64,000 bases of DNA, from positions 1-64,000 of the IMG/VR virus record IMGVR_UViG_3300042988_000341. One strand, written 5' to 3'. Source of the DNA: a virus. Shown one piece after another: positions 1-64,000 of this stretch (positions within the stretch are counted from its first letter, which is position 1; each line of letters begins with the position of its first letter). Both the position numbers and the translations under genes were made by a program. The notes under the pieces were generated by a model. That model did no database searches. It was not told the origin of the DNA and saw only the letters and a program-made list of their open reading frames with translations.

Positions 1-1
1 T

Positions 2-142
2 AATGGCTACCCGCTTAGTGCTTTAAGAAAAGCACTAAAATCTAACGGGGTAGTCAAATCAACATCAAAGAGGCTCTCCAAGGTAGAAGGTTGGTTAATA
101 CGCTATTTGGATAGTTTAGATAGCGCGGTAGATGTCGAGTAG
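2..142 (+). CDS. Possible 3' end of an unidentified gene (partial)
   Basis: The plus strand is open from the left edge to a TAG at 140-142, giving 46 residues of a C-terminus rich in Lys, Ser and Leu (it contains SALRKALKSN and LIRYLDSLDS). It converges on the gp47 gene and overlaps its last 27 bases. No family is recognised. The window cuts off the start, so the only support is an open frame with a protein-like composition. Chance openness over 46 codons is quite possible. The minus strand of the same stretch carries no comparable open frame. Confidence 0.3.
   Translation, partial: NGYPLSALRKALKSNGVVKSTSKRLSKVEGWLIRYLDSLDSAVDVE
7..53. repeat. Inverted repeat / possible hairpin
   Basis: Bases 17-24 (AGTGCTTT) and 29-36 (AAAGCACT) form a perfect 8-bp stem around a 4-base loop. 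The flanks CTAC (7-10) and GTAG (50-53) could pair outside it. It lies beyond the 3' end of gp47 and could end minus-strand transcription, but no T-run follows the stem in either direction, so a standard terminator is not shown. It also falls inside the possible partial gene at 2-142. Confidence 0.35.
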
Positions 143-1132
143 TAACTTTTTGTCAAATGCTCCCTCCTGGAGTTCATCGATTTGTTTCTGAATGATAGCA
201 TCGACTGATTCAAACTCAGTATTAGCGTAGTCAGTGCTATCAGTCTCTAAGTCTGTCTTCATGGGAATCAAAGTCATTTCGCGTAATCCGAATTGAGGCA
301 CTAATGTCTCTCGCAAAAATGCGCTCTCTTCGTAGCTCACCTCGATATCTAAGTTAACTTTAACATAACTGCCAGGAACAAGCAACTTTTCTGGTTCTTC
401 AAGCATCTGTGACAAATTGTAGATGCGATATTTTGGAGCTTGAGGCCAAATGTGGTACACCGGCTCTTCGTCCCATTCGAGTACCATCATGCCGCGATTG
501 TCGTCCCCCACATCCGAGAAGTTGTGCGGGAACGCATTGCCAATGTACGAGACATTGCCCTTGTGCTGGCGTTTGTGGAAGTGACCACTAAACACACGGT
601 CAAACTTTTTCAAGTGAGTTGTTTGTAATTCGCCATGGTCTGGCATTTCAATCATAGCATTCAAAATGAAGTGTGGTAGTTCAAAGTGACCAAACAGGTA
701 CTTGCCACTTTTCTGTTCAAGTTGCCGCCAATCTTCGCCAACTAACCAAGGAGCAATGACCACATTGCCCTGTTCGAACCAACCATCAACCACGGTTACA
801 TTCGGCAGATGCTTAGCCCACTCAACACTATGAACATCACGCTTGTCGCGGAAGAACAAGTCGTGATTACCGGCGATAAAGTACACATGATCAAACGCCT
901 TACTCAAACGCTCTAGCGCACTAAGGCCAAAGTGTAGCGTTTGAATATTGATAGCAGCGCGATTGTGATTCCAATCACCCAGGAAGAAGCAAGTCTCACA
1001 GCCCTCCTTCTTAGCATTGGCAATGAACCAATCAATGAAGTTGCTACAATCAGTATTGTGTTGTAAGGAGTTCGACTTCAACCCCCAATGGATGTCGGTG
1101 AAAACTGCTGCTTTTTTGAATAAGTTGCTCAT
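116..1132 (-). CDS. 47: gp47-like recombination nuclease subunit (SbcD/Mre11 family)
   Basis: Calcineurin-like metallophosphoesterase of 338 residues, close to the length of T4 gp47. Metal-binding motifs run in order: DIH (13-15), GDWNH (52-56), GNHD (88-91), GHF (148-150) and GHFH (183-186). With gp46 (SbcC/Rad50 type) this family resects DNA ends for phage recombination and replication. A gp46 partner is not in the window. In T4 it lies beside gp47, so it would be expected just left of position 1, yet no minus-strand frame is open across 1-115. The start follows a well-formed sigma70-type promoter by a 29-base leader with no clear ribosome binding site. Confidence 0.93.
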   Translation of the reverse strand: MSNLFKKAAVFTDIHWGLKSNSLQHNTDCSNFIDWFIANAKKEGCETCFFLGDWNHNRAAINIQTLHFGLSALERLSKAFDHVYFIAGNHDLFFRDKRDVHSVEWAKHLPNVTVVDGWFEQGNVVIAPWLVGEDWRQLEQKSGKYLFGHFELPHFILNAMIEMPDHGELQTTHLKKFDRVFSGHFHKRQHKGNVSYIGNAFPHNFSDVGDDNRGMMVLEWDEEPVYHIWPQAPKYRIYNLSQMLEEPEKLLVPGSYVKVNLDIEVSYEESAFLRETLVPQFGLREMTLIPMKTDLETDSTDYANTEFESVDAIIQKQIDELQEGAFDKKLLLDIYRAI

Positions 1133-1161
1133 TGAATGTATAGATAGTTATAACTCATATT

Positions 1162-1190
1162 AGTATAGCAAAAAGGGCGGAACAAGTCAA
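1162..1190 (-). promoter_or_regulatory. Sigma70-type promoter for gp47
   Basis: On the minus strand TTGACT (1190-1185) and TATACT (1167-1162) are separated by 17 bases, close to the bacterial housekeeping consensus and upstream of gp47. The -35 box sits inside the loop of the inverted repeat at 1170-1198. Confidence 0.75.
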
Positions 1191-1198
1191 CCCTTTTT
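1170..1198 (-). terminator. Possible terminator of gp55 overlapping the gp47 promoter
   Basis: AAAAAGGG (1170-1177) and CCCTTTTT (1191-1198) form an 8-bp A/T-flanked inverted repeat with a 13-base loop, 24 bases beyond the gp55 stop codon. Read on the minus strand it ends in CCCTTTTT, as an intrinsic terminator does, although the stem has only three G-C pairs. Because the gp47 promoter overlaps it, it may instead act as an operator. Confidence 0.45.
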
Positions 1199-1221
1199 GG
1201 AACTTAGTTTATCCGAACCGT

Positions 1222-2145
1222 TTAGTCGTTTCTTCGCATCTCTCTAGCATATTCGGATTGAAATTGCCGCGTGAATGATGGGGCGAGACCCGCAGATTCC
1301 ATGATGTCGTCTCTGATACTTTGACTTTTCTTTTCAGTATTGAGCACACGACAGAATGAGTTGTTGAGTACAGCGGTAAAGTACGCAAATGGATTGTTTG
1401 ACTTTGCTTCATTGAAGCGCAGTCCAACATAGGTAAGTTGGAGCACAGCACTACCGCGCATTTCATCGTTATACGAGTAGCCACGCCAGTTCCATTTTGT
1501 GCCATACTTCTCGCATAACTTCAAGTACATACGAGCAAGTGTATTGGTAATCTGGCCTTTGTCTCGTGCAAACTCGCCAGTCTTCATGTCACCTTCCCAA
1601 TGTGACTTGCCTACGCAGACCATACTGCCAACCGAATTCATTTTGAAGTGCTGAAATGGCGGGAAGTTCACGCGAATGTGGACCATGTCGCCCAATTCCG
1701 CCGCTGCTGGTAACGCTTCTTCCAACTCGGCAAACAAATCTTCACCGTCATCGTCGAACTGGATAATATCCTTAGCACTTTTCTTTTTTGTGACTTTCTT
1801 TGGGGCTTTCGGCGCTACTGGAATATGATCCCATGTCATCACACGGAAGATCAAGTCGGTGTCAGGGATGGTAGCAGGGTCAGTGGTGCCCTTGGTCAAT
1901 CCCAGCTCAAGATCGGTGCGTAGTGCCCGAGCTACTTTGGCTGCCTGAATAGTTTCAGGACGACTAGCATATTCTAAATTCACTTCTAAGTCGCTATTAT
2001 CTAAGTAATCAACGATGAAGTCATACTGATGATACTCGGGCTTGGTATAAGAGCAGTAAGTGTTCTTACTCTTATGAATTTCGACTAAAATGTCTTTGTT
2101 GTTGAGGTAGTTCTTGGGTTTTGTTGGCGTTATTGTTGTAGTCAT
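1222..2145 (-). CDS. 55: Late-transcription sigma factor (T4 gp55 family)
   Basis: Directs host RNA polymerase to phage late promoters. The C-terminal half carries the region that marks gp55 relatives in marine T4-like phages: WRGYSYNDEMRG, then RFNEAKSNNPFAYFT, then an EKK segment. An acidic stretch (IIQFDDDGEDLFAELEE) lies in the middle. The open frame continues to 2211, but I choose the ATG at 2145 (MTTTITPTK, 307 residues). A GGAAC element lies about 9 bases before that ATG, and the sigma70-type promoter at 2156-2183 lies inside the longer version. This protein should recognise the ATAAATA-type octamers found across the window. Its own upstream region contains one facing it. Confidence 0.9.
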   Translation of the reverse strand: MTTTITPTKPKNYLNNKDILVEIHKSKNTYCSYTKPEYHQYDFIVDYLDNSDLEVNLEYASRPETIQAAKVARALRTDLELGLTKGTTDPATIPDTDLIFRVMTWDHIPVAPKAPKKVTKKKSAKDIIQFDDDGEDLFAELEEALPAAAELGDMVHIRVNFPPFQHFKMNSVGSMVCVGKSHWEGDMKTGEFARDKGQITNTLARMYLKLCEKYGTKWNWRGYSYNDEMRGSAVLQLTYVGLRFNEAKSNNPFAYFTAVLNNSFCRVLNTEKKSQSIRDDIMESAGLAPSFTRQFQSEYAREMRRND

Positions 2146-2155
2146 AGATAGTTCC

Positions 2156-2183
2156 AGTATAGCATAGAAGCGAGTATTGTCAA
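2156..2183 (-). promoter_or_regulatory. Sigma70-type promoter for gp55
   Basis: On the minus strand TTGACA (2183-2178) and TATACT (2161-2156) have a 16-base spacer, 11 bases from the chosen gp55 start codon. This would let host polymerase make gp55 before late transcription starts. Confidence 0.75.
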
Positions 2184-2228
2184 GTGAAAATGGTAAATTT
2201 CTACTTGACAAAAACTACAAATGGCACA

Positions 2229-2246
2229 TATTTATGCTGATAAATA
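2229..2246. promoter_or_regulatory. Palindromic, probably bidirectional late promoter
   Basis: TATTTAT (2229-2235) and ATAAATA (2240-2246) are perfect inverted copies around GCTG. The plus strand therefore reads GATAAATA toward the tail gene at 2268, and the minus strand reads CATAAATA toward gp55. The T4 late consensus recognised by gp55 is TATAAATA. The plus octamer recurs at 10353, 14036, 32304 and 35044. Confidence 0.7.
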
Positions 2247-2267
2247 CTAAAAAGGACAATCACAATT

Positions 2268-3595
2268 ATGGCAGCATCATCAACTACGGTATCTAACGAA
2301 GATCCAGAAGTAGCAGCACGAGCGGCAAGACAAGCTGAGATGGACGCACAAATTGCTGCGGTCAAGGCAGCACAAGACGCTAATGCTCCTCCAAAAGATC
2401 CAGCTGTATTAGCACAAGAAGCAAAGAATGCAGCCGATATAGCAGCACTAGAAGCTACGAGAGCTAGCACTCAACCACAACCATCTCAAAGTGAGATGAT
2501 TGCTGCTTTAAAAGCAGAGCAAGACAAAATCAACGCGGCGAATGGAGTCAAGCCAACAACTATTACTGACGAAGAAGCGGCGGCAGTTCAGGCAGCCGCC
2601 GCAGCGCAGGGCCCGATTATAGTTCCGCTATCACAAGTCAACAAATCAACAGTTGTACCCGATGATGACCCTCGAGCAGTAGCACTAAAAACAGCGCAAG
2701 CAAAAACTGCTGCTGACTTAGCTGCTTCTGGTAAAGGGAAAGTAAATACGGAAGCAAACGAAGTTGTCACTACCGCACCTAAGCCGCCATCAGTGAAATA
2801 TCCGGTAGCTCCAGACTGGCGTTTCAGAGTGTCGCTTGCTCCTAACGCAGATTATTTCTACAATGCCGCTGATGCCGGCATCTTAGCACCACTCAAATCG
2901 ACAAAAGGCGTGATTTTCCCGTATACTCCAACAGTATCAGTATCGTATGTTGCTAAGTACGACACACAGACACCAACGCACAGTAACTTTTCAATCAACA
3001 ACTATCAGCATAGTTCAGTAGAGCAAGTCACTGTCACTGGAGACTTCACCGCGCAAGACATCCAAGAAGCAAACTACTTACTTGCTACAATTCACTTCTT
3101 TAAGAGCGCTACTAAGATGTTCTACGGTAAAGACAAAACCCCAGCCCGTGGCGTACCACCACCGCTGCTGTACTTGTCTGGCTTCGGTCAGTATCAGTTC
3201 GACAATCATCCTGTCGTACTGACTAACTTCACATACACTCTACCAGTAGATGTTGATTATATCAACGCTTACCCCAATGGCACAAAAGTCGGCGTCAACG
3301 GCGCTCAGCTAGCAGCATTCAATCAACAAAAGAAGACAGGTGACATCAGAGCGTTCATCGAGCGATTGAAGGCCGCCGTCACTAAAGGCAGTAAGAAGGG
3401 CGGAGGTGCTGAGGGAGCTGCGCCGACACTCTCGCAATCGTTGACCCGTGTGCCCACTAAGATTAGTATTTCTCTTACATTTCAACCCATCGTTACTCGC
3501 AATGCGATAAGTAACGAGTTCAGTCTCAAAGACTACGCTAGTGGCAAATTACTACGCGGCAGTCAAAACAAAAATACAGGCGGAGGTATCTGGTA
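2268..3595 (+). CDS. Tail-tube cap/initiator-like baseplate protein (gp48/gp54-like candidate)
   Basis: 442 residues. Residues 1-165 are low-complexity, Ala/Gln/Lys-rich and probably helical or disordered. The folded part begins near VKYPVAPDWRFRVSLAP and includes GVIFPYTPTVSVSY, a TGDFTAQD segment followed by IHFFKSATKMFYGKD, and PPPLLYLSGFGQYQFDNHPV. The order of elements (DFTxxD, a helix with FF...FYGK, then LxGFGxxxFDxHP) resembles T4 gp48, which sits at the tube-baseplate junction. I infer the role from this and from its place before gp53; gp54 is equally possible. It follows the late promoter at 2239-2246, and the next gene overlaps it by one base. Confidence 0.55.
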
Positions 3596-3895
3596 ATGGG
3601 CTACTCAGCATCAAGTCCGTATCACACGAGTAAAATCGTCAACGGCAAGTTTTTAGATGTAATGATCAATCGCCCTATTCCAGGCGACGGTGGTGATTAT
3701 TACTGGACAATCGAGCCCGCGTACAATCATCGTCCTGATTTACTAGCTAGTCATCTTTACGATGACAGTAAATTGTGGTGGGTGTTCGCTCAGCGAAATC
3801 CTAATACGCTGAAAGACCCTCTTGGTGACTTCACTACGGGTACGCAAATCTACATACCGAATGTTGATACATTAAAAGCAACGCTAGGATTGTAA
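3596..3895 (+). CDS. 53: Baseplate wedge protein gp53 (short, LysM-like)
   Basis: 99 residues, about half the length of T4 gp53 (196). The diagnostic segment RPDLLASHLYDDSKLWWVFAQ, continuing with NPN and DPLGDFTTGTQIYIPN, matches the LysM-like core in which a short helix pair is followed by an 'L-WW-' strand and a 'G-IYIP' strand. In T4 gp53 joins neighbouring wedges in the baseplate. The start codon overlaps the previous stop, and the next gene begins three bases after this stop, so expression is coupled within the baseplate operon. Confidence 0.85.
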   Translation: MGYSASSPYHTSKIVNGKFLDVMINRPIPGDGGDYYWTIEPAYNHRPDLLASHLYDDSKLWWVFAQRNPNTLKDPLGDFTTGTQIYIPNVDTLKATLGL

Positions 3896-3898
3896 GAG

Positions 3899-6661
3899 AT
3901 GACATCATCTGAATTTAGACAAGCGCTTAGTGACTATCAAACACTAACGGCAAAATCAAGAGCTGCTGATAATAGTGATGCTGGTATCCTTGCTCAACTG
4001 AAGGAAGTACTATCTAGACTTCAAACTGCCGACAGTGAAGGATACGAAGGAGCCTCGTCCGCCGCCAGTGATGTGAACTCATACATATCACTAATTCAGT
4101 CAAAGTTGGACACTAATGCTGCAGCTGCTACCGCAGCAGCCAAGAAAACAGCCGATGATGTAGCCGCAAACAAAACAAATGTAGCAGAGAACAAAAAAAC
4201 AGAAGATGCTACCACTAGTGCTACCACAGCATCAACTGCGGGGCAAGCAAGCGGAGTTACGCCAAAAGCAACAACACCGGCCAGCACCGCCAAACAATCG
4301 ACGACTGCTGGCGCAGACTACACTGGTCCGCAAATCCCTGGCGTGAGAATGATCAACCCACTTAGTCAGTTCAGTAGCTACACATACTCTCTTGTGTTGT
4401 ACATGATGACTCCGGAAGCATTCACGAACTTCACTCTTGCCGGTGGCTCAATGTCTGGCATCAAGGGCAAGGGCAAAGGCGTGTACATCGTAGCACAAAG
4501 CGGCGGCATCAACGGCGATATTGAAGATCGAGCAATCACGTTCTCTGGAAAACTGGGCGATGGAGAAGCTGGTCTAGACTACTTCATCGATGATCTCACG
4601 ATAGTTAACATCATGCCAGCCGGCGGCGGTGATGGCGCCACTGCTAGTACTGAATTCAAATTCAAGATCATTCAGCCTACCGGATTCAGCTTCGTGCAGG
4701 ACATAGGCAAAACTAGTCGAGCGATTAATCTCGAAAGTAAAATCACAACAAATACCACAATCAATCCACTTGATCAATTCTATGTTCTAGGCATCAAATT
4801 CTACGGCTACGATGTCAACGGCACAGTAATGTCCGCGACAAGTCCGGAGGTGGCTGGATACGACAATGGCGGCAGCGACGGGGACAAGAATGCGGTAATT
4901 CAACGATACTTCGGCATCAAAATCAACGGCATGAAGTTCAAGCTAGATAACAAAGTCACTCACTACGACATGACAGCAGTACCGGCTAGTGATACATTTG
5001 CATATGGCACAATAAACAGTACGATCAAAAAAGATTTCACAATTGCAGCAGGCACAGTAGCGGAAGCTCTTGGCGCAGTGACTGGCGCGGGTATCAGAGG
5101 CTTGTCTGAGGTACTCAACAACGAGGGCAAAGATCAAAAAGATCGCGGCGTAATCGATACGCCGACAAAGTACACATTCGAGTTCTATGATGAAGATGGC
5201 AAAAAAGTGTCGCCTACTGAGAGCGTGATCGGCAAGAGTGGTCTAGTTGACAAGACGATAGCAACAGCAGACAATGCTCCTGTGTCAACTGCTACTGACT
5301 TGAGTAAAGTAACCATCGCTGACAGTTACAAAGCTGGAAGTATCCCCAAAGGCAAGAAAAGTATCTCTGTGCCTGCTGGCACAAGTCTAGTAAGCGTAGT
5401 TGATAACATCATCGTCAAAAGTAATTTTATTAGTGATGCTTTAACAAAAACAATCAGTCAGGACGCAGAAGCGCAATCTGTCAAAAAATCACCCACCGCC
5501 ACACTACAGTGGTACTCATTATCGCCGTACGCTGTGCCACGCGCCCGAGAAAACGGCAACTGGGTCTGTGACCTCACATACCAGATTCGTCCATTCTCTG
5601 TGCCGTACCTACGTAGTGACATCGTGGGTGCTACTAGCAAATATACTGGCCCGTACAAATTCTATCACTATTACTTTACGGGTCAAAACAGCGAAGTATT
5701 AGAATACTCACAACAGTTTGATAACTTGTTCTTCATGTTAGCTGACATGCCTACTAACCCAGACGCTGATCCGGTTGACAAGCCAAAAGACAACACACCT
5801 AGAGCTGTATCAAACGCAGTGGAGGGCTCTAACAATTCAGGCAACAATAACAAAGCAGGTCAACTAAACGACATGGTCAAAGCTCAGTTGTACAGTCCAG
5901 CAGATACAAACAAAGCAAAGTTAAAAATTCTAGGCGATCCTGATTACTTAGCTACTAACATCGGGGTGACATATCAACCAGGCACAAAGTATTTCAACAA
6001 AGATAGAAGCATCAACATCAACAGTGGCCAAGTGTTCATTCAGTTGAACTTCAATACGGCTACTGATTATGGCATAAATGACGCCGGCGATCAAACAGGA
6101 ACTGGCCTACTCAATGTTAGTGACAAAGTTCAATTTTACGAATCAACGTCAGCAAAAGACGCCGGTATAGACGGGATTGTCTTCAATGTTATTAGAGTGG
6201 TAAGTACTCTATCTAAAGGAGTATTTCTACAAACGCTTGAATGTAAAGTGCCGCCCCTTGAAGACCTTATTGGACCAGGCAACGCAAAATCATCACTGGA
6301 TGCCAGCGGTAGAATGAATGCGGAGTCTGATCCTCGAGTATCTGCCGCAGCATCTCAATCAGTGCCAGTCAACAATGCCTCGTCAGCCACAGCAGCGAAT
6401 GGACCGGCATCAGGCGGGAATGCTAGTGAAGCAAAGACAGCAGTAGACACAAGAACTACTAATACTCCACCGACCACAGTGACTAAGAAAGAAGACACCA
6501 CCAGTGATGCGAAGGACGCTGGTAGTACCGCGAATACTAGTTCATCAAAGCAAGCAACTTCTAGTCCTGTCAATAACACACTACAGGGTTCAACGGTACT
6601 AGATGATACCGTGACCGCAAAAACGCCACCACAGAGTGAAGATACCAACCAACGAGCATAA
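3899..6661 (+). CDS. Large baseplate hub protein (possible gp27 equivalent)
   Basis: 920 residues. Residues 1-145 are Ala/Thr/Lys-rich and probably coiled. A folded region starts at PGVRMINPLSQFSSYTYSL and reaches about residue 790. It includes QWYSLSPYAVPRAR and YHYYFTGQNSEVLEYSQQFDN, which look like tube-domain and carbohydrate-module strands. The last 130 residues are again Ser/Thr/Ala-rich and disordered. It lies directly before the gp5-like spike, where T4-like phages often carry the hub protein gp27. I infer hub function mainly from position and overall character. T4 gp27 is only 391 residues, so the low-complexity ends are extra. A dedicated structural protein of this phage clade is the alternative. 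Confidence 0.5.
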   Translation: MTSSEFRQALSDYQTLTAKSRAADNSDAGILAQLKEVLSRLQTADSEGYEGASSAASDVNSYISLIQSKLDTNAAAATAAAKKTADDVAANKTNVAENKKTEDATTSATTASTAGQASGVTPKATTPASTAKQSTTAGADYTGPQIPGVRMINPLSQFSSYTYSLVLYMMTPEAFTNFTLAGGSMSGIKGKGKGVYIVAQSGGINGDIEDRAITFSGKLGDGEAGLDYFIDDLTIVNIMPAGGGDGATASTEFKFKIIQPTGFSFVQDIGKTSRAINLESKITTNTTINPLDQFYVLGIKFYGYDVNGTVMSATSPEVAGYDNGGSDGDKNAVIQRYFGIKINGMKFKLDNKVTHYDMTAVPASDTFAYGTINSTIKKDFTIAAGTVAEALGAVTGAGIRGLSEVLNNEGKDQKDRGVIDTPTKYTFEFYDEDGKKVSPTESVIGKSGLVDKTIATADNAPVSTATDLSKVTIADSYKAGSIPKGKKSISVPAGTSLVSVVDNIIVKSNFISDALTKTISQDAEAQSVKKSPTATLQWYSLSPYAVPRARENGNWVCDLTYQIRPFSVPYLRSDIVGATSKYTGPYKFYHYYFTGQNSEVLEYSQQFDNLFFMLADMPTNPDADPVDKPKDNTPRAVSNAVEGSNNSGNNNKAGQLNDMVKAQLYSPADTNKAKLKILGDPDYLATNIGVTYQPGTKYFNKDRSININSGQVFIQLNFNTATDYGINDAGDQTGTGLLNVSDKVQFYESTSAKDAGIDGIVFNVIRVVSTLSKGVFLQTLECKVPPLEDLIGPGNAKSSLDASGRMNAESDPRVSAAASQSVPVNNASSATAANGPASGGNASEAKTAVDTRTTNTPPTTVTKKEDTTSDAKDAGSTANTSSSKQATSSPVNNTLQGSTVLDDTVTAKTPPQSEDTNQRA

Positions 6662-6663
6662 TC

Positions 6664-8118
6664 ATGGCAACTAACGCACAACATAAGAGTCAAAAACCAA
6701 CCAAAGCATATGCCGAATCAGGAGCCGGAAATAAATCAGGCCCGTTCATCGGCGTAGTAAAGAATAATGTGGACAAAACTCGCAGCGGCAAGATCGAAGT
6801 CTATATCGCGGCATTCGGTGGCAGTGATCCTGATTCATCCAACAACTGGACGCCCGTTAGTTATATGAGTCCATTCATCGGCATCTCTAGTTCCGGTAAA
6901 AATCCAAAATCTGGTCCAGATAAATCGGGAGATGGCGGCTATTTGGGCAACCCAAATAGTTACGGATTCTGGGCTTCAAGTCCAGACATTGGAACAGAAG
7001 TAGTGTGTATCTTCATCAACGGTAACAAGGGTCAAGGTTACTATATCGGATGTGTGCCGAAAGTCGGCTTACTCCAGATGGTCCCGGCGATCGGAGCCTC
7101 ATCAAAAGTAAAACCAAACGATGGTGAAGCTGGCGCATACGCGGGAGCCAATCGACTACCGACAAGTGAAATTAATACAGCTAACCCTAGCGTAAGAAAC
7201 AGTAGTCAGCCTTATAACGAAACTAAGCCCGTTCATAGCTACCAAGCAAGCATCTTAGCACAGCAAGGTCTAATCAGAGATGACATCAGAGGCGTCATTG
7301 GAAGCAGCGCTCAGCGCGAATCACCTAGTAGAGTATTCGGTATCTCAACGCCTGGCGGCGCGATCTATGATGGCGGCTACAACGCAGCGACATTGGGCAC
7401 AGCAGTGAAGAACGGCGTGGACCCCAGTAAGCTCAAGCAACTAGGCAGAACGGGCGGTCATACATTCGTTATGGACGACGGCTCATTACAGGGAAAAGAT
7501 CAGCACATCAGACTACGAACAGCGGGCGGACATCAAATCACAATGAGTGATAGCGGTCAAGCTCTGTTCATTACACACGCTAACGGTCAGAGTTGGGTAG
7601 AGTTGGGCAAAGAGGGCACGGTAGATATCTACTCAACTAACTCATTCAATGTAAGAACTCAGGGAGATATAAACTTTCACGCTGATAGAGATATCAACAT
7701 GCACGCTGGTAGAAATATGAATGTCAACGCCGAGTCTATTAATCACGAGAGTAAAAAAGATTATTCAATAAGAGCAGGCGGCGCATTTGCAGGCTATACT
7801 ACGGGTTCATTCTCATTCAAAGCAGATGCTAGTATTGCTATGACCGCGGGAGGCGGTGCTGGAATAAAATCAGGCGGTGTCTTGTCACTGAAGGGCGACA
7901 AATTGAACTTGAATTCAGATAGTCCATCAGAAGCTCAGGCGGTAGCAGCCATGTCAAAGACTAATCACACTGATACACTTTTTAGTGAATCAAAAGGATG
8001 GCTATCAGCATCTCCTAATCTAGAGAGCATCGCGACTAGAGTACCAACGCATCAACCGTACATTGGCAGCGGCACCGGACTTGATATACCATTCAACAAC
8101 GTAGCAGGAGGAAGCTAA
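6664..8118 (+). CDS. 5: Baseplate spike protein gp5/VgrG-like, lacking lysozyme domain
   Basis: 484 residues. An N-terminal OB-fold-like domain (GPFIGVVKNNVDKTRSGKI, then GTEVVCIFINGN and GYYIGCVP) is followed by a linker. Next comes GGHTFVMDDG...IRLRTAGGHQI, typical of gp5/VgrG hub-spike proteins. The C-terminus is a repetitive beta-helix: NFHADRDINMHAGRNMNVNAE, then more strands with alternating small residues. In T4 gp5 a lysozyme domain sits between the OB-fold and the needle. Here no catalytic lysozyme segment is visible, so the spike should pierce the membrane without its own murein hydrolase. It starts two bases after the hub gene ends. Confidence 0.85.
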   Translation: MATNAQHKSQKPTKAYAESGAGNKSGPFIGVVKNNVDKTRSGKIEVYIAAFGGSDPDSSNNWTPVSYMSPFIGISSSGKNPKSGPDKSGDGGYLGNPNSYGFWASSPDIGTEVVCIFINGNKGQGYYIGCVPKVGLLQMVPAIGASSKVKPNDGEAGAYAGANRLPTSEINTANPSVRNSSQPYNETKPVHSYQASILAQQGLIRDDIRGVIGSSAQRESPSRVFGISTPGGAIYDGGYNAATLGTAVKNGVDPSKLKQLGRTGGHTFVMDDGSLQGKDQHIRLRTAGGHQITMSDSGQALFITHANGQSWVELGKEGTVDIYSTNSFNVRTQGDINFHADRDINMHAGRNMNVNAESINHESKKDYSIRAGGAFAGYTTGSFSFKADASIAMTAGGGAGIKSGGVLSLKGDKLNLNSDSPSEAQAVAAMSKTNHTDTLFSESKGWLSASPNLESIATRVPTHQPYIGSGTGLDIPFNNVAGGS

Positions 8119-8120
8119 TC

Positions 8121-9893
8121 ATGCCTACACCACTAATCAACACATTAAACACATCAACGCCCGCCGTGCCGGCAAACCCAGTAACTGCGGCCGAGCTTAA
8201 TGCCGCGCCAATATCAACCGCTACCGCTGGTCCACTATCGTCTACAGCAGTACAAGCAATAACTGCTCAGATGGCAGTCAATGTACAGAAATTATCCAGC
8301 GACGACCAGAAATCAGCTGGCGTTATCAATAGTACTACCGGCGTGACCGCAACGCAACTAGAAGCCGCGGGAACTATAGCTCCTGGTTCGGGTTCATTAA
8401 CCGCAATGCTAATCAGTAAAGGCATGTCACCAACAAAGGCACTAGATGGAGTAATGACTGGTTCTGGCGGCGCTACATCTTCCGCCACATTAGTTAACAA
8501 CATCCAACCGCAGACAAAAGCAATAGAGACTGTATTATCAAAATCAGCAGCATCTCTTCAAACAAGTGGGATACTTACCGGCAAAGAAAGTTCAGCACAA
8601 GCAGGCGGCCCAATTATGGCGGCGGCAGTTCTTGGAGTAGGAGCAGTTACAAAACTATTAAGTAGTAGTAGTCCGTCATCAGGTCTAGGTATCAAGATGC
8701 CAAATTCAGTAGGCAGTTTATCTGATATGTTCTCAAGCGGTAAGTCTGCGGGCGGTATGGCAGATAAACTAACTTCTGGTGGAATCGCTACTAGCATCAG
8801 TGGCATGATGGATTCTGCGACAAAATCAGCAACTGGTGCCCTAAATGGACTAAAAAGCACAGCGGAAAAGGCATTCTCGTCAGTAGAAAGTTCTTTTGTA
8901 TCATTAAAGGGAGGAGTAACGAACACCCTAGGCAAAGTCTCAGCATCTGCTAGTGCTATTAAACTCAGTGATGCTTCACTAGCAAACAAAAAAGTAGAAG
9001 AAACAAAAGCAGAAGTAGCAGCATTAGAAGAAGCTGTGCTTGATGCTAAGAAAAAATACAGAGAAGATGATTCAGAAACGAACTCATTAGCTCTTGCTAC
9101 AGCAGAAAAAAACCTAGCTGCGGCAAAGCAAAAGCAAGCAAAAGCAAGCACTAGTTTTCTATCTTCGGCGACAGCAAGTATGCCAAGTATGTCATCAATA
9201 AGCAACACTCTTAACTCTGGTATCAATGCTCTGCCTGGAGGCATTGGTGCCTTCGCAACTCAAGTGTCGTCGAAAGGCGGCAACCCACTAACATCAATAA
9301 TGTCTGCTACTAAATCTGCCAGCGGCAGTAGTTCATCATTTGACCTGTCTAAAAGCGCTGGCAATATCATGGCCAGCGTTAACAGTACCATAAGTAGCTC
9401 AATGAAGACTGCGATGGGCACTGCTGACAGTGCTTTGAAATCAGCACAAACAGCAGCGAGTGGCATGATGGGACAACTAGAAACAAGCCTAGCATCGATC
9501 GGCTCAGCGGCAGGCCAAATAAAAATGCCAGTTATGTCCGGAGATGCCACGGCAAAGTCAGCAAAGGCATCAATGACCGCAGTACAAGGCAAGTTACTAG
9601 GCGATCCAAAAATTCCAAGACCGGGCGCAGTGACTAATGATACAGAATCGACAGAAGATCCTGATGAAGCAGTCAACAAACAAGCAACCGCACTGGCCGC
9701 CATTGAGGATAAGCAGTCTGCTGTTGACATCATTGATCAGAAAATAGGCGCAATATTTGAAAAAATAGCAGCTAAAACTATTAGTCAGGACGATGGCTAC
9801 TCTCAGATCAGTAAACTTCAAGCTGAGTTAGATACTGCCCAAGAGCAATTAGCTATTGCTCAGGGTAAGTATCAGGCTACAGTTAGCGCATAA
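8121..9893 (+). CDS. Ser/Ala-rich structural protein of unknown role
   Basis: 590 residues dominated by Ala, Ser, Thr and Gly, with no recognised domain. Two stretches look like coiled coil: about 290-345 (KKVEETKAEVAALEEAVLDAK and following) and 520-585 (QATALAAIEDKQSAVDIID and following). A hydrophobic stretch near residue 165-180 (GPIMAAAVLGVGAVTKLL) could be membrane-seeking. Its position between the spike and gp25, with a 2-base gap from the spike gene, implies a virion or assembly role. Length and composition would suit a tape-measure, hub-associated or ejected protein. None of these can be shown from sequence alone. Confidence 0.6.
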   Translation: MPTPLINTLNTSTPAVPANPVTAAELNAAPISTATAGPLSSTAVQAITAQMAVNVQKLSSDDQKSAGVINSTTGVTATQLEAAGTIAPGSGSLTAMLISKGMSPTKALDGVMTGSGGATSSATLVNNIQPQTKAIETVLSKSAASLQTSGILTGKESSAQAGGPIMAAAVLGVGAVTKLLSSSSPSSGLGIKMPNSVGSLSDMFSSGKSAGGMADKLTSGGIATSISGMMDSATKSATGALNGLKSTAEKAFSSVESSFVSLKGGVTNTLGKVSASASAIKLSDASLANKKVEETKAEVAALEEAVLDAKKKYREDDSETNSLALATAEKNLAAAKQKQAKASTSFLSSATASMPSMSSISNTLNSGINALPGGIGAFATQVSSKGGNPLTSIMSATKSASGSSSSFDLSKSAGNIMASVNSTISSSMKTAMGTADSALKSAQTAASGMMGQLETSLASIGSAAGQIKMPVMSGDATAKSAKASMTAVQGKLLGDPKIPRPGAVTNDTESTEDPDEAVNKQATALAAIEDKQSAVDIIDQKIGAIFEKIAAKTISQDDGYSQISKLQAELDTAQEQLAIAQGKYQATVSA

Positions 9894-9896
9894 ATA
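9889..9896 (+). promoter_or_regulatory. Late promoter octamer before gp25
   Basis: CATAAATA overlaps the stop codon of the preceding gene and ends 4 bases before the gp25 ATG. Initiation at the usual distance would fall within the start codon. Confidence 0.5.
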
Positions 9897-9900
9897 CATC

Positions 9901-10332
9901 ATGGCACTATTTACCGGCTTTTCGACGATTGACATTAACACTCCAGCATCAAAAATTATTGATGGGCTGTTGATCGAAAATAAGACACTAGGAAAGAAGT
10001 TCAAACTCACGGACAAAGAATTAATCGTTAGGGACTTAATGAACTCATTGTCAATCAAGCAGGGTGAAAAGGTAGGCAATCCTACATATGGCACTGCCAT
10101 CTGGAGCTATGTGTTTGATCCAAGTACTGATGAATTACACGCCGAAATGGAAAGTGAAATCAGAAGAGTGATTGCCTTAGATCCTCGAGTAATCCTACAC
10201 TCATGTACTGTAACGCCAAGCGAGAATGATGTGAGTATAGAGATGGAAGTTGAGTTTAATCCGTTCGCAGAAATAAGCATCATTGGATTAAGTCTTAGTA
10301 AGAGTACAGGCACTGTCTCACAAATCTCATAA
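9901..10332 (+). CDS. 25: Baseplate wedge protein gp25 (GPW/gp25 family)
   Basis: 143 residues, near the T4 length of 132. The family pattern is clear: an N-terminal FSTIDIN segment, then DLMNSLSIKQGEKVGNPTYG, then the conserved helix region DELHAEMESEIRRVIALDPR with trailing beta strands. In contractile machines gp25 nucleates sheath polymerisation at the wedge. An upstream in-frame ATG at 9856 lies inside the previous gene. I choose 9901 because MALFTGFST is the usual beginning of the family. No ribosome binding site is visible, and a late-promoter octamer lies just before the start. Confidence 0.92.
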   Translation: MALFTGFSTIDINTPASKIIDGLLIENKTLGKKFKLTDKELIVRDLMNSLSIKQGEKVGNPTYGTAIWSYVFDPSTDELHAEMESEIRRVIALDPRVILHSCTVTPSENDVSIEMEVEFNPFAEISIIGLSLSKSTGTVSQIS

Positions 10333-10338
10333 AAGTCA

Positions 10339-10369
10339 GTGATTTTCAGCGTGATAAATACTAAATCAC
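10339..10369 (+). promoter_or_regulatory. Late promoter of gp6 inside an inverted repeat
   Basis: GATAAATA at 10353-10360 lies between GTGATTT (10339-10345) and AAATCAC (10363-10369), a perfect 7-bp inverted repeat. The gp6 start is 21 bases further on. Confidence 0.65.
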
Positions 10370-10381
10370 GGGAAATCTAAC

Positions 10382-13300
10382 ATGGCATCAACATCAAGAC
10401 AATCAAGTTTATTCGGCGCACAAGACTGGCAAAAGCTGTATCAGGCATACAGCAGCGCTGATTTACAGTCGTATGACTACGAATCCCTACGCAAAAACTT
10501 CATTGACTACCTGACGCAAAATTATCCAGAGACATTCAATGACTATGTTGAGTCAAGTGAATTCGTTGCCTTACTCGATGTCATGGCATATATGGGACAA
10601 GCGTTAGCATTCCGTGGTGACTTAAACGCCCGCGAGAACTTCATGGACACAGCCCAGCGCCGCGACTCTGTAATTAAACTTGCCAACTTAATTAGTTATA
10701 ATCCAAAGAGAAACAACGCAGCGCAGGGTCTAGTAAAAGTTACGGCAGTATCTACTACTGAAAACATCACTGACATCAACGGCAATCAACTAAGCGATCG
10801 TGTGATATTATGGAATGACCCATCAAATTCAAGCTGGCAAGAACAATTCAACACAGTAATTAATGCTACTCTACTTAATAATCAGCGTATAGGTAAGCCC
10901 GGCAACAGTCAAGATTTATTAGGCATCAAAACTGATGAGTACACTATCAACATTCCTGCCTCGCAACTTCCTACATCAACTTATCAAGCACAAGTCGGTG
11001 GCACCACAATGAACTTCGAGCTAGTGTCTATATCTAGTCTAAATCAAGACTACTTGTATGAATTACCGCCAGCTCCCAACAGTCAGTTTAGTATGCTGTA
11101 TAGAAATGATAAACTGGGATACGGTAGCATAAACACTGGATTTTTCTTCTACTTCAAGCAAGGTAGTTTACAAACTGTTGATTTTAGTTTTGCCGAAGCA
11201 ATTCAAAACAATATGCAACTAATAAATGTACAGGGTGTTAACAATTCAGATACATGGTTGTACAAGCTAGACACCACTGGTACACCAACTGATCTATGGA
11301 CTCAAGTTCAGAACGTATATACCGCATCTACTGATAGTAATGGCGCCTCAGTAAAGAGTTTGTACAGTGTGACGAGTAGAGCAAACGATGAAGTAACTTA
11401 TGTTTTTGGCGACGGCGTGTTCTCGACAATACCTACCGGTAATTTTCGTGCGTATGTCCGTAGCAGTAATGCTCTAGAATACACCATTAATCCAACAGAA
11501 ATGTCTGGTATCTCTGTAGACATCAATTACGTCAGTCGTAGTGGTCGCCAAGAGACACTAACAGTCACTTTCTCGCTACAAACTCCCAACAGCACTGCTC
11601 AAAATCGCGAATCACTATCAGCAATCAAAGAACGTGCTCCTGCTAGATTCTATACACAAAATCGTATGGTTAACGGCGAAGACTACACCAGCTTTCCGTT
11701 TACTTTATACAACTCAATCATCAAATCAAAAGCTCTGAACAGAACGAGTATTGGCGTGTCACGCAATCTAGATTTGCTTGACCCAACAGGTAAGTACAGT
11801 TCTACTAACGTGTTTGCTGACGACGGCGCAATTACTTTTGACAATACACCATACACAACAACATTCTCTACTTCTAATACTTACTATGCTACTGAGTTTT
11901 TAAGTAGCACTCTGCCGGCCATTTTAGCAGAATCCGCCACACTACAGTACTATCATACATACTACACTAAGTATCCAGTCACAGCGGAAGTCCCCGAAAC
12001 GGAATGGTGGCTAACATCTATAAACGGAACTCAAGTTACTGGATATTTCTTCACTACCGCTGCCTCTTCTGGTAGTAAAGCGCCAATCGCAGTGGGCTCA
12101 TTCAGTAGTTCGAGTGCTAGATTTATCACAAAGGGAGCGTTACTGGAGTTTGTTCCTAAAGTAGCAGGTCAGTACTTCGATGATAACAACAGATTGACAA
12201 CAGTCAAAACAGGTAAAGAAAGTATCTGGGTAGCAGTTGACGGCGTTGTAGGCGACGGCTATAACTACGGTATAGGTAATTTAAGTTCAGGGCTTGGCCC
12301 GATCACCCTAAGTGGTTATGTACCAAAGAATACAATGATTAGAGCCACTAAAGGCATCATTCCTGAGTTCAGCACCACATTAAGTACTACAATCAGCACA
12401 GAGGCTCTTGCTAAAATTAGACTAAAGCAAAACTTTGCCCTACAGTTCAGCAATGGTAAAATTGTTACTGATGAGCGCTGGTCAGTGATTGATATCCCTA
12501 CGTACACTGGAACTGAACTACGTAATGATTATCTAGTCAAGTTCGAGTATAACGCCACTGATAGTAACTATCTTGTGTCTATTAGAAACGTCAAATACTC
12601 ATTCTCTAGCGTATCGGAAGTAAGATTTACATACGATAGCAGTCAACGTGTTTATGACCCAAAAACAGGACAAGTGCTTAGTGATTATGTCGGTGTTTTA
12701 ATTCCAGGACAATCTGACACCTATTTGAACATCATCGGTCAGCCAGCTCAAAGTGACGGCTACGCAGATGATTTTCAAGTGACCGTGTCTCCGATAAATC
12801 AAACCACTGGTTACTCATCTAATCCAAATTTCTTTGATGTGATAACTGATAGTACAACTGAGCCCACTATTAAAGTAGGCACTACTGTATTCTTCTCCAC
12901 TGCTGTCGGAGATGCCACAGGACTAACCACAACACAGTTACTAGCAAAAGATACAGTGGTTTACTCTGACTCGCTAGTATCACTAGCACAGGTAAGTGAT
13001 GCTGTTTATGAGTATAAAACTGGTCAAGTGTTCTACTGTCCATCAGCATTAGACATAAATCTAACATCAGAAATTATGGTAGGAACAAACTATTATCTAG
13101 TGACCGCTACGTGTAATAGTGATCATAAATTGTTGGATGGAACCACAGTGATCATACGAAATAAAACAACCATCACTGATTACACCAGACCGTATTATGG
13201 CAAGTTCACAATTACTAGAATCAGCGACAAGGTATTCACGTACAAGACGGAGACTACCGTTCAGTTGACAACGCCGTTGACGAATGAGTCGAAAGTAGCA

Positions 13301-14014
13301 GAGCGTTTCTATATTTCTTCGGAAATCCCAGCGACTTACCCTATCGTACTAGAATTATCGGATGTTACGGATAACTACAGCGCTGCTGTTGGCACTGATG
13401 GCTTGAACTTTCAATATCGTCATAACAGCGGACAGACAAGTAGAATTGATCCATCAACAACTAACATCATCGATTTGTATCTAGTTACTCAGAGTTATTA
13501 TACTAACTATACAAATTGGATTACTGACACCACGGGTACTCTAACTGAGCCCGACAAGCCGACACTAAATGAACTACAGCAGTCATACGGTGAATTGGAC
13601 AGCTACAAGATGGTAAGCGATAGTGTAGTGCTGAATAGCGTGACATTTAAGCCACTGTTTGGCTCAAAAGCAATAGCATCACTTCAAGCAACCATCAAAG
13701 TCGTCAAAAATGCCAAGACCACTGCCAGTGATACTCAAATACGTAGTAGTGTGTTGTCGGCGATGAACACATACTTTTCGATTGACAACTGGAATTTCGG
13801 TGACACGTTCTACTTCTCTGAGTTGAGTGCTTATCTACACAGTCAATTAGGCTCAATGATTAGTTCCGTGATCCTGGTATCTAGCGACCCGACCGCAAAA
13901 TTCGGCGATATGTACGAAGTGCGAAGTGCTCCATACGAGATTTTCGTCAATGGCGCAACAGTAAGTGACATTGTGGTACTAAGCAGTTTGACCGCCAGTA
14001 ACATGAATCGATAA
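10382..14014 (+). CDS. 6: Baseplate wedge protein gp6 (enlarged)
   Basis: 1,210 residues against 660 in T4. The N-terminal region is typical of gp6 and related wedge proteins: an LRKNFIDYL segment, VALLDVMAYMGQALAFRGDLN, then RRDSVIKLANLISYNPK. A J-like domain with ERAPARFYTQNRMVNGEDY (about residues 415-435) matches the conserved 'xRAPxxxxxxxRxVTxxDY' region. The C-terminus (VVKNAKTTASDTQIRSS and following) also fits. The insertion between about 450 and 1,050 is beta-rich. gp6 dimers form the inner ring that joins the wedges. The gene has its own late promoter. Confidence 0.9.
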   Translation: MASTSRQSSLFGAQDWQKLYQAYSSADLQSYDYESLRKNFIDYLTQNYPETFNDYVESSEFVALLDVMAYMGQALAFRGDLNARENFMDTAQRRDSVIKLANLISYNPKRNNAAQGLVKVTAVSTTENITDINGNQLSDRVILWNDPSNSSWQEQFNTVINATLLNNQRIGKPGNSQDLLGIKTDEYTINIPASQLPTSTYQAQVGGTTMNFELVSISSLNQDYLYELPPAPNSQFSMLYRNDKLGYGSINTGFFFYFKQGSLQTVDFSFAEAIQNNMQLINVQGVNNSDTWLYKLDTTGTPTDLWTQVQNVYTASTDSNGASVKSLYSVTSRANDEVTYVFGDGVFSTIPTGNFRAYVRSSNALEYTINPTEMSGISVDINYVSRSGRQETLTVTFSLQTPNSTAQNRESLSAIKERAPARFYTQNRMVNGEDYTSFPFTLYNSIIKSKALNRTSIGVSRNLDLLDPTGKYSSTNVFADDGAITFDNTPYTTTFSTSNTYYATEFLSSTLPAILAESATLQYYHTYYTKYPVTAEVPETEWWLTSINGTQVTGYFFTTAASSGSKAPIAVGSFSSSSARFITKGALLEFVPKVAGQYFDDNNRLTTVKTGKESIWVAVDGVVGDGYNYGIGNLSSGLGPITLSGYVPKNTMIRATKGIIPEFSTTLSTTISTEALAKIRLKQNFALQFSNGKIVTDERWSVIDIPTYTGTELRNDYLVKFEYNATDSNYLVSIRNVKYSFSSVSEVRFTYDSSQRVYDPKTGQVLSDYVGVLIPGQSDTYLNIIGQPAQSDGYADDFQVTVSPINQTTGYSSNPNFFDVITDSTTEPTIKVGTTVFFSTAVGDATGLTTTQLLAKDTVVYSDSLVSLAQVSDAVYEYKTGQVFYCPSALDINLTSEIMVGTNYYLVTATCNSDHKLLDGTTVIIRNKTTITDYTRPYYGKFTITRISDKVFTYKTETTVQLTTPLTNESKVAERFYISSEIPATYPIVLELSDVTDNYSAAVGTDGLNFQYRHNSGQTSRIDPSTTNIIDLYLVTQSYYTNYTNWITDTTGTLTEPDKPTLNELQQSYGELDSYKMVSDSVVLNSVTFKPLFGSKAIASLQATIKVVKNAKTTASDTQIRSSVLSAMNTYFSIDNWNFGDTFYFSELSAYLHSQLGSMISSVILVSSDPTAKFGDMYEVRSAPYEIFVNGATVSDIVVLSSLTASNMNR

Positions 14015-14035
14015 GAAAATCAGCGTTTTTGCCAA

Positions 14036-14043
14036 GATAAATA
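14036..14043 (+). promoter_or_regulatory. Late promoter of the giant structural gene
   Basis: GATAAATA lies 27 bases before the ATG at 14071. An AGGTAA ribosome-binding-like element lies between them. Confidence 0.65.
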
Positions 14044-14070
14044 CTATATCTACAACAGGTAAAGTATAAA

Positions 14071-17000
14071 ATGGTGAACCAAGTCAGAACCCTCGATTTT
14101 CTTCCAGAGATTTTTCAAACTGAAACTAACGATCAGTTTCTATCATCAACGCTGGATGTTCTAACCAAACAGCCGAACATGACCCGTGTCCAGGGTTACA
14201 TCGGTAACAAATATGGCTATGCTATCGAGGCCGGTGACAATTACGTCACAGAGACTACACAGAGTCGCAGTAATTATCAATTAGATCCTGCTGTTGTTTT
14301 TCTAAAAGAAGACACACAGATTGCTCAAGATTTTATCGACTATCCCGGCATCATTGCTGCTCTTACTAACGGCGGCGGCGTAACATCAAATCATAACAAA
14401 CTATTCAGCAACACTTTTTACAGTTGGGACAGTTTCGCGGATATCGATAAACTGGTAAACTATGCACAATATTACTGGTTACCATTAGGGCCTGACGCTA
14501 TTCTAATCTATGAAGATGTCGATGTCACTGATATTTTAGGCAAAACTAACTACACGGCGCCAAATGGCCTAGCATTCGTCAATGGTTTAAAAGTAAACTT
14601 CTCTGGTACAGTCACTCCGTCTAATTACGCTAACGTAGATTACTACGTAGAAGGCGTTGGTACATCAATCACTTTAGTGCCAGCAAGCGAACTGCTATGT
14701 ACGGAAGTTACTGGTGGCGGCATCTATACACCGTGGGACAATGATCCGTATGATACTGTTGACTGGAGCATTTCTCTCTACGTGCCTATTCAGCCTGACT
14801 ACATCGTAATCAATAGAAGTAGCAGAGATAGAAACGCATGGAGTAGAGGTAATCGCTGGTTCCATCAAGGCGTAATCGACGCTACTGTCAAATACAATGG
14901 CGATGTAACTAACAATCAGTACAACACTCAAACCCGCGCTCAGCGCCCTATTGTAGAATTTCAAGGCAATATGTCGTTGTATAACAGCGGCAAGTCATAT
15001 GCTGCCATTGTAGATTTTATCGACACTCGTACAAAAGATGCGCTATCAACAGTGGCCGGTAGTAACGGCATTCAAGTTAAGACAGACGTTAATCGTACTA
15101 GTAATCGAGTATCAACGGAAGGTATTGTCGTCAATGACACTACTAATTTAGTAGAAGGTATGACAGTAACATTCTCTGGCAACTTGCCGATTGAGTTGGA
15201 TGCCACTAAAGAATACGTAATTCGCTCAATCGATAACGTTCTATCTACCATCACTGTTAGTTTGCCACCAACTGTATTAAACGGCACTACTACATATCAC
15301 CCAGTAATCAAAGCTACGGTGGGTTCATATGACATGAAGGTAACTGGCATCTCTGAGATCGGTCTACTAAACGATACTACCGTCGTATTCGCTAACGATA
15401 ATGACATCAACGTTCGTAAAACTGTGTACAAAGTAACAACAGTAGAAGCGGGCGCAGATGCTAAAAAAATCATCGCATTAACACCTCTGCCTAACGTAAC
15501 AGTAGAGACTGGCAGTCAAATTTATGTTGCTGCTGGTCCAGGAGATTATCTAGGCCAGGCATGGCGCTTTGAGATTGACACCACTGGCGTAATTCGTCCG
15601 GCGGGCGATCAAGGCTGGACTCAGAGTCAAAAGAAAATCGCTATTAATCAAAGCCCGTTGTTCGACATCGTTGACGATAATGAAATCAGTTTCTCTGATA
15701 CTTCATTCTACATGAACTCATCATTTGCGGGCTCTAAATTGTTCAGCTACACTATTGGCACTGGCACTAACGACAGCGTGTTAGGATTTGCGACAACATA
15801 CAGTAGTCCAGCCAATACTGGTGACTTCTTGTTCACTGTTCACATGAATAGCGACAAGTTCACTTACACCAATGATAGTACCGGTTCAACGATTACAAAG
15901 ATGATCAGTGATGGTTACGCCCAGTATCGCCCAACGACAACTGCTACAGTAAAACGCACCGGTTGGGTAAAAGCAGTAGCTCCGAGTGTACAATATCAAG
16001 TATTCATATTTGACGTGACTGATGTCAACAAGAGCGGTCTTGTGTGTGATGTGGCAATGAGTTCAGAAGCGCAGACTCTATGGGCTCCTATAAAAATATA
16101 CAAGAATGGTGAGTTCATTGATAGCTCATACTACAAGACGACAGTTGATACTACTATCGGCACTACAATAGTAACATTCAATGATGGTCTATCAGTGGGC
16201 GATCAAGTATCAGTACAACTTATTAGTGATCAGGTAAGTAAGACTGCGTACTACCAGATTCCAAGTAATTTACAAAGTAACCCATTCAATACACAAATCA
16301 GTAGTGTTGCTGCTGGTGACTTGAAGAATTACTACAACAGCATCTTTGGTAATGCTCCGAACGCAGCTGGTGTAGTATTCGGTCAGAATAACTTGGGCAA
16401 CTTAGGCGACCTAGCAAAGTACGGCAACACAATTATTCAGAATAGTGCTAGTCTGTTATTACCTGGCGTATTCTTACGTAAGTCATCGTACAACATTCAG
16501 GATGCTCTACAGTACAACTGTGACGAGTACATGGATTATAAGCATACGTTGCTACAACTAGCGTACACTGGTGATTACAGTGTATATCAAACAGTTGACA
16601 CCATCCTAGATGACATCATCTATCAGATTTCTAGTGCTAAGAACGAAAGTGACTCTTTCTATTGGAGTGACATGATCGTTAGCGGTAGCCCATTTAGTGT
16701 CAATACATACTCATTTGGTGCGGCGGTGACGGTTGCTACATTTGCTACTAGTAGAGTTTATGACTTTGCTAATGCTAACTACTACGGTCTAGCCGTGTAT
16801 ATTACGGAAACAGTAGATGGCGTTACTACGACATCTCAGCTAATCAGAGGCGTGGATTACTTTCCAAGTACCACTGAACCTAGTGTCACTATTAAACGCT
16901 CAATATCAACTAGCACAACAATCACAGTCAAAGAATACAATCAGACGTGGGGTAGTTATATCCCCAACACCCCAACAAAACTAGGTTTGTACCCAGCAAC

Positions 17001-20000
17001 TATACCGCATGTCAAGCTAGATGCTACGTACACTCAACCGACTTACTTCATCGTCGGTCACGACGGCAGTCACAACAGATTGTATGGCACATATACTGAC
17101 GGTAAGTTAGATGACTTCCGCGATCTAGCATTGCTCGAATTCGAAACTAGAATTTACAACAACTTAAAAGTCAGCGGAGATATTCCACTACAATACACTG
17201 ATGTGTTTCCTGGTCAGTGGCGTAAAACTGATTATAGTTGGGAAGAAATCTTACCAACATATACTTCTAACTTCTTGAACTGGGTAGGCAAAAATAAACT
17301 TGGTGACTATCGTCGTCAAGTATTCTCGCACACTAATAGCTTCTCATTTAACTACAACAAAGCAACAAATACAGCCGACAGCACTCTATTAAAACAAGGT
17401 AACTGGCGCGGCATCTACAACTGGTTCTACGACACTAGCAACCCAGCGGATGCTCCATGGGAGATGTTAGGCTTTACTACTAAACCTCAATGGTGGGACA
17501 GTCGTTACGGTAGTGCTCCGTACACAACAGGCAACATGTTAATGTGGCAAGACATTGCTGATGGACGAGTGTGGAACAACGGTACACCGTACATTGACAG
17601 CACTCGTGTTCGTCCTGGACTCCTAAAGACACTACCGGTGGATGATGCTGGCGCATTAATAGATCCTCTAGTAAAGATTATTAAAAACTACGACAGTCTA
17701 ACGTTCGAACGTGGATGGGTAGCCGGCGATCAAGGTCCAACTGAAACTAGTTACTTGAAGAGTAGTAGTTGGCCATTCGACTTGATGAAGTTGATGAGTG
17801 TTTTAAAACCAGCTGACTTCTATAACTTGAATGCTGACCGCGACATGTATAAGTACGACTCAGACTTAGATCAGTATCTATTCAACGGTAGATATCATTT
17901 AGACCCAGCGGATCTAATAATCTACGGCAACGGCACTGCTAAGCACAGTTACATCAACTGGGTAGTAGACTACATCAATCAAACTGGCACAGACGGCCAA
18001 GCATCAGTAGCAACTACGTTAAAGAACATCGATGTTCGTTTAACATACAAACTAGCTGGCTTTAGTGACAAGCAATATCTACGATTCTTAACAGAGAACA
18101 CTGCGCCTAGTGCTACGTCAAATAGCTTATTAATCCCAGATGACAGTTACTCAGTCTTGTTGTACGATAATGTACCTAGTGATAAAGTGACATACAGTAG
18201 TGTAATTATTCAAAAAACTGATAGAGGTTACACTGTTTGGGGTAACAGTATTACTAATCCGTACTTCAAAACAGTAGCGCCAAAAGTCGGACCATATCAG
18301 AAACTTACTTACGGTAATACAACCGTTCAACTATCAACGGTGTACGATGCTGCGTCATCAGTATCAATCGCTTACGGCACTGAGTTCTATACTATTCAGG
18401 GCGTTAGTGAGTTCTTACGCAACTATGGTCGTTGGTTAACTGAGCACGGTGTGGTATTTGAAAACTCACGCGACGATGCTCTAATCGACTGGACAGCTAT
18501 GATCGGCGAGTTCGTTAGTTGGGCTCAGCAAATGTGGGAGACTGGTAGTATCATTAGCTTGAACCCAAACGCTAAAGAATTCAAAATGTACAAATCAGGG
18601 TTGATCGTACAGCCTCTAACATTACACAAAGAAAACTTCATTCTCAATCAAAACTTGATTACCCTCAAGAGTCAGAACATGGCAGTGTTGAGAAACAACG
18701 AAGAGTTTAGTGTACGTGTGCTAAGCGACGGCGACACTATTGCGTACACTAATCTACACTTGAGTACTGTTGAACACGCTATTGTTTTCGACAATCAGAC
18801 AGTATTCGGTGATACTATTTACAATACAGACAGTGGTCTAAGACAAACTCGACTGGTCATGCAAGGCAAGAAAACTGCCGACTGGAGCGGCTACGTAAAC
18901 GCTGACGGTTTTATTCTCAACCAAGCTGACATCAGTGAGTGGGACAACTCTACAAAGTATCCTAAAGGTCAGATTGTTCTGTACAAAAATAAGTACTGGT
19001 TTGCTAAAGAACTAATCCAGCCATCAGATACGTTTGACTACACTCTTTGGACTGAGAGTAATTACGAGAACATCAAACAAGGCTTGTTGCCAAATCCTAG
19101 TACTGCTGCGTATGAGAGTAGTCAACTCTACGATATTCAACAAGCAAACTTAGAACAAGATGAAGATTTACTAGCATTTGGCTTGATAGGTTTCCGTCCA
19201 CGTGATTACATGTCGTTAGCATCGCTATCAGACGTTACGCAAATTAATGTTTACAAAAACATGATTAGCAGTAAGGGTACTAACAAGTCAACACTAGCGT
19301 TCAAGGGAGCAACACCGTTACAGGGCGATCTTGATTATGACGTTCGTGAAAACTGGGCAATCAAAACTAGCAACTTCGGTAGTGTACTAAACAGTAACTT
19401 CGTAGAAACGCCACTATATCAAAATCTACTTACTGGTAACCCAGCGATCATCGGCTTTGGTGACGCGATGGCAAGTACAGTAGATTTCTCGACAATAGGT
19501 TTCAAATCTGGAGTACAGCAAAAAGTTGCTATCGGTGACATCGCATTCAAGGGCAAAAAGAAGAACAAAGGCGGGCAAGACTACAAGTATCAGAACGATT
19601 TGATCAACTACGGACGCAGTCCAGATAACGCAAACTTCCTACCATCATACAGCTTGACGTATGTTGAAGAACGTGGCCTACCAACAGCCGGTTATGTCAA
19701 CATCGATGACGTTGACTACTATGCTTACAACTTATCTGATTTAAACTCTACTGCTACAAACATCTCTGATTTGTATCGCGGTGATGTAGTGTGGGTAGCA
19801 AACTACAACAGTAAGTGGGATGTGTTCACGCCAGTAAGCATTGGCACAGTACTAAGTTCAGTTAGAAACAACTTGAACGACACTGTAACATTGACATTCT
19901 CTGAACCGCATGGTCTACTAGAAGATGATCCGTTTGTAGTTGTTGATTTTGATGATCGTGTAAACGGTTACTACACAGCAACTACCATCGTTGATTTACG

Positions 20001-23000
20001 TTCAGTGGTTATCGATTTAACGCTACCTAAGACAGTTGTAACACTAACTGGCACTGGCATCACATTCAAGTTGTACAGCGTTCGTGTAGAGCAAGCAAGT
20101 AACTTGAGCTTATACACAGAAACAGTGCCGTTTGCGGAATTCTCTACTCGCTTGAGTTGGGTTGACGAAGACACTAGTGGTGACTGGTCCGTACTCGGCG
20201 CTTCGCCTGTGTACGAGAAGCAAACAATAAGCATTGACGCTACACTAACAAAAGCTAGTACTACTGTTGCGGTTACATCTAAGACGGGCGTCATTGTTGG
20301 TCAGCTAGTATCTGGTACCGGTATCGTTAACGGAACTACAGTATCTGCCATCAGCGCAACAACCAATACTATCACTATATCAGTGGCACCAACCGCATCC
20401 AGTGACACTACACTGACATTTGAAAATACACGTACTGGTTACGGCAAGTCAGTGGCATACACTAGTGCTATCGGTGAACTAGTTGTCGCTAATAATGGAC
20501 TGTACAAAAACGGCTCTCTACTACAAACTATCAACGGCATCACCTCAGTAGTAGCATCAGGCACAACAGCGATTTGCAGTAGTCCGTCTACTCTCTATGT
20601 ATTTGACTTCAACTTGAATACAGTATCATTATCTACTCTTTACACTGACGAAACTTACATCATTGTATCGTTGGGCACCATGACACAGAAAGAGTGGAAC
20701 GAACTTGCTAACAGAGATGTAGCGTACAACGTTAATGATACTACAACATACAAAACGTACAAAGTTGGCGATGAAATTATTCCAAAAACAAGTTCATCTA
20801 CGCTATCAGGTACAGTGCGACTAAAGAAACTAGTAGTCAAATCATTGACAGTAGCAAACAACGGTGTCATCACATTAAGTAGAGATACAAACTGGTTGTA
20901 TGTTGCTAACAATACTACACTAACTACATACTTCAAAGTAGGAACTACTTACATCAATACAGGAACTACTACTGTAGGCAGCGAAATCACAAGTCTAGCA
21001 ACAGCTAAAGACGGCAGTAAAGTAATCGTAGGCGCCAGCAATCAAGCATTGTTAGTCGGTGACGAGACATACTCGGAAGGTGGCGTAGTCTACGTTTATG
21101 ACAGAGCAAGCCGCTCATACCTACAAGATGTATTGACTAACAAAGTATTTACAGTATCGTCAGCAATAACTGGCGAGGTAGCTCAAGTTTACATCAACGC
21201 TACTCTACAAGAAGCTAGTAGTTACAGTGTTGTTGGTTCAACAGTTACGTTTACCGTAGCGCCGCCAGTAGGCACAACCATCTACATCAACTACGGCGCT
21301 CTAACAAAGCAGCAGACAATTACAAGTAGCAAGCCGCACATCGGCGCAAACTTCGGTCGCTCCGTCGCCACAAACAGATACGGCGCAGAAATTACTGTCG
21401 GCGCACCATACGAACTAGCAACAGTCAATGAAGTTAAGAACGTTGAAGGCGCAGTATATCGCTTCACTAATGCCGGTCAACGCTACGGCACTGTAACTGC
21501 TACAGTAAGTGAGAGTACGGATGTGGCCGGTACATTGTACATTGACGGGTTCGAAGTAAACTACAGCACTAGTAGCAAGTTAGCAAACCCAACACTACCA
21601 GCATCAGCAACTAATCCTGAGATGCCTAGTAGCATCACTGACAATAAGCGTAACCGCGTGGCGTATCAAATCAACTCCATCGAGCCAACTAACGTTGTTG
21701 CTACATACGGCGACACCGCAACTATGACCCTGTCAAACAAAGTCGGCACTGCTGCTGTACCTAATGATCAGATTGACATTGTTGGTGCCACAGAAGCAGC
21801 GCTATCTGACATCGGCATCACCCCATACATCAAGACACAAGTCATCAACGACAAGAACTTAGATACAAATAGTCAATTCGGCTGGACAGTAGCAATGAAT
21901 CAAGATGACAGTACTAGAGACAGTATCATCGTCAGTGCTCGTTCAGTAGATACGTTCAGTGAAACTACATTCGACTTCACCAATGACTTAAACGCCATGA
22001 ACGATTGTATCTTCGACAATGGCGCTACAACATTCATCGATAAGTTTCCGTTCACCGGCGGCGTATATCAATACGACTACTTGTCTTCAAATAGTGAGAC
22101 AATTGATGCTCCAGGCAAGTACACATTCGGTCAATACTGTATCATCCCAACTACAGACAGTGAACGAAGTCTACAATCAACAGCCCCTCATTACGGCAGT
22201 GCGCTATCATTCACGGACGGCGTAATCACTGTCGGTAGCCCAGACTGGTACAAATCAGGCACAGGCCGTGTCACTACTTTCAAAATCGATAGCTCATCAA
22301 CAAAGACAAGTAGTTGGTACACAGACAAGCAACCATTACCGCGTGTGGATGTCAATCGTCTAAGTACGATCTCTATCTACGATACAGAAACTAACAAAAC
22401 ACTAGATAGACTAGACTACATCGATCCTGCTCAGGGAAAGATGCTGTCCGCCGTTGAAACGAACATTGACATCATTGGTCTTGTCGATCCCGCAGTGTAC
22501 TCAACGGGTACAGTATGGGGAGCGAACCGCGTCGGAACAACATGGTTAGACACATCAAACATTCGCTTGATGAACTACAATCAACCAGATGTGACTTACA
22601 ACTCTCGTTACTTTGGTAGAGCATTCCCTGGCAGTACTGCGGACATCTACACTTGGATTAGTAGCTCAGTGCTACCAGTTGACTACAGTGGTAGCGGCTA
22701 TACATCCAACTTCAATGACTATGTAAGTGCCACAATCATTGATAAGTCTAGTAATACTCTAACCACTGAGTACTATTTCTGGGTAAAAGGCTACGATCAA
22801 GTTCCTGTAGGTAAGACATTAAGTCCATCAGTACTCAGTCAATACATTTTGAACCCAGCTAACAGTGGGGTAGCATTCTTGGGAGCGCTAACTACAAACA
22901 CAGTAGCTCTATTCAATGCTCAAGATAGTATTCAAAGTCACTCAAGTGCCCTACATTTAGGTTATAGTGTCGGTAACAACAGCGACCGTGGTCATCAAGA

Positions 23001-26000
23001 CTGGAGTCTAATTCAGGACGGCAATGATGAGTCATTCTTGGCCGGAGTACCATCTACGGTAGATCAAGTGCCATTCGGTATGTATTTGAAATACGTCACT
23101 AGTTTTATGGGCGCTGATCTATCAGGTCTGTCTGTGCCAGATACAACTTTACCCGAACTCGTTAGATATGGCACTTCATTCCGCCCTCGTCAAAGTATGT
23201 TTGTTGATAGAGCATTAGCCTTGAAGAATTTCATTCAGTACGCTAACGACACCATGGCAAAGTACACTATTACTGAGACTCGTGGTATGTACTTATTAAA
23301 TCAATCGCTATACATCAACGGCGAAGTATCAGCGATCTCTTCTACTAATATTTACATCACTACGCAAGAAGGCAAAACTGTTACAGGACTATACGAAGGT
23401 CAAGCAGTGACGGTTAAAGGTACTTCATACGGTGGCATAGAAGCGAATAAGTCACACTACATCACAAAGATAGGCACAGATGACTACGGTCAATATATTA
23501 CAGTAAGTGACTCTACTAATGGGTCTACTATAGGATTGACTGAGAACGTTGGCACAATGAGTATCAAGATATACGATACTACAGATTACTGGACAAACAC
23601 AACTTGGTGGGCAACCGGTTATAGTTCAAGCACGAAAGTAACTCTAGAAGTTCAATCATACACTGATCTAATGACTATTGGTCAAGGAGACCTCGTCGCT
23701 AGCTCTTACGGTAATGTAACGCTAACAGAGGGACTAGTGGCCCGTGTCATCAAAAATGGCCAGGGCGTAAATGAATATTACTCATATTCATCTACTGGCT
23801 GGACTAGAGTAGGTCTACAGCGCGGCACAATTCAAATCAAATCTGAATTGTACACCACGACACAGCCTATCCCATCAATGGAAATCTACCACATCATTCG
23901 TTGGATCACTGAACAACTATATGTAAACGAACTCTTAATCGAGAACAATCAAAGTCTAATGATGATGTTTAACTTGATTCAAAGCGAGGGTCAACAGCAG
24001 CAGAACTATCTACCATGGTTGAATAAGACCAGTTTGATAGATGTTAAGCACACAATTCGTCAACTAAAGCCCTACAAACAATACAAGCGTGACACTCGCG
24101 AGTTAGTCGAAGGCTACTTAAAAGAAGTAAAACCATATCACGTATTCATTAAAGACTTCTCATTCACCTATGATGGCATTGAAGAATACAACGGCGTGTT
24201 CACTGACTTTGACTTACCAGCACAGTACAACTCATCTGTTGGTAAATTCCTAAGCCCTCAATTAGTATCTCAAGTCACGACTTCGGGACAATACTTATCA
24301 ACTGATAGTATCTGGAAAGATGTATCGTATAGTGACTGGTACAATCATTTCGGCCTAACGATTAGCAACCAGCAAGTCAGTACTATCTTAGTGACTGCCC
24401 TTACTAATGATATTAGTAATACTAGTACATCTATTGTCGTTGATGAAGCTACTGTTCTTCCAGTTCGTGGAACAATTTTAATCGGCAACGAAGAAATTAG
24501 TTACACTATCTTAAATAGAAAAACAAACACTATCAGTGGTCTAACACGAGGCATTAACTTCCAGCAGCCACAGAGCTATACAGCAGGCACTAATGTATAT
24601 CTATTACCTGAACCAGTAATGGTCATGGATAGCGGTCGTGGCTATACAAGTCTTCCTGTTATTTCGGCTTACTTCGACACTACTGAATATCCATACGGTC
24701 CAAGAACGCCAGCAGTATTCACTCCGGTGCTATCAGAGACAAAGCTAGTTAGCGTGACACTGACTAATGCCGGCGACGGATACCCCGTACTGCCTGAGAT
24801 TAGAGTAGGTGCTAGTAGCATTAGTGGCTTAATCTACACAAATCAAATCGACAGTACACTAAATCAAATTAGTATCGCGGGTCACCCGTTTGTTGATGGT
24901 GATTGCGTTGTTGTCAGTGATATTGAAGATGATAGCACGACAAAGAGTCTAAAGAATAATCAGTATTATTACGTTAAGAGCATTGATGAAAACACCATCT
25001 CTCTATATAGAACATACAAAGAGGCAATCAACGGTTATACTACAGTCGAAACATTCCTATCATTCAGTGATACAGCAAATAATATCATTACGTTCGACAG
25101 CGCGACGAATATAGATAAACTACCATTTGTCACTGGCGACAAAATCAAGATCGTCTACGCATCAAAGCCAGCCTCTCCTGAATACTACTACGTAGAGAAT
25201 TTAGGAATAGATGGCGTACTTAACGGTGCTCCTAAGATAGCTATCTATTCTACTAAAGAAAAGGCCATGACCGGCTATTCTAACGACAGAATTACACCAT
25301 CCGGTTCAGGCTCAATATCTAATACGCCAAGAACAGATTCTACTAGAATCGCTCTATTAGATAATGTAACTGCCACAATCGCAGTCACTGCCCGCGTAAG
25401 TATCTTCACTGATAATCTACCAGTAAGAGAGATGAAAGTTAATATGAAGTTCGATAGAACATCGTATCTAAGCTACGCTAAAGACTGGAATGCTGAGACT
25501 GGACTATTCAGTGATGCTGGTTGGGGCACGGGCCTCTGGGGTCAGGGAATTTATTATTCAAAGAATGATCTAGCAGTATATGACGGCGTTCTATATCGCG
25601 CCAATAGAAATCTAAACACAACTGAACTCGCCGACACCTTTAATCTAGCATACTGGACAGAAGTAGATAGTGGAGACGGCGAACTAACAGCCGCCGATAG
25701 AATCGCTGGTTTCTATAAACCAACTGGTAGTATGGCTGGCTTTACAATGACCGATATGAGCCAGTTAATGACCGGCGTAACAAACCCATATCCAGTTGTT
25801 AAGAACTTACCATTTAGTGATACTAAGACGTATGCCTTCTTGGCAGGTCAAGTAGATTTAGATACTGATACTATTCAACTAAGAGAAACTGCTCCAGAAG
25901 TAGTTACTTACGTCGAGCGCATTACTGGAACTAGTAACAATGAGATTAGTTTAACCGCATTACCTGCTGCCACCTCAGTAGACAAGACTCTGTTCACACT

Positions 26001-29000
26001 TAAATCTACAGACAATGTGCGTATTGGCGACAGAATTAAATTTGACGGAGCATTATTTGGCAACATCGTTAGTAACGGTATTGATTCAGAAGTAACTCTG
26101 AAAAATAAGAACTATGTTGTATCGTTTATTAACTCATCAAAAGATGTAATCAGCATCAGTGACACGTTCACTAATGGTTCTATCGGTAATAGTATCTCGT
26201 TGACTACAAGTAATGGGTACATGACAATTAAGCCTGTGGAATACACTACTAGTAACATCTATGCTAACGGTATTGTATCATTGAATACTACTGACTTTGT
26301 GTCAGTTGGTGACTCAGTACGCTTTAGTAATGTATCAGTAACGGTTGATGTTAATCGAACATATTCTAGTACTAACCCTGCTACGCCAAGTCAATTACTA
26401 GTTAGCTCTACGGCCAATATTGCTCCAGGCATGAAGATTGAGTTTAGTGGCGATGTCAGCGCAGCAAACATTAGTAATGTTACTCCTTACTACGTAAAAC
26501 AAGTTATTGATACCAATAATATCACAATATCGGATGCGTTGATGGGACCAGTTCACCCATTGACTTCTAGTGTGTTAGCGGCAACTGCTAAAGTCACTGG
26601 CTCATTTGGTAAGTATGACGTACAGACTGCTACTAAAGTGTCAGCAAACGGATACATCACTGTGTCTAATACTGCTTCATATGCTAATGGCATGAACGTA
26701 TGGTTTACTGGCACAAATGCTTCACCTGTATTCGGAGGATTAAATACAGCAAACGGCGGCACTAACTTACAGAGCGCTGACTATACTTTAACAGTACAGT
26801 CGGCCACAGAAATTACATTGAGTTATTCAGGAACACCGATAACAGTATTGACTGCTGGAACCGGTAAGATGACTGCCGTGGTTGAAGCTAATGGTATCGT
26901 CGCTGACACTAACTATTTCGTTACGAGTGTCGCTAACAGTAATATAACTCTAAGTACGACACTTGGTGGCACAAGCATTACTACTATGCCTATCTCTGGA
27001 ACAATGTTAGCTGATAGTAGTCAGTTCTATGTAACAGAAGTTACCGCGGATACTAACAATCTAACACTCAATTCTATTGACGCTGTTAAATCATTATCTA
27101 TTGGTGATGAAATTTACTTTACCGGTAACGCTATCGGTGGCTTAGTTCCGTTACAAACATACACAGTTAAATCATTAGACTATGTAACTAACAAAGTTAC
27201 TCTAACAGATACTACTGGTTTATTTGGAGACACCCCATCATCTACGGAACGTATGTCATTATGGCGCGTCAAGTCATCTGTTAAGACATCATACGCTAAT
27301 GGCGATATGGTCAAAGTAGTATACACATTCCCAACAAGCAAAACGACTGAATACTATTATGTCACTGTCATTGACGATACTACTATATCTCTACGCACCA
27401 CTGACAATTCTATCGTTACTATTCCAGACGGCGCCAGCGGCACAGTTGTTAAACCACAAACGATTGTTGCTTTAACTGATCCTATCTCTTATTCTGTGGG
27501 CACGGCGTTACAGATGTTGTTCGAGCAATCTAGTAATCCAACTAATTTTGGGTTAACTAACTATCGTACTTACTGGGTAGGGATCATCGATAGTCGTCGT
27601 GCCGGAGTATATTTAAGTAAGGATGATGCCGAGAATGATACGAACAGAATTCCTCTTCTAAGTCAAAACGGCGGCCAATTCTTATATGGTAGTAACTACG
27701 ATACTATCATCAAGGCACCTAACGGCACTGCTGCCACCCAATATGACATCGTTGGCGCACCCTTCGAAAGTGGATATTCTCCAGAAGAACTAGTAGCAGG
27801 CATTGTTACTGATGGTATCAACTTCACAGTAACTACTCGTCCTGGCTCAACATGGGATCCTCTTTCGATTGCTAGTGGTACTAACTCGTCAAACTTCGGC
27901 GGGACGGGCTTCAATATGGTCAGACTGATTAGACAAGCACCTTCTACTAGCTTATACTATTCAGATGGGTCAAAGATGTTCAGTGATTCTACTACGGGTA
28001 TTCAATTTAAGGATATCGTAGTTAATCCAATGTCTATATCTGTTTATGGCAACACTAGTATGCCTGACGGTAAAGACGGACAAACTAGATTGACGCCAGG
28101 TGATGATTACACAGTTGACTGGATCAACGAGGTAATATATGTAATTGGTAGTGCTGTTGCGGCGTACACCTCATTTGATCTTGTGATATACGAAGCGGGC
28201 AACGGAAGTCATCTAATTCGTAGCAGTAGTAAATACTTCCCTATAAAGAAAGTACAAGACAATAAAGATAAATCATCTGGTATTACATATCACAGCGAAA
28301 TACATTTGGACGTACCTTACTGTTACGTTGAAACGCCAAACGAAACTAACTATTGGCTATCTACGTTAGTATCAGTTGGTAGTATTACTACAGATATGAA
28401 GGCATTAACATATCTGACTAACACTACACATCCGGAATATAGTTCAAGTGGTCACTATACTATTGAGCCACTTCGACCATATGATCAAGTAAACGACCCA
28501 TACAATCCAGCAAAAATTGTATTCACCGAAGAATATGATAATGCCACTGATTACGCCTCATTTGTATTGACTACTAATGTGATTGGCATGTTCGTTGTTT
28601 CTACAGAAGACATCAATAGCAGTTACTACGTGGATGGTATCGAATACGTTGACTTTGTTGTACCGATCACGGATCTAGCATACGCTCGAAGTAAACTAGA
28701 CCTACAATTAAATGGCACTAATGTATCAAACTACACAGTAGTAAATCCAACCGATGTCGAACTAGCGTCCAATAAAGGTTTCGCCACAATTACATTTAAG
28801 TTAAGTGATCTATCCTTATATGATAACATCAAAGTAACTTACGGAAGTAATGGTGCTTCTACTCCGTTAACCCAGCGAGTAGCAAAGGCAGAAGGTCTAC
28901 CAAAGGACTTTATTGAGCCAGTGACAACTAAATTAGGCAGTGTCTCGATTACTAGTACAGGTGGAGTATTCTCATGTACATCATCGGTGACACTGAAGGT

Positions 29001-32000
29001 TGGAGATATTATGAGTGTTAGTGGGTTATTATCCGGCACAGGTTCAATCGCAGGCTATGTTAATCCTACTACATATTACATTATTGCCACTAATGGCACA
29101 ACTAACTTTACTCTATCTACTACGTCCGGCGGCACAGCCGATGTTGTGACTACCCTAGGTTCGACTACAGGTCTGTCATTTAATGTAGTTCAGGACTATA
29201 CAGTTCCTAGATTATGTTACACGTTGAATAGCTTCCTTGGAGATGATAACTACAGTTCTATTAAGGTGACCGAAGTTAAAGCAGATGGGTACTTCTACGG
29301 TTCTTCTAGTATTCAAATGAAAGTCAATGATACGGTTACTATTACTGGTGAGTTAATCGGCACTGCGACCATCACTGGATATCATTCACCTATTAAGTAC
29401 TATATTGCCGATACTGACGGCTATAGTAAATTCAGTTTAACCTCATACTTTGGTGGTATACCAGACGTGACGGTCACCCCAGGAACTACTGTCGGTTTGA
29501 CGTTCAGTATTGAGAATAACTTAGTAGTAGAAATCGATGGCGTTCGCGTAGATGGCCCATCACCTACCCAAATATATCGTAAGATTATTCAAGTTGACAA
29601 AGACGAATTAAAAATTTCTTACCCTACCCCAGTTTACGGTATTAGTGAATTCGATATCGAGTTCTTTACAGTGCTGGTAAACGGTTCGGAAATCCCTCAA
29701 TTTAACCCAGTGGCCCCAACTGAAATCTACTGGAACTTAAATTACGATTTCGCTAACGGTAAGTTCTATCAAATGGACGCTGACTTCATTAACGATGCCT
29801 TCAATACGGTAGTAACAGAAGACGACTTAGCAACTGGTGCTTGGGGCTTCTTTGACGACGGCACACCATTCGATAATCAATCATCATTTAACGTTGTTCT
29901 TAACCCTAATTTTATTAAATTAAAAGACAACGATATTATTACATTATCTTATCAAGTGCCGGGTCAAGTACCACCAGATACATTCACAATTGAAGTAGAT
30001 GAAGATAAGTTAGGAGGCACATTGAATGTATTGAATACGGGTTCAGTATTTAAGACAGGCACCTCTAAAGTAGCGATTACTACATTCGGTAGAACAACGG
30101 GTCAAAGTTTATTAACTCAGCGTGTAACTGATGCTACCGTTAATTTAATTCCTAGACTATCTTCGTTAGAAGATTTGTCAGGCGCTCGTATCCCTGGCAT
30201 CAAGTTCAGTCTTACCAGCCCGCCGCTGATAACGCTAGATACTGTTCATAGCTTGACTAACAAGAGTCCTCTACAGCAAGTCATGATTCACGGAACATCT
30301 GCCAGTACTTTAGATGGCCGACGCTTCTACGTAAGTAGCACTAACTATTATGATATGTCTACAGTACAAGACTCAAGTAAGCAGGTGTATTTGTACAACG
30401 TAGATGAGCCATCTAATACGAATTTGACCAATCGTTGGGATACTTCTTCTGCGTCTCCGTTCACCGCACTGACTGGCACTAGTTATATTCAGTTATTGAA
30501 TGCCGTGAATAGTGGTGATTCAACTCTATCTATTAACCCGTTAGTAATCACTCAACCTGACGGTTACAAGTTAACGGACGTTAGTAGACTGTTCGTTAGT
30601 ATTATCTATTCACCGGATGCTCCAGGTCCATATATTGGCCATCGTGAATATGTTCCTACTAATTTATTGAGTTTCACTCAATTCGGTGACGTTAGTACCT
30701 TACTAATTCAGAAAGCTATTGCTCCTGGTGATCAAGTATTGATTACTAGTATGGTGCCTACTACAAGCCCAGACGAGAATAAGTTTAGAATTAATAACAC
30801 GTGGAACACAGTAAGTGGTGTGCCTAATACGCCTAAGTTACATCGTGAAAATCAATTCACTAGAACTTATGTAACAGAAGTGATCAATGACATTAACACT
30901 GGTGAATTGTCTTCATTCAGAGTTAATAATCCACAAGCCCTAGTTAAGACAGCAGTATTCAGCGGTAGCGACTCAGTGTCCGGCGCAAGAGATGTGGTAA
31001 TGGATCCAGAATCTGGTATCTACTACTGTTTAGTGGATAATGTTAATAACAGACAAGTATCCGACATCAAGATAACTACTGTTGCTGGTGTAGCAATCAC
31101 TGGCTTTGAATCAATTGCTACTTCTAACACCACAACAGTAAAGATTATCTTCTCTAGTAATCCAGGAGTAACTAAAGTAAATGTAACTATCTCTGCTGGC
31201 AACACTCTAATGATTAACGGCGAAGAACTACAATTCTCTTCTATTGTACTAGAACAAAGTAATCCAAGTTATGGACTAATCTCTGGCTTTAAGCGCGGTC
31301 GTAATTCAACTGGTGCTAAAGAAATCAAACTTTATGATATAGTTCAGGGTGTACTAGATGAGAACATCAGTGATGCTGGCAACGCATATAAGAACTGGTA
31401 TAGTAACAATATCAAGACTGCTATTACTGCCAATGCTACTGGCGGAACATACACATTCACATATCCTACTGGAGTTAATAGTGATGGTTCTACCGCTAGT
31501 GATGTTATTGGCTCAGTAGTAGCAAAAGATACAATCGCATTCATAACTAAGAAAACTCATGCTAACGGCAAAACATACACGGATTACGTATCTTCTACCG
31601 AGACAGCTAACATTATCTATACTAATGCTAGCACCGAAGAATATGTATACGCTACCTATGCTAGTACTGGCGGCAGTGATACTACCATGACTATGGTATC
31701 TACTGCTGGTATTACTAAGGGAATGTATGTTTCTGGCAAAGGCATTACAGCCGGTACAACTGTCACTCAAATATTCGGCAGAGTTATCACGTTAAGTAGT
31801 GCTGTTACTCAACCAGAAGGCGAGTACTCGTTCTATAATATTCCTACAGCAAACGTATTCAACTTTAATATCGACGCTGACAATAATATTAGAAAGATTG
31901 CGGTCGGTAGTACTGTATCGTTCAAGCATGATGGTAATCTAGTCACCATAGATACAATCGACGCTAACGGCAATATAGTTATTCAGAATGCGTTTACTGT

Positions 32001-32301
32001 TACTAACAGCTACGCTAATACTCAAGGCGGGCTAGTTTCTATTGCTAATTCTACTACCTGGACTATCGAAACTGCAGAAAGCCCAGCAGCCAGAGTCGGT
32101 GACGAGATTACGACCCAATACCATGACTTTGATATCGCTAATAGCTATCAATCAGGAAATACTTGGATAATTAAGACATCTGAACAGCATTCATTAGTAG
32201 CTGCCGATACTACAGTATATCTAACTCATAGTCTTGACCTGCCGCTACAGCTTGATGGCAATAGCACGATTGCTGATTTCTTGAATAAGCAGGTTAGATA
32301 A
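14071..32301 (+). CDS. Giant 6,076-residue baseplate/virion structural protein
   Basis: One unbroken frame of 18.2 kb; roughly 650 kDa. The start VRTLDFLPEIFQTETNDQF, with VFLKEDTQIAQDFIDYPGII, resembles large baseplate proteins found after gp6 in marine T4-like phages. It occupies the gp7 position. Visible modules are approximate. Carbohydrate-module-like W...YPKGQIVLYKNKYWFA occurs near 1622-1660, with a second copy near 3826-3868. FG-GAP/propeller-like repeats (FGRSVATNRYGAEITVGAPYE; YGSALSFTDGVITVGSPD) lie between about 2120 and 2750. A conserved segment around 3270-3397 contains QLKPYKQYKRDTRE and KPYHVFIKDF. Recurrent 'VGDxVxFSG...YYVxxI...ITLS' beta units lie near 350, 3090, 3975-4400 and 4970-5130. 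It has its own late promoter. Wedge scaffold and receptor-binding functions may be combined. Confidence 0.8.
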   Translation: MVNQVRTLDFLPEIFQTETNDQFLSSTLDVLTKQPNMTRVQGYIGNKYGYAIEAGDNYVTETTQSRSNYQLDPAVVFLKEDTQIAQDFIDYPGIIAALTNGGGVTSNHNKLFSNTFYSWDSFADIDKLVNYAQYYWLPLGPDAILIYEDVDVTDILGKTNYTAPNGLAFVNGLKVNFSGTVTPSNYANVDYYVEGVGTSITLVPASELLCTEVTGGGIYTPWDNDPYDTVDWSISLYVPIQPDYIVINRSSRDRNAWSRGNRWFHQGVIDATVKYNGDVTNNQYNTQTRAQRPIVEFQGNMSLYNSGKSYAAIVDFIDTRTKDALSTVAGSNGIQVKTDVNRTSNRVSTEGIVVNDTTNLVEGMTVTFSGNLPIELDATKEYVIRSIDNVLSTITVSLPPTVLNGTTTYHPVIKATVGSYDMKVTGISEIGLLNDTTVVFANDNDINVRKTVYKVTTVEAGADAKKIIALTPLPNVTVETGSQIYVAAGPGDYLGQAWRFEIDTTGVIRPAGDQGWTQSQKKIAINQSPLFDIVDDNEISFSDTSFYMNSSFAGSKLFSYTIGTGTNDSVLGFATTYSSPANTGDFLFTVHMNSDKFTYTNDSTGSTITKMISDGYAQYRPTTTATVKRTGWVKAVAPSVQYQVFIFDVTDVNKSGLVCDVAMSSEAQTLWAPIKIYKNGEFIDSSYYKTTVDTTIGTTIVTFNDGLSVGDQVSVQLISDQVSKTAYYQIPSNLQSNPFNTQISSVAAGDLKNYYNSIFGNAPNAAGVVFGQNNLGNLGDLAKYGNTIIQNSASLLLPGVFLRKSSYNIQDALQYNCDEYMDYKHTLLQLAYTGDYSVYQTVDTILDDIIYQISSAKNESDSFYWSDMIVSGSPFSVNTYSFGAAVTVATFATSRVYDFANANYYGLAVYITETVDGVTTTSQLIRGVDYFPSTTEPSVTIKRSISTSTTITVKEYNQTWGSYIPNTPTKLGLYPATIPHVKLDATYTQPTYFIVGHDGSHNRLYGTYTDGKLDDFRDLALLEFETRIYNNLKVSGDIPLQYTDVFPGQWRKTDYSWEEILPTYTSNFLNWVGKNKLGDYRRQVFSHTNSFSFNYNKATNTADSTLLKQGNWRGIYNWFYDTSNPADAPWEMLGFTTKPQWWDSRYGSAPYTTGNMLMWQDIADGRVWNNGTPYIDSTRVRPGLLKTLPVDDAGALIDPLVKIIKNYDSLTFERGWVAGDQGPTETSYLKSSSWPFDLMKLMSVLKPADFYNLNADRDMYKYDSDLDQYLFNGRYHLDPADLIIYGNGTAKHSYINWVVDYINQTGTDGQASVATTLKNIDVRLTYKLAGFSDKQYLRFLTENTAPSATSNSLLIPDDSYSVLLYDNVPSDKVTYSSVIIQKTDRGYTVWGNSITNPYFKTVAPKVGPYQKLTYGNTTVQLSTVYDAASSVSIAYGTEFYTIQGVSEFLRNYGRWLTEHGVVFENSRDDALIDWTAMIGEFVSWAQQMWETGSIISLNPNAKEFKMYKSGLIVQPLTLHKENFILNQNLITLKSQNMAVLRNNEEFSVRVLSDGDTIAYTNLHLSTVEHAIVFDNQTVFGDTIYNTDSGLRQTRLVMQGKKTADWSGYVNADGFILNQADISEWDNSTKYPKGQIVLYKNKYWFAKELIQPSDTFDYTLWTESNYENIKQGLLPNPSTAAYESSQLYDIQQANLEQDEDLLAFGLIGFRPRDYMSLASLSDVTQINVYKNMISSKGTNKSTLAFKGATPLQGDLDYDVRENWAIKTSNFGSVLNSNFVETPLYQNLLTGNPAIIGFGDAMASTVDFSTIGFKSGVQQKVAIGDIAFKGKKKNKGGQDYKYQNDLINYGRSPDNANFLPSYSLTYVEERGLPTAGYVNIDDVDYYAYNLSDLNSTATNISDLYRGDVVWVANYNSKWDVFTPVSIGTVLSSVRNNLNDTVTLTFSEPHGLLEDDPFVVVDFDDRVNGYYTATTIVDLRSVVIDLTLPKTVVTLTGTGITFKLYSVRVEQASNLSLYTETVPFAEFSTRLSWVDEDTSGDWSVLGASPVYEKQTISIDATLTKASTTVAVTSKTGVIVGQLVSGTGIVNGTTVSAISATTNTITISVAPTASSDTTLTFENTRTGYGKSVAYTSAIGELVVANNGLYKNGSLLQTINGITSVVASGTTAICSSPSTLYVFDFNLNTVSLSTLYTDETYIIVSLGTMTQKEWNELANRDVAYNVNDTTTYKTYKVGDEIIPKTSSSTLSGTVRLKKLVVKSLTVANNGVITLSRDTNWLYVANNTTLTTYFKVGTTYINTGTTTVGSEITSLATAKDGSKVIVGASNQALLVGDETYSEGGVVYVYDRASRSYLQDVLTNKVFTVSSAITGEVAQVYINATLQEASSYSVVGSTVTFTVAPPVGTTIYINYGALTKQQTITSSKPHIGANFGRSVATNRYGAEITVGAPYELATVNEVKNVEGAVYRFTNAGQRYGTVTATVSESTDVAGTLYIDGFEVNYSTSSKLANPTLPASATNPEMPSSITDNKRNRVAYQINSIEPTNVVATYGDTATMTLSNKVGTAAVPNDQIDIVGATEAALSDIGITPYIKTQVINDKNLDTNSQFGWTVAMNQDDSTRDSIIVSARSVDTFSETTFDFTNDLNAMNDCIFDNGATTFIDKFPFTGGVYQYDYLSSNSETIDAPGKYTFGQYCIIPTTDSERSLQSTAPHYGSALSFTDGVITVGSPDWYKSGTGRVTTFKIDSSSTKTSSWYTDKQPLPRVDVNRLSTISIYDTETNKTLDRLDYIDPAQGKMLSAVETNIDIIGLVDPAVYSTGTVWGANRVGTTWLDTSNIRLMNYNQPDVTYNSRYFGRAFPGSTADIYTWISSSVLPVDYSGSGYTSNFNDYVSATIIDKSSNTLTTEYYFWVKGYDQVPVGKTLSPSVLSQYILNPANSGVAFLGALTTNTVALFNAQDSIQSHSSALHLGYSVGNNSDRGHQDWSLIQDGNDESFLAGVPSTVDQVPFGMYLKYVTSFMGADLSGLSVPDTTLPELVRYGTSFRPRQSMFVDRALALKNFIQYANDTMAKYTITETRGMYLLNQSLYINGEVSAISSTNIYITTQEGKTVTGLYEGQAVTVKGTSYGGIEANKSHYITKIGTDDYGQYITVSDSTNGSTIGLTENVGTMSIKIYDTTDYWTNTTWWATGYSSSTKVTLEVQSYTDLMTIGQGDLVASSYGNVTLTEGLVARVIKNGQGVNEYYSYSSTGWTRVGLQRGTIQIKSELYTTTQPIPSMEIYHIIRWITEQLYVNELLIENNQSLMMMFNLIQSEGQQQQNYLPWLNKTSLIDVKHTIRQLKPYKQYKRDTRELVEGYLKEVKPYHVFIKDFSFTYDGIEEYNGVFTDFDLPAQYNSSVGKFLSPQLVSQVTTSGQYLSTDSIWKDVSYSDWYNHFGLTISNQQVSTILVTALTNDISNTSTSIVVDEATVLPVRGTILIGNEEISYTILNRKTNTISGLTRGINFQQPQSYTAGTNVYLLPEPVMVMDSGRGYTSLPVISAYFDTTEYPYGPRTPAVFTPVLSETKLVSVTLTNAGDGYPVLPEIRVGASSISGLIYTNQIDSTLNQISIAGHPFVDGDCVVVSDIEDDSTTKSLKNNQYYYVKSIDENTISLYRTYKEAINGYTTVETFLSFSDTANNIITFDSATNIDKLPFVTGDKIKIVYASKPASPEYYYVENLGIDGVLNGAPKIAIYSTKEKAMTGYSNDRITPSGSGSISNTPRTDSTRIALLDNVTATIAVTARVSIFTDNLPVREMKVNMKFDRTSYLSYAKDWNAETGLFSDAGWGTGLWGQGIYYSKNDLAVYDGVLYRANRNLNTTELADTFNLAYWTEVDSGDGELTAADRIAGFYKPTGSMAGFTMTDMSQLMTGVTNPYPVVKNLPFSDTKTYAFLAGQVDLDTDTIQLRETAPEVVTYVERITGTSNNEISLTALPAATSVDKTLFTLKSTDNVRIGDRIKFDGALFGNIVSNGIDSEVTLKNKNYVVSFINSSKDVISISDTFTNGSIGNSISLTTSNGYMTIKPVEYTTSNIYANGIVSLNTTDFVSVGDSVRFSNVSVTVDVNRTYSSTNPATPSQLLVSSTANIAPGMKIEFSGDVSAANISNVTPYYVKQVIDTNNITISDALMGPVHPLTSSVLAATAKVTGSFGKYDVQTATKVSANGYITVSNTASYANGMNVWFTGTNASPVFGGLNTANGGTNLQSADYTLTVQSATEITLSYSGTPITVLTAGTGKMTAVVEANGIVADTNYFVTSVANSNITLSTTLGGTSITTMPISGTMLADSSQFYVTEVTADTNNLTLNSIDAVKSLSIGDEIYFTGNAIGGLVPLQTYTVKSLDYVTNKVTLTDTTGLFGDTPSSTERMSLWRVKSSVKTSYANGDMVKVVYTFPTSKTTEYYYVTVIDDTTISLRTTDNSIVTIPDGASGTVVKPQTIVALTDPISYSVGTALQMLFEQSSNPTNFGLTNYRTYWVGIIDSRRAGVYLSKDDAENDTNRIPLLSQNGGQFLYGSNYDTIIKAPNGTAATQYDIVGAPFESGYSPEELVAGIVTDGINFTVTTRPGSTWDPLSIASGTNSSNFGGTGFNMVRLIRQAPSTSLYYSDGSKMFSDSTTGIQFKDIVVNPMSISVYGNTSMPDGKDGQTRLTPGDDYTVDWINEVIYVIGSAVAAYTSFDLVIYEAGNGSHLIRSSSKYFPIKKVQDNKDKSSGITYHSEIHLDVPYCYVETPNETNYWLSTLVSVGSITTDMKALTYLTNTTHPEYSSSGHYTIEPLRPYDQVNDPYNPAKIVFTEEYDNATDYASFVLTTNVIGMFVVSTEDINSSYYVDGIEYVDFVVPITDLAYARSKLDLQLNGTNVSNYTVVNPTDVELASNKGFATITFKLSDLSLYDNIKVTYGSNGASTPLTQRVAKAEGLPKDFIEPVTTKLGSVSITSTGGVFSCTSSVTLKVGDIMSVSGLLSGTGSIAGYVNPTTYYIIATNGTTNFTLSTTSGGTADVVTTLGSTTGLSFNVVQDYTVPRLCYTLNSFLGDDNYSSIKVTEVKADGYFYGSSSIQMKVNDTVTITGELIGTATITGYHSPIKYYIADTDGYSKFSLTSYFGGIPDVTVTPGTTVGLTFSIENNLVVEIDGVRVDGPSPTQIYRKIIQVDKDELKISYPTPVYGISEFDIEFFTVLVNGSEIPQFNPVAPTEIYWNLNYDFANGKFYQMDADFINDAFNTVVTEDDLATGAWGFFDDGTPFDNQSSFNVVLNPNFIKLKDNDIITLSYQVPGQVPPDTFTIEVDEDKLGGTLNVLNTGSVFKTGTSKVAITTFGRTTGQSLLTQRVTDATVNLIPRLSSLEDLSGARIPGIKFSLTSPPLITLDTVHSLTNKSPLQQVMIHGTSASTLDGRRFYVSSTNYYDMSTVQDSSKQVYLYNVDEPSNTNLTNRWDTSSASPFTALTGTSYIQLLNAVNSGDSTLSINPLVITQPDGYKLTDVSRLFVSIIYSPDAPGPYIGHREYVPTNLLSFTQFGDVSTLLIQKAIAPGDQVLITSMVPTTSPDENKFRINNTWNTVSGVPNTPKLHRENQFTRTYVTEVINDINTGELSSFRVNNPQALVKTAVFSGSDSVSGARDVVMDPESGIYYCLVDNVNNRQVSDIKITTVAGVAITGFESIATSNTTTVKIIFSSNPGVTKVNVTISAGNTLMINGEELQFSSIVLEQSNPSYGLISGFKRGRNSTGAKEIKLYDIVQGVLDENISDAGNAYKNWYSNNIKTAITANATGGTYTFTYPTGVNSDGSTASDVIGSVVAKDTIAFITKKTHANGKTYTDYVSSTETANIIYTNASTEEYVYATYASTGGSDTTMTMVSTAGITKGMYVSGKGITAGTTVTQIFGRVITLSSAVTQPEGEYSFYNIPTANVFNFNIDADNNIRKIAVGSTVSFKHDGNLVTIDTIDANGNIVIQNAFTVTNSYANTQGGLVSIANSTTWTIETAESPAARVGDEITTQYHDFDIANSYQSGNTWIIKTSEQHSLVAADTTVYLTHSLDLPLQLDGNSTIADFLNKQVR

Positions 32302-32303
32302 GA

Positions 32304-32311
32304 GATAAATA
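32304..32311 (+). promoter_or_regulatory. Late promoter octamer for the small structural genes
   Basis: GATAAATA overlaps the region just after the giant gene's stop and ends 5 bases before the ATG at 32317, so the message would begin at or very near the start codon. Confidence 0.6.
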
Positions 32312-32316
32312 TAACT

Positions 32317-32469
32317 ATGACAGAACAGGATAAATCAGAAGCCGCGCCCAATCATGTTAGAACTCCAGAACGAGTTCCTAACGAAACTGCCGGTTTCTAT
32401 TTCTCTAGTTTTTTAAAAATTACAGACCCGGACTCGGGCAAAGTTCTAGTACAAACTAGAGCCGATTAA
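32317..32469 (+). CDS. Small protein, 50 residues, virion-associated candidate
   Basis: ATG at 32317 to TAA at 32467-32469. The sequence begins MTEQDKSEAAPNHVRTPE and ends with FYFSSFLKITDP followed by DSGKVLVQTRAD. The C-terminal 'I-DP-SG-VLV' pattern is shared with the start of the next protein (IKIFDPNSGEVLVDKD), suggesting a common short beta module. No function is recognised. A late promoter directly precedes it, the next gene follows 13 bases later, and it sits between the giant baseplate gene and the fibres. That supports a real late gene despite its size. Confidence 0.7.
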   Translation: MTEQDKSEAAPNHVRTPERVPNETAGFYFSSFLKITDPDSGKVLVQTRAD

Positions 32470-32482
32470 TAAAGGAATACAA

Positions 32483-33100
32483 GTGGAACAACTCACAACA
32501 GTAAGCGTCAAGGGACACATTAAGATTTTCGACCCAAATAGTGGAGAAGTTCTAGTGGATAAAGACAACGCCATTAATTATGAGAATATTTCTCTAGCTA
32601 TTGCTAATACCCTGAGCAATCGTGGCGTTGGCACAATCTATCAGATGGCATTCGGCAATGGCGGCGCCTCTGTGGATAGTACTGGCTTGATTACATATCT
32701 TCCGCCTAACGTAAATGGCGTAAATTCAGAGTTATATAATCAAACATATGCTAAGAATGTGGATGATAATCTAATCAGTAATCAGGACCCAACTCGTAAT
32801 AAAATGACGGTTAGTCATGTTAGTGGCAAAACTTACAGTGATATTCTAATCAGTTGCTTACTTGATTACGGTGAGCCCAGTGGACAATACGCATTCGATA
32901 ATGCTACTGACAGTGATAGTGAGTTTGTATTCGATGAGCTTGGTCTCAAGTGTAACTATGGCAGTGATGGCACTAATACTCTAATTACTAAACTAATCAG
33001 CCACGTAGTATTCCACCCAGTACAAAAATCACTAAACAGACAGATTCAGGTTGATTACACTATTCGTGTACAAGCAATCACTAACTTAGTAACAGTGTAA
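32483..33100 (+). CDS. Putative virion structural protein
   Basis: 205 residues, starting at GTG (32483) with an AAAGGA ribosome binding site 7 bases upstream. The N-terminus GHIKIFDPNSGEVLVDKDNAINY leads into IANTLSNRGVGTIYQMAFGNGG, a pattern I associate with small structural proteins placed between baseplate and fibre genes in marine T4-like phages. The rest is beta-rich (VVFHPVQKSLNRQIQVDYTIRVQ). Adaptor or fibre-attachment function is plausible from position but not shown by any motif. Confidence 0.65.
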   Translation: MEQLTTVSVKGHIKIFDPNSGEVLVDKDNAINYENISLAIANTLSNRGVGTIYQMAFGNGGASVDSTGLITYLPPNVNGVNSELYNQTYAKNVDDNLISNQDPTRNKMTVSHVSGKTYSDILISCLLDYGEPSGQYAFDNATDSDSEFVFDELGLKCNYGSDGTNTLITKLISHVVFHPVQKSLNRQIQVDYTIRVQAITNLVTV

Positions 33101-33109
33101 GGAATATAA

Positions 33110-35038
33110 ATGGCAAATTCATATCAGATTAACTATTACGGTAGTAACGGCAATGCCACAATGCAACTAGAAGTTGGTTACGCCGCCGCATTTGGTCTAG
33201 GTAGCGCTAATACTCATGATCTTTCCAATACACTAGCTAACACACATGGCTTAGTATTAATGGGACGTAACTATACCAGTAATACTGCTATTGATGGTCA
33301 TGGTAAAGTTACAAATCAAAACTATGTTAGATTAGCTGAGAACTTTGCCAACACCTATACCAATCATAGTAACGCTAATCTTTATCCTCAGTTCATTACT
33401 GGTCAATTAGTATATGAAACTAGTCCTGCGCCAAATAAGAGAGCTAATACTCTATACCTATTCACTAGTACTGGAAATTATTCCACTGCCAGTAAAGTTG
33501 AGATTTTAAGTAGTGATAACCCACCCACCAAGATTTCTTGGGGCAGTAACAGCCCTACAGTGGAAAGTAACGTTGCAGTGACAAGTCAAGACGGCAATGT
33601 AGCTATCGGCGTTAATGGTACAGCAAACGTAGTAACTATCGCTAGTACTGGCAGTTCTAATAGTGGTAATATTACGTTCAATATCGGCACTAATTTCTCA
33701 TATGATTATGTATACGGCGGCATAGGTAACGTAACCTCTGATCGCTTCTATGCTAATGTCGCTAGTAATGGTTCCGGCCAATTTTATGGCAACGGTTATA
33801 CACTAGAGAATTTAAATGGTGGTAACGTAGACGGTGAAGTTAAGTTTGCTAACGTGGCTAATAATGTAGCTGGTGGCAACGTAAGTGGTCAAGTAGGCAA
33901 TGCTAATTTAGCATGGCGAGTTTATAACAACAGTCAACCTAATATTACTAGCGTTGGTACACTAACTTCTTTATCTATATCTGGCGCTATTAACAGTACA
34001 TTAACTGGCGCCTCACCATTCAATTTGGCATCTACTAGTCTTGTCGCAAACTTGAACGCGGAGCTCTTAGGCGGGTTCCCCGGCTCTAAAGCTGCGGTAG
34101 CTGATACTGCCGTAATCAGAGATACTAACGGCAGTATCACCGGTAACGGCATCATTGCTAATACGGTGGCAGGTCAGCTTACAGACGGAGATCAGCCAAA
34201 TATTACATCAGTTGGTACATTAAATGGACTTACTGTTGGCGGCACTGGTATTGACGGTATTCTAATGACCGGCAATCAGCCTTTTATTACTACACTAGAT
34301 AACGTATCGGTATCTGGCAACATCACTGTTACTGGCAATATTGTTGGCACAGTAGCAGCAAGTGCTACTAGTAATATCGGCGGCGGCAATGGCGTATTTA
34401 CTACAAGTGTGGTTTCTCCTACCGGCAGCTTTACTACCACCGTAGAAGCACCATCAGCTAACATAACTAACGTATTTGCTACTACTGGTAATATTACTAC
34501 AGTAAATTCAACCACTGGTAATATTACTACAGTAAATGCCACGACGGTAAACGCAACAACTGTTCATTCGTCTTCGTTAACAACTGGCGCTACTGCTACG
34601 ACAGGCACAATCACCGGCACATGGACACTAGCTGCTGGCAGTACCCTACAGTCAACCTATGCTGACTTGGCAGAATATTATTCAAGTGAATTAGACATTC
34701 TGCCAGGTACAGTAGTAGAATTTGGCGGCACAGAAGAAGTACAGATGTGCGACACTCGTAATAGTACTAGAATAGCTGGCGTAGTATCTACTGATCCCGC
34801 GTATGTCATGAACCAAAAGATTGGACAATCTGTGCCTCGGGTGCTAGTGGCACTTATCGGCAGAGTGCCATGTCATGTATTCGGCACTTGCCAAAAGGGC
34901 GACATGATGGTAGCAGCCGGCGGCGGCTACGCTATGGTTAATAATAACCCAGCGATGGGTTCAGTGATTGGCAAAGCACTAGAAGACAAACTGACTAGTG
35001 GTATCGGCACCATTGAAGTGGTAGTTGGCCGACTATAA
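33110..35038 (+). CDS. Long tail/baseplate fibre protein with C-terminal autochaperone-like module (copy 1)
   Basis: 642 residues. The N-terminal domain (about 1-130) contains LMGRNYTSNTAIDGHGKV and PQFITGQLVYETS, the attachment-type start shared with the next gene. The shaft is repetitive, with 'GNITTVNxT' units near residue 459-476 and repeated 'QPNITSVGTL' units. The last 90 residues (from TYADLAEYYSSELDILPGTVV, with MVAAGGGYAM) resemble the peptidase-G2/intramolecular-chaperone-like ends of phage fibres. Proteolytic activity is not shown. It likely contacts the host surface. A TAAGGA ribosome binding site precedes the start. Confidence 0.75.
   Translation: MANSYQINYYGSNGNATMQLEVGYAAAFGLGSANTHDLSNTLANTHGLVLMGRNYTSNTAIDGHGKVTNQNYVRLAENFANTYTNHSNANLYPQFITGQLVYETSPAPNKRANTLYLFTSTGNYSTASKVEILSSDNPPTKISWGSNSPTVESNVAVTSQDGNVAIGVNGTANVVTIASTGSSNSGNITFNIGTNFSYDYVYGGIGNVTSDRFYANVASNGSGQFYGNGYTLENLNGGNVDGEVKFANVANNVAGGNVSGQVGNANLAWRVYNNSQPNITSVGTLTSLSISGAINSTLTGASPFNLASTSLVANLNAELLGGFPGSKAAVADTAVIRDTNGSITGNGIIANTVAGQLTDGDQPNITSVGTLNGLTVGGTGIDGILMTGNQPFITTLDNVSVSGNITVTGNIVGTVAASATSNIGGGNGVFTTSVVSPTGSFTTTVEAPSANITNVFATTGNITTVNSTTGNITTVNATTVNATTVHSSSLTTGATATTGTITGTWTLAAGSTLQSTYADLAEYYSSELDILPGTVVEFGGTEEVQMCDTRNSTRIAGVVSTDPAYVMNQKIGQSVPRVLVALIGRVPCHVFGTCQKGDMMVAAGGGYAMVNNNPAMGSVIGKALEDKLTSGIGTIEVVVGRL
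34484..34537 (+). repeat. Short tandem repeat in the fibre shaft
   Basis: A 24-base sequence starting ACTGGTAATATT occurs at 34484-34507 and again, identical, at 34514-34537. The 30-base period encodes a 10-residue shaft unit (TGNITTVNST / TGNITTVNAT). The exact copies suggest recent duplication and possible length variation. Confidence 0.8.
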
Positions 35039-35043
35039 TACAC

Positions 35044-35051
35044 GATAAATA
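35044..35051 (+). promoter_or_regulatory. Late promoter of the second long fibre gene
   Basis: GATAAATA, 21 bases before the ATG at 35073, with an AAGGAT ribosome-binding-like element between them. Confidence 0.65.
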
Positions 35052-35072
35052 AACGAATAAGGATAAATTGAG

Positions 35073-37007
35073 ATGTCATATACATTAAATTACGGAAAAG
35101 ACGGCAACACCTCGCTAACGGTACCTGATGGACAATCAGGAACAGTTGCTAACTTAACATTCCCTGGTAGAAACTTTAGTGGCTATGGCAGCCCAGTAGA
35201 TCAAAACTTCTTGTCTATTGTTGAAAACTTTACTAGTGCTAACGTACAGGGACCTCAAAACCCAATCACTGGTCAATTATGGTATGATGTGGCTAATACT
35301 GAATCTACCAATCAAGGCTTAAAAGTATTTGATGATACTGGCAGCAGCGCTAATCTTATCCCGCATACTGATTGGACTAATCTCGTAACTTTTGATAAAC
35401 CAGCAAACGTATATGCCAATGGCATGCCTTATGACATTAACCCAAAGGATATCTCTGGCGTAGGCACGTTGAGTGCTACTACTGGTAACTTTACTGCGTT
35501 GAAGGCTAATACTGGTAATTTTACCACGAATGTCACATCCCCTTTGGGAAATTTCACATCAATGTTCGCAGGGAATAGCACCAGTAACGTAGTAATTAGC
35601 AATGCTGGGGTTACCATTAACGGAGGCACGTTATCATTACCCACCGCAACAATTACTGGCAATTTAACTACAGGTAATCTCTATGGAGGGAATCTAGTAG
35701 AAGCGAACTTTGGACAATTCAATAATGATGTATTAATTAAGGGCAATATTGTAGTTCAGGGAACTACCACCACTGCGTCATCTAATAGCTTTACTGTAGT
35801 AAACCCAATTATTAGTTTAGGAGGCGCCAATGGAGCAAACCTCACCGCCAATGATGGCAAAGATCGCGGCCTACACTTAGTATATTATAACAGCACACAA
35901 AAAGACGCATTCATTGGATATAAAAATCCTAACGCAGCAGCACAAGGAAATGGCGCGAACTTTGCAGGCGAATTCATAATCGCAAGCAGTGCTGATTTTG
36001 CTACTACCACTGATGTTGCTGGTATTACCACATTAGGCAATCTAAGAGCAGGTAACGCAAATTTCTCCGGCGGCACGGTCACTGCGACAACGTTCAGCGG
36101 TAATCTCGCCAATGGGACCAGTAAAGTAAGTATCCCAGCACTTGACGGTAACGTTAATATTAGCTCGGGCGCTAACGCGAATGTGTTGGTAGTTGCTCCT
36201 ACCTACGTAACAATCACAGGAAGCGCCGCTACAACAAACAGCACTGGCGCCCTACGAGTTGCTGGCGGCGTAGGTATCACCGGTAACTTATATGTCGGTG
36301 GAAGCATCGTCGGTAGCATCGGTAGCACCTCAAGTAATATTGCTGGCAACCAAGCCAACGTCAACAAAATCATCGCTTCTACTGGCGATATTACCTCTCT
36401 AGCCACAGGCACTGTCACTACTACCAGTACAGCAACTCTTAACCAACTTCTAGTTAATACTAGTGCTCAAGTTGGTAGCTTCGTATCAAATACAAGCGTG
36501 GAGACTGCTACTCTGAAAGTTACCAGTGGAGCAAACATCGTTGGCACACTAACGGCCACTACAATCTCGGCAGGAGCAGCAAATACTACAGCCGGCACTA
36601 TCAACGGAGCGTGGTCACTCACCGCAGGTTCAACCTTAGAAGCCACCTACTCAGCCGACTTAGCTGAGCGTCATCACGCTGACGATATCTATCCTACAGG
36701 CTCTGTAATGACCGTAGGAGGAATCAATGAAATCACCGGTGCTTCTACCACATCTAAAGTGCTAGGCGTAGTTAGTGATGACTGGGCATACTTAATGAAC
36801 GGTGGTGCGGGCCCACAAGAGACCCACCCAGCTGTTGCTTATGTGGGTAGAGTTCCTGTTCGTATTGTTGGTCCAGTAAATAAACATGACGAAGTAAGTC
36901 CATTCGCTAATGGCGTAGCCACTTCTAGTAAGGAAAACTCTTTTGGATGGGCACTAGAAACTAATCTAGATATCGGTGAAAAACTAGTACTGTGTATCGT
37001 CAAGTAA
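35073..37007 (+). CDS. Long tail/baseplate fibre protein with C-terminal autochaperone-like module (copy 2)
   Basis: 644 residues, paralogous to the gene before it. The N-terminus has FPGRNFSGYGSPVDQNFLS and PITGQLWYD. The shaft carries repeats such as TTGNFTALKANTGNFTT. The C-terminus reads TYSADLAERHHADDIYPTGS, then GVVSDDWAYLMNGG and AYVGRVPVRIVGP, matching the last 90 residues of copy 1. The middle is divergent, as expected for receptor-contacting shafts under selection. Heterotrimer formation or alternative host ranges are possible. The C-terminal module may act as a folding domain; whether it is cleaved cannot be told. Confidence 0.75.
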   Translation: MSYTLNYGKDGNTSLTVPDGQSGTVANLTFPGRNFSGYGSPVDQNFLSIVENFTSANVQGPQNPITGQLWYDVANTESTNQGLKVFDDTGSSANLIPHTDWTNLVTFDKPANVYANGMPYDINPKDISGVGTLSATTGNFTALKANTGNFTTNVTSPLGNFTSMFAGNSTSNVVISNAGVTINGGTLSLPTATITGNLTTGNLYGGNLVEANFGQFNNDVLIKGNIVVQGTTTTASSNSFTVVNPIISLGGANGANLTANDGKDRGLHLVYYNSTQKDAFIGYKNPNAAAQGNGANFAGEFIIASSADFATTTDVAGITTLGNLRAGNANFSGGTVTATTFSGNLANGTSKVSIPALDGNVNISSGANANVLVVAPTYVTITGSAATTNSTGALRVAGGVGITGNLYVGGSIVGSIGSTSSNIAGNQANVNKIIASTGDITSLATGTVTTTSTATLNQLLVNTSAQVGSFVSNTSVETATLKVTSGANIVGTLTATTISAGAANTTAGTINGAWSLTAGSTLEATYSADLAERHHADDIYPTGSVMTVGGINEITGASTTSKVLGVVSDDWAYLMNGGAGPQETHPAVAYVGRVPVRIVGPVNKHDEVSPFANGVATSSKENSFGWALETNLDIGEKLVLCIVK

Positions 37008-37016
37008 GGATCAACA

Positions 37017-37964
37017 ATGACATATTCAGTAGGCGGACTAGTACAAGCAGCAGATATCAACGGCTTTATCACTGATAACGCCGACACTATCAACGAGATA
37101 TGGGGCACCGGCACCGATGATTCTGGTTATGGCCAGACCGCAGTTACTGCTGGAATTAACGTAGGCGATACTATTAACCACACGCCATGGGATACTCTAG
37201 TTACAAGATTAGCATCGGCAGCCGCCCATCAAGGCACAACTGCTACTGCTAGAGTGGCCCCAGCCACTGGCGACACTGTGGCTATTCTGGCAGCTCTAGG
37301 AGCAGATATTACTACTGTTATTACTAATCGTCGTAACGCAGCAACTCAGGGCAGTACTACTACAACTACTAGTACCACGACCAGCACTTGGTCTAACAGT
37401 CTTACATTTAACATATCAGTGGCACTGGGTTCAAACAACCAAGCAAGATACTTCTTTAATTGTGGAGGTCAAATTGGTATCTCCCTATCCCATACCGGCA
37501 ATCACAGCGGTAACGGAGCTGACATTGACTCTCTAATAAGAGATATTTGCTCTGACTTAGGAACTATTTGGCTAAGTAGTGGAACATGTACTCTAGCTGG
37601 TACTGCCTACACTGGCACTACAAAAGTCGGCGGTTCGAACGCAGGCGGCGCAACAATCGGAACTGGCACTGGGTTCTATCAATTGTCGTCTACCGCAGCA
37701 CAGATAGCTAGACAAACTAGTGATACTACTATTATGGGGTGGCAAAATAACGCGAACTACTCTGCGGGTTCGTTTGTGACAATTACTGCTAGTTATAATA
37801 GTGCTGGCACATTAACATTTGTTGTTACTATTGATGAAGTTCCTAACGGAGCTGTAGTTCAAACTGGCACGACCGCTACTCTTACTGTTCGTCCGCCAGA
37901 AACCACTAACTTAACTGCTAGTTGGGCAGTGGGTACCGTATCTGTTACTAATACTCCAGCGTAA
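37017..37964 (+). CDS. Fibre-like structural protein, tandem copy 1 of 3
   Basis: 315 residues. The shared architecture is an N-terminal VQAADINGFI...TGTDDSGYGQT segment, then W..L...LASAAAHQGT, a Thr-rich hinge (GSTTTTTSTTTSTWSNSLTF), then the conserved ARYFFNCGGQIGISLSH and LIRDICSDLGTIWLSSG. The end is beta-rich, with a typical Ig-like last strand pair. It starts 9 bases after the long fibre gene with an AAGGATC ribosome binding site. Function as a baseplate or fibre tip protein is inferred from place and composition. The 'xYFFNxGG' motif is one I associate with fibre-region proteins of marine T4-like phages. Confidence 0.7.
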   Translation: MTYSVGGLVQAADINGFITDNADTINEIWGTGTDDSGYGQTAVTAGINVGDTINHTPWDTLVTRLASAAAHQGTTATARVAPATGDTVAILAALGADITTVITNRRNAATQGSTTTTTSTTTSTWSNSLTFNISVALGSNNQARYFFNCGGQIGISLSHTGNHSGNGADIDSLIRDICSDLGTIWLSSGTCTLAGTAYTGTTKVGGSNAGGATIGTGTGFYQLSSTAAQIARQTSDTTIMGWQNNANYSAGSFVTITASYNSAGTLTFVVTIDEVPNGAVVQTGTTATLTVRPPETTNLTASWAVGTVSVTNTPA

Positions 37965-37989
37965 CAGTATAACATTGTAGTATAGAATA

Positions 37990-38967
37990 ATGTCATACCG
38001 TAACACAGGCAAAATTCAATCAAGCGATATTAATGGCTTTTTGAATAACAATACACCAAACCTTAACCGACTATTAGGAGTGGGTACAGGTGACAGTGGT
38101 TACGGTCAACCTGAAATTCCTGGTGTTAGAACAGGAGAAAAAATCTCCAATGTCACCTGGAAAAAGTTAATAGACGGAATCACTAAGGTAGCCGCCCATC
38201 AGGGTACCAGTGTCGCTAGTATGGTTAATACCGCAATACCGGTGGAACCAGCAGATGATACCAAGATTAGAATTATCGCAAACTCAGTAGATACTATTAT
38301 CGCTACTAATCTAGTTGCGATTAACACTAATCGACGAAATGCCGCTAGTCAAACTACCCTACCTCCAACAACTAAGACCATAAATGGAACATGGGCAGGC
38401 GGCACTGAATCAGTATCATTTACTATTAGTTTTGATGGAGCTAACGTTACGGAAAAGCATAACAGAGCTAGATACTTCTTTAATTGCGGAGGTCAACTAG
38501 GTGTATATGCCAGACATGACGCAGGTACCGGATATACAATTAATAAGCTCATCAGCGAGATTTGTAGCAATATGGGAACTATTTGGCTAAGTAGCCCTAC
38601 AGGAACAAATACCGTAAAACTATCAAACGCAGTATATACTGGAGTTCACAAAGCTGGCGGCAGCTTTGGCGGGGGTAGCGATACTGCCACTGGTTATGGA
38701 TTCCATAGTCCATGGGTAAACTCAGACACCACAGTACACACTCAGCTAGGTTCATCGGCCTACGGTGGTGGTAATAATACACAATACAGTAGTACTTCTA
38801 ATGGTAAAGTTAAGGTTCGCTACAATGGTGCGGGAAGCATCACTGTTACTGTTTCGCTTCAAACCGGCTCAACTATCGCGGTATCAAAAGGTACAGCAAT
38901 CACTTTGCTGGTTAAAACAGGCAACTCTAATTTAACTGAAAGTTGGGGCGTGATAACTATTAGTTAG
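37990..38967 (+). CDS. Fibre-like structural protein, tandem copy 2 of 3
   Basis: 325 residues, homologous to its neighbours. It has SSDINGFLNNNTPN, GDSGYGQPEI, a W..LIDGITKVAAHQGT segment, ARYFFNCGGQLGVYARH and LISEICSNMGTIWLSSP. The hinge (TLPPTTKTINGTW) is less repetitive than in copy 1. A Gly/Ser-rich loop (HKAGGSFGGGSDTATG) lies near residue 217-235. The gap before it is 25 bases without a clear ribosome binding site. Confidence 0.7.
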   Translation: MSYRNTGKIQSSDINGFLNNNTPNLNRLLGVGTGDSGYGQPEIPGVRTGEKISNVTWKKLIDGITKVAAHQGTSVASMVNTAIPVEPADDTKIRIIANSVDTIIATNLVAINTNRRNAASQTTLPPTTKTINGTWAGGTESVSFTISFDGANVTEKHNRARYFFNCGGQLGVYARHDAGTGYTINKLISEICSNMGTIWLSSPTGTNTVKLSNAVYTGVHKAGGSFGGGSDTATGYGFHSPWVNSDTTVHTQLGSSAYGGGNNTQYSSTSNGKVKVRYNGAGSITVTVSLQTGSTIAVSKGTAITLLVKTGNSNLTESWGVITIS

Positions 38968-38978
38968 AGAATACATAT

Positions 38979-39980
38979 ATGACATATCAATCAGGCTCGT
39001 TAGGTAAAATACAAAAAGGAGATATTAATGGTTTCCTGAATACTAACACGCCCAACTTTAATGGATTATGGAGTACTGGTAGTGGAGATAGTGGCTATGG
39101 CCAGACAGCTATTTCTGCTGTAGCTACTGGTGACAAGATTAAGACCACTACTTGGAAGAACTTAATCGATTACATCACTAAGATGGCTAATCATCAGGGT
39201 AGTACTATTACTAGTATGAGTAACACCTTAGCTCCTACTGTTCCAGCTACTGGAAAAACTATTCGTATCATCGCTGATAATATCAACACGGTGATCACTA
39301 ACAATTTAACAACGTTAACTACCAACAGATTAAACTCCGCCGTACTTAATCGCAGTACTAACTCCACAACTAAAACGCATGGTAGCACTTGGAGTAATTC
39401 ATTAACTGCTACATTTACTATTACGTTTCCAAGTCATGATGCGGCAAGATATTATTTCAATGCCGGCGGGCAGATTGGCATTCAAGGCAGTCATCCTTAT
39501 GTTGCTGGCTATAATATTAACGGCCTAATTAGTGAAATTTGTAATGATATTGGTACGATATGGATGTCTAGTCCTACCAGCGGCACAGTTAGTATAGAAG
39601 GCAGTAACTGGCATGGCATCGAACAAAAATCCAGCACTGGAGCAGGCAGCTCGGTAAATATTAGTACTAACCATGGCTTCTATGCCTGGACCAACACTAG
39701 TACCCCGGTCATCACACAAAAGGGCTCCACTAGTTTTGTAGGTTCATGGACTGGTACAAACTACACATCAGGAACATATGGACAAGTATCAGTCAAGTAT
39801 GATGGTGCTGGCGTAGTTACAGTGACCTATCTACTAGACGAAGTGCCAGATGGTAGCGCCGCAGCTGCCAATACCTCGGTTACATTAATCCTTAAACAGC
39901 CAACTACCACCTATCTTACTAATAGTTGGGGTGTTATCGGCTCAACACTAACAGTATCTGGCTCAATCGCCGCCACATAA
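38979..39980 (+). CDS. Fibre-like structural protein, tandem copy 3 of 3
   Basis: 333 residues. It shares KGDINGFLNTNTPN, GDSGYGQTAIS, a NLIDYITKMANHQGS segment, ARYYFNAGGQIGIQGSH and LISEICNDIGTIWMSSP with copies 1 and 2. The Cys in 'NCGGQ' of the other copies is Ala here. Eleven bases separate it from copy 2. It is the last structural gene before the enzyme island and has no visible terminator behind it. Confidence 0.7.
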   Translation: MTYQSGSLGKIQKGDINGFLNTNTPNFNGLWSTGSGDSGYGQTAISAVATGDKIKTTTWKNLIDYITKMANHQGSTITSMSNTLAPTVPATGKTIRIIADNINTVITNNLTTLTTNRLNSAVLNRSTNSTTKTHGSTWSNSLTATFTITFPSHDAARYYFNAGGQIGIQGSHPYVAGYNINGLISEICNDIGTIWMSSPTSGTVSIEGSNWHGIEQKSSTGAGSSVNISTNHGFYAWTNTSTPVITQKGSTSFVGSWTGTNYTSGTYGQVSVKYDGAGVVTVTYLLDEVPDGSAAAANTSVTLILKQPTTTYLTNSWGVIGSTLTVSGSIAAT

Positions 39981-40003
39981 AATTCTACTACTACAGTACA
40001 GCT

Positions 40004-40011
40004 TCTAAATA
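40004..40011 (+). promoter_or_regulatory. Candidate late promoter for the enzyme island
   Basis: TCTAAATA, a variant of the late octamer also seen at 54929-54936, lies 15 bases before the ATG at 40027 with an ATAGGAG ribosome binding site between. It is the only promoter-like site I see ahead of the 12-gene run ending at 50011. Confidence 0.4.
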
Positions 40012-40026
40012 TCATAGGAGCAAATA

Positions 40027-40338
40027 ATGTCAACAAAAGTATTAGTAGATAACATCAAGCATAGATTTAATCATAATGAATCAAAGCTATACCTCAAAGA
40101 AAAATATACCAATAAACTAACTATAGCTCATAGTGGCGGTATGTTTGCAATTACACCACAGTTAATCTCATTTCTCCGTGAGCCTACCAATGATACTAAC
40201 TATGAAATCTTAATAGATATCTATGGTAATCCAGTGGAGGTAGATCGCCAGGAGTTATTAACATTGGCAGCACAGACCTACAGTGAGGTCATGTCCGAGT
40301 GGCACACTGAATATACTGAACTACAGGCAAAGAGATAA
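40027..40338 (+). CDS. Conserved-looking phage protein of unknown function
   Basis: 103 residues, soluble and mixed alpha/beta. It has LVDNIKHRFNHNESKLYLKEKY, FAITPQLISFL and a C-terminal helix (AAQTYSEVMSEWHTEYTELQ). The pattern is reminiscent of uncharacterised proteins near the fibre genes of cyanophages, which I cannot verify here. It has a good ribosome binding site (ATAGGAG) and shares one base with the next gene, so it is the first member of the coupled run. A role in fibre assembly or in the modification pathway is possible from position alone. Confidence 0.6.
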   Translation: MSTKVLVDNIKHRFNHNESKLYLKEKYTNKLTIAHSGGMFAITPQLISFLREPTNDTNYEILIDIYGNPVEVDRQELLTLAAQTYSEVMSEWHTEYTELQAKR

Positions 40339-41144
40339 TGTCAGGATTAACCAGAGGTGTAGTAATCATAGCGCATAACACTATGAAGGACGACTACTAT
40401 CGTATGGCAGTCGCAGTCGCCCAACGTGTCCAGCGCTTCCTCAATCTACCCACAACTATTATCACAGACGAGACTACTCTGGCGTCACATGGCGCTGGGG
40501 ATTACAAGTTCGACCATACCATTGTGGTCGAACCCGATCGTAATAATCACCTTAAGAACGCAGTGTGGATCAATAAGAACAGATATCGAGTATATGACCT
40601 TACACCGTATGACGATACTTTAGTACTAGATACTGATTATATGATTAATAGCAGCAGACTCCTCCAAATTTTTGAACAACCCAGTGACTTCTGCTGTTAT
40701 CGTACCGCTAGATATATTGGCACAGGCAATGCTACCAATGAAATGATTGGTAAAAACTCCCACTCTACATACTGGGCAACAGTGATGCGATTTACCAGGA
40801 CAGAACGCACTAGAGACCTATTCGAAATGATTAAGTTGATACAGGAGAATTATGTATATTATGCTGAATTACATGGATTCCTACCGTATACCTATCGCAA
40901 TGATCATGCCCTAACAATCGCCCTCCACACGGTAAATGGACACATGGAGATAGCCACCGACTTTATTATTGGCGAGCTCCAACATATCGGCTCAGATGGT
41001 CTGGTAGAGCGAGTTGATGATACTACGTATAATATCAAGTGCGATATTAGTATTAGAGGCAGACTAAAGAAGTCAGTAATCACTGTTAAGGATCAAGATT
41101 TTCACATGCTGAATAAGGACAACTATATGAGTTTAATCGTATGA
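40338..41144 (+). CDS. Glycosyltransferase-like protein (GT-A fold, DxD) 1
   Basis: 268 residues. It begins RGVVIIAHNTMKDDYYRMA, has LPTTIITDE and then LDTDYMINS (about residues 96-104), where DTD matches the metal-binding DxD of nucleotide-sugar transferases. FEQPSDFCCYRTARYI and the conserved-looking NDHALTIALH (near 195) are the acceptor-side region expected in GT8-like folds. It should use a nucleotide sugar, but donor and acceptor are unknown. It is paralogous in layout to the next gene, and its end overlaps that gene by 4 bases (ATGA). Confidence 0.6.
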   Translation: MSGLTRGVVIIAHNTMKDDYYRMAVAVAQRVQRFLNLPTTIITDETTLASHGAGDYKFDHTIVVEPDRNNHLKNAVWINKNRYRVYDLTPYDDTLVLDTDYMINSSRLLQIFEQPSDFCCYRTARYIGTGNATNEMIGKNSHSTYWATVMRFTRTERTRDLFEMIKLIQENYVYYAELHGFLPYTYRNDHALTIALHTVNGHMEIATDFIIGELQHIGSDGLVERVDDTTYNIKCDISIRGRLKKSVITVKDQDFHMLNKDNYMSLIV

Positions 41145-41944
41145 GCATCAAAGATACCCAAGGATACGTAATAATGGCAGTTAATACTACGCAAGTAGAT
41201 TATGTCCATCTAGCCACAGTTCTCCGTGATAGTATTCACCGAGTTATGCCAGCTGCCCTAGTATCTATTATTACCAATGTGGATATAGTAGATGATGGGT
41301 GGGACAAGATCATACCCATCGTGGATATGGATACGACTGATTGGAAATTAGCCAATGATTGGCAAGTATATGAATTATCTCCATACACTAGAACTATAAA
41401 ACTAGAAGCTGATATGTATATTCCTAGAGATATTACATACTGGTGGGATATTCTTAAAGATAGAGACCTCAATATTTGTACTACTATTAGAGATTACCGT
41501 GGAGTTATATCTAATGATAGGTCATATAGACGAACATTCGTGGACTCTGGTATACCTCAAACATATAACGCTATCACCTATTTTAAGAAGTCCCAATTGG
41601 CCAGTGAATTCTACGCAGCAGTCAAGAACATTTTTGAGAACTGGAGCGATTATCTACCACTGCTGAAATTCAGTACGGAAGTACGTGCCACTACCGATGT
41701 GGTATATGCTCTAGCATCTATGGTGGTCGGTGAGGAGAATACAACACTACCGTCATTCAAAGAATTCTCCATGGTTCATATGAAACGTGCTATTAACAAC
41801 TTAGAAACAGAAGTATGGCATGATGAGCTAGTATATGAGGTATATCCAGATACTATGAGAATAAACACGTATCCTCAGTTATACCCCGTACATTATCATA
41901 ACAAAGACTTTGCGTACAAGATTGTAGAGGAACTCAATGATTGA
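41141..41944 (+). CDS. Glycosyltransferase-like protein (GT-A fold, DxD-like) 2
   Basis: 267 residues with the same layout as gene 40338: an N-terminal GYVIMAVNTTQVDYVHLATV strand-helix, a VYELSPYTRTIKLEADMYIP segment (about 85-105) in which EAD replaces the DTD of its neighbour, and a late TTDVVYALASM helix. The two copies probably arose by duplication and may act on different sugars or positions. Loss of the first Asp of DxD in this copy may alter metal binding. Four-base overlap upstream and eight-base overlap downstream indicate coupled translation. Confidence 0.55.
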   Translation: MSIKDTQGYVIMAVNTTQVDYVHLATVLRDSIHRVMPAALVSIITNVDIVDDGWDKIIPIVDMDTTDWKLANDWQVYELSPYTRTIKLEADMYIPRDITYWWDILKDRDLNICTTIRDYRGVISNDRSYRRTFVDSGIPQTYNAITYFKKSQLASEFYAAVKNIFENWSDYLPLLKFSTEVRATTDVVYALASMVVGEENTTLPSFKEFSMVHMKRAINNLETEVWHDELVYEVYPDTMRINTYPQLYPVHYHNKDFAYKIVEELND

Positions 41945-42329
41945 TCTTAATAACTTAACGCCAGAACAACAGTTAGAGCTAGCCCAAGCATTACAGGTAG
42001 CTTTATCTACAATTCAGCCACTACCTCAACCAGAATACAGAGTATATTACAGCAGTGATGGTAAGGTGATCACCTATACCACCGAAGATTTACCCGGTGA
42101 CTATTTAGTAATTACTCTTGAAGATTACCAGCAAGCTAGGCATGATGCCGTAATCATAGGTGGTAAATTAATATATACGCATGTTCGCCGGCATGTAACT
42201 AAGTTAGTCAAAACTAAAAATAATACTCAAGGGTTTGCTGCTAGTAAATATGACATTAGTGTAGTCGCACAAGGTAGCTACCCAGATGTCAATCATTACC
42301 AAGTACAAGCCAATGAAATTAAACGATAA
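41937..42329 (+). CDS. Unknown small protein in the enzyme island
   Basis: 130 residues. It begins IDLNNLTPEQQLELAQALQVAL (helical), continues with a beta-rich middle (YRVYYSSDGKVITYTTEDLPGD) and ends in a basic, Lys/Arg-containing tail (KLVKTKNNTQGFAASKYDIS). No family recognised. The start overlaps the previous stop by eight bases, and the end overlaps the following gene. It could be an accessory or substrate-binding partner of the flanking transferases; nothing in the sequence decides this. Confidence 0.55.
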   Translation: MIDLNNLTPEQQLELAQALQVALSTIQPLPQPEYRVYYSSDGKVITYTTEDLPGDYLVITLEDYQQARHDAVIIGGKLIYTHVRRHVTKLVKTKNNTQGFAASKYDISVVAQGSYPDVNHYQVQANEIKR

Positions 42330-43251
42330 GACCCAGGAAGAAGTATTAGAAGTTATAGAGATAGATGAACTTGACATAGTATACCTATCATATGATGAAC
42401 CACAGAAAGAAGACTTCTGGATCAAACTAAAGAACATGGCTCCATGGGCTACTAGAGTAGATGGAGTTCGAGGTAGTGATGCTGCTCATAAGGCAGCTGC
42501 CGCCGCGTCCAATACTGAACGATTCATTCTAGTGGATGGTGACAATATGTTAGAAGAGCACTTCCTGGACGAGTGCCTAACTATCACCGCTAGTAATCGG
42601 GATGCTCAATTCCGTTGGCGGGCCAAGAACTGTATCAATGGCCTCCACTATGGCAATGGTGGCGTATCATGTTGGACCAGATCCTATATCAACAATATGC
42701 GTACTCACGAGGCCAGTGATCCCACTAATACTCGAACTAACATTGAGTTCTGCCTGGATCCTAATTATTGGCCTATGCATAACTGCTACTCTACCACCTA
42801 CCCTAACTATACTCCTCAACAGGCATGGAGAGCAGGATTCCGTGAAGGTGTAAAGATGTGTAATCGCGATGGTCCAATGCCTGCTAGCGCCAGCACCTTC
42901 CTCCAACATGTATGGCCAGGCAATCTCCAGAATCTCCACATATGGCAAACCATCGGGCGTGACGTAGAGAATGGTCAGTGGGCTATACTAGGAGCTAGAC
43001 TAGGCACACACTATCTAATGTTACGTGACTGGGACTATAGAGAAGTACAGGACTTTAGCTGCTTAGACCGACTATGGGAGCTACATAAGAATGATGATGA
43101 GCACGTAGCTCACGAGTTGATGCTAGACTTAAACAGGGCACTAGGCACTACGATAGTGGAGCTAGACGCAAGTGCCTCTAAATTCTTTAAAGATTACGTT
43201 AGTGTAAAATGGCGCAATACTGATATTATGAACAGAGAAACATATGAATGA
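42286..43251 (+). CDS. Glycosyltransferase-like protein (GT2-type, DGD) 3
   Basis: 321 residues from ATG 42286, or 312 from ATG 42313; neither has a convincing ribosome binding site. LDIVYLSYDEP followed by RVDGVRGSDAAHKAA and ERFILVDGDNML (DGD near 88-90) fits a GT-A nucleotide-sugar transferase. FRWRAKNCINGLHYGNGGV is shared with the C-terminal half of the repeat protein at 52844 (YAKNPLNGLEYGHQAAV), so the two are homologous. The latter lacks the DGD triad. It precedes the radical SAM genes with an 8-base overlap. Confidence 0.6.
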   Translation: MSIITKYKPMKLNDKTQEEVLEVIEIDELDIVYLSYDEPQKEDFWIKLKNMAPWATRVDGVRGSDAAHKAAAAASNTERFILVDGDNMLEEHFLDECLTITASNRDAQFRWRAKNCINGLHYGNGGVSCWTRSYINNMRTHEASDPTNTRTNIEFCLDPNYWPMHNCYSTTYPNYTPQQAWRAGFREGVKMCNRDGPMPASASTFLQHVWPGNLQNLHIWQTIGRDVENGQWAILGARLGTHYLMLRDWDYREVQDFSCLDRLWELHKNDDEHVAHELMLDLNRALGTTIVELDASASKFFKDYVSVKWRNTDIMNRETYE

Positions 43252-44818
43252 ACAACGAATAAATGTTAGTGATATTCACTGGTTCAGAACAGGAAACAAG
43301 TCTGATCATGGCCGAAATGTTGAGTCAATTAAGCAATTACTTGGTCAAGTTGGTCCAGGGTTCTGCTTAGCTAAGTTCAGCCAGGTCACTATGCATCTAG
43401 GTCAAGGTACAGTTCATAGTTGTCACCACCCTAGAGTTCATCATATACCACTAGAGGAACTCAAAGAATCCCCAGCAGCCCTGTTTAATAGCAGGTACCT
43501 ACAGGGATTAAGAACTGAGATGAAGGCAGGTGAACGTCCATCGGAGTGTGGATACTGCTGGAGAATTGAAGATGGTCAGGGTACTGGCACTAGTGATAGG
43601 TTCCTCAAAAGTATGACTGAATGGTCAGTACCACACTATGATATTGCTATTAATAGCACTGATACTACTATACACTATCCGTCCTATCTAGAGGTTGACT
43701 TTAGTAATGTCTGTAACTTTGAATGTATCTACTGTGGTCCAGAGTTCAGTAGTAAGTGGGTAGAGAACATCAATCGTCATGGTCCAGTTATTATGCTTAG
43801 AAATACTGATGGCTTGACTGGACAACAGGGATACAAGTCAGACTATGCTACTATGCACTACAAGAACAAGGATCATAACCCACATCTAGAGGCGTTCTGG
43901 CAATGGTGGCCAGAGATGGTCGGTCATCTCAGAGTATTCCGCATTACTGGTGGTGAGCCATTAATGAGTCGAGAAACATTTAAGATGATGGATTACTTTG
44001 CTGAGAACCCGCACCCAGATATAGAACTAAACATCAATAGTAATCTAGGCGTACCACAGAAACTATGGGATGAATTCATCTCTAAGGTGGAGAAGCTAGA
44101 TAGGAACAATCTAACGGTATATACCTCAGTGGACGCATGGGGCGCTAGAGCTGAATACATTCGAACTGGCTTAGACTTCCAGTTATTCCAACAACGATAT
44201 ATCCAGCTATGTGAATTGGGTATTAAAGTTAATACTATGTGTACATTTAACATTCTAAGTGTTACTAGTATCTTAGATTACCTTAAGTGGATAATTGAGA
44301 TGAAGCGTAGATTCAACTATAATGCGTACTATGCTGACTTAGAGCAGAAATTTGGCTTTAAGTGGTCAACTCAGGCTACAGTTAATAAACCAATTAAGGT
44401 AGGTATAGACATGCCGTATCTACGTCACCCACTACACTTAGACGTACTGGCCACAATCAACCAACAGTTAATTCAAGATTATTTAATCCCAGCATTCAAA
44501 TTTGTACAGGAGAATCAGAGTACCACGATTGTTACTGAGGATGGCACTGAACTAAGCTCCTGTACGGGGTTCGAAGCACATGAGGTAGCAATGTTTACTA
44601 GAATCGTTACTGACATCTTAGATAGATGGAGAACCAGAGATGGTGAACGTGTTAGACACGAACGAGCCAAGCTATTTGACTTCCTAACTGAGATCGACGA
44701 GCGCCAGGGCTCTAGCTTTAGAGATACATTCCCTGAGATGGAATCTCTATGGCAACGTTGCGAACTAGATATCGATAGTTATTATAACCCTGGTCCTCTA
44801 ACACTAACTAATATATGA
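43244..44818 (+). CDS. Radical SAM protein 1 with N-terminal Cys-rich region
   Basis: 524 residues. The radical SAM cluster motif is CNFECIYC (Cys 157, 161, 164), and RITGGEPLM (near 234) is the SAM-binding GGEP. An N-terminal region has CHHPRVH near residue 60 and CGYC (102, 105), an arrangement seen in 'twitch-domain' radical SAM proteins, where Cys pairs hold an extra iron-sulfur site. The reaction is unknown. Such enzymes abstract hydrogen from peptides, sugars or cofactors. It is the longest of four consecutive paralogs. The stop overlaps the next start by four bases. Confidence 0.85.
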   Translation: MNEQRINVSDIHWFRTGNKSDHGRNVESIKQLLGQVGPGFCLAKFSQVTMHLGQGTVHSCHHPRVHHIPLEELKESPAALFNSRYLQGLRTEMKAGERPSECGYCWRIEDGQGTGTSDRFLKSMTEWSVPHYDIAINSTDTTIHYPSYLEVDFSNVCNFECIYCGPEFSSKWVENINRHGPVIMLRNTDGLTGQQGYKSDYATMHYKNKDHNPHLEAFWQWWPEMVGHLRVFRITGGEPLMSRETFKMMDYFAENPHPDIELNINSNLGVPQKLWDEFISKVEKLDRNNLTVYTSVDAWGARAEYIRTGLDFQLFQQRYIQLCELGIKVNTMCTFNILSVTSILDYLKWIIEMKRRFNYNAYYADLEQKFGFKWSTQATVNKPIKVGIDMPYLRHPLHLDVLATINQQLIQDYLIPAFKFVQENQSTTIVTEDGTELSSCTGFEAHEVAMFTRIVTDILDRWRTRDGERVRHERAKLFDFLTEIDERQGSSFRDTFPEMESLWQRCELDIDSYYNPGPLTLTNI

Positions 44819-46116
44819 ATAATAATATGAATAATAATAAAACAATATGCGCGGTACCCTTTGTTAGTACCATGATTAACACTGATACTACAGTTAGATA
44901 CTGCTGTATGGTAGCTAAATGGACTAATAGCAGAGTCACCAAAGATGATGGCTCATCATATACATGTAGAGATAACTTTACTACTGATTCCTGGAATAGT
45001 CAGTATATGCGAAACTTACGAGTGTCTATGTTACGAGGTGAAACTATTACTGGCTGCGACACTTGTTACAAACAAGAGGAAGACGGCAGAACTAGTAATA
45101 GACAGCACAGTATCATGGAGTGGAATTGGCGCATAGGCGAGGACCAACTGCGCGACATCTTTAAACATGCTGAGGCCAACGATGGCCATCTCGATATGCC
45201 GCCGGTATACCTGGACCTACGACTAGGTAATCTGTGTAATCTTAAATGTCGTATGTGTAACCCGTGGAATAGTAGTCAAATTGTCAGAGAGCACAAGGAC
45301 AGCTTGGTTAATAACCCCGAATACATTCGAGTATGGGAGAAGACTTTTGGTAAATTCCCAGAGAAGGTTATGGATGAACAAGTATGGTTCGATGGTGATG
45401 TTCTATGGGATCAAGTAATATCATTAATCCCTGTACTAAAGAAAGTATACATGACTGGAGGCGAGCCTACCTTAATCAAAAACAACTTTAAGTTCATGGA
45501 AGAATGTATCAAACAAGGTAGAACAGACATTGCCCTGTTCTTTAACACTAACTGCACTAATATCAACAGACAGTTCTTAGGACTAATTAGTCAGTTCGAT
45601 GAAGTAAGTATCAACGCTAGTATGGATGGTATCGGTATAGTTAACGATTATATCCGCGCCCCTAGTAAGTGGGAACAAATCAGCACTAACATCGAGCGAT
45701 TGGCTGAACTACCAAACGTTAAACTGGGAGTTACTCCTACGATACAGGTGTATAATGTCTATAATATAGTGGCCATGATCAAATGGGTAGAGCATATTCG
45801 AACTAAGTACGAACGAGATATCTTTATTGACTTCCTCATCAACCAGCATCCACTACACCTGAACACCAATATATTGCCTCAACACATTAAAGATGAGGTT
45901 ATCGCGGAGGTGGTAGATTTCAAAGATAATCATATGGCTAATCATCATCCAATGACTATCAACAGTTTGACTGGACTAATAGGACATTTAAAAACGCCCA
46001 CTCCTCCTAATCATCAAGAGCAACTAGAGCGCTTCAAGGTATATACCAGGGCACTGGATACAGAACGTGGTCAATCATTGATTGATGTAGACGCAAGATT
46101 AACAGGATTATTATGA
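44815..46116 (+). CDS. Radical SAM protein 2 with N-terminal Cys-rich region
   Basis: 433 residues. CNLKCRMC gives Cys 141, 145 and 148, and YMTGGEPTLIK (near 215) is the SAM-binding segment. The N-terminus has Cys 12 in ICAVPF, the pair in RYCCMVA, and GCDTCYKQEEDG. That order (Cys, CC, C..C, then E..G) is repeated in protein 3, so the N-terminal domain is shared. The first 10 residues are Asn/Met-rich (MNNNMNNNK) from an AT-rich repeat, and an alternative start at the second Met is possible. Overlaps of four bases at both ends. Confidence 0.87.
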   Translation: MNNNMNNNKTICAVPFVSTMINTDTTVRYCCMVAKWTNSRVTKDDGSSYTCRDNFTTDSWNSQYMRNLRVSMLRGETITGCDTCYKQEEDGRTSNRQHSIMEWNWRIGEDQLRDIFKHAEANDGHLDMPPVYLDLRLGNLCNLKCRMCNPWNSSQIVREHKDSLVNNPEYIRVWEKTFGKFPEKVMDEQVWFDGDVLWDQVISLIPVLKKVYMTGGEPTLIKNNFKFMEECIKQGRTDIALFFNTNCTNINRQFLGLISQFDEVSINASMDGIGIVNDYIRAPSKWEQISTNIERLAELPNVKLGVTPTIQVYNVYNIVAMIKWVEHIRTKYERDIFIDFLINQHPLHLNTNILPQHIKDEVIAEVVDFKDNHMANHHPMTINSLTGLIGHLKTPTPPNHQEQLERFKVYTRALDTERGQSLIDVDARLTGLL

Positions 46117-47378
46117 TTGACATTAATAAACTTTGTGTGCAGCCATGGATGCACCTAGCCAGCTTTAATAATGGCCAGGTGCCTCTATGTTGCGTTGCTC
46201 AACCAGAGCAAGGTATTAATTTAAATACCCAAACGCCGATCCAAATATGGAATAGCCAACAGTTTAAAACTGCTAGATTGCAGTTCTTAGCCGGTGAACA
46301 ACCACCACAATGTAGTGCTTGTTGGCGCGAAGAGGCGGCTGGAGTTAAAAGTCACCGCCAGATTGAGAATACAATGTGGTCGCGAATCCTGGGTCCAGAG
46401 TATCTACAAGAGTTAATTGCTAGTACTGGCGAAGATGGCACTCTTGATAGAAACCCAATTACCTTAGATTTGCGTATAGGTAATACCTGTAATCTACAGT
46501 GCGTTATGTGTAGGCCGCATGATAGTAGCAGATGGCTAGCTGATAGTCGGAAACTAGCCCAATCATTGACTAGTCCTGGTGCTCGTGGTGATTGGGAATA
46601 TAAGGCTACCAGTATCAAGTCAACTGATTGCTTTGACTGGTTCTCTAGACTAGAAACTCAGAATGCCCTGGGCGAATTCATGGGAGATATTCAGAGAATT
46701 GTCTTTGGCGGCGGCGAGCCACTAATGCTTAAAGAACACTTAGAGTTTATTACTAGACTGGTAGAGTCAGGTCACGCTGGGAACATTACCCTGGGCTATC
46801 ATACTAATGGCACTCAATTAACTGAACGATTCATTGAGTTATGGAGTCACTTTAAAGCAGTAGAGTTAATGATTAGTGTGGACGACTGGGGACAACGTAA
46901 CGACTACGTAAGATACCCTAGCAGTTGGTCAACTTTGCTAGCTAACCTAGACAGACTAGATAATACTGCTGACAATATTAAGGTTAATATCTTGGCTACA
47001 GTACATGCTATGAATATCTACAATCTACCTGAGTTCGCCCAGCAGGTCTTAGACCGAGGATGGTCCAAGATAGGTAGCAGAAATCACGGTCTGTTCTTTG
47101 TGGGCACCACCCACTGGCCTCAATATATGAGTACTCAAGTACTACCTGCCACAATTAAAGATCAGGTAGCTAGTCATTGGGCTAAATTTCCTGCTATAAT
47201 GGAGCATCCTCAGTGGCGGAACAGAATTCACCAACAACTAGAGTTCATGCTGAGTAGAGATGAGTCTAGTAGATTCCCGGACCTCGTTGATTATATCGAC
47301 CGTCTCGATGACATTAGGCCCATCAAGTTCAAGGATCTATACAGTGAATACTATCAACTCCTTCGAGGCACACAATGA
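46113..47378 (+). CDS. Radical SAM protein 3 with N-terminal Cys-rich region
   Basis: 421 residues. CNLQCVMC gives Cys 126, 130 and 133, and FGGGEPLML is the SAM-binding segment. The N-terminus (CVQPWMHLASF, PLCCVAQ, CSACWREEAAG) parallels protein 2. LDLRIGNTCNL in this protein and LDLRLGNLCNL in protein 2 show that the two are close paralogs. SVDDWGQRNDYVRYP (near 265) corresponds to SMDGIGIVNDYIRAP in protein 2, within the barrel. The start and stop overlap the neighbours by four bases. Substrate unknown. Confidence 0.87.
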   Translation: MIDINKLCVQPWMHLASFNNGQVPLCCVAQPEQGINLNTQTPIQIWNSQQFKTARLQFLAGEQPPQCSACWREEAAGVKSHRQIENTMWSRILGPEYLQELIASTGEDGTLDRNPITLDLRIGNTCNLQCVMCRPHDSSRWLADSRKLAQSLTSPGARGDWEYKATSIKSTDCFDWFSRLETQNALGEFMGDIQRIVFGGGEPLMLKEHLEFITRLVESGHAGNITLGYHTNGTQLTERFIELWSHFKAVELMISVDDWGQRNDYVRYPSSWSTLLANLDRLDNTADNIKVNILATVHAMNIYNLPEFAQQVLDRGWSKIGSRNHGLFFVGTTHWPQYMSTQVLPATIKDQVASHWAKFPAIMEHPQWRNRIHQQLEFMLSRDESSRFPDLVDYIDRLDDIRPIKFKDLYSEYYQLLRGTQ

Positions 47379-48388
47379 AACACGAAATCGGCGAAAGTGA
47401 TATCATATTCATGAGTAAGACGGAGATATCTAAGCACACTGCTGAGTATCTACACTCCAATGGTCCTAACTCATGGAAGGACTGGTGGTGCAGCGCTGGA
47501 TTAAGGTCCCTGTACATCAGTCATGATGGGTTAATCTATAGAGGCACGTGTCAGGTAGACGGCGTGATTGGTAGTATCTATAACACCGGTAGTCCTAGAG
47601 CAGTAGAACTAAGTCAATGGGTTAAATGTACCGCGGATACATGTATGTGTGCTCCCGATATGAGAGCTCCTAAAGTAGTTAATATTGAAAATAGCAACAT
47701 TGTTGGCATGACCCATCAATATTTGCCTAAGGCGTACTGGGTTAATAACGCAGAAGTGGATCTGGTCAATGACCCATATGTTACATATAGCCAGGCCCAT
47801 GAGGAGTTTAAACTAGTCATATGGGAACTAGGTCGACGCTGTAACTATGATTGTTGGTATTGTGGTCCAGATGCCCATAATACATACGAGAGTCAAAAGA
47901 CCCTAGGTTCACTATTAGCGGCGGTCCGCCAACTACAGATTATATGGCTTAATAGTCAACCAGCCAAGTTTGTATTCGCTGGTGGCGAATCAACATTCAA
48001 CCCAGACTTCATGGAGTTTGCTAATCATCTACACAAGGACGGTCACAGAATTCATACAACTACCAATGGCAGTCATACCACCGCGTACTACACTGAACTA
48101 GCTAGGATATCTGATATCTCATTTAGCGCTCACCTCAGTTATCTTGAGACTCCAAACATCGCAAAGAAGTTTATAGCAAACGTAGCAGCAGCAACCATCA
48201 ACGCGGGATTAAACTATATCGAGGTCAGAATCATGCTCCAACCAGGTAAATTACTCCAGGCCCAGGAGCTCCATACTCGCTTAATAGAAGTTACTCCACG
48301 TGTTACAGTCGATCTCCTACATAACGAAACTAAGACTACCATTGAATATACCGCCCAAGAAGTCCAATGGGCTACCAGTCATCAATAA
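47375..48388 (+). CDS. Radical SAM protein 4, divergent
   Basis: 337 residues, the shortest of the four. The cluster motif CNYDCWYC gives Cys 156, 160 and 163. FAGGESTFN carries GGES in place of the GGEP of the other three. N-terminal Cys residues (a single Cys followed by TADTCMCAPD, near 87-94) suggest an additional iron-sulfur or zinc site with different spacing. The C-terminal part is shorter, so the barrel may be less complete. Two bases separate its stop from the 34-residue peptide gene, a likely partner or substrate candidate by position only. Confidence 0.85.
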   Translation: MKHEIGESDIIFMSKTEISKHTAEYLHSNGPNSWKDWWCSAGLRSLYISHDGLIYRGTCQVDGVIGSIYNTGSPRAVELSQWVKCTADTCMCAPDMRAPKVVNIENSNIVGMTHQYLPKAYWVNNAEVDLVNDPYVTYSQAHEEFKLVIWELGRRCNYDCWYCGPDAHNTYESQKTLGSLLAAVRQLQIIWLNSQPAKFVFAGGESTFNPDFMEFANHLHKDGHRIHTTTNGSHTTAYYTELARISDISFSAHLSYLETPNIAKKFIANVAAATINAGLNYIEVRIMLQPGKLLQAQELHTRLIEVTPRVTVDLLHNETKTTIEYTAQEVQWATSHQ

Positions 48389-48390
48389 CT

Positions 48391-48495
48391 ATGCTTAAAA
48401 CACTAGCTAATCTCCTGTACTATGGCCCACTACTATGGTACAAACAACGCAAGAAACTCAAAGAGCTCCGTCGTCAAGACCCATTTACCTATTAA
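48391..48495 (+). CDS. 34-residue peptide gene between radical SAM 4 and the sulfotransferase-like gene
   Basis: ATG at 48391 to TAA at 48493-48495, fitting the gap exactly with two bases on each side. The peptide has a hydrophobic aromatic first half (MLKTLANLLYYGPLLWY) and a strongly basic second half (KQRKKLKELRRQDPFTY), with no Cys. It could be an amphipathic or membrane-associated small protein, or a substrate (precursor peptide) of the radical SAM enzymes; neither is proven. The exact spacing and the coupled layout argue that it is translated. No separate ribosome binding site is visible. Confidence 0.6.
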   Translation: MLKTLANLLYYGPLLWYKQRKKLKELRRQDPFTY

Positions 48496-48497
48496 CT

Positions 48498-49259
48498 ATG
48501 AATACAATCATTATTAACGCCCATACCAGAACAGGCAGCGAACTTCTACTAGCTATTCTTCGTAGTCGAGGGTACTATACACTAGGTGAAATTGTTACTA
48601 ACTCGGTGCCACAATCATTCATCACTAATCACAGGCGGGACCCCAACTTCGAACACGAATACTTTGAACAGTTTAATCGTGGACTAAGATATCTACTTAA
48701 CGATACTAATGCGCCTAATAAGGTAGTTAAAGTAATGATCAACCATCGCCATGCTATTAGGCCATATATCTACCAATATGCTACCAGTCAAATACTACTA
48801 CATCGTCAGGATATGTTTGCTAGTCAGATTAGTCATGGAGTAGCTATGGCCAGTGGCCAATGGATTAAATGGGGCTCAAATCAACCATTGGAGTGGAAGT
48901 CATTGGCTACTCCATTCACTGGCACGTTAGATGCCCAGAACTTCGAGCAACGTCTCCAGTGGAGAATCTCGGACTATGAAGAATTACTTGAATCGACACC
49001 ACCGTATACCAGAGTAGTTATGTACGATGAACTAGTAGAATATGCCCGGGCTAAGCCCCACTCTCTATATACTATACCAACTGATCCACCAGTGATTAGT
49101 AATATCGAGGAGCTCCAGGACATATATTACAGGTATCTGCCTAGAGTCGAGGCTATTAATGGACGAATCACAGCAATCAAAACCTCTGCATGCAATAGTT
49201 TAGATAGTACAGATAGTACAGATACCACGTTCGCCCAATACTTAGATAGCCTATGTTAA
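48498..49259 (+). CDS. Sulfotransferase-like protein
   Basis: 253 residues from ATG 48498. The earlier in-frame ATG at 48435 lies inside the 34-residue gene and is rejected. IIINAHTRTGSELLLAILRSRG matches the 5'-phosphosulfate loop region of PAPS sulfotransferases (Stf0-like 'RSGSTLL'). NKVVKVMINHRHAIRPYIY followed by ILLHRQDMFASQISH resembles the 'xLxRxDxxxQAxS' 3'-phosphate-binding region. If active it would move sulfate to a hydroxyl of a glycan or protein. The Ser/Asp/Thr-rich tail (NSLDSTDSTDTTFAQ) comes from a TAGATAGTACAGATAGTACAG repeat. It overlaps the next gene by seven bases. Confidence 0.6.
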   Translation: MNTIIINAHTRTGSELLLAILRSRGYYTLGEIVTNSVPQSFITNHRRDPNFEHEYFEQFNRGLRYLLNDTNAPNKVVKVMINHRHAIRPYIYQYATSQILLHRQDMFASQISHGVAMASGQWIKWGSNQPLEWKSLATPFTGTLDAQNFEQRLQWRISDYEELLESTPPYTRVVMYDELVEYARAKPHSLYTIPTDPPVISNIEELQDIYYRYLPRVEAINGRITAIKTSACNSLDSTDSTDTTFAQYLDSLC

Positions 49260-50011
49260 CCACCAGATACCATCAAACAGACTCCGAGGAGCTGCTGGCC
49301 TACAATATGGAGCATCAGCCCGCTAGCTGGCGCTGGCATAAGGAGACGTTTGACTATACCTTTAACAGTCGTGGGTGGAGAATGAATAAGGAGATCGAGG
49401 ACGTTGATTATTCTAACTATCTCCTGTTCCTAGGGTGTAGCTATACTGTGGGCATTGGGCTGCCAGTAGAAGAAACATTCCCCGCAATTATTGCCCAGCA
49501 GACTGGCAGGGACTATATTAATGCTGCCCAAGGTGGCACCAGTACCTATTACTCATGGCATACATGTATTGACCTTATCGCCACCCTGCCAGGGGCACCT
49601 GGTGCCATTGTTATTAACTGGCCAGCTCTCCACCGCAATATGTATTGGCAGGCTAACGGTCAGCCTGTCCATTGTAGTCCACGTTTGATGAATAATGTGC
49701 CCGCCGAGTTTAAAACAGGGTTCACTAGTCACTGGATGAATGAGACTGACCTGGTCAATAAATTTAATAAGGCCAGGCTGAGTCTCCAGCTGTTATGCGC
49801 GGCCAAGAATATTCCACTATGGGATTTCACTCAATTTGATACTCCTGTACAGCAGCAGACTGGTGTGCCGCTGATCATGGCCGATACTGGCAGTAGTGAC
49901 TCTAATGGTCGGTGGGCCAGAGATATTCAGCGTGGTAGTCAGTGGACCGCGCATCTTGGTCCCGACCATCACCAGTACGTGGCCAATCGATTCCTCGCGA
50001 ACTTTTCATAA
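49253..50011 (+). CDS. SGNH/GDSL-type hydrolase
   Basis: 252 residues. Block I is FLGCSYTVGIGLPVEETFP (near 58-77), with Ser in a GCS variant of GDS. NAAQGGTSTYYS (near 94) fits block II, with its conserved Gly. Near the end DHHQYVANRF supplies the Asp-x-His pair of block V. Esterases of this type remove or transfer acyl groups, often on sugars, which fits the neighbouring transferases. It is the last gene of the coupled run. A 128-base intergenic stretch with a late-promoter octamer follows. Confidence 0.65.
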   Translation: MLTTRYHQTDSEELLAYNMEHQPASWRWHKETFDYTFNSRGWRMNKEIEDVDYSNYLLFLGCSYTVGIGLPVEETFPAIIAQQTGRDYINAAQGGTSTYYSWHTCIDLIATLPGAPGAIVINWPALHRNMYWQANGQPVHCSPRLMNNVPAEFKTGFTSHWMNETDLVNKFNKARLSLQLLCAAKNIPLWDFTQFDTPVQQQTGVPLIMADTGSSDSNGRWARDIQRGSQWTAHLGPDHHQYVANRFLANFS

Positions 50012-50113
50012 CTTTATTTTTCTACTTACTCGTCCCAACTGCGTTGCAAATACTTTTTAGTGGTGGACGGCTAAAATAGCTAATAATCGCCTAATTAACG
50101 GTATTTTTCACTG

Positions 50114-50121
50114 AATAAATA
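50114..50121 (+). promoter_or_regulatory. Late promoter of the carbamoyltransferase gene
   Basis: AATAAATA lies 18 bases before the ATG at 50140, in an AT-rich 128-base gap (50012-50139) in which I see no gene and no GC-rich terminator hairpin. Confidence 0.5.
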
Positions 50122-50139
50122 TAAAGAACTTTATCTACT

Positions 50140-51603
50140 ATGAACTACATTGGAATATCTTGTGGCTACCATGATGCTGCTATTACCGTTATTGACGGTA
50201 CTGGTAATATAGTGTATGCTGGTCATGCTGAGCGGTATGGTGGTGGTAAACATACTCCACACTTGAATAGTGGCATTATTAATGCTGCTATGGCTAGTAT
50301 CAATACTAGTACTGATAGTTATAGTCTACATTATTATGAGCGTCCACTAGTTAAATGGTTACGCAGATGGTGGGCTGGTGAGAGGCCATCGTGGAGGAGT
50401 ATAGATATAGGTAGTATTATTGGTACGCAGAATATGGCTCTACTTGGTTATGATAGTAGGAAGATTAATACTTATAATCATCATCTTAGTCATGCGGCTG
50501 CTGGCTTCCAAACTAGTCCATATATGGATGCTACTGTGGTTATTATTGATGCTATTGGTGAGTTTGAATGTGTTACTATATGGAAGGCAGGGTGGGATGA
50601 TGGTAGGGCAAAATATACGAGATTGTATACTAGATATTATCCGAATTCGATCGGACTCTTTTATACTGGAATTACTAGAAGGTGTGGCCTACGCCCATTA
50701 GACGAGGAGTATATCTTAATGGGTATGGCTGCCTATGGTGTTCCTAGATATGTTGAGGAGATGAGGCGGTTATTAGATATGAATTTACATCGTGGTTGTG
50801 ATTGGTTCTTGCCTGATGCTGATATCTATGACTTGGCTGCTAGTGCACAGGTGCTGGTGGAGGAGCTAATAGTGGAGGTGGTGGAGATTGCTAAAAAAAT
50901 TGGAGCTAGCTCCAATTTAGTATACGGTGGTGGTCTAGCATTAAACTGTAGGGCGAATAGATTGCTGGGTGATTATTATTCTAATGTATGGATTATGCCT
51001 AATCCTGGTGATGCTGGTAGTAGTTTAGGCGCGGCCGCTCTAGGTTATGGTGGCCGAATTAAGTTTAATAATTGCTATTTGGGCACTAATATTAGTGGAC
51101 AGTATCCGGTTACGGAGTTGTTGGAGGAGTTATTATCTACTGGTATAGTTGGAGTAGCATCAGGTAGGGCGGAGTTTGGTCCACGAGCCTTGGGTAATAG
51201 AAGTTTATTAGCTGACCCTAGAGGTAAGGATATTCGAACTAGGGTGAATAATATTAAACAACGCCAGCAATTTAGACCATTTGCTCCTGTTATCTTAGAG
51301 GAGCATGCCGATATGTACTTTGATCTGGTACCGGGTGTTAATAGTCAATATATGCAGGTAGTGGCTAGATGTAGAGTGCCAGAATTATTCCCTGCTATTG
51401 TTCATTATGATGGTACCAGTAGAGTTCAAACAGTAGCGGCAGATGGTTCTGGCATCCGACTATTATTGGAGGCATGGTACGAGAGGACAGGTTGCCCTAT
51501 GTTATTAAATACCTCGCTGAATATTCGAGGTAGGCCTATGGTTAATACCCAGGAGGATGCTGCTCAGTTTGAGGCTGAATATGGTGTTCGGGTATTAAGT
51601 TAA
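50140..51603 (+). CDS. Carbamoyltransferase (NodU/TobZ/HypF family)
   Basis: 487 residues against about 560-580 for NodU/TobZ. The N-terminal Kae1-like domain starts YIGISCGYHDAAITVID and has YNHHLSHAAAGF (about 111-122), the metal-binding His motif. LVYGGGLALNCRANR (near 263) and NPGDAGSSLGAA form the nucleotide-binding region. The C-terminal domain carries GRAEFGPRALGNRSLLADPR. The family moves carbamoyl from carbamoyl-phosphate to a sugar or other hydroxyl via a carbamoyl-adenylate. Some phages use such enzymes to decorate DNA bases. Codon use leans to GGT/GCT/ATT, more AT-rich than the baseplate genes, which may mean separate acquisition. The stop overlaps the convergent gene by 4 bases. 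Confidence 0.88.
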   Translation: MNYIGISCGYHDAAITVIDGTGNIVYAGHAERYGGGKHTPHLNSGIINAAMASINTSTDSYSLHYYERPLVKWLRRWWAGERPSWRSIDIGSIIGTQNMALLGYDSRKINTYNHHLSHAAAGFQTSPYMDATVVIIDAIGEFECVTIWKAGWDDGRAKYTRLYTRYYPNSIGLFYTGITRRCGLRPLDEEYILMGMAAYGVPRYVEEMRRLLDMNLHRGCDWFLPDADIYDLAASAQVLVEELIVEVVEIAKKIGASSNLVYGGGLALNCRANRLLGDYYSNVWIMPNPGDAGSSLGAAALGYGGRIKFNNCYLGTNISGQYPVTELLEELLSTGIVGVASGRAEFGPRALGNRSLLADPRGKDIRTRVNNIKQRQQFRPFAPVILEEHADMYFDLVPGVNSQYMQVVARCRVPELFPAIVHYDGTSRVQTVAADGSGIRLLLEAWYERTGCPMLLNTSLNIRGRPMVNTQEDAAQFEAEYGVRVLS

Positions 51604-52172
51604 ACGCCGCATACTACTAGATGAATACGCTCCTCTAGCCCGCCATTATATACCCAGTGAACTTCCCTAGTATCTAATTCATACCAATGATTATCTAGTG
51701 GAAGATGATAACAGCTAGCGGTAGTAGGTAGTTCACTTCTGTCTAGGTTCATATCAGTGGTAGCATGTGCTACCTGTGCTCCTGGATTAGTTTTTAATAC
51801 TAGATGATATCTGACCTCGGCGTCCTTATGTACACTTAGGCCAGTTTTAGGTGGTAATCTCATAAATCTAATTCTACCTAGCCTAATATCAAGATGTTCT
51901 TGTAACTCCTCAATACAACGGCGAACTGTCCAGGTATTATCAATATTCCACTGGGTGAAGTCTACCTCGTGCGCTCTGTAACCACCAATACTTGATGAAT
52001 ATAAACTACCAGTGCCGTCTCTCCAGCAATCTATACTGGTTGGTTGAGAATTTAATGCTAGTTGATTCATGTCCTGCCATACATCAGCTAGTATTTTATT
52101 ATCTAATAGTTGCTGTAAATCAGCTAGTACAGCCTGGGCAGGCGCGGTTAAATTTAATTTTTTAAGAAACAT
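51600..52172 (-). CDS. 2-oxoglutarate/Fe(II) oxygenase, Asp/Asn beta-hydroxylase-like (copy 1)
   Basis: 190 residues. The iron triad is H115-x-D117 in SVHKDAEVRYHLVL and H172 in REVHWVYNGG. R182 in ERIHLVV probably binds 2-oxoglutarate. The layout matches small aspartyl/asparaginyl beta-hydroxylase-fold proteins. It would hydroxylate a side chain or small molecule. It is on the minus strand and converges on the carbamoyltransferase with a 4-base overlap. It abuts the methyltransferase-like gene upstream, so those two are probably one message. Its paralog at 54305 has the same C-terminus. Confidence 0.75.
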   Translation of the reverse strand: MFLKKLNLTAPAQAVLADLQQLLDNKILADVWQDMNQLALNSQPTSIDCWRDGTGSLYSSSIGGYRAHEVDFTQWNIDNTWTVRRCIEELQEHLDIRLGRIRFMRLPPKTGLSVHKDAEVRYHLVLKTNPGAQVAHATTDMNLDRSELPTTASCYHLPLDNHWYELDTREVHWVYNGGLEERIHLVVCGV

Positions 52173-52814
52173 TTATTTTCTCCAAATTGCCATGTATCTA
52201 GTATATTCAGCAGTAACGAATTCACCAGTATAATAGGGAGCTTCCACCCTATTCTGAACTAGGAAGTCGCTAATATCAGTGGAGCACCTAATATGCTCCT
52301 CGCACTCAAAGTAGTTGTTGCCCTGTACTACAATTAAGGTACCAGTTGGAATATTATCCAACCAGGTATCATAAGTTGCCTGTAGAACATGCTCAGTGGA
52401 AGTATTAATTACGATATCTGGTCTAATATCAGATTGGTATTGATAGGTAGCCATATCTGCGGTCACCGCCTTAAATCGCCAATCGTCCATCTCGTGAATT
52501 TTATTTACTTGATCTGCTATAGGCTCACACCAGGAATCTAAGTCAATACTGCGTATCTTCCTAACATTAATATCAGATTGAATTATCATATTAGCTAGAA
52601 TTCCTATCCACCCACCAAAGATATAGATATTTTGAGGAGCGCCCGCCATAACATACTCACTGAGATGATTAACCAACCAACCCTTAGATGCTAATTGACC
52701 CCACCATAAGGCATCTAATGCCCTAGTACGCTCCTGGTGACTGTCAATATTACGAATAGCATTCATCCATTGAGCTATCTCTAAATTACTGATCTTAAAC
52801 TCTGATTTATTCAT
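52173..52814 (-). CDS. SAM-dependent methyltransferase-like protein
   Basis: 213 residues. IYIFGGWIGILANMII (near 68-83) fits the Gly-rich SAM loop of class I methyltransferases, RSIDLDSWCEP (near 93) the acidic strand-2 end, and PDIVINTSTEHV (near 131) the strand-4 region. The C-terminal strand pair (FVTAEYTRYMAIWRK) is also typical. No substrate can be named. The product precedes the hydroxylase copy 1 on the same strand with no gap. The upstream TATAAATA is a perfect T4-type late octamer only five bases from the start codon. Confidence 0.55.
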   Translation of the reverse strand: MNKSEFKISNLEIAQWMNAIRNIDSHQERTRALDALWWGQLASKGWLVNHLSEYVMAGAPQNIYIFGGWIGILANMIIQSDINVRKIRSIDLDSWCEPIADQVNKIHEMDDWRFKAVTADMATYQYQSDIRPDIVINTSTEHVLQATYDTWLDNIPTGTLIVVQGNNYFECEEHIRCSTDISDFLVQNRVEAPYYTGEFVTAEYTRYMAIWRK

Positions 52815-52819
52815 GGAGG

Positions 52820-52838
52820 TATTTATATGGTGTAAATA
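52820..52838. promoter_or_regulatory. Divergent (bidirectional) late promoter
   Basis: Minus strand TATAAATA (52827-52820) faces the methyltransferase-like gene; plus strand TGTAAATA (52831-52838) faces the repeat protein at 52844. TATTTA and TAAATA are inverted copies. Both start codons lie within 6 bases of their octamers, so initiation at the usual spacing would be at or beside the ATG. Confidence 0.65.
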
Positions 52839-52843
52839 ACTCT

Positions 52844-54325
52844 ATGATAGAAGATGATGAAGACTACTGGGAAATTCCTGATAATATCGATAGGAGTTCG
52901 TTTGATTTTACTTGGCGTCCTGACCTCTATGAGCCTCCGTATATTCATCAATTCCCTATTAAATCTAATATAGATGGCGGTCCAAGATATATTGCTGCTG
53001 GCGCAACCGATATTAAATATCATACCGAGCCGATTGCTACTATTATTCCAGACTGGAGTAAATGGTGGATACCGGACACCATCGATCGGAATTCATTTGA
53101 TTTTACATGGGAGCCCGATATCTACGAGCCTCCATATATTCATCAATTCCCTACTAAATGGGCCAATGATGCTGGCCCTAGATACATAGCTACTGGCGCT
53201 ACTGATTTTAAATATCACGATGAACCAGTAGCTGATATTAATATTGACTGGAGTAAATGGTGGATACCGGACAATATTGATTGTAGTAATTTTGATTTTA
53301 CATGGGTGCCAGGAAAAACTGATAGGCCATACATATATCAATTCGGTACCCAACATCAAAAGACAGGCGGACCTAGATATATTCAACCAGGTAGCAGAAG
53401 ATTTAAATATGAATCGTCTCAACACGCAATTAAATTACCAGATACTGATAATTGGGTAGTACATCCTGATCTAGAAGTTATTGACTTTGATTGGAGCTGG
53501 CACCCAGACAGTACTGACAGCATTTATAACTATGTTTTTGGCACAAGAGATATACCTCCACAGGAAATAAATTTAATTACCTACAAGATGGCTACCGGAG
53601 CACCTAGTAAATATTCAGATATTATGGCCAACGCTAGATGGCAGGATCTAGATATTATATTCGTTAGTAATGGTGAGGTCGGCGAACAGCAACGATATGA
53701 TAGATTGTGCGAGGTGGCTGGCAGAGAAGTTAAATGGGTACGAGGCGTTAATGGCAGAGAGAATGCCCTTAGCGCGGCAGCCCAATTATCCACTACCCAA
53801 TGGTTTATCTTATTCCCTGGTAAATTATGGGCAGATGCGGCGTTTGATTTTAATTTCCAACCCAATCGAACATATGAGCCTAAGCATTATATTTTTTATG
53901 CCAAGAACCCATTAAATGGATTGGAATATGGGCATCAGGCAGCAGTATGTTATAATCGACAATTAGTATTAGAGACTATCAACTACGGCCTCGACTTTAC
54001 CATGAGTAAATTACACGATATTGTGCCAGTATTAAGTGGAGTAGCCCAATATAACAGTAGTGTTATTATGACCTGGCGCACGGCATTCCGTGAGGTGATT
54101 AAATTACTACATGCTGGTGATGCTGAGAGCGCCGCCAGATTAGAAGTTTGGCGAACAGTGGCAGACGGAGAGAATGCTGAGTGGAGTATAGCAGGCGCTA
54201 ATGATGCGTTGGATTATTATACGGAAGTATCGGGTGATATATCAAAACTCATGGACACATTTAGTTGGCAGTGGTTGGAAGAATATTTTAACAGCAAATA
54301 TTCATTAACAACCGCAGACCACTAG
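52844..54325 (+). CDS. Four-repeat protein fused to a degenerate glycosyltransferase-like domain
   Basis: 493 residues. Residues 5-248 hold four units of 65 residues built on 'WxIPDxID...FDFTWxPD...PPYIHQF...GGPRYIAxGATDxKYH'. The last unit is the most divergent (FDWSWHPD). Residues about 250-493 start with LDIIFVSNGE and WVRGVNGRENALSAA and continue to YAKNPLNGLEYGHQAAV. They align by eye with the GT-like protein at 42286, but PGKLW replaces that protein's DGD, so catalysis is doubtful. The repeats look like a binding or targeting module (Trp, Tyr and Pro rich). It converges with hydroxylase copy 2, overlapping by 21 bases. A late octamer lies just before the ATG. Confidence 0.7.
   Translation: MIEDDEDYWEIPDNIDRSSFDFTWRPDLYEPPYIHQFPIKSNIDGGPRYIAAGATDIKYHTEPIATIIPDWSKWWIPDTIDRNSFDFTWEPDIYEPPYIHQFPTKWANDAGPRYIATGATDFKYHDEPVADINIDWSKWWIPDNIDCSNFDFTWVPGKTDRPYIYQFGTQHQKTGGPRYIQPGSRRFKYESSQHAIKLPDTDNWVVHPDLEVIDFDWSWHPDSTDSIYNYVFGTRDIPPQEINLITYKMATGAPSKYSDIMANARWQDLDIIFVSNGEVGEQQRYDRLCEVAGREVKWVRGVNGRENALSAAAQLSTTQWFILFPGKLWADAAFDFNFQPNRTYEPKHYIFYAKNPLNGLEYGHQAAVCYNRQLVLETINYGLDFTMSKLHDIVPVLSGVAQYNSSVIMTWRTAFREVIKLLHAGDAESAARLEVWRTVADGENAEWSIAGANDALDYYTEVSGDISKLMDTFSWQWLEEYFNSKYSLTTADH
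52856..53587 (+). repeat. Four 195-bp coding repeats
   Basis: Period 195 bases (65 codons). For example, GACTGGAGTAAATGGTGGAT starts at 53051 and again at 53246. The first three units share IPD-xID, FDFTW and PRYI at fixed positions; the fourth keeps FDWSW at the same phase. DNA identity is highest between units 2 and 3. Confidence 0.85.
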
Positions 54326-54883
54326 ATGAATTCTCTCCTGCTCACCGCCGTTATATACCCAATGAGGTTCTCTAGCGTCTAATTCGTACCAGTGATTATC
54401 TTGTGGTATATGATAGCATTGTGCTACCGATGGTAGTTCAATATCACTGTCAGTAGTTACATGATGGGCGAATACAACTGCTGGATTAGTTTTTAATACT
54501 AGATGATACCGTAATTCATAATCTCGATGAACACTAAGGCCAGTTCTGGGCAATAATCTCATAAACCTAATTCTACCCAGTTCAATGCCCAGAGTATCTC
54601 TAAGTAACTCAAGCTGCTGTCTGACATACCACGACTGATCGATATTCCATCGAGTAAAGTCATTCTCATTGAATAGATAAACATCATTCTTATAGTCGTA
54701 TTTACTGCCGATACAGTCCTGCCATGGATCAATACTATCTGGGCGACTAGTCAAACCTACCTGATTCCTCATATGCCAGATATTGTCGTTCTCTGACCAC
54801 GCTGTTTGTGTCTCCAATATAGTGATTAAATCATTATTAATTCTGTTGCTATCACTTGTTATATCTAGCTTCTTTAAGAACAT
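54305..54883 (-). CDS. 2-oxoglutarate/Fe(II) oxygenase, Asp/Asn beta-hydroxylase-like (copy 2)
   Basis: 192 residues, paralog of the product of 51600-52172. The triad is H119-x-D121 in SVHRDYELRYHLVL and H174 in REPHWVYNGG, with R184 before IHLVVCG. FTRWNIDQSWYVRQQ parallels FTQWNIDNTWTVRRC in copy 1. Substrate residues between the motifs differ, so the copies may act on different targets. Like copy 1 it is the convergent partner of a plus-strand gene. AGGAG lies 11 bases before the ATG. Confidence 0.75.
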   Translation of the reverse strand: MFLKKLDITSDSNRINNDLITILETQTAWSENDNIWHMRNQVGLTSRPDSIDPWQDCIGSKYDYKNDVYLFNENDFTRWNIDQSWYVRQQLELLRDTLGIELGRIRFMRLLPRTGLSVHRDYELRYHLVLKTNPAVVFAHHVTTDSDIELPSVAQCYHIPQDNHWYELDAREPHWVYNGGEQERIHLVVCGC

Positions 54884-54903
54884 TTAGTGGTTACTCCTGT
54901 CGT

Positions 54904-54936
54904 TATTTAGTTGTTCAAAATCTCTTTGTCTAAATA
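54904..54936. promoter_or_regulatory. Weak divergent pair of late octamer variants
   Basis: Minus ACTAAATA (54911-54904) faces hydroxylase copy 2; plus TCTAAATA (54929-54936) faces the gene at 54955. Both deviate from the GATAAATA used for the structural genes at the first two positions, so this is a tentative call. Confidence 0.35.
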
Positions 54937-54954
54937 CACTCGAGGTAAATTACA

Positions 54955-55131
54955 ATGAACGATAAAGAATGGTTAGACAGAGTACAACAGGCTGCTACAG
55001 TATACAACGACAGTAGATTACACACAGACTTCCAGGAAGATGAAGTGCTGAAATTCGTGGAATATCTTTACAAACAGTATGGATACGAGTATAATAAGCC
55101 ACAACCACGACAACGAAATACGCCAAGATGA
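54955..55131 (+). CDS. Small unknown protein, 58 residues
   Basis: ATG at 54955 with a GAGGTAA element 8 bases upstream; TGA at 55129-55131 overlapping the next ATG at 55128 (ATGA). The protein starts MNDKEWLDRVQQAATVYN, is helical and charged, has VLKFVEYLYKQYGYEY, and ends in a Pro/Gln/Arg tail. No family recognised. The ribosome binding site and coupled stop/start support it as a real gene. Confidence 0.65.
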   Translation: MNDKEWLDRVQQAATVYNDSRLHTDFQEDEVLKFVEYLYKQYGYEYNKPQPRQRNTPR

Positions 55132-55394
55132 AAGTCACCAACAGCCTAGACTGGGACCAAGTTCGCAATGAATTGAAGTCTCAACTCAGTCAACTTAGTT
55201 ACAACAGTGACTTACGTAAGATGCTACGTACAATCGACACCTTAGTAGACGAACTATCACGTCTGGAAGTCGAAGCACGACAACACGGTAACAGAGGCAG
55301 TTACCAGTCAAAATGTACTACTAAAGTAACAGAAATCAATACTGCTATTGATAATCTTGATAAGTGGATTACAATGGCCTTACTACTCGAATAA
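55128..55394 (+). CDS. Unknown helical protein, 88 residues
   Basis: Translationally coupled to the 58-residue gene by a 4-base overlap. It reads as a helical bundle or coiled coil, with WDQVRNELKSQLSQLSYN, TIDTLVDELSRLEVEARQHG and INTAIDNLDKWITMALLLE. No recognised family, no signal peptide or clear membrane segment. Sigma70-type signals begin directly after its stop, so it is the last gene of a two-gene unit. Confidence 0.6.
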   Translation: MKVTNSLDWDQVRNELKSQLSQLSYNSDLRKMLRTIDTLVDELSRLEVEARQHGNRGSYQSKCTTKVTEINTAIDNLDKWITMALLLE

Positions 55395-55395
55395 T

Positions 55396-55424
55396 TTGAC
55401 AGTAAATCGATCCAGTGCTATAAT
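55396..55424 (+). promoter_or_regulatory. Consensus sigma70 promoter
   Basis: TTGACA (55396-55401), 17-base spacer, TATAAT (55419-55424): both hexamers match the consensus exactly. The 48-residue gene starts 26 bases downstream. Confidence 0.88.
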
Positions 55425-55450
55425 TAACGCTTAGACACTGAAAGACATCG

Positions 55451-55597
55451 ATGAAATACATCCTGATCCTGAAAACTGGCCGAGTAATGACATTCAACGT
55501 CTTGGCGTGTGCTGAGTTGTACACGCAAATCTACGGTGGTACTCTGATCACCTCAATCATCGCTGACGAAGTAGAAAGTACTACTTCCATTATTTGA
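55451..55597 (+). CDS. Small unknown protein, 48 residues
   Basis: ATG at 55451, TGA at 55595-55597, directly behind a consensus sigma70 promoter. The sequence MKYILILKTGRVMTFNVLAC continues AELYTQIYGGTLITS and IIADEVES, suggesting a small beta-alpha-beta fold. No family recognised. Its stop codon lies inside the -35 box of the next promoter. That compact layout argues that it is a real early gene despite its size. No good ribosome binding site is seen. Confidence 0.55.
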   Translation: MKYILILKTGRVMTFNVLACAELYTQIYGGTLITSIIADEVESTTSII

Positions 55598-55622
55598 CAA
55601 TAAATCAACAACCTGATACAAT
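55594..55622 (+). promoter_or_regulatory. Sigma70-type promoter
   Basis: TTGACA (55594-55599), 17-base spacer, TACAAT (55617-55622), ahead of the gene at 55651. Confidence 0.82.
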
Positions 55623-55650
55623 ACTTGTATTGAATGATTAACTGGAGTAA

Positions 55651-55860
55651 ATGATGAACAGCTTTGAAATCGACACCCAATACGTAGTCAACACCTTCCT
55701 CGACTACGGCGAAACTGCCCAATTTGAATTCGGTACCCTGTTCGCTAAGTGCTCAGAAGATACAATCGACAACATCATCAATCACTTTACTGACAACTTG
55801 AAACTCAAAACACAAGTGTCACAATTCGGCAATCAGTTCGCAATCGACTTCGTAGCCTAA
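55651..55860 (+). CDS. Small unknown protein, 69 residues
   Basis: Two consecutive Met codons (55651, 55654); TGGAGT lies 5 bases before the first. The sequence has FEIDTQYVVNTFLDYGETAQ and DTIDNIINHFTDNL, acidic and probably alpha/beta. No family recognised. It is followed after 10 bases, with a TAAGGAG ribosome binding site, by the 89-residue gene, so the two form an early unit under the promoter at 55594. Confidence 0.6.
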   Translation: MMNSFEIDTQYVVNTFLDYGETAQFEFGTLFAKCSEDTIDNIINHFTDNLKLKTQVSQFGNQFAIDFVA

Positions 55861-55870
55861 GGAGCCAACC

Positions 55871-56140
55871 ATGGAATATACAGTCAACATCTTCAAAGCA
55901 GATGGTCGTGCTAAGACAGGTGAACGCCTGTTCGGTACATACACATTTGATCGTAATGACACCGCTTCAATGGACCGTGAAGTCGCCGAATTGAAACGTG
56001 CCTATCCTCCAGGTTACCGCTTTGAGTACTATGAGAAGTACAAGACTGTCAAAAGTCTTATGACTGGTCAATCAGTCAAAATCGACGCTGATACCCCATG
56101 GTGCTGTAACCCCGCATCGGAGTCATTCTGGTCCAACTAA
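55871..56140 (+). CDS. Small unknown protein, 89 residues
   Basis: It starts at 55871 behind a TAAGGAG ribosome binding site. MEYTVNIFKADGRAKTGERL continues FGTYTFDRNDTASM and a helix (DREVAELKRAYPPGYRFEYY), a compact beta-alpha-beta pattern. The end has WCCNPASES, with two adjacent Cys. Function not recognised. The next promoter starts 18 bases after its stop. Confidence 0.6.
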   Translation: MEYTVNIFKADGRAKTGERLFGTYTFDRNDTASMDREVAELKRAYPPGYRFEYYEKYKTVKSLMTGQSVKIDADTPWCCNPASESFWSN

Positions 56141-56157
56141 ATTGGATCAACTGACCG

Positions 56158-56187
56158 TTGACAGAAACCACCCACCACGCTTACAAT
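56158..56187 (+). promoter_or_regulatory. Sigma70-type promoter for the MoxR-like gene
   Basis: TTGACA (56158-56163), 18-base spacer, TACAAT (56182-56187). The MoxR ATG is at 56224, with TAGGAGT 8 bases before it. Confidence 0.78.
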
Positions 56188-56223
56188 CAATCTATCAAAT
56201 TTTTTAACTAGGAGTAAATCCCA

Positions 56224-57336
56224 ATGGCATCAGCAGTATCCGACGGCTACACCGTCACCTCTCAACAAGCACGTAAAGCCCTGCTTACCGCATTCAAAGT
56301 AAAGCGTCCCGTATTCTTGTGGGGTCCTCCTGGTATCGGTAAGTCGGATGTAGTTGCCGAGATTACCCAAGAACTAGGCGGCGCAATGATTGACTTGCGT
56401 ATGGCCCAGATGGAACCTACCGACATTCGCGGCATCCCCTTCTTCAACAAAGAAGCCGGCAAGATGGACTGGGCTCCTCCAATTGATTTGCCTGACGCAG
56501 AATTCGCCGCCCAACATCCAGTAGTCGTGTTGTTCTTGGACGAAATGAACTCGGCAGCACCATCAGTTCAGGCTGCTGGCTATCAACTCATTCTCAATCG
56601 TCGTGTTGGTAAGTACGTACTACCCGACAACGTGGTAATCGTGGCTGCTGGTAACCGTGACACTGACAAAGGTGTTACTTACCGTATGCCTATGCCCTTG
56701 GCTAACCGCTTTGTTCACGTTGAAATGCGCCCTGACTTCAACTCATGGCAAGCATGGGCCATTGACAATGGTGTACACAATGACGTTGTTGGTTACTTGT
56801 CTGGTAACAAGCAAGACATGTACGACTTCGATGCTAAGTCATCGAGTAAAGCATTCGCTACACCACGTAGTTGGGTATTCGTGTCCGAATTGTTGAAAGA
56901 CGAAGACACTATGGACTACGATACCCTGTCAACACTGGTATCTGGCGCTGTTGGCGAAGGCTTGGCTGCTAAGTTCATGACCCACCGCCGCTACATGGAC
57001 AAGATGCCACGTCCTCAAGACATCCTGTCTGGCAAAGTTACCTCGCTTGATACTAAAGAAATCTCTGCGATGTACTCATTGACCATCAGTATGTGTTACG
57101 AGTTGCGCGAAGTGATGAACAACAAAGAAATCGCACGTGAAAAACTCACTGAAATGGTTGACAACTTCTTGGCATACATGATGAAGAACTTTGAAACAGA
57201 GTTGGTAATCATGGGCGGTAAGACAGCACTGACTACTTACCAGATTCCTATGAACCCAATGAAGATGAAATCTTTTGACGAGTTTAATAAACGGTTTGGA
57301 AAATATATCAGAGCCGCGCACGGCGTAGCTAAGTAA
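56224..57336 (+). CDS. MoxR-type AAA+ ATPase
   Basis: 370 residues. Walker A is GPPGIGKS (34-41), Walker B is VVLFLDEMN (101-109) with D106-E107, and AAGNRDTD follows as sensor 1. The MoxR branch is marked by LRMAQMEPTDIRGIP after the first strand-helix, and by MPLANRFVHVEM. MoxR ATPases typically work with VWA proteins to activate or remodel a target. Here the VWA partner is at 58257. The HNH-type gene lies between them on the opposite strand, starting one base after this stop codon. Confidence 0.9.
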   Translation: MASAVSDGYTVTSQQARKALLTAFKVKRPVFLWGPPGIGKSDVVAEITQELGGAMIDLRMAQMEPTDIRGIPFFNKEAGKMDWAPPIDLPDAEFAAQHPVVVLFLDEMNSAAPSVQAAGYQLILNRRVGKYVLPDNVVIVAAGNRDTDKGVTYRMPMPLANRFVHVEMRPDFNSWQAWAIDNGVHNDVVGYLSGNKQDMYDFDAKSSSKAFATPRSWVFVSELLKDEDTMDYDTLSTLVSGAVGEGLAAKFMTHRRYMDKMPRPQDILSGKVTSLDTKEISAMYSLTISMCYELREVMNNKEIAREKLTEMVDNFLAYMMKNFETELVIMGGKTALTTYQIPMNPMKMKSFDEFNKRFGKYIRAAHGVAK

Positions 57337-58131
57337 TCATCGATCTCGGGATATCTTCTCAAGAAGTGTCTCGAGGTCTTGACTACATAGTAGACCCTTG
57401 CTCTTGTTATCAACGTGCCATAATACTTCTAAGTTATGAACAGATGCTATTACTTCTGGTGGCACGTTGTTATCATATCCGTATCTGATACTGACCATAT
57501 GATCAAGTTGATGCTCTGTCAGCCCAAATACTAAGTTGTTTGGATTGATTAGATGCTTATGTTCACGATAGGTCTGCCGGGTCAGCGCCATAACCTGAGA
57601 CTTGTAACTTCTAAACTCAGCACTCTTGGTATGATCTACCCATCTACCGGATTCTTCATTGGTCTCTCTAGTCTTAGCAATAACCTTCTCTAGGTTTGGC
57701 CCGTATAATTCTCGCCTAGTAGCAATCATTCGCTCATCGATAGTTGGGTCATTCGCTCTAGTAGCAGCCATGGTAACTGCTGCCTTCTTAGCAAGCTCCT
57801 CGTTGTGAAGTGCGTGGATGCTGCCGTAACGCTCTAACATGGTCTTCGCAGTTATCTTCTTGCCCTCTTCACCGTGTAGATACATCTTATGTCCATAACG
57901 CTCTATACAAGTATTCTCTTTGGACTTCGCTACTTCCTCGGTTTGCCAAGGATAATCTGTGCCGTAGTTCTTACGGCTGGTATCAATCTTACGTTGCTTT
58001 ACCGCGGGGCAAGCATTGTGGCTCTTGGAGCACTGATGGACGGGTCTACCAGCAAATGGGCCAGAGCGAAGACTGCCCTTAGTAGTATGAGTTGCTGCCT
58101 GACCGCAGCCATGTTCGCATAGAATATTCAT
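57337..58131 (-). CDS. HNH-type homing endonuclease-like protein
   Basis: 264 residues, antisense to the flanking pair. The N-terminus is Cys/His-rich (ILCEHGCGQAATH, HQCSKSHNAC), probably zinc-binding. Repeated 'ERYG' and helical units follow (CIERYGHKMYLHG; MLERYGSIHALHNEELA), a layout seen in phage homing-endonuclease accessory regions. The C-terminal HNH-like core is EHQLDHMVSIRYGYDN, then IASVHNLEVLWHVDNKSKG. It lies between MoxR and VWA with no gap from MoxR, the pattern of a mobile endonuclease inserted in an operon. Its own sigma70-type promoter ends 6 bases before its start. Confidence 0.75.
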   Translation of the reverse strand: MNILCEHGCGQAATHTTKGSLRSGPFAGRPVHQCSKSHNACPAVKQRKIDTSRKNYGTDYPWQTEEVAKSKENTCIERYGHKMYLHGEEGKKITAKTMLERYGSIHALHNEELAKKAAVTMAATRANDPTIDERMIATRRELYGPNLEKVIAKTRETNEESGRWVDHTKSAEFRSYKSQVMALTRQTYREHKHLINPNNLVFGLTEHQLDHMVSIRYGYDNNVPPEVIASVHNLEVLWHVDNKSKGLLCSQDLETLLEKISRDR

Positions 58132-58137
58132 AGTACT

Positions 58138-58166
58138 ATTGTATCACTATTACTCACAAAAATCAA
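58138..58166 (-). promoter_or_regulatory. Sigma70-type promoter of the HNH-type gene
   Basis: On the minus strand TTGATT (58166-58161), 17-base spacer, TACAAT (58143-58138), then 6 bases to the ATG, so the message would be leaderless or nearly so. Confidence 0.65.
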
Positions 58167-58196
58167 CACTCATTCATCCAATATCCATCGATACGC

Positions 58197-58225
58197 TTGA
58201 CAGTAACCGATACATCAAGTACAAT
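58197..58225 (+). promoter_or_regulatory. Sigma70-type promoter for the VWA gene
   Basis: TTGACA (58197-58202), 17-base spacer, TACAAT (58220-58225); the VWA ATG is at 58257. A second promoter after the endonuclease restores expression of the split operon. Confidence 0.82.
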
Positions 58226-58256
58226 AGATACTTAGACACCATAATAGGACTCACAA

Positions 58257-59546
58257 ATGACAGCACTGACAGCAACAAAACAACGAAGCAAGACTAAAGG
58301 CAAAAATCAAGATAAACTTGACAAACTGGTAGGTCCTGTTGACAAATCGATTGACGCACAAGCACGTGACCGTCTAATCATTGCTCGTACCTCGTTGTTG
58401 TTCCGTCATTCATTCTTTGGCAACTTAGCCACTCGTCTCAAACTCATCAATGCTGACGAATGGTTGTCTACGGCCGCCACAGATGGCCGCAACTTCTACT
58501 ACAACTCTCGCTTCATTATGTTGCTAACAGCAGGCGAAGTTGAGTTCTTGGTAGGTCACGAAGTACTACACGTAGTATACGACCACATGGGTCGCCGTGA
58601 TGACCGTGACCCACAGATGTGGAACATTGCTGATGACTACGCCGTCAATGCTGACTTGAAAAAGCACAACGTCGGTACGTTCATTACCTCAGTGCCATGC
58701 TTGTACGAAAAGAAGTATGAAGACATGGGCGCGGAAGCAATCTACGATGACTTGATGAAGAACGCCCAAAACATCGATATGAACGACTTACTCGATCAAC
58801 TTATCGATCAGCACATGGACGACAATGATGGTGACAGCGACGGCGAAGGCGATGGCACAGACGGTAAGAAGCCCGGCAAGATGTCCGCAGAAGAACGTGA
58901 ACAGATGCGCCAGGAGATCAAGCAAAACATCATCAACGCGGCTCGTGTAGCAAAAGAAGCAGGTCACGGATTACCTGGTAATGTCAAGCGAATGATCCAA
59001 GACATTACTGAGCCTAAGATGCCATGGCGCGAACTCATTCAAGCCAACCTGTTGTCTACCATTCGTACTGACTACTCGTTTATGCGCCCCTCTCGTCGCG
59101 GCTGGCATACTGATGCTATCATGCCCGGTACTGCTCCTGGTGAAGAAGTAGAAGTCACTGTTGCTATCGATACATCTGGTTCTATTGGTGACAAGGAAAT
59201 CAGGATCTTCTTGGGTGAAATTCAAGGCATCATGGACGCATTCTCTGGTTACAAGATCAAGGTAATCTCATGGGATACTGGTGTACACGCACCTGCCGAG
59301 TTCACCTCAGAGAACTTAGAGAGCATCACTGAGTACGTGCCTGGCGGTGGTGGCGGTACTGACCCTAGCTGTATCTTCGAGTACCTCAAGGAAGAAGGTG
59401 TGGTGCCTAATCGTCTAATCGTCTTAACAGACGGCTACTTCTATGGTAGTTCTGGTGACCCTGACTACTGCGATACAACCTGGATCATCTTTGGAAACCC
59501 AGGATTCGTGGCACCGTTCGGCACACACGCTCACTATCAAGAATAA
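58257..59546 (+). CDS. VWA domain protein with metallopeptidase-like N-terminus (MoxR partner)
   Basis: 429 residues. The N-terminal half has VGHEVLHVVYDH with the zinc motif HEVLH (101-105), as in the DUF2201-type putative metallopeptidase domain. A long acidic linker (about 185-205, DDNDGDSDGEGDG) follows. The C-terminal half is a von Willebrand A domain: DTSGS (305-309, MIDAS), GGGGGTDPS and RLIVLTDGY. The pair with MoxR suggests an ATP-driven chaperone or protease-like complex; the target in the phage cycle is unknown. The next gene starts on the last base of its stop codon. Confidence 0.88.
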   Translation: MTALTATKQRSKTKGKNQDKLDKLVGPVDKSIDAQARDRLIIARTSLLFRHSFFGNLATRLKLINADEWLSTAATDGRNFYYNSRFIMLLTAGEVEFLVGHEVLHVVYDHMGRRDDRDPQMWNIADDYAVNADLKKHNVGTFITSVPCLYEKKYEDMGAEAIYDDLMKNAQNIDMNDLLDQLIDQHMDDNDGDSDGEGDGTDGKKPGKMSAEEREQMRQEIKQNIINAARVAKEAGHGLPGNVKRMIQDITEPKMPWRELIQANLLSTIRTDYSFMRPSRRGWHTDAIMPGTAPGEEVEVTVAIDTSGSIGDKEIRIFLGEIQGIMDAFSGYKIKVISWDTGVHAPAEFTSENLESITEYVPGGGGGTDPSCIFEYLKEEGVVPNRLIVLTDGYFYGSSGDPDYCDTTWIIFGNPGFVAPFGTHAHYQE

Positions 59547-59773
59547 TGGCTATTGTCAAGCACAGCAATGAAGTTACGGTACTAGTATACGCCGATCAAT
59601 CAGGCGAAGTATATTACCGTAATCAGTTCAATAGTCCTATCGATAGTTCAGAGGCTGCTATCGAGCGTTGGCATAAATGGCTTCACGTGTTGAACACTGC
59701 TGAACAGTATCCAGGGCTTAGTGAAGCAATCACTGATATTGAAGTTCTATACGAATTGATTAGGCCAGAATGA
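59546..59773 (+). CDS. Small unknown protein, 75 residues
   Basis: It starts at ATG 59546, overlapping the VWA stop by one base. The sequence has NEVTVLVYADQSGEVYYRNQ and SEAAIERWHKWLHVL, a beta hairpin followed by helices. No family recognised. It overlaps the next gene by 4 bases, so the set 58257-60497 is one coupled message. Confidence 0.55.
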   Translation: MAIVKHSNEVTVLVYADQSGEVYYRNQFNSPIDSSEAAIERWHKWLHVLNTAEQYPGLSEAITDIEVLYELIRPE

Positions 59774-60099
59774 GAGAAAGTGAACACGAATACGTTATTA
59801 TGTGGAACGAGGATGATATTCTCGATCTCATTGATGTCACGGCACACGAACAGTATCAACTCGTACTGATGCTCAAGGGTGATCCTGCTGCCGATCAGAT
59901 AGGTAACCCTATGCGGGCTATGGTCATCAGTGCGGTATTAGACGGCAAGCATAACAGAGAAATCTGGCGCTTTAATAGTAAGCTCGAAGCAGAAGAAATC
60001 TGCGACGAGTGGGAAGAAAATCGACAATCGGTTATGGATGAAGTTCGCGAAGCCGGTGAACTCATCTATGACACCTATGGAAGAAAAGTAAAATGCTAA
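59770..60099 (+). CDS. Small acidic unknown protein, 109 residues
   Basis: Coupled to its neighbours (4-base and 7-base overlaps). Acidic, with HEYVIMWNEDDILDLIDVTAHEQ and IWRFNSKLEAEEICDEWEE, plausibly alpha/beta. No motif recognised. It may belong with the MoxR/VWA module by operon position only. Confidence 0.5.
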   Translation: MRESEHEYVIMWNEDDILDLIDVTAHEQYQLVLMLKGDPAADQIGNPMRAMVISAVLDGKHNREIWRFNSKLEAEEICDEWEENRQSVMDEVREAGELIYDTYGRKVKC

Positions 60100-60497
60100 T
60101 TGGAACAAGTCTCGGTCGTTGCCTAGTAAGTATCCTCAACGGCGAAGTTGAGCGTGATAACGTAGCACTCATCATCACCCGTACTCGTGCGGCAGATTAT
60201 GAACGCTTCTTAGCAGTCATTCGGTCATACTTCGATAACGGCAACTACGGAGCATCACAGGCGGCCGGCTATGAATTCACCGGGCACGAGTGGGAAGAGG
60301 TGGAAGGGTTAGCGCATCACTTGTGGCATCAAGGCCGCATTCACCAGCCCCGCACCTTCCGTGACAATGGGTTGTACCTGCTACCAGAAATGAAGCACAC
60401 CCTGTGGATGGAAGTAGTACCGACACTGAACTCGACTAATGAGAGCGTGATGCAAGCATACGAACACTACCAGACCCTGCGTGACCTGACAAAATAA
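60093..60497 (+). CDS. Unknown protein, 134 residues
   Basis: ATG 60093 overlaps the previous gene by seven bases. LIGTSLGRCLVSILNGEVERDN and VALIITRTRAADYERFLAVI make an alpha/beta start. A Trp/His-rich centre follows (HEWEEVEGLAHHLWHQGRIHQ). No family recognised. The run of coupled genes ends here, followed by a promoter-like inverted repeat. Confidence 0.5.
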   Translation: MLIGTSLGRCLVSILNGEVERDNVALIITRTRAADYERFLAVIRSYFDNGNYGASQAAGYEFTGHEWEEVEGLAHHLWHQGRIHQPRTFRDNGLYLLPEMKHTLWMEVVPTLNSTNESVMQAYEHYQTLRDLTK

Positions 60498-60512
60498 ATT
60501 ACCATCACTTCC

Positions 60513-60543
60513 TAGTGTTAAATACTACAACTATCTAACACTA
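60513..60543 (+). promoter_or_regulatory. Candidate late promoter inside an inverted repeat
   Basis: TAGTGTTA (60513-60520) and TAACACTA (60536-60543) are perfect inverted copies. GTTAAATA (60517-60524) overlaps the left arm. The next ATG is at 60558, with TAAGGAGA 9 bases before it. The layout resembles the late promoter at 10339-10369. Confidence 0.45.
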
Positions 60544-60557
60544 AGGAGACAGATAAC

Positions 60558-61217
60558 ATGGCACAATTCTTACGTCATATCGGGCAAGTCGGAGATCGCA
60601 AAGTAGCGGTAATCTTCCGTGAGGTACCTAACGAACCACATATGTGTATCGTTGTTTATTCCCAGCTCTTAAACAGAAACATCCACGATCCCCTAATGGC
60701 AGCAATCGAAAGCCCAAGCGGCCAAGCAGCCAAGGACCTAGGCGATCAACTCAATCGTTCATACACAATGGACGGCAAGATCATTCTTCAAGTACTTCAC
60801 CACGAAGGCATGATGAAGAAAGTCAACACCGATCAAGTGATGATGACGCCAGCAGCCAACACAAAAATTCGTCTAAGCGAATTGAACACAATGTTGGACG
60901 AGATGGAAAAGGGCGAGGCAGCAGTTCGCAAGTTGGCTGAGATGGACGCATCACGTGGACTACAAGACCCAGCTGACGTAGCTCGTCGTATGCGCGGTGA
61001 ACAACCATCAACTGATGCTTCTATGGGCGCCCTAGCCGATGATGCTATCGCTAAGAACTTGTTAGTTCAAGCTGAGCGCATGGCACAAGAAGCTAAAGGC
61101 CTAATCGCTGAGAGCGAACGTCTACGTAACGAAGCACAGGGAATGATCGCGATAAATACACCAGAGCCAGCAAAGCGCGGCCGCGGTCGTCCAGCAAAGG
61201 CTCCTGTTAAAGGATAA
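60558..61217 (+). CDS. Conserved-type phage protein with C-terminal AT-hook-like motif
   Basis: 219 residues. QFLRHIGQVGDRKVAVIFREVP is followed by an alpha/beta domain and a helical stretch (LSELNTMLDEMEKGEAAV). Then come AERMAQEAKGLIAESERL (coiled) and a basic end with KRGRGRPAKAP. The RGRPAK core resembles an AT-hook that binds the minor groove of AT-rich DNA. I associate this N-terminus with uncharacterised proteins of T4-like cyanophages but cannot verify it here. Good ribosome binding site. A DNA-binding or replication-linked role is a guess. Confidence 0.6.
   Translation: MAQFLRHIGQVGDRKVAVIFREVPNEPHMCIVVYSQLLNRNIHDPLMAAIESPSGQAAKDLGDQLNRSYTMDGKIILQVLHHEGMMKKVNTDQVMMTPAANTKIRLSELNTMLDEMEKGEAAVRKLAEMDASRGLQDPADVARRMRGEQPSTDASMGALADDAIAKNLLVQAERMAQEAKGLIAESERLRNEAQGMIAINTPEPAKRGRGRPAKAPVKG
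61151..61158 (+). promoter_or_regulatory. Late octamer inside a gene
   Basis: GATAAATA, identical to the structural-gene octamer, lies near the end of the preceding gene and 65 bases before the ATG at 61223. It may drive the next gene or be a chance coding match (it encodes AIN). Confidence 0.3.
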
Positions 61218-61222
61218 GCCAA

Positions 61223-61519
61223 ATGTCGCCTGAATTCGTCGAAAAGTGGGAACACATTATTCAAGATGTCGAGAAAACGAAGATACCAGTAGAGTTCATT
61301 CGTAAACTGGTAGTCAAACTATCTGGTCGCCGTCAACGAACAATCAATGTTCAACAGCTTCTCGATCAGGGTATGGAACCAGAAGACATTGAAGAGTTAG
61401 TCAGTCAAAAGTTAGAAGAGTATGATGACGATATGATTAGTGTTGAGTTCATTCTCAACATTGAAGGCATTGCCGAGATCGTACAACCTGAAACTGACAG
61501 CTTACTCAAGGGACTATGA
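61223..61519 (+). CDS. Unknown protein, 98 residues
   Basis: Five bases after the previous stop. The sequence is helical and charged: EFVEKWEHIIQDVEKTKIPVE, QQLLDQGMEPEDIEELVSQKL, then an acidic EYDDDM. No family recognised. Its stop overlaps the dihydrofolate reductase start by four bases, so it is expressed with nucleotide-metabolism genes. Confidence 0.55.
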   Translation: MSPEFVEKWEHIIQDVEKTKIPVEFIRKLVVKLSGRRQRTINVQQLLDQGMEPEDIEELVSQKLEEYDDDMISVEFILNIEGIAEIVQPETDSLLKGL

Positions 61520-61977
61520 AAGCAATATTCGCAGTTGACGCTATTGGTGGATTCGGTACAGCTACCGGTCTACCATGGCCACATTGTGCGGCAGACATGC
61601 GCCGCTTCAAAGAACTCACAGTTGATCAAACAGTAGTCATGGGCAGTGGCACATGGCGCAGTGACATGCCTAAGCCACTACCAAAGCGCCGCAACATTGT
61701 GCTATCTCGTTCGTTAACGGACAATCGCTGTGAAGTATACGCAAGCATTCAACAACTGATGATGAACGTCAAGGAAGACGAGAGTGTATGGGTAATCGGC
61801 GGCGCTGAGACCCTATGGAAACTTCGTCCGTACATCAACACGGTATATCTAACCCGCTTCAAACTCATCACCAAGTCAACAGTGACGATGAAGACAGACC
61901 TCTTCCTCGAAGGGTTCAATTTATCCAAAACAGAAGATTTTGGTGATCACACGCTTGACATCTACACACGAGCGTGA
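61516..61977 (+). CDS. folA: Dihydrofolate reductase
   Basis: 153 residues, the usual length. AVDAIGGFGTATGLPWPH with CAADMRRFKELT carries the active-site acid (AAD). VVMGSGTWRSDMPKPLPKR is the cofactor-binding loop, followed by NIVLSRS and VWVIGGAETL. The enzyme restores tetrahydrofolate after thymidylate synthase, whose gene lies 722 bases further on. The pair is separated by a GIY-YIG gene. The C-terminal strand pair (TEDFGDHTLDIYTRA) is family-typical. Confidence 0.92.
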   Translation: MKAIFAVDAIGGFGTATGLPWPHCAADMRRFKELTVDQTVVMGSGTWRSDMPKPLPKRRNIVLSRSLTDNRCEVYASIQQLMMNVKEDESVWVIGGAETLWKLRPYINTVYLTRFKLITKSTVTMKTDLFLEGFNLSKTEDFGDHTLDIYTRA

Positions 61978-62669
61978 TATCATGGATAATGGTACCTCGA
62001 AACAAACTGACTAAAGAAATCGTCAATGAACGTCTCCATCTCGATGGCAGAGGAATTCAGATGATAGGTGATTTTCATGGAGTAATGGTCAAAAGTAAAT
62101 TTTCTTGTACCAAAGATCACGAATGGTTAGCGTTACCGAATGGAATAATGTCAGGAAAAGGATGTCCTCATTGTGCCGGTCAATTTCCTTTATCTAAAGA
62201 AATTATAAATCATCGACTTGCTTTGGCTGATAGAGGAATTCAAATGACGGGTGTCTATTCAAATAACTATACGATAACTGAATTTGAGTGCTCATACGGC
62301 CATAATTGGCTAGCCCGTCCCAATGGAATAATGTCAGGAAAAGGATGTCCTCAATGCTCATTATATGGATATAAGACAAATAAACCAGGGTATCTATATC
62401 TTCTAAATTTTGGCGAATTTATAAAATATGGGATAACCAATAATTTGAAACGGAGATTACAGGAGCATAAAAAGAATGGAAAATATAGCACGATCCTCAC
62501 TCAATATTATGACGATGGTAATGTTCCTAAAGATATAGAGAGAAAAATAAAAAATACACTTGGCGGCAAATTTGTAACTGAGGAAGTATTTGAAGATGGA
62601 TGGACTGAGACCCTCAGTATTTCTAAAATCGACGAAGTGCTCAAGATAATTGATCCATTATTGTTGTAA
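61974..62669 (+). CDS. GIY-YIG homing endonuclease with two zinc-ribbon repeats
   Basis: 231 residues from GTG 61974, or 226 from ATG 61989. The GTG overlaps the DHFR stop by four bases. Two Cys/His ribbons (FSCTKDHEWLALPNG...GCPHC; FECSYGHNWLARPNG...GCPQC) precede the GIY-YIG core GYLYLLNFGEFIKYGITNN, with LKRRLQEH, from about residue 139. A LTKEIVNERL / LSKEIINHRL helix precedes each ribbon, so the whole N-terminal unit is duplicated. It splits the DHFR-thymidylate synthase pair, the typical place for a phage mobile endonuclease. The AT-rich sequence differs from its neighbours. Confidence 0.85.
   Translation: MISWIMVPRNKLTKEIVNERLHLDGRGIQMIGDFHGVMVKSKFSCTKDHEWLALPNGIMSGKGCPHCAGQFPLSKEIINHRLALADRGIQMTGVYSNNYTITEFECSYGHNWLARPNGIMSGKGCPQCSLYGYKTNKPGYLYLLNFGEFIKYGITNNLKRRLQEHKKNGKYSTILTQYYDDGNVPKDIERKIKNTLGGKFVTEEVFEDGWTETLSISKIDEVLKIIDPLLL
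62139..62353 (+). repeat. Exact 32-bp repeat in the GIY-YIG gene
   Basis: The 32-base sequence starting AATGGAATAATG occurs identically at 62139-62170 and 62322-62353, period 183 bases (61 codons), coding for the end of each zinc ribbon. Exact identity suggests recent duplication or gene conversion. Confidence 0.88.
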
Positions 62670-62692
62670 TTTCAAATTAAGGCTGATATAAT
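62664..62692 (+). promoter_or_regulatory. Sigma70-type promoter of thymidylate synthase
   Basis: TTGTAA (62664-62669), 17-base spacer, TATAAT (62687-62692). Six bases follow before the ATG at 62699, which predicts a leaderless or nearly leaderless message. No ribosome binding site is seen. Confidence 0.7.
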
Positions 62693-62698
62693 AAAAAT

Positions 62699-63610
62699 AT
62701 GAAAATATATCACGAATTATTACAAGACATTCTTCAGAATGGTGAATCAAGAGAGGATAGAACCGGCGTCGGTACTATATCTGTTTTTGGCCGCCAGATG
62801 AGATTCAACCTTCAAGATGGATTTCCAGCCATCACTACTAAGAAGTTGGCATTCAATGCCTGTAAAGCGGAATTACTCTGGTTTTTGGAGGGCAGTAATG
62901 ATGAACGCCGCCTCGCCGAAATAACTCATGGGACCAAAGATGGCACAACTACTATCTGGACCCCTAATGCTCTGGCTCCATATTGGAAGCCCAAAGCTAA
63001 GTTCGATGGAGATTTGGGCAGAGTGTACGGTGTACAGTGGAGACGCTGGCAAAAAGTTGAATTATCTAAGAGGAAAACAATCAATGACGATTTTGGTAAT
63101 AGTTATCGCGGGTCTAATAATGTTACGGTTCAAGAGATTGACCAAGTACGAGAACTCATCGACGGAATCAAAACAAACCCGTACGGACGCAGACACATAA
63201 TCTCAGCATGGAACGTAGCAGACCTAACCGATATGGCCCTTCCGCCGTGTCATATTCTCCAACAATATTATGTGAGTAAAGATGGTCGACTGAGTTGTCA
63301 TATGTACCAAAGATCGCAAGACGTATTTTTGGGCGCTCCGTTCAATTATGCCAGTTACGCTCTACTCACCCATATGATAGCACATGTATGTGACTTGCAG
63401 GTAGGTGAACTAGTAGTATCTACTGGCGACACTCACGTATATGCTAATCACGTAGAGCAAGTCAAAGAGCAACTGTCTCGTGAACCTTTACCTGCTCCTA
63501 AGTTGTGGCTAAATCCGGAAATTAAAGATATCGATAAGTTCACTATGGACGACATCAAGCTGATTGGATACGAAAGTCATCCACCCATTAAAGCACCGAT
63601 GGCAGTCTAA
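62699..63610 (+). CDS. thyA: Thymidylate synthase
   Basis: 303 residues, longer than E. coli ThyA (264) owing to an insertion near residues 116-145. SREDRTGVGTISVFG is the phosphate-binding loop. The catalytic Cys is in ALPPCHILQQYY. RSQDVFLGAPFNYASYALL has Asn at the position that marks dUMP-using enzymes. T4-type dCMP hydroxymethylases carry Asp there, so this should make dTMP rather than hydroxymethyl-dCMP. The next gene starts on its last base. Confidence 0.95.
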   Translation: MKIYHELLQDILQNGESREDRTGVGTISVFGRQMRFNLQDGFPAITTKKLAFNACKAELLWFLEGSNDERRLAEITHGTKDGTTTIWTPNALAPYWKPKAKFDGDLGRVYGVQWRRWQKVELSKRKTINDDFGNSYRGSNNVTVQEIDQVRELIDGIKTNPYGRRHIISAWNVADLTDMALPPCHILQQYYVSKDGRLSCHMYQRSQDVFLGAPFNYASYALLTHMIAHVCDLQVGELVVSTGDTHVYANHVEQVKEQLSREPLPAPKLWLNPEIKDIDKFTMDDIKLIGYESHPPIKAPMAV

Positions 63611-63945
63611 TGGCTCGTGCGTATCCCACTGACAAGGGCTATCTGGGCGAAGTGCCTGGTAGCCCTACTCATGATGTAATGGTCATTGATGACGTAGTGT
63701 ACAAAATCTACAATACTATCGTTCACTCATTTATGATGGGAGACGTAGACGAACCTGACTTGTACGCTGCTCAACCTCTGTGGGAATGGGAGAACAGTGA
63801 GGCTGGTCAGTGGGTTATGGAGAACGCTATCGAGACTCCGATGTGGCACAGACAGGCAGACTACACGACATACGGCACTCGCTATGTTATTACAGCGAAA
63901 CTAAAAGACGTTGACCACACTTACTTTTTGATGAAATACAAATAA
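63610..63945 (+). CDS. Unknown protein, 111 residues
   Basis: It overlaps the thymidylate synthase stop by one base. The sequence has HDVMVIDDVVYKIYNTIVHSF, LWEWENSEAGQWVMENAIE and YGTRYVITAKLKDVDHTYF, a probable alpha/beta protein. No family recognised. Position suggests a nucleotide or sugar-metabolism operon, without direct evidence. Confidence 0.6.
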   Translation: MARAYPTDKGYLGEVPGSPTHDVMVIDDVVYKIYNTIVHSFMMGDVDEPDLYAAQPLWEWENSEAGQWVMENAIETPMWHRQADYTTYGTRYVITAKLKDVDHTYFLMKYK

Positions 63946-63953
63946 GGAACACA

Positions 63954-64000
63954 ATGAGAGTATTAGTAACAGGAGGCCAGGGACTGATAGGCCATCATGT
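63954..64000 (+). CDS. NAD-dependent epimerase/dehydratase, 5' end only
   Basis: ATG at 63954 behind a TAAGGAACA element. The visible residues MRVLVTGGQGLIGHH contain the Rossmann motif GGxGxxG of extended short-chain dehydrogenases (nucleotide-sugar epimerases and dehydratases). The window ends after 15 codons. A nucleotide-sugar enzyme would fit the three glycosyltransferase-like genes upstream, but subtype cannot be told. Confidence 0.7.
   Translation, partial: MRVLVTGGQGLIGHH

Follow-up and report, generated by a model that had tools for sequence, protein, structure and literature searches.

Why should a perfect inverted repeat lie between the gene for a late sigma factor and the tail genes? 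This locus stands near the start of the window that we analysed (64,000 nucleotides, the first bases of an incomplete virus record of 88,577 bases), and a preliminary description had read the repeat as a palindromic, bidirectional late promoter through which gp55 may amplify its own late transcription. The features on which the argument turns are as follows.

116 to 1132, minus strand: gene for a gp47-like (SbcD-like) nuclease (PHROG 100, E 2.8e-70), the next gene past gp55
1222 to 2145, minus strand: gene for gp55, the late sigma factor (PHROG 12791, annotated as a sigma factor for late transcription, E 2.4e-73; PHROG 234, E 1.3e-23)
2156 to 2183, minus strand: sigma70-type promoter of gp55, TTGACA (2183-2178), 16 nt, TATACT (2161-2156)
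2177 to 2211: inverted repeat of 15 nt (87%) with TTGACA in each arm, within the predicted late gp55 leader
2229 to 2236, minus strand: putative gp55-directed late promoter element CATAAATA, from sequence; [AC]TAAATA in the same direction in 47 of 48 related loci
2239 to 2246, plus strand: putative tail-directed late promoter element GATAAATA, from sequence; kept in 46 of 48 related loci
2268 to 3596, plus strand: virion structural gene heading the baseplate/tail cluster (PHROG 12050, E 3.6e-43)
3596 to 8118: baseplate genes, downstream of that virion gene

The repeat itself is as first described: positions 2229 to 2246 of the plus strand read TATTTATGCTGATAAATA, that is TATTTAT-GCTG-ATAAATA, with perfect 7-bp arms and a 4-bp spacer. 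It is the sole exact match within the 64-kb window, and none of 100 dinucleotide shuffles has one. It sits inside the 122-nt gap between the divergent gp55 and virion genes, with GATAAATA 21 nt ahead of the virion gene's ATG (2268) and CATAAATA (2236-2229) 83 nt ahead of the gp55 ATG (2145). If T4 spacing is assumed (PMC1524935), transcription would start near 2252 on the plus strand and near 2223 on the minus strand. The sigma70-type promoter that had been placed nearer to gp55 is there too: it has 11 of 12 consensus matches plus a TG extension, and by eye there are sigma70-like sites at comparable spots in relatives. A rightward sigma70-like site (TTGACA at 2205, CATATT; 10 of 12 matches) overlaps the palindrome; by eye, it has no clear counterpart in two relatives, L004 and L006.

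By sequence and placement, both elements are T4-type late promoters. In T4 these consist of TATAAATA at -13 to -6, the first base being loose in relatives (PMC1524935; PMC2988020); GATAAATA and CATAAATA both conform to the T4-type word, (T/A/G)ATAAATA or CTAAATA. The position just upstream of a virion gene is repeated at other virion genes, and the phage has a gene for a gp55 family protein. A search for the sliding clamp gp45 (PF02916) gave no match in six records, but none in any control genome either. ATAAATA is not abundant in the window (10 found versus 17.6 expected), so its significance rests on placement and conservation. Across the whole record the word has 15 plus-strand and 3 minus-strand occurrences, often within GATAAATA and with a start codon shortly downstream; 8 of these 18 lie 8-60 nt before gene starts, the highest number for any of the 21 words with this letter composition. 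In eight records of the group, GATAAATA is present 210 times, versus 54 for the reversed control. Elements of this kind also stand ahead of an ORF of about 6,076 codons (window 14071-32301; GATAAATA at 14036) and, as AATAAATA, 18 nt upstream of a Nol-like carbamoyltransferase gene (window 50140-51603; PHROG 1601, E 9.8e-87).

Searching named phages at the nucleotide level around the site yielded no useful relatives; the comparison therefore draws on protein and viral-contig searches. Two viral-contig scans with gp55 returned about 90 loci, of which 48 non-redundant ones, this phage included, make up a main clade in which gp55 identity is 57% or more. Elements were scored between -145 and -60 relative to the gp55 start, with shuffles as the control. 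Bearing in mind that these loci share kinship, such that counts are not independent trials, the strict gp55-directed ATAAATA is present in 29 of 48 (2.5 expected; shuffle maximum 7) and is the commonest of 21 words of the same composition. The wider [AC]TAAATA, which was adopted after the alignments had been viewed and which agrees with the published Aeh1 motif, is directed at gp55 in 47 of 48 (3.9 expected; shuffle maximum 10) and at the tail genes in 46 of 48 (5.2 expected; shuffle maximum 11). The gp55-directed form is also found in 12 of 13 representatives below 75% gp55 identity. Comparison thus lends strong support to a late promoter in each direction, and to the suggestion that gp55 may feed its own late transcription.

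Among the loci compared, only one clade of T4-like phages has the gp55-directed element. In a sister clade of 22 loci (gp55 identity mostly 45-50%, gap usually near 80 nt), the tail-directed element is present in 22 of 22 and the gp55-directed element in 0 of 22; the latter is also absent from the stretch examined in MIJ3, Atu_ph07, Phosso, RaK2, PBECO4, Hallingskeid, SCTP-2, Sf-FS3 and T4. Within the main clade, the gp55-directed half is, on sequence grounds, the weaker promoter: a G precedes 44 of 46 tail-directed sites and is missing from the gp55-directed copy, which in this phage is off-consensus (C precedes ATAAATA) and followed by GC-richer DNA, and about half of the relatives carry CTAAATA as the gp55-directed word. 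This weakness, together with the absence from the sister clade and the named phages, is what one would expect if the tail-directed promoter alone worked and AT-rich DNA had produced the opposing copy by chance. We consider that very improbable: chance does not readily deliver 47 of 48 loci, nor a site that survives both changes of geometry and the loss of its tail-gene neighbour.

Those changes of geometry are instructive. Both elements are present in 45 loci, with offsets that cluster into three bands, namely 7 to 11 (back-to-back), -7 and -8 (face-to-face and abutting) and -17 to -23 (face-to-face and separated), plus one outlier at 33; the two elements overlap in none of the 45. The bands hold 43 loci, as compared to a mean of 11.5 (maximum 22) when positions are re-dealt, a contrast that is inflated by relatedness. 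On the gp55 tree, which is a quick tree with some weak forks, geometry changes at least 14 times, and presence of the gp55-directed site twice. With a spacer of 3 nt, the exact back-to-back pattern occurs nowhere in eight records. At two loci the neighbours have parted: in L061, an HNH-endonuclease gene lies between the tail gene and gp55, and there is a late element ahead of all three; in L008, the tail gene is downstream of gp55 on the same strand, and CTAAATA is still upstream of both. The L061 endonuclease gene (L061:3463-3885), which occupies the tail/gp55 gap, has its own TATTTAG/ATAAATA pair upstream.

A perfect inverted repeat between divergent genes could also be an operator, at which a symmetric DNA-binding protein would repress or activate both genes. 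That the palindrome should be such a site strikes us as extremely improbable: the half-sites stand in any of the three geometries above, each persists alone, and each half matches the late promoter element that the genome uses at other places. A conserved operator was accordingly rejected, as the symmetric arrangement is not kept among the loci. Persistence through changed geometry and lost adjacency argues instead for two independently selected promoters rather than one dimer-binding site; the conserved unit, as the alignments describe it, is a pair of independently kept promoters, of which the palindrome is only one lineage's arrangement. The original notion of a palindromic promoter is therefore upheld as to its two promoters and given up as to the palindrome, a geometry that relatives do not keep.

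Whom does the leftward promoter serve? In this phage and in most relatives, gp55 and gp47 lie in that order on one strand, and the promoter might mainly supply gp47 and gp46 late in infection, with gp55 carried along. This we regard as distinctly unlikely, since in L008 gp47 lies on the opposite strand, away from gp55, and CTAAATA nevertheless remains upstream of gp55; moreover, gp47 in the present phage has a sigma70-like site of its own at 1190-1162.

The effect of the leftward transcript upon gp55 could also be the reverse of a boost. Its late start would lie upstream of the sigma70 promoter, and the predicted late leader of this phage folds strongly (z -4.9), with the start-codon region pairing with the leader; a long transcript might thus act as a brake, occluding the sigma70 promoter while its structured leader hides the gp55 start. 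We find this quite improbable as the purpose of the promoter, given relatives without a structured leader: their leaders have a mean z of -0.9, with 5 of 47 below -2, and their start-region pairing is 0.44 with the long leader versus 0.35 with the short one. A structured late leader was likewise set aside as a general regulator, being strong in this phage and not common to its relatives. In this phage, the modelled fold may hinder translation of the late message. The inverted repeat at 2177-2211 covers the gp55 -35 box, and its hairpin is possible only in the long late transcript. Dyads with arms of at least 5 near the gp55 -35 region are found in 35 of 48 relatives, versus 15 in shuffles; their positions and arms vary.

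Opposed elements are not restricted to the gp55 junction. An exact TATTTAT-13 nt-ATAAATA is present at L002:6518-6544 (record 86518-86544), where it separates a minus-strand gene for an HNH-type endonuclease from a plus-strand virion structural gene. Late-like elements also oppose each other at three further divergent junctions (window 52820-52838 and 54904-54936; L001:4453-4480), the pairs being TATTTAT/GTAAATA, TATTTAG/CTAAATA and TATTTAG/ATAAATA. Opposed late promoters may thus be the rule wherever genes diverge in this phage.

We hypothesize, with a good deal of confidence in view of the conserved sequences, that the locus carries back-to-back late promoters read by the gp55-polymerase: rightward into the virion genes and, more weakly, leftward in a feedback upon gp55 and gp47. 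Transcription, the feedback loop and the competition between directions are what we infer from these elements, in the following steps. Host sigma70 polymerase would make the first gp55 from the TTGACA/TATACT promoter by the start codon, as the presence of that site suggests. The gp55-polymerase would then fire rightward into the virion and baseplate genes, and leftward into gp55 and then gp47, the leftward copy being presumed weaker because it is without the preceding G, is followed here by GC-richer DNA and is CTAAATA in about half of the relatives. By switching on its own late promoter, gp55 would secure a late-phase supply of itself, and probably of gp47 too; gp55 thus probably boosts its own production through positive feedback. 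With predicted starts about 29 bp apart, both promoters should not be occupied together: one polymerase at a time would be accommodated, and the two directions would compete.

That competition invites a further, speculative reading. In T4, the nicked strand sets the only orientation in which late promoters respond to the sliding clamp (PMC2988020), from which it follows that the polarity of replication could bias the choice of promoter. By this analogy the overlapping pair might be a replication-direction switch, in which the passing fork picks between late sigma and tails. We think it unlikely; were it true, the three geometries that recur would each resolve promoter competition in a different way. 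For the feedback promoter that we favour, the implication is that, throughout one clade of T4-like phages, gp55 appears to stand under its own late promoter, placed so near a tail promoter that competition between them is to be expected. The locus thereby offers feedback that can be put to the test, and the clade's promoter geometries a natural series for studying the choice of direction by a clamp-dependent polymerase.

Against this background, the locus resembles T4, with its gp55, gp33 and gp45 system, in its core word, of which the first base is loose, in the absence of a -35 box and in a position just upstream of virion genes. It differs from T4 in that the promoters form an opposed, overlapping pair with one member facing the gp55 gene; upstream of T4 gene 55, there is no such element in the stretch examined until far upstream, near I-TevII. 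Five T4-like genomes, when compared, were reported to have late promoters only 5' to genes orthologous to T4 late genes (PMC1524935). In the searchable literature, outside which most subscription papers lie, we came upon neither a described gene 55 late promoter nor late promoters that diverge and overlap in a T4-like phage. The Aeh1 late motif is CTAAATA (PMC1524935), and this word is also present, in both directions, in the present group; C is the rule in Aeh1, whereas a single clade here has both CTAAATA and ATAAATA. Feedback on a late sigma gene from a late promoter has been proposed by the authors for phage 7-11 (PMC8948821). That phage is phiEco32-like and its promoter is unrelated and bipartite; the part of the account available to us describes no overlapping divergent pair (PMC8948821). 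Finally, the bidirectional promoters of Escherichia coli are likewise opposed and overlapping, and there two polymerases exclude each other (PMC12825309). Those are sigma70 promoters whose -10 element is symmetric and shared, the starts usually lying 18, 10 or 23 bp apart (PMC12825309); no such shared -10 element is seen at the present locus, which, unlike them, has two separate 7-bp elements that are 4 bp apart, with predicted start distances near 29, 11 or 0 in its several arrangements.
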